From NCBI GenBank assembly GCA_016840465.1, contig JAEOSH010000047.1, forward strand, positions 1-18,936: 18,936 nt of DNA, given 5' to 3'. A model generated the notes under the pieces. That model was not told the DNA's origin and ran no database searches. It saw nothing but the letters and a program-made list of their open reading frames with translations. The DNA comes from Candidatus Baldrarchaeum yapensis. GTDB lineage: Archaea; Asgardarchaeota; Baldrarchaeia; Baldrarchaeales; Baldrarchaeaceae. The position numbers and the translations under genes were made by a program. The number at the start of each line of letters is the position of its first letter. Position 1 is the first letter of the stretch. This document shows, piece by piece, positions 1 through 18,936 of the stretch.

Positions 1-19
1 AGATGTGTATAAGAGACAG
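1..19 (+). other. Tn5/Nextera mosaic-end adapter (artefact)
   Basis: The first 19 bases are exactly the 19-bp Tn5 mosaic end AGATGTGTATAAGAGACAG that tagmentation (Nextera) libraries carry next to each insert. It sits at the very end of the window, where an untrimmed read would leave it. It is therefore library sequence and not part of the genome. Genomic sequence begins at about base 20. Confidence 0.97.
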
Positions 20-630
20 CCACCCCCACCGCCTCCCCCGGCGTGACGCCCTCCTCGGCCTAGCGAGCAGAAGGGCATTTCTCTCCAGGGTCTCCTCCAC
101 GACCCCCTGCCGAAGTACGCGGCGTCCGCGAGGACGACGCTTCCCTCGGGGACGAACTTCAGGAGGGCCCTATAGCCCTGAATGTCGGCGGTGGGGCCGG
201 GGGTTGCGGCCGCCGCCATCACGATGTCGGATCGTATGTCGTAGAGGAAGTGGACCTTGAAGTGGCGGCCTTTTCGGCGGTGAGGAATTCCGATGGAGTC
301 GGCGACCAGGAGGTCGGGGTTTCCGGCGATCTTCGCCGCGACCTCCATTGCCCAGTTTTTGAGGAGTATCCACGCCCTGTGGATAGTTGCGGGGCTGGGC
401 GATGCCCTCACGATGAACGGTGCTATTTCCGCTGTTCTCTTGAACGTTAGGTTGAGGAGGGCCTTTAATGCGCATAGCGCGGCGAGATGCCATGTCTCGT
501 ACTTCAGCGGGCGTCCCCTGCGTTTTCGCCTTGTCAGTTCCCTCGGCGCCATTTGGATTGCTGCATGGATGATAGCTTTAATAGCGTTGCGATCGTATAT
601 TTCCGTGGGTTGGTTTGCGGAGGGTTGCAA
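20..630 (-). pseudogene. Partial DDE transposase (IS4/IS5-like), 3' truncated, one frame break
   Basis: On the minus strand a transposase-like frame runs from a TTG at 630-628, with no in-frame ATG. The frame stays open further upstream to beyond 720. It reads through an RRKRRGRPLKYETWHLAALCA segment and then LVADSIGIPHRRKG, which looks like the first catalytic Asp of an RNase-H-fold transposase (codon 300-298). LADAAYFG gives the likely second Asp (codon 126-124). At a run of five C (103-107 on the plus strand) the frame breaks. A -1 shift after codon 105-103 restores VVEETLERNALLLARPRR, which reads like the normal continuation. The region holding the third acidic residue is cut off by the contig end. 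The DNA is clearly GC-richer than the rest of the window, as expected for a mobile or chimeric segment. The family is assigned from motif appearance only. The break may be decay, programmed frameshifting or an assembly error. Confidence 0.72.
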
Positions 631-631
631 A

Positions 632-661
632 GGTCTATGGGGACGGGCTGCCCCATAGACC
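632..661. repeat. 11-bp perfect inverted repeat at the probable IS edge
   Basis: GGTCTATGGGG at 632-642 is mirrored by CCCCATAGACC at 651-661 around an 8-base spacer. It lies just upstream of the putative TTG start of the transposase, where base composition drops from GC-rich to AT-rich. It may mark the terminal region of the insertion sequence or form a hairpin in its leader. The other IS end is not in the window, so the terminus cannot be confirmed. Confidence 0.6.
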
Positions 662-725
662 CTTCCCTTTACGTTTGTAAAATTATGAAACAGCCTCTCA
701 ACTGACCTAGACCGATATTCGCCCT

Positions 726-1901
726 TTACGGTATGAGGGATCTCAAGGCTAGCGCAAGCACTCTGACCGAGGTCATTCCCCTTAATATCACTTCCCGTTG
801 GAAGTCCATATCACCGTACCTCTCTAGCAACGCATCGACATGAAAGAACTCCATGTTCTTAAACAAATTATCGAGAATCTTGTCCGTCAACGCATTAAGC
901 AAAAATCTCACCATTTTCATTGCAGAAAATTCGCGTCCTAAGACCCTCCTCCAAGTTGCATCATACGATAACAGTACCCTCGGGTCTGTAGCATTTTTCT
1001 CCAAAAATCCCGCAACAGTCCTACCAGCAATTCTAGCACATATGCCCCCTAAAATAACCCCGCCTCCCGTTGTTGGCTTTACGTGACCCGCCGTATCTCC
1101 CACAATTATAACACCTCCTCGAACACATCTCCGCACAGGACCAGATGTTATAACTCTACCTCCCATCTTCCTCAAAATTTTGAATCTTGATCCCCTAAAT
1201 CTCCTAATTAAGAATTTTTTAAGTCTTTTCCTGGGAAAATTATAAGCTGCAACACCTACACGTACGGTATCACTTTTAAGCGGTATTACCCATGCGAAGA
1301 AACCCGGTGCGACTCTTCTGCCAAAGTGTAACTCCACAGTGTCAATATTGGCATCGCCTCCCTCAATATCATGCTGTACTGCGGGCAATCGAACTCTGGG
1401 AACAGCAAACCCCAATCTCCGACTCAACCTACATGAAACCCCCTCCGCAATAACGACACATTTTGCTTCGGCCTCAATCACGCCTCGAGTACTCTTAAAT
1501 GATACTCGAATGCGTCCCTGATTCGATGTCCTAACATCAGTTACTTTGTGCTCAGTTAATACCGTAACCCCTTTCTTTTCAGCAAGATCTGCTAGGTATC
1601 TATCGAACAGTTCTCTATCGATGACGTATGCTTGCGTTTCTCCTCTCCCTATGTCGAATCGATAACCCGAGGGCGAAACAAATGTCGCACACAGAATTTT
1701 ATCATTAATGATGACCTTAGAAGGAACTCTTATACCTAGTCTCCTTAGCCCCTTAACACTTACAAGGCCCGCACAATGAGAGGGCCTTCCGATAGATTTA
1801 TGCTCCTCTAGGACGACTACTTCAAAGCCCGCACTTGCAACCTCATATGCCGTAAGAAGTCCGGCGGGGCCGCCACCCACAACTATAACGTCGGCTCTCA
1901 T
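726..1901 (-). CDS. Geranylgeranyl reductase family FAD-dependent oxidoreductase
   Basis: A 391-residue flavoprotein of the geranylgeranyl reductase family. In archaea the best known members saturate the isoprenoid chains of membrane lipids (digeranylgeranylglycerophospholipid reductase), using FAD at the membrane surface. The N-terminus has the Rossmann dinucleotide motif VIVVGGGPAG (residues 5-14), followed by a RPSHCAGLVS segment at about 39-48 typical of the family. GFFAWVIP at about 201-208 matches the family's YxWxFP-like substrate-pocket segment. GDTAGHVKPTTGGG at about 268-281 is the second FAD-binding motif. I chose the ATG at 1901 because it places the FAD motif at the usual distance from the start; ATGs at 1913 and 1940 are possible but would overlap or abut the divergent pth2 gene. 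Archaeal genomes often carry several paralogues, so the exact substrate (phospholipid, menaquinone side chain or other prenyl group) is unresolved. Confidence 0.88.
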   Translation of the reverse strand: MRADVIVVGGGPAGLLTAYEVASAGFEVVVLEEHKSIGRPSHCAGLVSVKGLRRLGIRVPSKVIINDKILCATFVSPSGYRFDIGRGETQAYVIDRELFDRYLADLAEKKGVTVLTEHKVTDVRTSNQGRIRVSFKSTRGVIEAEAKCVVIAEGVSCRLSRRLGFAVPRVRLPAVQHDIEGGDANIDTVELHFGRRVAPGFFAWVIPLKSDTVRVGVAAYNFPRKRLKKFLIRRFRGSRFKILRKMGGRVITSGPVRRCVRGGVIIVGDTAGHVKPTTGGGVILGGICARIAGRTVAGFLEKNATDPRVLLSYDATWRRVLGREFSAMKMVRFLLNALTDKILDNLFKNMEFFHVDALLERYGDMDFQREVILRGMTSVRVLALALRSLIP

Positions 1902-1923
1902 ACAACGCACCATGGTGGTATGA

Positions 1924-2283
1924 ATGCCAGTGGAGTACAAGCAAGTAATCGTTGTGCGGACGGATATAAAAATGAGTAAGGGGAAGTTGGCGGCGCAAGT
2001 GGCACACGCTAGCGTGACCGCGGCCGAAGTTGCTAGGATCAGATATCATGAATGGTGGAATGCTTGGTTCCTGCAAGGGCAAAAGAAGGTCGTTCTCAAA
2101 GTTAAAAGTCTTGACGAGTTGATAAAAATAAAGGAGGAAGCTGAGCGAGAAAAACTGCCAGTTGCCATGATACAGGACCGCGGCCTGACAGAGTTACCCC
2201 CAGGTACCATAACGGCTCTTGGAATAGGTCCAGCTCCAAGTGAACGTATAGATAAAATAACGGGCCCTCTTCCACTACTCTAG
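1924..2283 (+). CDS. pth2: Peptidyl-tRNA hydrolase, archaeal/eukaryotic type (Pth2)
   Basis: A 119-residue protein covering a complete Pth2 domain, the usual family length. Pth2 cleaves the ester bond of peptidyl-tRNAs released prematurely from ribosomes, recycling tRNA in the cytoplasm. The N-terminal segment KQVIVVRTDIKMSKGKLAAQ, followed by VAHAS, is the family's signature strand and helix containing the catalytic-site Lys and His region. MIQDRGLTELPPGT and TALGIGPAP match the C-terminal conserved blocks. The start is the ATG at 1924; an in-frame GTG two codons later is possible. The next gene, truD, begins 12 bases downstream on the same strand, so the two probably form a tRNA-quality and modification operon. 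The gene starts only 22 bases from the divergent reductase start, so its promoter must lie inside that gene's 5' coding sequence. Confidence 0.95.
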   Translation: MPVEYKQVIVVRTDIKMSKGKLAAQVAHASVTAAEVARIRYHEWWNAWFLQGQKKVVLKVKSLDELIKIKEEAEREKLPVAMIQDRGLTELPPGTITALGIGPAPSERIDKITGPLPLL

Positions 2284-2295
2284 AGGCTGATATCT

Positions 2296-3663
2296 GTGAA
2301 GATACCGCAAATAGACTTAGAAATGGGAATGGAGTGCTACCTTACCCGCACTCCAGGAATAGATGGGCAGATAAGAGCGAGAATTGAGGACTTCATAGTT
2401 GAGGAGATAGGGGAAGACGGCAGGATCTTTGAGGTAGGAGGAAGTTACGGTGTAAACACAGAAAAGAGAAGCAGATACCTTACATTTTTATTAGAAAAAC
2501 ATGATTGGGATACCTTCATTCTCCTAGACTTTATGTCCAGGGAGTTGAAAATAGAACCGGATAGGTTCTCGCTGGGCGGCATAAAGGACAAAAGGGCTAT
2601 CACCATACAGAGAGTGAGTGTATGGGGAGTCGAACCCGAGGCTATCATGTCACTGAGAATACCACGCGTTTTCATAAGGGGAATTTGGTACTCGGACGAG
2701 AAAATAGAGCCAGCCAAAATCTTGGGGAATAGATTTCGAATAAAAATCAGAGACGCACGATATCGCGGTAATGATCTCCTTCGAGTTATTAACGATGCGT
2801 ATATAGAATTGTTAGAGTACGGAGGCGCTCCTAACTTCTACGGATACCAGAGATTCGGGACTATTCGCCCAATAAACCACAAAATTGGAAGGAAGTTAAT
2901 AGAAGGCGACATCAAAGGGGCAGTTTTATCATTTCTGACAGAAACATCTGAATATGAAGACGAAGAGTCCAAAAACGTGCGCCTCAGCATGCTTGCAACA
3001 TCGAATTTCGATAAACTATTGAACAGGATTCCAAAGTCAATGTACTATGAAAGACTCGTGGTAAGGGTCTTAGCGAGAAGGCCGGGAGCTTACGTGACAG
3101 CGTTGAGGTCTTTGCCGCTAAATGTACGGAGAATGTTTATAGCCGCTTTTGCTTCCCGGATTTTCAATAAAATAATAAGCAGGCGAATAAAGAACGGGAC
3201 AATAACTCAAGTTCTAACGGGGGATCTTGTTACAGAGATAAAGGACGAATATGGAACAACATTTGGGAAGATAATAGTAGCATCGGAATCTAATAGAAAA
3301 GAGTTGCAAGAACTGGTGGATCGTGGATCCGCTATGATACTTCTCCCTGTAGTGGGATATAAAGTGCCAGGTGACTTAAAAAAGCTTGGCGAGTCTGGTG
3401 AAGTAATACGAGAGGTGCTTGATGAAGAGGGAGTATCTCCAGAGCAATTCAAACTGAGAACATTAAAGGAATTGAGCTTTGAAGGTCACTTGAGAGCGGC
3501 AATTGCACGCATCACACGATTTGACAAAAAACTCGTTCTCAGAGACGAAGACCCGAAGGAAAACACAATACACATTCAATTTTGTTTGCCAAGAGGGTCC
3601 TTCGCAACGGTTGTGTTAAGAGAGTTCATGAAACCCGAGGACCCCATAAGAGCGGGATTCTAG
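2296..3663 (+). CDS. truD: tRNA pseudouridine synthase D (TruD)
   Basis: A 455-residue TruD-family pseudouridine synthase, which isomerises U to pseudouridine at position 13 of tRNA (family knowledge). The FSLGGIKDKRAITIQRVSVW block (residues 91-110) carries the catalytic Asp in KDK, predicted as D98. NFYGYQRFG at 180-188 is the second conserved motif. About 200-390 correspond to the family-specific TRUD insertion. The C-terminal LPRGSFATVVLREFMK completes the catalytic core. The length is normal for archaeal members. The start is GTG at 2296, preceded by AGAGG at about 2282-2287. It lies 12 bases after pth2, consistent with co-transcription. Its TAG stop shares the CTAG at 3660-3663 with the stop of the convergent eS1 gene. 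Confidence 0.94.
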   Translation: MKIPQIDLEMGMECYLTRTPGIDGQIRARIEDFIVEEIGEDGRIFEVGGSYGVNTEKRSRYLTFLLEKHDWDTFILLDFMSRELKIEPDRFSLGGIKDKRAITIQRVSVWGVEPEAIMSLRIPRVFIRGIWYSDEKIEPAKILGNRFRIKIRDARYRGNDLLRVINDAYIELLEYGGAPNFYGYQRFGTIRPINHKIGRKLIEGDIKGAVLSFLTETSEYEDEESKNVRLSMLATSNFDKLLNRIPKSMYYERLVVRVLARRPGAYVTALRSLPLNVRRMFIAAFASRIFNKIISRRIKNGTITQVLTGDLVTEIKDEYGTTFGKIIVASESNRKELQELVDRGSAMILLPVVGYKVPGDLKKLGESGEVIREVLDEEGVSPEQFKLRTLKELSFEGHLRAAIARITRFDKKLVLRDEDPKENTIHIQFCLPRGSFATVVLREFMKPEDPIRAGF

Positions 3664-4343
3664 GAGGACTTTTCCGTCGACGACGATGCAGTGGCCACTG
3701 CAGCGGTAGTTTCCTGTACTGCAGCGATTTCAGATAGTTCCTTCTCAAGGGCCTCCGGTGGGACCTCCAGAACCTCTGTCTTCCAAACATCACACTTACG
3801 TAGTGGCATTATTTTCTTGGCAAGATTGTATATCTCAGATCCTATCTTTCCGAGCACACATTCTTGCACAAAGTCCTTAAAGTTGAGTTCTTTGGCTCTC
3901 TTTTCTATGACTTCCTGCATAATTTTCCTGATTGCATACTTTTGACTTGTCTTTGCTCTGCTTACGGTAAATGCAACACACGATGTTTTGACGCGGTAAC
4001 CGTCCTTCGTTCGGACAAAGAATATTCCCTCGACTTTTGAAGTCTTTCTCCTAATGAGACTACGTAAATAGTCACGTGCCCATTCATGCCCTTTAAACCT
4101 TGTGTAAGCATTTTCTCCCTCGATCTTTATTATCTGAAAACGCAAAAGCACATGTATCTGATTGAAATCTCCGGTTATGTCATATAACGTGGTCTCAATG
4201 ACCCTGCCCAGAAGCTTTTGAGGGTCATCCGCCGGAGTAACGCCGATTTCCTTATTTCCGAAATATGGTGGTGCATATACAACGTACCACTTCTTAAACT
4301 TCCACTTGTCCACGGCTCTTGACCTTTTACTCGACTGAGACAT
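3660..4343 (-). CDS. rps3ae: 30S ribosomal protein eS1 (S3Ae)
   Basis: A 227-residue small-subunit ribosomal protein of the eS1/S3Ae family, found in archaea and eukaryotes and located on the 30S platform near the mRNA exit. Recognisable blocks are the basic N-terminus followed by DKWKFKKWYVVYAPPYFGN, then KLLGRVIETTLYDITGDF, RFKGHEWARDYLRSLIRRKT and SRAKTSQKYAIRKIMQEVI. The C-terminal tail is low-complexity and rich in Ala, Thr and Ser (about 208-227), as in several archaeal orthologues. It is the last gene of the minus-strand uS15-RecJ-Pcc1-eS1 cluster but is separated from Pcc1 by 75 bases. That gap holds a good TATA element, so it likely has its own promoter. CGAGGGAAG upstream of the ATG can serve as the ribosome-binding site. 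Confidence 0.95.
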   Translation of the reverse strand: MSQSSKRSRAVDKWKFKKWYVVYAPPYFGNKEIGVTPADDPQKLLGRVIETTLYDITGDFNQIHVLLRFQIIKIEGENAYTRFKGHEWARDYLRSLIRRKTSKVEGIFFVRTKDGYRVKTSCVAFTVSRAKTSQKYAIRKIMQEVIEKRAKELNFKDFVQECVLGKIGSEIYNLAKKIMPLRKCDVWKTEVLEVPPEALEKELSEIAAVQETTAAVATASSSTEKSS

Positions 4344-4390
4344 GCTCTTCCCTCGGATTACTTATGTGATTACCTCACAATACGAGGATC

Positions 4391-4405
4391 AATAAAAACC
4401 TTTCC
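4391..4405 (-). promoter_or_regulatory. Predicted promoter of eS1 (BRE/TATA)
   Basis: The minus strand reads GGAAAGGTTTTTATT, a purine-rich BRE followed by a T/A-rich TATA box. Transcription would start near 4368, about 25 bases before the eS1 ATG at 4343, leaving room for the GAGGGAAG ribosome-binding site. This suggests the ribosomal gene can be expressed separately from the upstream DHH-Pcc1 genes. Pattern match only. Confidence 0.5.
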
Positions 4406-4418
4406 TTCACGAACACGA

Positions 4419-4679
4419 TCAAGATTTGTGCCTCTTCAAACGGTACACGTCGTTTATCAACTGCGTGCTCACAACAAGGTCATCTATTGTAGATATCAAT
4501 GTATCCACACGGGCGGTACTCTCAACCTCTGTAATGACAACATCGCCCTCGGCCCTCGTCTCTATGTCAATGCCCTCCGGCGCAAACCTGTTCTCCACCG
4601 ATAATACCTTCTCCAATATCTTAGCATGCTTCTCGTTCTCCGCAAAATATTTGACAAGCACCCGAATCTTAACCGGCAT
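4419..4679 (-). CDS. pcc1: KEOPS complex subunit Pcc1
   Basis: An 86-residue protein with the small Pcc1 fold. The N-terminal strand is KIRVLVKYFAENEKHAKILEKV. A middle hairpin contains GDVVITEVES, and the closing helix is ARVDTLISTIDDLVVSTQLINDV. Pcc1 dimerises and docks onto Kae1 in KEOPS, which makes the N6-threonylcarbamoyl modification (t6A) of tRNA position 37. The length is typical. It overlaps the 3' end of the upstream DHH gene by 11 bases, and GGAGGGGG just upstream of its ATG is a strong ribosome-binding site, so the two are co-transcribed. The position between a RecJ-like gene and eS1 matches a recurring archaeal neighbourhood, which supports the assignment of a short divergent sequence. 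Confidence 0.82.
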   Translation of the reverse strand: MPVKIRVLVKYFAENEKHAKILEKVLSVENRFAPEGIDIETRAEGDVVITEVESTARVDTLISTIDDLVVSTQLINDVYRLKRHKS

Positions 4680-6156
4680 TTGACCCCCTCCTCATGGAAC
4701 CTACAATCCTGTCTACTGTCCTCAAAAACTCCTCTTCCTTACCTCTGGGTATTTGGCCGCCTGCAGCGATATCATGCCCCCCGGCGATACCATCCAGCCC
4801 CAACTCCTCAATTGCCCTCCTTAGCGCTGCACCCAGATCTACACCCTCCTGGACAACCTTCTCAGTAGTCCTCGCCGAAATCTTCACTTTATCAGGGAAA
4901 TCCTTCAAGTACGCAAGACCCAAGACAGGTTTATCTCCATTAACGATTCTCGTGGACAGTGCCAAGGAGATAACTGTCCCTATCATTCGATCATCGATAA
5001 AGTCTCCTCCATGTACGTATCTTATGTTCTCCATCTCGACAACAGCGGTAGACTTGTTCCTCAGGAGCCAATTGACATATCGCGCAAGGTTCTCACGATA
5101 CTTGCCCATAATATCCATTGCCCTCTTGAAGAACTCTCCTCGATCTCCCATGCACACGATCACGCCGATCGTGGGATATCCCATTCTTCCGCATGCATTG
5201 AGCAACGATGCATACTCCCTTGCATCCCTCAGTGGGGATCCCCTCTTCTCATGCGGAAATGTGTAAACTATGCCAACGATGCTCTCCGCCTCCGCAGAAC
5301 TCAGACCGGACATTATCATGTGGTTCACAAGCCCCGAAACAAACGCCCTCTTCTCCTCCTCTGACAAATCAGAAAGCGTCCTCCATCTACCGTTCGAATC
5401 CTTTATGTTTATTCCGACAACACGCCTCACAAAATTGAGGCACGCCATGCGATCCCCTGTAAGCCCCGGTATAAAGGGATCGGTGGTGTACTCCAGTGCC
5501 ACGTGAATCGGGCGCGTCTCCCTTCCAAATAACTTTATGTCCTTACGAACCTCAATGTACCCCCTCCGCACCCCCTCTTCCACGAAGACGTCATTGAGAC
5601 CCACAAGTGCGCCATCCTCCCCCTTATCTTGCCTGTCCCCTATTGCCCCCACAACCGCTAACGGGCACAGATCTATATTGCTCTCATCCAGCATATACGC
5701 AACCGAGAAGACAACCGAAGAACTACTCGCCTCCCGCGCGCCGTCTATACCGAATAAATGAGGATTCAAGTGTATCACATTATCGCCACCGCTGGCACTG
5801 GGCGGGTGATGATCCAGTACAACTATCTTTTTCTTTTCCGATAACGCTTTTATTATCAGATCGAGCTGCCCACTGCCCAGATCCGTGAACACATAAAAAT
5901 CGTAGTCTTCCGATTTTAACCTCGAAATGTCATCCACAGTTAGTTGTCTGAGCACACTCAAATGATAAATGGCATCTTTCCTGTTTAAAACCGAACATAT
6001 GACCCCAGCCGAGGTCAAACCGTCCGCATCAAGGTGTGAAATTATTCTTATTGCACCATCACCGATAATTTCCTCGAGTCTCCCCGCTACCTCCTCCGCC
6101 TCCTCAAGAAACCTCCTATACCTCTCCTCTAAATCTTCAAGGGAAAAGGAATGCAT
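4669..6156 (-). CDS. RecJ-like DHH family phosphoesterase (GAN-type)
   Basis: A 495-residue single-strand-specific nuclease or phosphoesterase candidate of the DHH/DHHA1 superfamily. HLDADG (residues 41-46), TDLGSG (91-96) and VLDHH (113-117) are the metal-binding motifs. GGHDIAAGG near 459-467 is the DHHA1 substrate-binding motif, so the active site looks intact. A coiled, acidic helix precedes the DHH domain. Archaeal proteins of this type include GAN, which binds the GINS replication complex and acts on single-stranded DNA from its 5' end; others act on RNA. The gene lies 10 bases after uS15 and overlaps pcc1, as often seen in archaea. I prefer the ATG at 6156, which has GGTG five bases upstream, over the GTG at 6162. 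Which substrate this member prefers cannot be told from sequence. Confidence 0.88.
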   Translation of the reverse strand: MHSFSLEDLEERYRRFLEEAEEVAGRLEEIIGDGAIRIISHLDADGLTSAGVICSVLNRKDAIYHLSVLRQLTVDDISRLKSEDYDFYVFTDLGSGQLDLIIKALSEKKKIVVLDHHPPSASGGDNVIHLNPHLFGIDGAREASSSSVVFSVAYMLDESNIDLCPLAVVGAIGDRQDKGEDGALVGLNDVFVEEGVRRGYIEVRKDIKLFGRETRPIHVALEYTTDPFIPGLTGDRMACLNFVRRVVGINIKDSNGRWRTLSDLSEEEKRAFVSGLVNHMIMSGLSSAEAESIVGIVYTFPHEKRGSPLRDAREYASLLNACGRMGYPTIGVIVCMGDRGEFFKRAMDIMGKYRENLARYVNWLLRNKSTAVVEMENIRYVHGGDFIDDRMIGTVISLALSTRIVNGDKPVLGLAYLKDFPDKVKISARTTEKVVQEGVDLGAALRRAIEELGLDGIAGGHDIAAGGQIPRGKEEEFLRTVDRIVGSMRRGSNAG

Positions 6157-6166
6157 TTCCACACCA

Positions 6167-6616
6167 TCAGATAAGCCGCACCTTCTCGGGCTCGTACTTC
6201 CAGTCCGATGGGAGCTTTCCTACCCTCTTGTAGTACTTCACAAGCCTGTGTATCTTGCTCTCTATCAACTGTAACCCTCTACGTGAATGAATGTCCTTCG
6301 GATGTTCCTCGAGGTGCATTCTGAGGTTAACAGCACGTCTGATCAAATTCTGAAGGTCCTCCGGTATCTCTGGCGCTAGTCCATGCTCACGTAGTATCTG
6401 TGTTATTTTCTTACCGGTTATCTGCTTAACGAGCGGTATCCCATATTGATCTCTCAGAATTATACCTATCATGCTCGGAGGATGACCCTCCTTCGCTAAC
6501 TTTACTACCAGCGCTTCCACTTCCTCAGGTGTATATCTGACCCACTCTGGAGGGGTCTTCCTAGGTGGTCTCGTCGAACCTGATTTTCCTTTCCTCCTTG
6601 CATGCATTCGTGCCAT
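6167..6616 (-). CDS. rps15: 30S ribosomal protein uS15
   Basis: A 149-residue archaeal-type uS15, longer than the bacterial protein because of its N-terminal extension. It begins [14 protein letters not shown], the near-invariant archaeal start. The [20 protein letters not shown] extension is followed by the S15 core with [20 protein letters not shown], which contacts 16S rRNA, and ends in [15 protein letters not shown]. The ATG at 6616 is chosen because upstream in-frame residues do not resemble the family and GGGAGTGGTG precedes it. It lies 67 bases downstream of tRNA-Asp on the same strand and leads into the RecJ-like gene 10 bases later, so a tRNA-uS15-nuclease-Pcc1 transcript is plausible. 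Confidence 0.96.
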
Positions 6617-6683
6617 GAAGCACCACTCCCGATGATCCAGACTTCTGTGAAATTTCCTCCGAGAACGAAACAATATATTGAAA

Positions 6684-6760
6684 TGGCGCCCCGGCCGGGA
6701 TTTGAACCCGGGTCGCGGGCTCGACAGGCCCGCATGCTAACCGGGCTACACCACCGGGGC
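6684..6760 (-). tRNA. trnD: tRNA-Asp (GTC)
   Basis: The minus strand folds into a complete cloverleaf. The acceptor stem is GCCCCGG/CCGGGGC. The D arm starts GTGTAGCCCGGTTAGC. The anticodon stem GCGGGC/GCCCGC closes loop CTGTCGA, giving anticodon GTC. The T arm is ACCCGGGTTCAAATCCCGG. The discriminator is G, as expected for tRNA-Asp, and the CCA end is encoded at 6686-6684. No intron is needed to fold it. It sits 67 bases upstream of uS15. Confidence 0.97.
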
Positions 6761-6780
6761 AAAACCTACCATTTCCGGCC

Positions 6781-6796
6781 CCGATGTTTTTATCGG
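6781..6796 (-). promoter_or_regulatory. Promoter of tRNA-Asp, embedded in a palindrome
   Basis: The minus strand reads CCGATAAAAACATCGG. TATAA-like ATAAAAA is centred about 29 bases upstream of the tRNA-Asp 5' end at 6760, the distance expected for an archaeal tRNA promoter. The TATA is flanked by the perfect arms CCGAT (6781-6785) and ATCGG (6792-6796). Confidence 0.55.
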
Positions 6797-6802
6797 CGTG
6801 CT

Positions 6803-6827
6803 GGTGGAGGACCCTTTTAACTCCACC
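6803..6827. repeat. 7-bp inverted repeat upstream of the tRNA-Asp promoter
   Basis: GGTGGAG at 6803-6809 and CTCCACC at 6821-6827 form perfect arms around an 11-base A/T-rich spacer. It lies directly upstream of the tRNA-Asp TATA element, so it could be an operator or activator site for the tRNA-uS15 transcript. It could equally be a chance palindrome. Confidence 0.35.
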
Positions 6828-7220
6828 TTTAACTATACCACTTTCTATCCTTTAAGTACTTTTCTGAGGAGGACTCATACTTCCGATAGGGGGCCAGATA
6901 CCAATACATTCATCCCTTTAAGGGCATATAACTGAGGCGAGTTTTACTGGCGAAGGTGCGATTGATACCGCAACTGGTGATGAAACAAACCGACCGCGTT
7001 AGCATAGCAATTTTTCATAGTGGGCATAGTAATAATTTTATGAAAGACTAACAGCATTTGTGGTTGCGCCGTTAGGTTTGCTTTAATAACAGAATTTTGA
7101 GGAGAAGCGGGCTCGATCATGTCCTCGACTGCCATCACACCCTTGGTTAAATTAAAAAGTACTATTTGTGTTTCATAATAACTGACACTCGTTCGACACC
7201 ACTTGGGGTTCTCCCCACGC

Positions 7221-7308
7221 GCCGGGGTGGCCGAGTGGTTTAGGCGGCGGACTGCAGTAATGGACAGATATCCGCTTTACCGGGGTTCGAATCCCCGCCC
7301 CGGCTCCA
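7221..7308 (+). tRNA. trnC: tRNA-Cys (GCA) with a 12-nt intron at 37/38
   Basis: The acceptor stem GCCGGGG/CCCCGGC is followed by discriminator T, the identity base of tRNA-Cys, and an encoded CCA (7306-7308). The D arm is GCCGAGTGGTTTAGGC and the T arm CGGGGTTCGAATCCCCG. The anticodon stem GCGGA/TCCGC closes only if TAATGGACAGAT (7258-7269) is removed, giving the loop CTGCAGA with anticodon GCA. The interruption is exactly at the canonical archaeal position between bases 37 and 38. CTG of the loop can pair with CAG of the intron, leaving three-base bulges AGT and ATA. Cutting each after its second base gives the predicted exon ends, which is the bulge-helix-bulge geometry with a weak central helix. 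Confidence 0.95.
7258..7269 (+). other. 12-nt tRNA-Cys intron (relaxed BHB)
   Basis: Twelve bases between G37 and A38 break the otherwise perfect anticodon stem-loop. A three-pair helix (CTG 7252-7254 with CAG 7265-7267) and two three-base bulges define the splice sites for the tRNA splicing endonuclease. The intron is near the short end of known archaeal tRNA introns. Confidence 0.88.
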
Positions 7309-7786
7309 CTTTCTAAATATTCATGATGATTTTATTTTGTCTTTATTGCTGAGATTGTTCTGAATGTTTAGGTAGCAGTACAACACCACGTTTAAGGAGA
7401 TTGAGAAATTCTTTTCGTCTACCTTCACATGATCCCAGCTGTGCCTCATTTTAAGTATGTGTCGTTAACGTGGTTACATGTGTACAACGTGTGGGGGAAG
7501 TACAGTGCCGGAGTTGAACAAGCAGTTGATTACCACCTTCCAATTCGCTTATTGTTGAAAAATAAACGATCTTTAGAGGCCCTAAGTGAATTAGAGGTGA
7601 AAAGCCGACGGAAGATTTCAACAATATCGTATATACGGGAAGATTGAAATTTTTCTAGTTTTGTGAAGAAGATCGCACTAGGGATGTCCTCACGATTCGT
7701 CTATTACTACTTAGGCAACTCATGTTATCCAAAAGAATTAAGTATAGATTAGGAGACTTACACGGAAAAGTTTCGGAGGTGGTGGT
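7309..7786 (+). other. 480-bp gap with the promoter and leader of the downstream regulator
   Basis: After tRNA-Cys comes a T-rich tract (about 7331-7349), plausible as an archaeal termination signal. A 72-codon frame at 7429-7647 starts with an ATG but has no ribosome-binding site and matches no family I recognise, so I do not call it. At 7731-7746, AAAAGAATTAAGTATA resembles BRE plus TATA and would start RNA near 7768, just before the strong GGAGGTGG at 7775-7782. I see nothing else supportable. Confidence 0.5.
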
Positions 7787-7846
7787 ATGAGCGGAGGTGA
7801 GTACTGGATCCTTGCAAGAGCAAAAGGTGGTGACTACTTCCTCTGA
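7787..7846 (+). CDS. Possible 19-codon upstream ORF overlapping the regulator start
   Basis: ATG at 7787 is preceded by GGAGGTGG (7775-7782), the best ribosome-binding site in this neighbourhood, and opens a 19-residue peptide MSGGEYWILARAKGGDYFL ending at TGA 7844-7846. It overlaps, in another frame, the first 50 bases of the winged-helix gene whose GTG is at 7797. It could be a leader peptide coupling or attenuating translation of the regulator, or the true start of a gene whose frame was broken by a base error. No family is recognised. Confidence 0.35.
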   Translation: MSGGEYWILARAKGGDYFL

Positions 7847-8198
7847 GGATGTCGCGGCTACGGTGGTTAGTGTATTCCACGCACCCCGCGGGTCGATAAT
7901 AGAGTTGATGTTAAAGAGAATAAGATTTCTCGAACAGGCGCTCGTGAAATTTGCGATGTCCGAACTCACAGATCTGCAGAAAACACTTCTCAAGAAAGTG
8001 CGTGAAAACGAGGGTAAGAAGACCTTAACGGCACTAACTCGAGAGTTATCCAAGAGGTATGGAATTCCTGAATCTACTGTGAAATGGAATCTAAGGAAGT
8101 TAAGAGATATGGGGCTGATAATTGCGGGCAACGCAGAGAGCAAGGGTACCCCGGTGTCCCTGACCGAGATAGGACGTCTAGTTGTCCGCCACTTATAA
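7797..8198 (+). CDS. Small winged-helix DNA-binding regulator
   Basis: A 133-residue protein. Its C-terminal half (about 55-133) is a winged helix-turn-helix. Helix LTDLQKTLLKKVREN leads to TLTALTRELSKRYGIPESTV, continuing KWNLRKLRDMGLI as the recognition helix and start of the wing. It ends GTPVSLTEIGRLVVRHL. This is typical of archaeal ArsR/MarR-like regulators. The first 35 residues are low-complexity and have no recognised fold. The GTG at 7797 is used because the frame upstream is closed by TGA at 7788-7790. An ATG at 7908 would give a 96-residue protein that keeps the whole DNA-binding domain. It precedes the KaiC-like ATPase gene by about 130 bases on the same strand and may regulate it. 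No effector domain is visible. Confidence 0.7.
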   Translation: MSTGSLQEQKVVTTSSEDVAATVVSVFHAPRGSIIELMLKRIRFLEQALVKFAMSELTDLQKTLLKKVRENEGKKTLTALTRELSKRYGIPESTVKWNLRKLRDMGLIIAGNAESKGTPVSLTEIGRLVVRHL

Positions 8199-8329
8199 TC
8201 CGTTTCGTGCCTTCTCACGTCTTCATTTCATTTCACGTTTATTTTTTGGTCACAATCTCTTGGATATTATGCCGGTATAGTAGCGGTTTTTTATGAGGTG
8301 GGAGGAACTTTTCTAGAGAGTGATACGTG

Positions 8330-9223
8330 ATGGAGGTAGAGATAGAAAGGATACCGACTGGCGTTTCGAAACTCGATGAGCTATTATGTGGAGGCATACC
8401 TAGGGGTTTTTTTGTGGCCGTGACCGGACCGCCGGGCACCGGGAAGACCGTCCTTTGCATTCATTTTATCGGTGAGGGCCTCAAGCGTGGGGAACCATGC
8501 ATTTATGTAACTACAGAGGAAAGTAGGGAGAGCATAGTAAGGCAGGCGGCTCAGTTTGGCATGGACTTTGGGGATGCGCTGGAGATGGGTAACTTAATAG
8601 TAATAGACGCACTCATGAGGGAAGGTGGAGATCCCTGGACATTATACACGCTGGATGTTCGCTCTCTTGTCGATAAGATTATTGAGGCGAAGAAACATCT
8701 CGGATACGGACATGCAAGACTTGTGATTGATAGTCTAAGTGCATTTTGGCTTGATAAGCCAGCGGTAGCTCGAAGAGATAGTTATTTCGTGAAGAAAGTG
8801 TTGTTCCAGTGGGGATTCACAATATTGGCCATTAGCCAGTATGCGATCACAACCTCGGCCGCATTCGGCTTTGGCGTGGAGCACGTCGCCGATGGGATAA
8901 TAAGGTTCTTCAGGTCCCATAGATATGGGAAATTGAGGCGATTTTTGATGATAGAAAAGATGCGGCAGACCCCTCATGATACTAGGCTATGGGAAGTCGA
9001 AATCATTGACGGTAAGGGGATGATTTTGAAAGCACCGACCCCTCTCCGTGCGGAGGACGTTAGACTTCCAAGGCATGTCATGGAGAGGATCGCTGAAAGT
9101 GAACTCTATCAGGAGATTGTGGGCGAAATTTACGGTACATCGGCTACGGAGCAACCATTAGACGCGGAGATGAGGGGAAGCGGTGAGGATATCGAGCGAG
9201 AAAACAGCGGTCGAGGTCGATAA
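8330..9223 (+). CDS. KaiC/RAD55-like RecA-superfamily ATPase
   Basis: A 297-residue single-domain ATPase of the KaiC/GvpD/RAD55 group, which uses ATP binding or hydrolysis in oligomeric rings for signalling or DNA-related roles. It opens with RIPTGVSKLDELLCGGIPRG, the hallmark of the group. Walker A GPPGTGKT is at 33-40, VTTEES with the likely catalytic Glu at about 60-65, and Walker B RLVIDSLSAF at 130-139. The C-terminal 50 residues are charged and probably disordered. ATG at 8330 is preferred over GTG at 8327 because GAGAGTGAT sits at better spacing. The stop overlaps the next gene by one base (TAATG), so this ATPase and the double-SIS protein are translationally coupled and probably work together. 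Related archaeal proteins lack a defined substrate, so no specific function is given. Confidence 0.85.
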   Translation: MEVEIERIPTGVSKLDELLCGGIPRGFFVAVTGPPGTGKTVLCIHFIGEGLKRGEPCIYVTTEESRESIVRQAAQFGMDFGDALEMGNLIVIDALMREGGDPWTLYTLDVRSLVDKIIEAKKHLGYGHARLVIDSLSAFWLDKPAVARRDSYFVKKVLFQWGFTILAISQYAITTSAAFGFGVEHVADGIIRFFRSHRYGKLRRFLMIEKMRQTPHDTRLWEVEIIDGKGMILKAPTPLRAEDVRLPRHVMERIAESELYQEIVGEIYGTSATEQPLDAEMRGSGEDIERENSGRGR

Positions 9224-10536
9224 TGAGAATACAAAGCCTTATATTGTCATGTTACGTAGAAGGCTTACCGCGGGTGGGGCATGTGTCACTGATAAATGTG
9301 CGCGTTCCCATAAGGAAGGACGACATGGAGAGGGCGCTAATAATCGCGCAGAACACGACAAGATACCTGATAGATCAGGCTGCGGAGAACATAAAGTACA
9401 CCTTTGAGACGCAGAGGGAGAAATTAGTGCATTTTCTCGACTTTCTCGCAAATTATGACAGAGGGAGAATACATTTTGCGGCGAGAGGAAGAAGTCTGTA
9501 TCTCGGGGCACGAACGCTTGCCGACCGCCTTATACAACTGGGGATAAACGCAGTTTACCCAACTCTCGAACAATATGTCGTGTACGATCCGAACGCATAT
9601 CTGAGCAAGGGCGATATGATAATATGTTTCAGCACGTCCGGCAAGACGATGAAAGTTGTGAAGAAGGCAAAATTTGGCAGGGAGATAGGATGTGAGGTTG
9701 TAGTTATAACCGGAAATTTAGACTCCCCGCTGGCATCCTTAGCTACAAAGTCCCCAATATTCTTACATCCGAAACATAACAGTGCACGTCTCCTCCAAGA
9801 TTACGAGGAGGAGTTCAAACCTATCACTCCACTTGGCACAACATCTGAGTTCACGCAATTGATATTTTCCGAAGCCATATCTAGGGGCCTTAAGGAAATC
9901 ATCGAAGAATCCCAGGACACCGAAAAGGCATATGAAGTTTCCCTCGAAACGGCCCTTGAGTTACTAAATAGGGCCAAGAGAAATACTAAGGTTGCTTACT
10001 CTCACAGGGAGGAGGTAAAGGAGTTTCTCGCAAACCTCATACTGAAGTATTACAGTCAGCAAACCGTACACTTCTGTGCCCGTGGGAAGACCTTCAATAT
10101 GGCTGTTGGCCCATTCAAAATGCGTCTCGATCAAATACCCCATGCCTTCGTAACGAGCATTTTGGACTTCGAACCATTAAACCGTCCGGTCCGTAAGGGG
10201 CAACTGACAATAGCCGTGAGTGGAAGCGGCGGCGCGTATACTATTGCGAAAATGGCAAAGGAAATGGGGAGTATGGTGATAGGAATCACCTCGTCAAAGA
10301 ATCAATTATGGGAAATCTCGGACGTAAAGATTCTGGTACCGGGAAGGAAAGACTCCGAAAACACCACAGATTGGGACATTAGGCAATGGAAAGGCTGGAG
10401 AGCCGACTTCGCCCCTGATGGTACGGAATTTGAAGTGTCCGCTGCTGCCTTTCTCGAGGGAATATTTGGAGGTCTCGTTGCCTACATAGGAATAGAAGAA
10501 AAAGATATGAGGGAGGGACACGCAAACATCGAATGA
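9223..10536 (+). CDS. Tandem SIS-domain protein (sugar-phosphate isomerase/binding fold)
   Basis: A 437-residue protein with two SIS domains, the fold that binds or isomerises phosphosugars. The first (about 80-225) has RIHFAARGRSLYLG and FSTSGKTMKVVKKA. The second (about 280-425) has TVHFCARGKTFNMA and AVSGSGGAYTIAKMAKEMGS. The paired HFxARG and (F/V)S(T/G)SG blocks show an internal duplication. The N-terminal 80 residues are helical with no family match. Tandem SIS occurs in GlmS-type isomerases, but the glutaminase domain is absent, and bacterial/archaeal 3-hexulose-6-phosphate isomerases have only one SIS. The reaction is therefore unassigned. The ATG overlaps the KaiC-like gene's stop by one base. 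A start at M35 is also possible. Its TGA directly abuts the stop of the convergent TFB gene. Confidence 0.85.
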   Translation: MRIQSLILSCYVEGLPRVGHVSLINVRVPIRKDDMERALIIAQNTTRYLIDQAAENIKYTFETQREKLVHFLDFLANYDRGRIHFAARGRSLYLGARTLADRLIQLGINAVYPTLEQYVVYDPNAYLSKGDMIICFSTSGKTMKVVKKAKFGREIGCEVVVITGNLDSPLASLATKSPIFLHPKHNSARLLQDYEEEFKPITPLGTTSEFTQLIFSEAISRGLKEIIEESQDTEKAYEVSLETALELLNRAKRNTKVAYSHREEVKEFLANLILKYYSQQTVHFCARGKTFNMAVGPFKMRLDQIPHAFVTSILDFEPLNRPVRKGQLTIAVSGSGGAYTIAKMAKEMGSMVIGITSSKNQLWEISDVKILVPGRKDSENTTDWDIRQWKGWRADFAPDGTEFEVSAAAFLEGIFGGLVAYIGIEEKDMREGHANIE

Positions 10537-11493
10537 TCACTTAGACGAGAGAAGATTTCTAATATCCTTGAGATTCAGCTTCTTAGTGAGTTCCTTGTAG
10601 CGGTTTCTCACCGTAACCTCCGTAACATGTGCAACCTCCGCGATTTGCCTTTGTGTTCTTCTCTCACCACCAAGTATACCTGCCACATAGAGGGCAGCTG
10701 CCGCAAGCCCCGAAGGATCTTTTCCTGCAGTAATTCCAGCCTTTTCAGCCCTATCTAAAATCTCTATTGCAAGCCTCTGGATGTATGGGGAAAGGTTCAA
10801 CTCCGCCGCAAACCTCGGCACGAAATGCTTCGCGGTCGGTCTCGGGAAGTCCTGTTGTAACTTCCTTATCAACACTCTGACACATTTCGAAACGTCTTTC
10901 CTAGAAGCCTTTGCATGCTCGACTATTTCATCAAGCGGTCTGGGTATCCTATGAAGTCTCGATGCGAGGTAAATCGCAGCAGCGGCCATTGCACTAACCG
11001 GATATCCGCGTGTTAACCTTTTCTCGACTGCCTTTCTATAAATTAGCGCAGCTGTCTCTCTTAACTCGTTAGAAACACTAAGCTGGCTTGCAATTCTGTT
11101 TAACTCTATAAGACCGTCTGTCAGGCTCCTTTTAACCATAGTGCGTACGTTCCAGCGACGTAACCTGTATATCTGGGCCCTCTTTGATGGTGATAGCTTT
11201 CTACCGTGAGCGTCCCTATCTGACCAACTAATCGTGGTACTGAGACCCTTATCGGCGAATCTAAAACTTGAAGGTGCTCCAACACGCGCTCTCTTTTCCA
11301 ACTCTTCGTGAGTGAACGCTCTCCACTCGGGTCCCATATCAACAAGATGATCAGTGATCACAAGTCCACAATTCGAGCATATGAGTTCTCCTCTGACAGG
11401 ATCTCTCAGAATTTCCTTAGATCCACACTCCGGACACTTTAGATCTTCCCTACCTTCACGCATACCATTTTTTTCATTTGTACCCGTAGACAT
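10537..11493 (-). CDS. tfb: Transcription initiation factor B (TFB)
   Basis: A 318-residue TFB, the archaeal TFIIB homologue that binds TBP-DNA and recruits RNA polymerase. An N-terminal zinc ribbon has Cys at about 20, 23, 39 and 42 (CPECG...CSNCG). It is followed by the B-reader/linker GPEWRAFTHEELEKRARVGA and KLSPSKRAQIYRLRRW. Two cyclin folds follow (about 120-212 and 215-312). The second ends in the BRE-reading helix-turn-helix with RRTQRQIAEVAHVTEVTVRN. All expected parts are present, so it appears functional. ATG at 11493 is chosen because AGGAGG lies seven bases upstream; the ATG at 11499 is only one base from that site. A strong promoter about 190 bases upstream suggests a long 5' leader. 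Confidence 0.96.
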   Translation of the reverse strand: MSTGTNEKNGMREGREDLKCPECGSKEILRDPVRGELICSNCGLVITDHLVDMGPEWRAFTHEELEKRARVGAPSSFRFADKGLSTTISWSDRDAHGRKLSPSKRAQIYRLRRWNVRTMVKRSLTDGLIELNRIASQLSVSNELRETAALIYRKAVEKRLTRGYPVSAMAAAAIYLASRLHRIPRPLDEIVEHAKASRKDVSKCVRVLIRKLQQDFPRPTAKHFVPRFAAELNLSPYIQRLAIEILDRAEKAGITAGKDPSGLAAAALYVAGILGGERRTQRQIAEVAHVTEVTVRNRYKELTKKLNLKDIRNLLSSK

Positions 11494-11710
11494 GAACATA
11501 CCTCCTAAACTTTAATTCGAGCATCAAATCGTTGCGCAAACACGTCAACCCTCAGAAGCATCTCCGGTCATTACAATTTCGGTCGCGTGCGCAGGCATCA
11601 TCGAAATCTTCAGAAGTAACATCATCCGGTAGGAAATGTCATCACAACATCATCAGATGCTCATTGTAATACTAAGTTTCAAGATCCAGTATTCCAAAAA
11701 TTTTAATTAT

Positions 11711-11730
11711 CATATTTATAAACCTTTCGC
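11711..11730 (-). promoter_or_regulatory. Strong BRE/TATA promoter, probably of tfb
   Basis: The minus strand reads GCGAAAGGTTTATAAATATG, a near-ideal archaeal BRE (GCGAAAGG) and TATA box (TTTATAAATA). RNA would begin near 11690 and reach the tfb ATG after a leader of about 190 bases, unless a non-coding RNA is made first. Confidence 0.6.
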
Positions 11731-11745
11731 AAGGTATAAAAGAAG
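11727..11745 (+). promoter_or_regulatory. Divergent BRE/TATA on the plus strand
   Basis: TCGCAAGGTATAAAAGAAG gives a BRE-like TCGCAAGG and TATAAAAG, predicting a start near 11765 on the plus strand. No gene begins within 250 bases, and the next one has its own promoter at 11971-11990. The product, if any, could be a small RNA or a leader. Confidence 0.4.
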
Positions 11746-11970
11746 AATCTCGCACCTGTGACCCTTCTCATTACAAAATATTATCGCCAGTACTTGAAAT
11801 TACTAATAAGAATTACGGTCTCGATTGTTGGGGTTTTCCGAGCCCTTATGTGGATGTTTTGAGAAGAAGAGAAAGATCGATCGGTATGCTGAGAAAACGG
11901 AGCACGATGGCGATACGTTTTCGGTATTAGAAGTTGTAAATTTTTGGAACAAATAAAGCAAGTTATTCGT

Positions 11971-11990
11971 GAAAGGATACATTTTATAAT
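11971..11990 (+). promoter_or_regulatory. Promoter of the 12038-12922 gene
   Basis: GAAAGGATACATTTTATAAT combines a purine BRE with TATA TTTTATAA. A start near 12012 would exclude the upstream GTG at 12005 and supports the GTG at 12038, which has AGGTG six bases before it. Confidence 0.5.
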
Positions 11991-12037
11991 TCGCTAGTTG
12001 TATTGTGTTATTTAGTAATACCAATCAGGTGTTCAGT

Positions 12038-12922
12038 GTGTATCATGACAATAATAGATTTCGCGTCAGAACATACGGCGATCCACCGCCACATTACCGT
12101 ATAACCATAATTGAAGAATTAGAGCGATGCTATAGAAAAATCGGGCAACCACCTCACCCTCCTGAGATTCTAATCATAGATACCGAGGAGAACCTGTTTA
12201 ACTTCTTCAAGCAGGAGGAAAATCGTCTTTCAAAACTTAATGGAACACAAATATCAAACATGTTGCCTGAAAGTTCGGTGATGCATTTCGCATGGAGAGG
12301 ATGGCCAACCATAGTAATATGCGTCGAACGAATGGAAAATCGGCCAAAACGAGTGGCGATAGCAGAGCTGGAAAGAGCAGCAGCGCACTCGGTTCTTCAT
12401 GGAACCCCCGAGTGTTATATGATACCCCTTCCACCTTCCTTCATGAGCCTACAAACAAACGGTTTCTTCTGCGAAACAACTCTGGGACTCTGTTTCTATA
12501 TACTCGCGGCCGGGGTTAAGGACTTTGAAGTGACTCGGAAACTCATAATATCCGATGAACGCTTCAGAAGAAATCAGGAACAGTTGTACATATTTCTACT
12601 CAGAATGAGTGATGAAGAATGCGAACTGTGGAGGCTCGCGGGATGTAACATAGATTTATGTGCAGTGATGCTAGCAGATACATTTAAGACCCTCGCGGGC
12701 GCGACCCCCCTCGTGATAAACGGATGTAGCAAGGAACTTATGGAATTATACGAGAAAAACATCTCGGTACTCCCTTATGGTCTCCGTCACGAAATGTATC
12801 TTGTGCTACTCGGAAGACTTCCATCCTTGGGCTATAACACCATAAAAAACGTGAATATGATCGCCGAGGAATTCGTACAACTCCTACAAAGATACATGAG
12901 TGGACACATCTTCCTCTTCTAA
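12038..12922 (+). CDS. Uncharacterised protein with a zincin-like HSVLHG motif
   Basis: A 294-residue soluble protein of no family I can name with confidence. In its middle, ELERAAAHSVLHGTPECY (about 110-127) resembles the active-site helix of small zinc-metalloprotease-like proteins. The canonical HExxH appears here as R-A-A-A-H; only the second His and a further His four residues on (H117, H121) are kept. If the comparison holds, the protein would be a non-catalytic relative. The N-terminal part has RITIIEELERCYRKIGQPPHPPE, then a strand and a HFAWRGWPTIVICVERM segment like the strand that precedes such helices. There are no membrane segments. GTG at 12038 is preferred because of the AGGTG ribosome site and promoter placement; the frame is open from 12005. 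It precedes four co-directional genes but has its own promoter. Confidence 0.72.
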   Translation: MYHDNNRFRVRTYGDPPPHYRITIIEELERCYRKIGQPPHPPEILIIDTEENLFNFFKQEENRLSKLNGTQISNMLPESSVMHFAWRGWPTIVICVERMENRPKRVAIAELERAAAHSVLHGTPECYMIPLPPSFMSLQTNGFFCETTLGLCFYILAAGVKDFEVTRKLIISDERFRRNQEQLYIFLLRMSDEECELWRLAGCNIDLCAVMLADTFKTLAGATPLVINGCSKELMELYEKNISVLPYGLRHEMYLVLLGRLPSLGYNTIKNVNMIAEEFVQLLQRYMSGHIFLF

Positions 12923-12980
12923 CATTAAAAGTTAAAACCGGAGAAGAGATCTGCGCATCCCCTACCTCCAACCTGTGTCC

Positions 12981-12988
12981 TTTAAATA
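12981..12988 (+). promoter_or_regulatory. TATA box before the 13031 gene
   Basis: TTTAAATA preceded by GTGTCC lies about 25-30 bases upstream of a likely start near 13010. AGGAGG (13018-13023) and the GTG at 13031 follow at correct spacing. This suggests a second transcription unit covering 13031 to about 15508. Confidence 0.42.
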
Positions 12989-13030
12989 CTAACCCTCAAA
13001 AATATTGGTGAGACCTTAGGAGGCTGTCGC

Positions 13031-14077
13031 GTGGAATTAGTGGAAAAATTCCGCGAAATTATGAGGCGTAAATTCAATATGGAATTTGATGAGGAGTCAC
13101 TAAAAAGAATACGCGAGTCATTTGTAGAAAAAGTACTGGAGAAGGACACTATTGTGTCGCTCTCCTGCGAAGTCGCTGGTGAATCGGAAATTTTAGCACA
13201 ACACTTCGATCAACTTCTCACAATTGGATGTGCACTAAGTTTACTTGTTCTCTTTAAGGATGATGATGATGTATTTCATGAACTTGGACGAGTGTGGGCA
13301 AGAATATGTAAAGAGTGTGCTAAGAGCATAGGCAAAGAACCAGCAAACATGATATGCGACGCAATAGGAACCCTGTTTGCCCTACATTTCCCCAGACTTG
13401 CAGATATATTCGGAAGAAGGGTAGTAATATCGGCACACCTTTACGTTCGAAAGCGAGATTTAAAACTCCACATCGAAGAGGGCAAAAAACTAAAAGTTGT
13501 TTCAAGAGAACTCGATGACGAGCAGAGGTTTGAAATGAAGGTCGTGTGTGAAGAGTGCGGAAAAACTCTCGTAGCAATAAGATTCCCAAAGGCAAGAAAC
13601 AAAAGGAAAGGAAAAAGAATATTGGCAAACTCCATAAGGCTCCTTTGTCTCATCCTGCATATTTCAAACGGTGAGAATGTGCAGGTGAAACCCTTTTGGC
13701 ATCTATCGGATACCTCAGAAACCATAACCCTCAGATTCTTCTGTGAAGAATGTGGGGTCTTCTTCTTCGATCTCGATATCCCCATCGGTAAACCCAAGCG
13801 CCTGCTCAACGTCGCCTATGGCATTGCGGAATCCCTTTACATGCTCTTAGGTTCCTCAATAGAGAACGTCCCACCATGGCTCTTTAATAGAATCGTCGAC
13901 GTCAGTACTCTCTACGTCTCCTCCGCAAACGTGAGTACAAGGCGATACCTCCAAGAAATAGAAGAATGCATTTCAATAGCGGAAGAAGAAGGCCTGCCCG
14001 AGCACATAAAGAACATAATAAAAAGTTTCGCATCCCGTATAATTAGGGAAAAGGAAGGCGCCGAGTACATAATATGA
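13031..14077 (+). CDS. Uncharacterised protein with a duplicated CEECG zinc-site module
   Basis: A 348-residue protein not matching any family I recognise. The N-terminal half (1-150) is helical with a CKEC at 93-96. The C-terminal half holds an internal repeat: VVCEECGKTLVAIRFP at about 171-186 and FFCEECGVFFFDLDIP at about 236-251. Each is followed by a basic KR-rich turn and a hydrophobic helix. The two CxxC pairs (C173/C176, C238/C241) could together bind one zinc or iron, or each could sit in half of a duplicated fold. The GTG start at 13031 is supported by AGGAGG seven bases upstream. The last codons overlap the ATG of the DUF3795-like gene (ATGA), so the two are translationally coupled. 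There is no signal peptide or clear membrane span. Confidence 0.75.
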   Translation: MELVEKFREIMRRKFNMEFDEESLKRIRESFVEKVLEKDTIVSLSCEVAGESEILAQHFDQLLTIGCALSLLVLFKDDDDVFHELGRVWARICKECAKSIGKEPANMICDAIGTLFALHFPRLADIFGRRVVISAHLYVRKRDLKLHIEEGKKLKVVSRELDDEQRFEMKVVCEECGKTLVAIRFPKARNKRKGKRILANSIRLLCLILHISNGENVQVKPFWHLSDTSETITLRFFCEECGVFFFDLDIPIGKPKRLLNVAYGIAESLYMLLGSSIENVPPWLFNRIVDVSTLYVSSANVSTRRYLQEIEECISIAEEEGLPEHIKNIIKSFASRIIREKEGAEYII

Positions 14078-14415
14078 TTAAAATCGATAAAATTGCTAAT
14101 GCTCGAATGGAGCACGAAACCATGACTGTGAGCAAGGAAAATACTCTTCGGCGGATTGTAGGGGCCTGCGGAGTGCTATGCGAAGCATGTCCACTATTCA
14201 GAAGAAGGGAGAACAGATGCTTGGGCTGCGTTGAATATAACGAAAGATGTGCGAAGGAAGGAAAAACTATATGTAAATTTTATGCATGCGCGAAAAGGAA
14301 GTCCGTTGGTATGTGCTTCTACTGCGACGAATTTCCATGCACCTTACATTATGAAGATGGAATATATACAACTCGCATTCTAAATCTGTGGAAGTCTCTC
14401 CTCGGAAAAGAATAA
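14074..14415 (+). CDS. DUF3795-like cysteine-rich protein
   Basis: A 113-residue protein with eleven cysteines. ACGVLCEACPLF at 31-42, CLGC at 49-52, CKFYACAKRKSVGMCFYC at 67-84 and C89 in EFPC match the layout of the DUF3795 family, which is widespread in anaerobes and archaea and presumably binds metal. The conserved ending LHYEDGIYTTRILNLW fits as well. The first ATG overlaps the preceding stop by four bases; shorter starts at M12 or M17 are possible, since the family part begins near residue 25. It is followed 15 bases later by a YkgJ-like gene, so several cysteine-rich metal proteins are made together. The biochemical role of the family is not established. Confidence 0.82.
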   Translation: MIKIDKIANARMEHETMTVSKENTLRRIVGACGVLCEACPLFRRRENRCLGCVEYNERCAKEGKTICKFYACAKRKSVGMCFYCDEFPCTLHYEDGIYTTRILNLWKSLLGKE

Positions 14416-14430
14416 AATGGCGATCAAAAA

Positions 14431-14910
14431 ATGCCGTTTACCTGCATAAGATGCGGTAAGTGCTGCACCGAAACTGAAATGCTACTGCTGGAGGAAGATA
14501 TTGCAAGGCTTGAGTCGCTAGGACACAATAGGTCTGAGTTCTCACTCATTAGAAGAGACGGCCTCGTGCAACTCAAAAACGTCAATGGCCATTGTTACTT
14601 CTTCGACCCCGCTACGAGAAGGTGTAAGGTGTACGAGTGGAGACCCCTAGGATGCCGCTTTTACCCAATAATATACTCGATAACCGAGGATAAATGCGTG
14701 CCTGACAAGGACTGTCCTATGTCTCACACAGTATCGCCCGAGGAGATAAAAAGAGCATGCCCTCATCTTAGAAAGCTCGTCAAGCAACTCATTGCAGAGG
14801 CCCACATCCGTAAGTTGCTGTTCTCAGGTGATTACTATGAACATGACAAAAAGGATTATAAAGTTTGCAAGAAGACTAGGCGTGGACATAATAGGCATAG
14901 CGGACGTTAA
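14431..14910 (+). CDS. YkgJ family zinc/iron-chelating cysteine protein
   Basis: A 159-residue protein of the YkgJ type (CxxCxxCC family), annotated in databases as putative zinc- or iron-chelating. FTCIRCGKCC at 3-12 is the defining motif. GHCYFFDPATRRCKVYEWRP (53-72), continuing LGCRFYP, is the second conserved block, with C55, C65 and C75. Further Cys at 89, 95 and 110 may add ligands. The gene starts 15 bases after the DUF3795-like gene. Its last 74 bases overlap the start of the QueG-like gene in another frame, and its C-terminal 25 residues (Lys/Arg/His-rich) look unlike family sequence, so the tail may be a consequence of the overlap. Substrate and partner are unknown. Confidence 0.85.
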   Translation: MPFTCIRCGKCCTETEMLLLEEDIARLESLGHNRSEFSLIRRDGLVQLKNVNGHCYFFDPATRRCKVYEWRPLGCRFYPIIYSITEDKCVPDKDCPMSHTVSPEEIKRACPHLRKLVKQLIAEAHIRKLLFSGDYYEHDKKDYKVCKKTRRGHNRHSGR

Positions 14911-15508
14911 ACATTTTAAAGCAGCACCTGAAGATCAGAAACCGGAGAATATACTACCAAACGCGAATACTGTCATCGTAGTTGGAATAAAACTGCTAGA
15001 CGCGGTGGTCGAAACCGCACCAAGCAGAGAGTACGCGATACACTACATGGTAGTCAATGAGGAGCTTAATAGGATAGCTTACCACTTAGCCCGTCATATA
15101 GAAAAAATGGGGTACGAGGCCGTGCCGATTCCCGCCTCCTCCCCATACGATGAGAGAAACCTTAAGGGGAGCATATCACATAGACATGCAGCAATGCTTG
15201 CAGGTATCGGGTGGATAGGTAAGAGTTCTCTCCTCATATCGCCAGAATACGGACCGCGCATCCGTCTAGTATCAATAATTACTGCAGCCCCTCTCACCCC
15301 TAATGAGCCCTTCGGGCAAAACCTATGTGGAGACTGCAATATTTGTGAGAAGTATTGTCCGACAAACGCCATTAAGGATAGTAATTTGAATAAGACGGCA
15401 TGCGTCTCTTACATGAGAAAATTGCAAAAAGATCTCGGAATTAACGATCTCATATGTGGCATATGCGTAAAGGTTTGCCCCTATGGCAGAAAAACCCGCA
15501 AAACATAA
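14837..15508 (+). CDS. QueG-like double [4Fe-4S] protein (short epoxyqueuosine reductase paralogue)
   Basis: A 223-residue protein resembling the cobalamin-dependent epoxyqueuosine reductase QueG but without its C-terminal HEAT repeats. SHRHAAMLAGIGWIGKSSLL (114-133) and the SIITAAPLTPNEPF stretch match the core. The iron-sulphur part has C164, C167, C170, C174 (CGDCNICEKYCP), the ACVSYMRK block with C189 (compare CISYLTIE in QueG), and C207, C210, C214 (CGICVKVCPYG), enough for two [4Fe-4S] clusters. ATG 14837 is preceded by AGGTGAT (14826-14832), a good ribosome-binding site, and lies inside the YkgJ-like gene. Archaea normally carry archaeosine rather than queuosine, so it is unlikely to be a true QueG. 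An electron-transfer or corrinoid-linked reductase role is inferred only. Confidence 0.83.
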   Translation: MNMTKRIIKFARRLGVDIIGIADVKHFKAAPEDQKPENILPNANTVIVVGIKLLDAVVETAPSREYAIHYMVVNEELNRIAYHLARHIEKMGYEAVPIPASSPYDERNLKGSISHRHAAMLAGIGWIGKSSLLISPEYGPRIRLVSIITAAPLTPNEPFGQNLCGDCNICEKYCPTNAIKDSNLNKTACVSYMRKLQKDLGINDLICGICVKVCPYGRKTRKT

Positions 15509-15516
15509 TAATCTTG

Positions 15517-15683
15517 TGGCCCCGGGGATCCAGGCGGCGCAACAGGGAATTTCAACGGGTGGGGCAAGGGATCATGGAGGCACCAGACTCTTAGTGATAA
15601 GGGATGCCCCAGAAGGCGCCCGCACCCGCATCGGGACGCCCTGGGTGCCCAAGGAGAGGTAATGTCCTGGATCCCCGGGGCCA
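15517..15683. ncRNA. GC-rich structured element closed by an 18-bp perfect inverted repeat
   Basis: TGGCCCCGGGGATCCAGG (15517-15534) is exactly complementary to 15666-15683. The 131-base interior can fold further: GGCGC 15536-15540 with 15616-15620, enclosing TGGGGCA 15560-15566 with 15605-15611, plus a separate hairpin GCACCC 15622-15627 with 15643-15648. The GC content is far above the flanks, as for stable RNAs in thermophiles. A TATA-like TTTATATG (minus strand, 15704-15711) lies about 25 bases before the minus-strand end at 15683, so transcription could run on the minus strand. I could not match it to SRP RNA, RNase P RNA or a box C/D RNA. A MITE-like mobile element with long terminal repeats is the alternative. 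It lies between convergent genes. Confidence 0.6.
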
Positions 15684-15703
15684 TGTATAATTCTGCATAA
15701 CGT

Positions 15704-15711
15704 CATATAAA
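15704..15711 (-). promoter_or_regulatory. TATA-like box facing the structured element
   Basis: The minus strand reads TTTATATG, preceded by AATCAT. Its centre is 24-26 bases upstream of 15683, the first base of the inverted-repeat element on that strand. The spacing is right for transcription starting at the element's edge. It is a pattern match without other support. Confidence 0.35.
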
Positions 15712-15825
15712 ATGATTATGTTGGAGGAAGAGGTACCAGTATTTCATGTGTATAGTATCACTATGACATGTTTGTGATGAGAAGTGATATTTTGGATCTC
15801 TTTTTAAAATCCCCGTGATAATGCA

Positions 15826-18492
15826 TTACTGCCCACCGTGAGACTTTTGCGCCAGAAGATCACGCTCCTTAGTTATTATCTCGGCGATTTTCCTCCCCGC
15901 ATCCATTGATGGCACACTATAAAATCTCCCTCCCGCGAGAATGGCGATCAATCTTGTCAATGCAATGCCAACTGCTGGAAAGTCCCAACGTTTCTCCACT
16001 TCTTTAACGAACGCGTCACCATCAAAATGACCGTCGACCGTGCATCTCCTATAAACTTCCATAACATCCTCATCGCTCATTTTATAAGCTTCAGCGGCGG
16101 GATCCGGGTTTATGACGACAAAATGAACTCCGGCCCTCTTCATCGTTAGAGAAACCCGTATAACGTCTTCTATCGCCAACTCCCGCTTTGACGCTGCGGT
16201 AAACGCGCTAATAGGTCTTGTTTCCCCAGTATCCGGATCCTTAAGTAGAGGAACATTCGCAAAGCCGTCTGTGATCAATACAATCATGGGTATAACTTCT
16301 GGATCTCGTAATCTTTCCCTTTTAACGGCCATCAACGCCTCCACTAAGCCAGATGCCAGCGGAGTGTATCCACTCACCCTTAACTTCCTCAACTTTCCAG
16401 CAACGGCTCTCAAGTTTCTCGTGGGATACTGTATTACCGCCGCACCTGTATCTTTCAGTGCAATTATCCCCAGTTTATCACGATACCTATATGCGTCCTG
16501 ATAGAGCTTTAAAAGCGCCTCACGAAGTTGCATCAAAGTTATCATCATCGACTCGCTGATATCGAGTACCAGTAATATTGTGATCGGAGCATAATAGGCA
16601 TGTACGCACTCCCTTATGTCCTCCTTCGAAATATTCACTATCTCTGCATCATTAAATCCAGCACCTCGTGCAGCAGCCGCCCGTATGGTCGCAGGTATGT
16701 GAACTGTATGCACCTCTCCCCGCGGTAATCGCCAACCTATAACTCTCCCTTGTCTTGCTTCTGATAACGTCAATGCTCGCTTTCCAATGCTCTGTCTAGT
16801 TATCTTGTCCCTCCCTCTAATCTTGAAAGTCAAATCATACGTCTTGAGTAGGCTCATCCTCAGGGACGCGATCACCATCAGACCTCTAAAAAAATCCGAT
16901 ATACGGCGTTTGAACCCCAAAAATCCAGCAGATAACATTCGTTCTCTCAAAGTCCTCAGTAGCGAAGATTCCTTCCTCTTCTGTGGCAATGAAATTTCTT
17001 CAGCGGACTTCAAAGGTCTTATCAGTCTCTTGAGGAGCGTCGCTAGTGCGTAGATGAACAACACGGATAATAACATTGGCAATAGAACTGGCGGAGAAAA
17101 CCCGACATTCATAAAAATTATATAAAGGATCGCCGCTACGAAGAACAAAGTCGGCAAAATAAGCGCCTTAAAACGAATCTTCACAGCTCGCTTGCCTATG
17201 AGCCTGCCCCTAATTGCCGAAGAACTCACAGTCCTTTTGTCTTTACTTGCTCCACTGCCTTTAGCGGAACTTCTCGACCCGGTGGGAGCAACCGCCTGCC
17301 TGATCCCCTCAACAGGAAATTCTTTAGGGATCTCCTCTCTATATTCTTTCACCCTCATCTCATCCAATGCTCTCTTAAAAGCCTCTCTTATCTCGTCTTC
17401 GCTCGGCGGTTCTAGGAACCCTTTCTTCCTAGTTCTATGCTGTAACGCCAATTTCGCCGCTTTTAAGACATCTTCTTCCGTCACAACATTCCTTTCATCC
17501 AGCGCGGCTATTGCCCTTGCCGTTTTATAAATTACTATGTCAGGCCTCATCCCATCTACCTGAAGTTGCACACACATCCTGCATATTGCCTCTAACAAAC
17601 GCTCCGGAATCCTCACCTTTGGCAACAACTCCCGCGCCCTTAAAATCCTCTTCCGCAACTTCTCTTGCTCCTTTTTAAACTTCCTATAAAAGTTCTCCGG
17701 ATCTCTCTCAAACTCGATATTCCTCCGTACTATCTCCATGCGCTCCTCCACTGACATGACGTTGTCCACCGTGACCGAAAGTGCAAGCCGATCCAACAAC
17801 TGCGGCCTTAACTCGCCCTCCTCGGGGTTCATTGTGCCAATAAGTACAAATCGGGAGGGATGCCTAACAGAAATCCCTTCTCGCTCCACAACATTCCATC
17901 CCGATGCGGCAACATCCAGAAGATCGTCAACTAAATGATCCGGCAACAGGTTTATCTCATCAATGTAAAGGATATTTTGGTTCGCATCTGCCAGAATTCC
18001 TGGCTTGAAGGCCTCAATCCCTCCCCTCAGCGCCCTCTCAACATCTATACTCCCCACAACTCTATCTTCCGTCGCACTCAGAGGTAATGTTATTATCCGC
18101 ATTTTTCTCCTTGTTACCGGGAGTTCCTCTCCCCGCTCATACCTCTCTCTACACCGCTCACACATGTTCGTTGGATCCCTCGGATTGCAACCATACCGGC
18201 AATCCTTTACAACCTCGACCTCCGGAAGCAAATCCTCCAACGCCCTTACGAGTGTCGACTTCCCTGTTCCCTTCGGACCCCTTATTAAAACTCCACCGAT
18301 CGTAGGATCAACTACGTTGACCAAAAGTGCAAGTTTCGCGTCTTCAAGACCAACAAATGCTGTAAAGGGCAATATATGTCGCGTCAAAAGTGCCAACCTC
18401 TCGCTCCCGTTGCTATTGCCAGAAATGCCATAAAAAACAACGTTTTTGTAAATCAACTTGCACCGTAAATAACTCCGACAAACTACAAGCAT
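15826..18492 (-). CDS. Mg/Co-chelatase-type I+D fusion with an inserted transmembrane hairpin
   Basis: An 888-residue fusion of an AAA+ BchI/CobS-like half and a BchD/CobT-like von Willebrand A half. The AAA+ part has GFVGLE-like [12 protein letters not shown] (47-58), Walker [10 protein letters not shown] (72-80), a Cys cluster (98, 102, 111, 114), Walker [12 protein letters not shown] (174-184) and [17 protein letters not shown] (219-235). The vWA part has the MIDAS residues DISES (644-648), T710 and D742. Between them lie two strongly hydrophobic segments (about 443-461 and 466-488), unusual for these soluble chelatase subunits and predicting a membrane-anchored protein with both halves on one side. 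Such proteins drive Mg or Co insertion together with a ChlH/CobN subunit, or act as MoxR-like chaperones. No large subunit is in the window. The first 40 residues are extra; a start nearer residue 36-40 is possible. Confidence 0.87.
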
Positions 18493-18519
18493 AACTCAAG
18501 AACCTCTGCAATAACGTGG

Positions 18520-18527
18520 TATTTAAG
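18520..18527 (-). promoter_or_regulatory. Promoter of the chelatase-type gene
   Basis: The minus strand reads ACAGGCTTAAATACC, with TATA CTTAAATA at 18527-18520. A start about 26 bases downstream falls near 18497, only about five bases before the ATG at 18492. The mRNA may therefore be essentially leaderless, which agrees with the lack of a ribosome-binding site there. Confidence 0.48.
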
Positions 18528-18674
18528 CCTGTCGGCAATCACACCCCAACTTTATCACTTTATGAAAAACTTTCCTTCTCACAAACAAACTAAATATGAA
18601 TCACCCGCACTCGACTCCCCTAAACTATCCTTTTTTAATTTCGACATGCACACTCTTTCACATAAAAACGTTTA

Positions 18675-18700
18675 TTATTTGCAATCACGCTCGCAAATAA
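18675..18700. repeat. 8-bp operator-like palindrome
   Basis: TTATTTGC (18675-18682) and GCAAATAA (18693-18700) are perfect inverted arms 10 bases apart. They lie between the divergent chelatase-type and permease genes, about 60-75 bases upstream of the permease TATA element. A dimeric regulator site is plausible. Confidence 0.42.
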
Positions 18701-18757
18701 ATGACGAATTTTTACCCGAGACTGTCACATTGCACCGACCCATATTTATACTCCGGC

Positions 18758-18773
18758 GCGAAACCTTTAAGTA
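18758..18773 (+). promoter_or_regulatory. Promoter of the permease gene
   Basis: GCGAAACCTTTAAGTA matches BRE (GCGAAACC) plus TATA (TTTAAGTA). RNA would start near 18794, about 30 bases before the TTG at 18825 and ahead of the AGGTG at 18814-18818. Confidence 0.5.
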
Positions 18774-18824
18774 ACAAACCTCCTCTTTCCATTTAAATTC
18801 AGATGAAGTTGTCAGGTGAGAGGG

Positions 18825-18936
18825 TTGGCTGAGGAAGTAATCTTCGTCAGGAAGGCTACTGGGCTAGTCAGAGAAGTTGGTCCATTCACAGCAATGAGCA
18901 TCGTACTCTGCCACGTTATCGGTGGTGGTATTAACT
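18825..18936 (+). CDS. APC-superfamily amino-acid permease (N-terminus only)
   Basis: Only the first 37 codons are in the window. After LAEEVIFVRKATG, the sequence LVREVGPFTAMSIVLCHVIG followed by GGIN is the typical entrance of APC-family transporters: RKATGLVREVGP, then the first, partly unwound membrane helix with its glycine-rich break. This family couples amino-acid or polyamine uptake to ion gradients in the cytoplasmic membrane. TTG at 18825 is chosen because AGGTG (18814-18818) lies six bases upstream; an in-frame GTG at 18816 falls inside that site. The gene runs off the window end, so its substrate cannot be judged. Confidence 0.75.
   Translation, partial: MAEEVIFVRKATGLVREVGPFTAMSIVLCHVIGGGIN

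Follow-up and report, generated by a model that had tools for sequence, protein, structure and literature searches.

Hgc RNAs, structured RNAs of AT-rich hyperthermophiles, were discovered computationally and then confirmed by northern blotting (PMC4247193, on HgcC). The locus described here resembles them in being an intergenic, strongly folded GC island in an AT-richer thermophile genome. It lies in an 18,936-nt stretch of DNA from Candidatus Baldrarchaeum yapensis (contig JAEOSH010000047.1, positions 1 to 18,936; hereafter the window) and consists of a structured interior enclosed by a perfect inverted repeat (Table 1). We regard this element, with moderate confidence, as an orphan gene for a stable structured noncoding RNA that is specific to this Baldrarchaeia lineage and falls outside the described families. 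If transcribed, it would be a structured RNA of no established class, made by an uncultured, heat-adapted Asgard archaeon that is related to the closest archaeal kin of eukaryotes.

Table 1. The element, its parts, its candidate signals and its flanking genes, in window coordinates
Feature	Position	Strand	Remarks
QueG-like 4Fe-4S protein (Fer4_16), flanking gene	14792..15508	+	
Candidate terminators, oligo-T runs TTTT and TTTTT	15490..15503	-	overlap the QueG-like gene end in antisense
GC-rich structured element, proposed RNA gene	15517..15683	- favoured, strand uncertain	GC 0.65; fold z -4.6/-5.4; single copy
Closing-helix arm 1, TGGCCCCGGGGATCCAGG	15517..15534	+	18-bp perfect inverted repeat; unique in genome at BLASTN E<=10
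Element interior, 131 nt	15535..15665	n/a	rod of short helices; own excess stability weak (z ~ -2)
Closing-helix arm 2, CCTGGATCCCCGGGGCCA	15666..15683	+	partner of arm 1 in the 18-bp perfect inverted repeat
Candidate TATA box, TTTTATATG	15704..15712	-	-29 to -21 counted from 15683
AAA + VWA magnesium-chelatase-type protein, flanking gene	15826..18492	-	

A folded GC island between convergent genes

The QueG-like and chelatase-type genes, which the initial annotation had correctly named as neighbours, converge on a gap of 317 nt, and the element begins within this gap, 9 nt past the QueG-like stop codon. The proposed 167-bp GC-rich element with its 18-bp perfect closing helix was found as described, and so was its sharp contrast in composition to the flanks: neighbouring windows have a GC content of 0.36-0.50, and the genome as a whole of about 44-46%. 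The two arms are separated by the entire interior. In a 418-kb sample of the element's own genome (GC 0.44), which we surveyed for repeats and GC islands, no other perfect inverted repeat of at least 16 bp with arms at most 400 nt apart was found.

Folding against a shuffled control, a check that the initial annotation had suggested, set the element clearly apart. The predicted fold has an energy of -94.8 kcal/mol on the plus strand (z -4.63) and of -92.4 kcal/mol on the minus strand (z -5.36), and on either strand none of 200 dinucleotide shuffles was as good. Without the closing helix, the interior shows a modest stability excess (z -1.9 plus, -2.2 minus), which 17 of 500 shuffles on the plus strand and 13 of 500 on the minus strand equalled. 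The excess stability of the element is thus predicted to reside mainly in its closing helix. A multibranched shape with three nested internal helices, as initially proposed, did not emerge from these calculations: the fold of lowest energy is a rod that has internal loops but no branch points, and a multiloop of any kind occurred in only 31-42% of sampled structures. In the predicted fold, an asymmetric bulge of 14 nt adjoins the closing helix. The plus-strand bulge AAGGAGAGGUAAUG is similar to a Shine-Dalgarno sequence, and the bulge on the minus strand is the pyrimidine complement thereof. The plus-strand fold also contains a hairpin capped by GUGA, a GNRA-type loop.

Indications for the direction of transcription are mixed. 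The minus-strand TATA box of the initial annotation is well placed, as its spacing fits a transcript beginning with the first nucleotide of the closing helix, but as a motif it is weak. With a BRE/TATA matrix trained on the tRNA promoters of the same genome, which themselves score 3.2-15.7, it reaches 5.3 bits (motif start at -38), a score attained at 0.35% of window positions. The minus-strand 3' flank contains 46% T in 35 nt, with a longest run of 5; the background probability of a T content this high is 0.04, and the tract may simply stem from the A-rich lysine and arginine codons with which the QueG-like gene ends on the opposite strand. The best plus-strand promoter match would place the transcription start inside arm 1. 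The GNRA-type loop and the slightly better fold energy favour the plus strand, so that the strand evidence is in conflict. On balance we infer, with a slight preference, that transcription probably proceeds on the minus strand.

An RNA of about 170-190 nt would accordingly be made. Its minus-strand synthesis would most likely begin at the first closing-helix base, directed by a TATA box with its centre at about -25, and end in the T-tracts just past the opposite arm. The closing helix could lock the ends of this RNA together and protect them at high temperature, comparable to the terminal helices of the SRP and RNase P RNAs encoded in the same genome. The rod with its internal loops would be left over as the part that binds a protein or another RNA. 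It is conceivable, though on the whole unlikely, that the element founds a class of abundant structured RNAs which is new and confined to Baldrarchaeia. Such an RNA might serve as an RNP scaffold or, in view of the Shine-Dalgarno-like bulge, interact with the ribosome.

GC islands and occurrence of the element

The composition of the element is that of known RNA genes of its genome, where tRNAs have a GC content of 0.65-0.76 and RNase P RNA of 0.66. Noncoding islands of at least 60% GC in the 418-kb sample comprise tRNAs (several of them intron-bearing), SRP RNA, 16S/23S rRNA and RNase P RNA, as well as an HgcG-like H/ACA RNA and a circularly permuted 5S rRNA gene, and the few remaining islands sit in open reading frames. 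The element is the sole noncoding GC island of this survey left without a name. As its GC content is like that of known RNAs and all other resolvable noncoding islands are RNA genes, we read it as an RNA gene, too. The stable noncoding RNA of the initial annotation is therefore still the best reading, carried by GC content, islands and fold stability, while its multibranched form found no support and its promoter is weak.

The HgcG-like RNA (L125:589-857, at about 100.6-100.9 kb of contig C56) forms two GC-rich hairpin rods, the last hairpin being enclosed by a 12-bp closing helix; its matches to HgcG (E 3.8e-6) and Pyrobac-1 (E 4e-5) fall below the gathering scores, and it may be read as an HgcG-like H/ACA RNA in an Asgard archaeon. 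In a second Baldrarchaeia genome (G002), most GC islands are tRNAs, part of them intron-containing, and nothing corresponding to the element was seen. One noncoding GC-richer island of that genome (G002:C9:179196-179340, L163) has a 9-bp stem, GGCACACCT/AGGTGTGCC, and no Rfam match at gathering score. Another locus of G002 (L044:826-1185, contig C17) holds two apparently intron-bearing tRNA genes, one of which was missed by Rfam. In the window, a tRNA-like gene at 7221-7308, for which ARAGORN reads a two-base anticodon only, is either odd or intron-bearing. Intron-bearing tRNAs look common in Baldrarchaeia. The GC-richer stretches of two Thermoproteota loci (L108, L109) contained no known RNA genes.

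The element occurs once in its genome, which is 96% complete, and a genome-wide BLASTN at E<=10, another of the initially suggested checks, found its arms nowhere else. An Rfam 15 search gave no family match on either strand, neither at gathering scores nor, with permissive filtering, at E values as high as 10, in line with the initial annotation, which had named no RNA class. BLASTN against 99 Asgard genomes returned short chance matches only. With a covariance model, searches of 195 and then 227 Asgard genomes recovered only the element itself; as this model was built from one sequence and the large searches were strictly filtered, strongly diverged homologues could escape them. No homologue appeared in a lax covariance-model search of the class Baldrarchaeia or in 800 kb of G002. 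In the 418 kb of its own genome, the model found the element and one match of E = 8.5, which by inspection overlaps an intron-bearing tRNA. At the sensitivity of these searches, the element is absent from other Asgard genomes. This counts against an RNA gene, because other members of the order should have the RNA, too, if it were conserved.

In the three other Baldrarchaeia members that were compared (G001-G003), the QueG-like gene has different neighbours and synteny is not kept. The chelatase orthologue in G003 stops 122 bases from a contig end, and no GC-rich stretch is found there. GTDB contig scans with the whole chelatase protein returned nothing, and those with a chelatase alignment only known members of the class and distant relatives; the closest relatives in such a scan were from Candidatus Baldrarchaeota MAGs and one MAG labelled Odinarchaeota. 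On this basis the genome most likely belongs to Baldrarchaeia and forms a separate family there. Partner genes of a retron, an omega RNA or a tracrRNA are absent among the window genes examined, and these candidates were rejected. So was a misplaced SRP or RNase P RNA, since both are encoded elsewhere in the genome (SRP E 3e-45; RNase P E 6e-60).

Alternative explanations

Instead of being an RNA gene, the element might be a 3'-end structure in DNA or mRNA. As a long hairpin separating the convergent genes, it would stop read-through or shield the 3' ends of one or both mRNAs. Its place in the convergent gap, directly behind the QueG-like stop codon, suits this idea, as does a closing helix that bears most of the excess stability. 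Yet a terminator would not need a GC-rich structured interior of this length, comparable repeats are missing from the rest of the 418-kb sample, and archaeal termination relies on oligo-T rather than on hairpins, so we consider this explanation unlikely. Less probable still is an RNA gene processed like permuted 5S rRNA, in which the closing helix would serve as processing stem and the interior would be cut out and closed into a circle; the product might be a known RNA in permuted form. The 5S rRNA of the same genome does come from a gene of this type, whose closing helix is GC-rich, and ordinary Rfam searches put permuted genes under the cut-off. A strict bulge-helix-bulge at or near the closing helix of the element is impossible on either strand, and the rotated or doubled element yields no tRNA or tmRNA, whereas a rotated control tRNA was recovered. 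Moreover, permuted 5S rRNA still had two partial Rfam matches (E 0.0024 and 1), while the element had none up to E = 10.

A small mobile element such as a MITE, which the initial annotation had weighed as its main alternative, would account for the perfect terminal inverted repeats and the sharp compositional edges. We judge it very unlikely: the single copy and the unique arms speak against it, no direct repeat adjoins the arms in the flanking sequences (...AATCTTG and TGTATAA...), so that a target-site duplication is lacking, and size and GC content suit a structured RNA. BLASTN of the element in phage and plasmid collections found nothing, and pattern scans of IMG/VR gave 4 chance-level matches to one arm and none to the interior. 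Lowest of all is the probability that we assign to an artefact of assembly or cloning. Within the arms lies CCCGGGGATCC, which we take to resemble common cloning-vector polylinkers, and read cleaning was imperfect, as window positions 1-20 are an untrimmed Nextera adapter, AGATGTGTATAAGAGACAG. But the polylinker likeness is restricted to this 11-mer, the element is flanked by coherent archaeal genes, and its interior is without a match in the plasmid or phage collections. At the start of the contig, the first ~500 bases of the window have 55-68% GC, and that end may be chimeric. We retain an orphan RNA gene as our preferred reading.

Permuted 5S rRNA genes and comparison with known RNA systems

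By itself the element settles no open question. Its indirect value is larger, as the island survey led to circularly permuted 5S rRNA genes, a finding that we consider more interesting than the element; should the element be transcribed, the GC-island approach would still yield Asgard RNAs outside Rfam. In the Ca. B. yapensis genome (G000:C56:97630-97789, L124:17630-17789), the 3' half of the 5S rRNA precedes its 5' half within a 12-bp closing helix. By inspection, this helix is followed by a bulge-helix-bulge motif with bulge GAA, helix CGTG/CACG and bulge AGA. Excision and circularisation at this motif would restore the canonical sequence, with ...CACGGA joined to AGUUAAGCC... Further permuted loci were found in G003 (L146), G006 (L144), G007 (L148) and G008 (L147) and at L195-L224. 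One of these, L208 (G224:C277:9341-9526), carries about 30 extra bases in the 5'-half domain, possibly an intron or insertion.

When rotated, permuted 5S sequences from six genomes align over their full length with normal 5S rRNAs. Their identity to the normal 5S rRNA of G009 is 52-57%, compared with 49-51% when two further normal Asgard 5S rRNAs are set against it. At E<=0.01, a covariance model built from five permuted loci has matches, mostly full-length, in 134 Asgard genomes out of 227; among 30 loci checked, a pattern search confirmed the permuted order in 15, and another 13 were read as permuted by eye. In the five-sequence alignment, from which the structure itself was derived, both partners vary in 10 of the 12 closing-helix pairs, and 97% of cells overall are paired. 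Normal 5S genes score above the Rfam cut-off in 3 of 12 genomes (G005, G009 and G011). Judging from these sequences, permuted 5S genes are widespread in Asgard archaea. Permuted mitochondrial 5S rRNAs exist; a search of open-access papers returned none that uses the term 'permuted 5S rRNA'.

With the permuted 5S gene of its own genome, the element shares a GC-rich closing helix around a structured RNA, but it has neither the bulge-helix-bulge in that helix nor conserved 5S sequence. A likeness to box H/ACA guide RNAs lies in the ACA that directly follows the closing helix on the minus strand (...GGGGCC-ACA), which is expected by chance about once in 64 cases. The usual distance from ACA box to pocket is 14-16 nt, and the lower stem of the element, with its 18 bp, is too long for such a pocket; there was also no match to an H/ACA family and, on inspection of the predicted folds, no kink-turn. 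To the Hgc families the element has no covariance-model similarity, and the HgcG relative of this genome is a separate locus. Although it matches neither archaeal SRP RNA nor RNase P RNA, the element has a GC content similar to theirs and, like them, a long GC-rich terminal helix.
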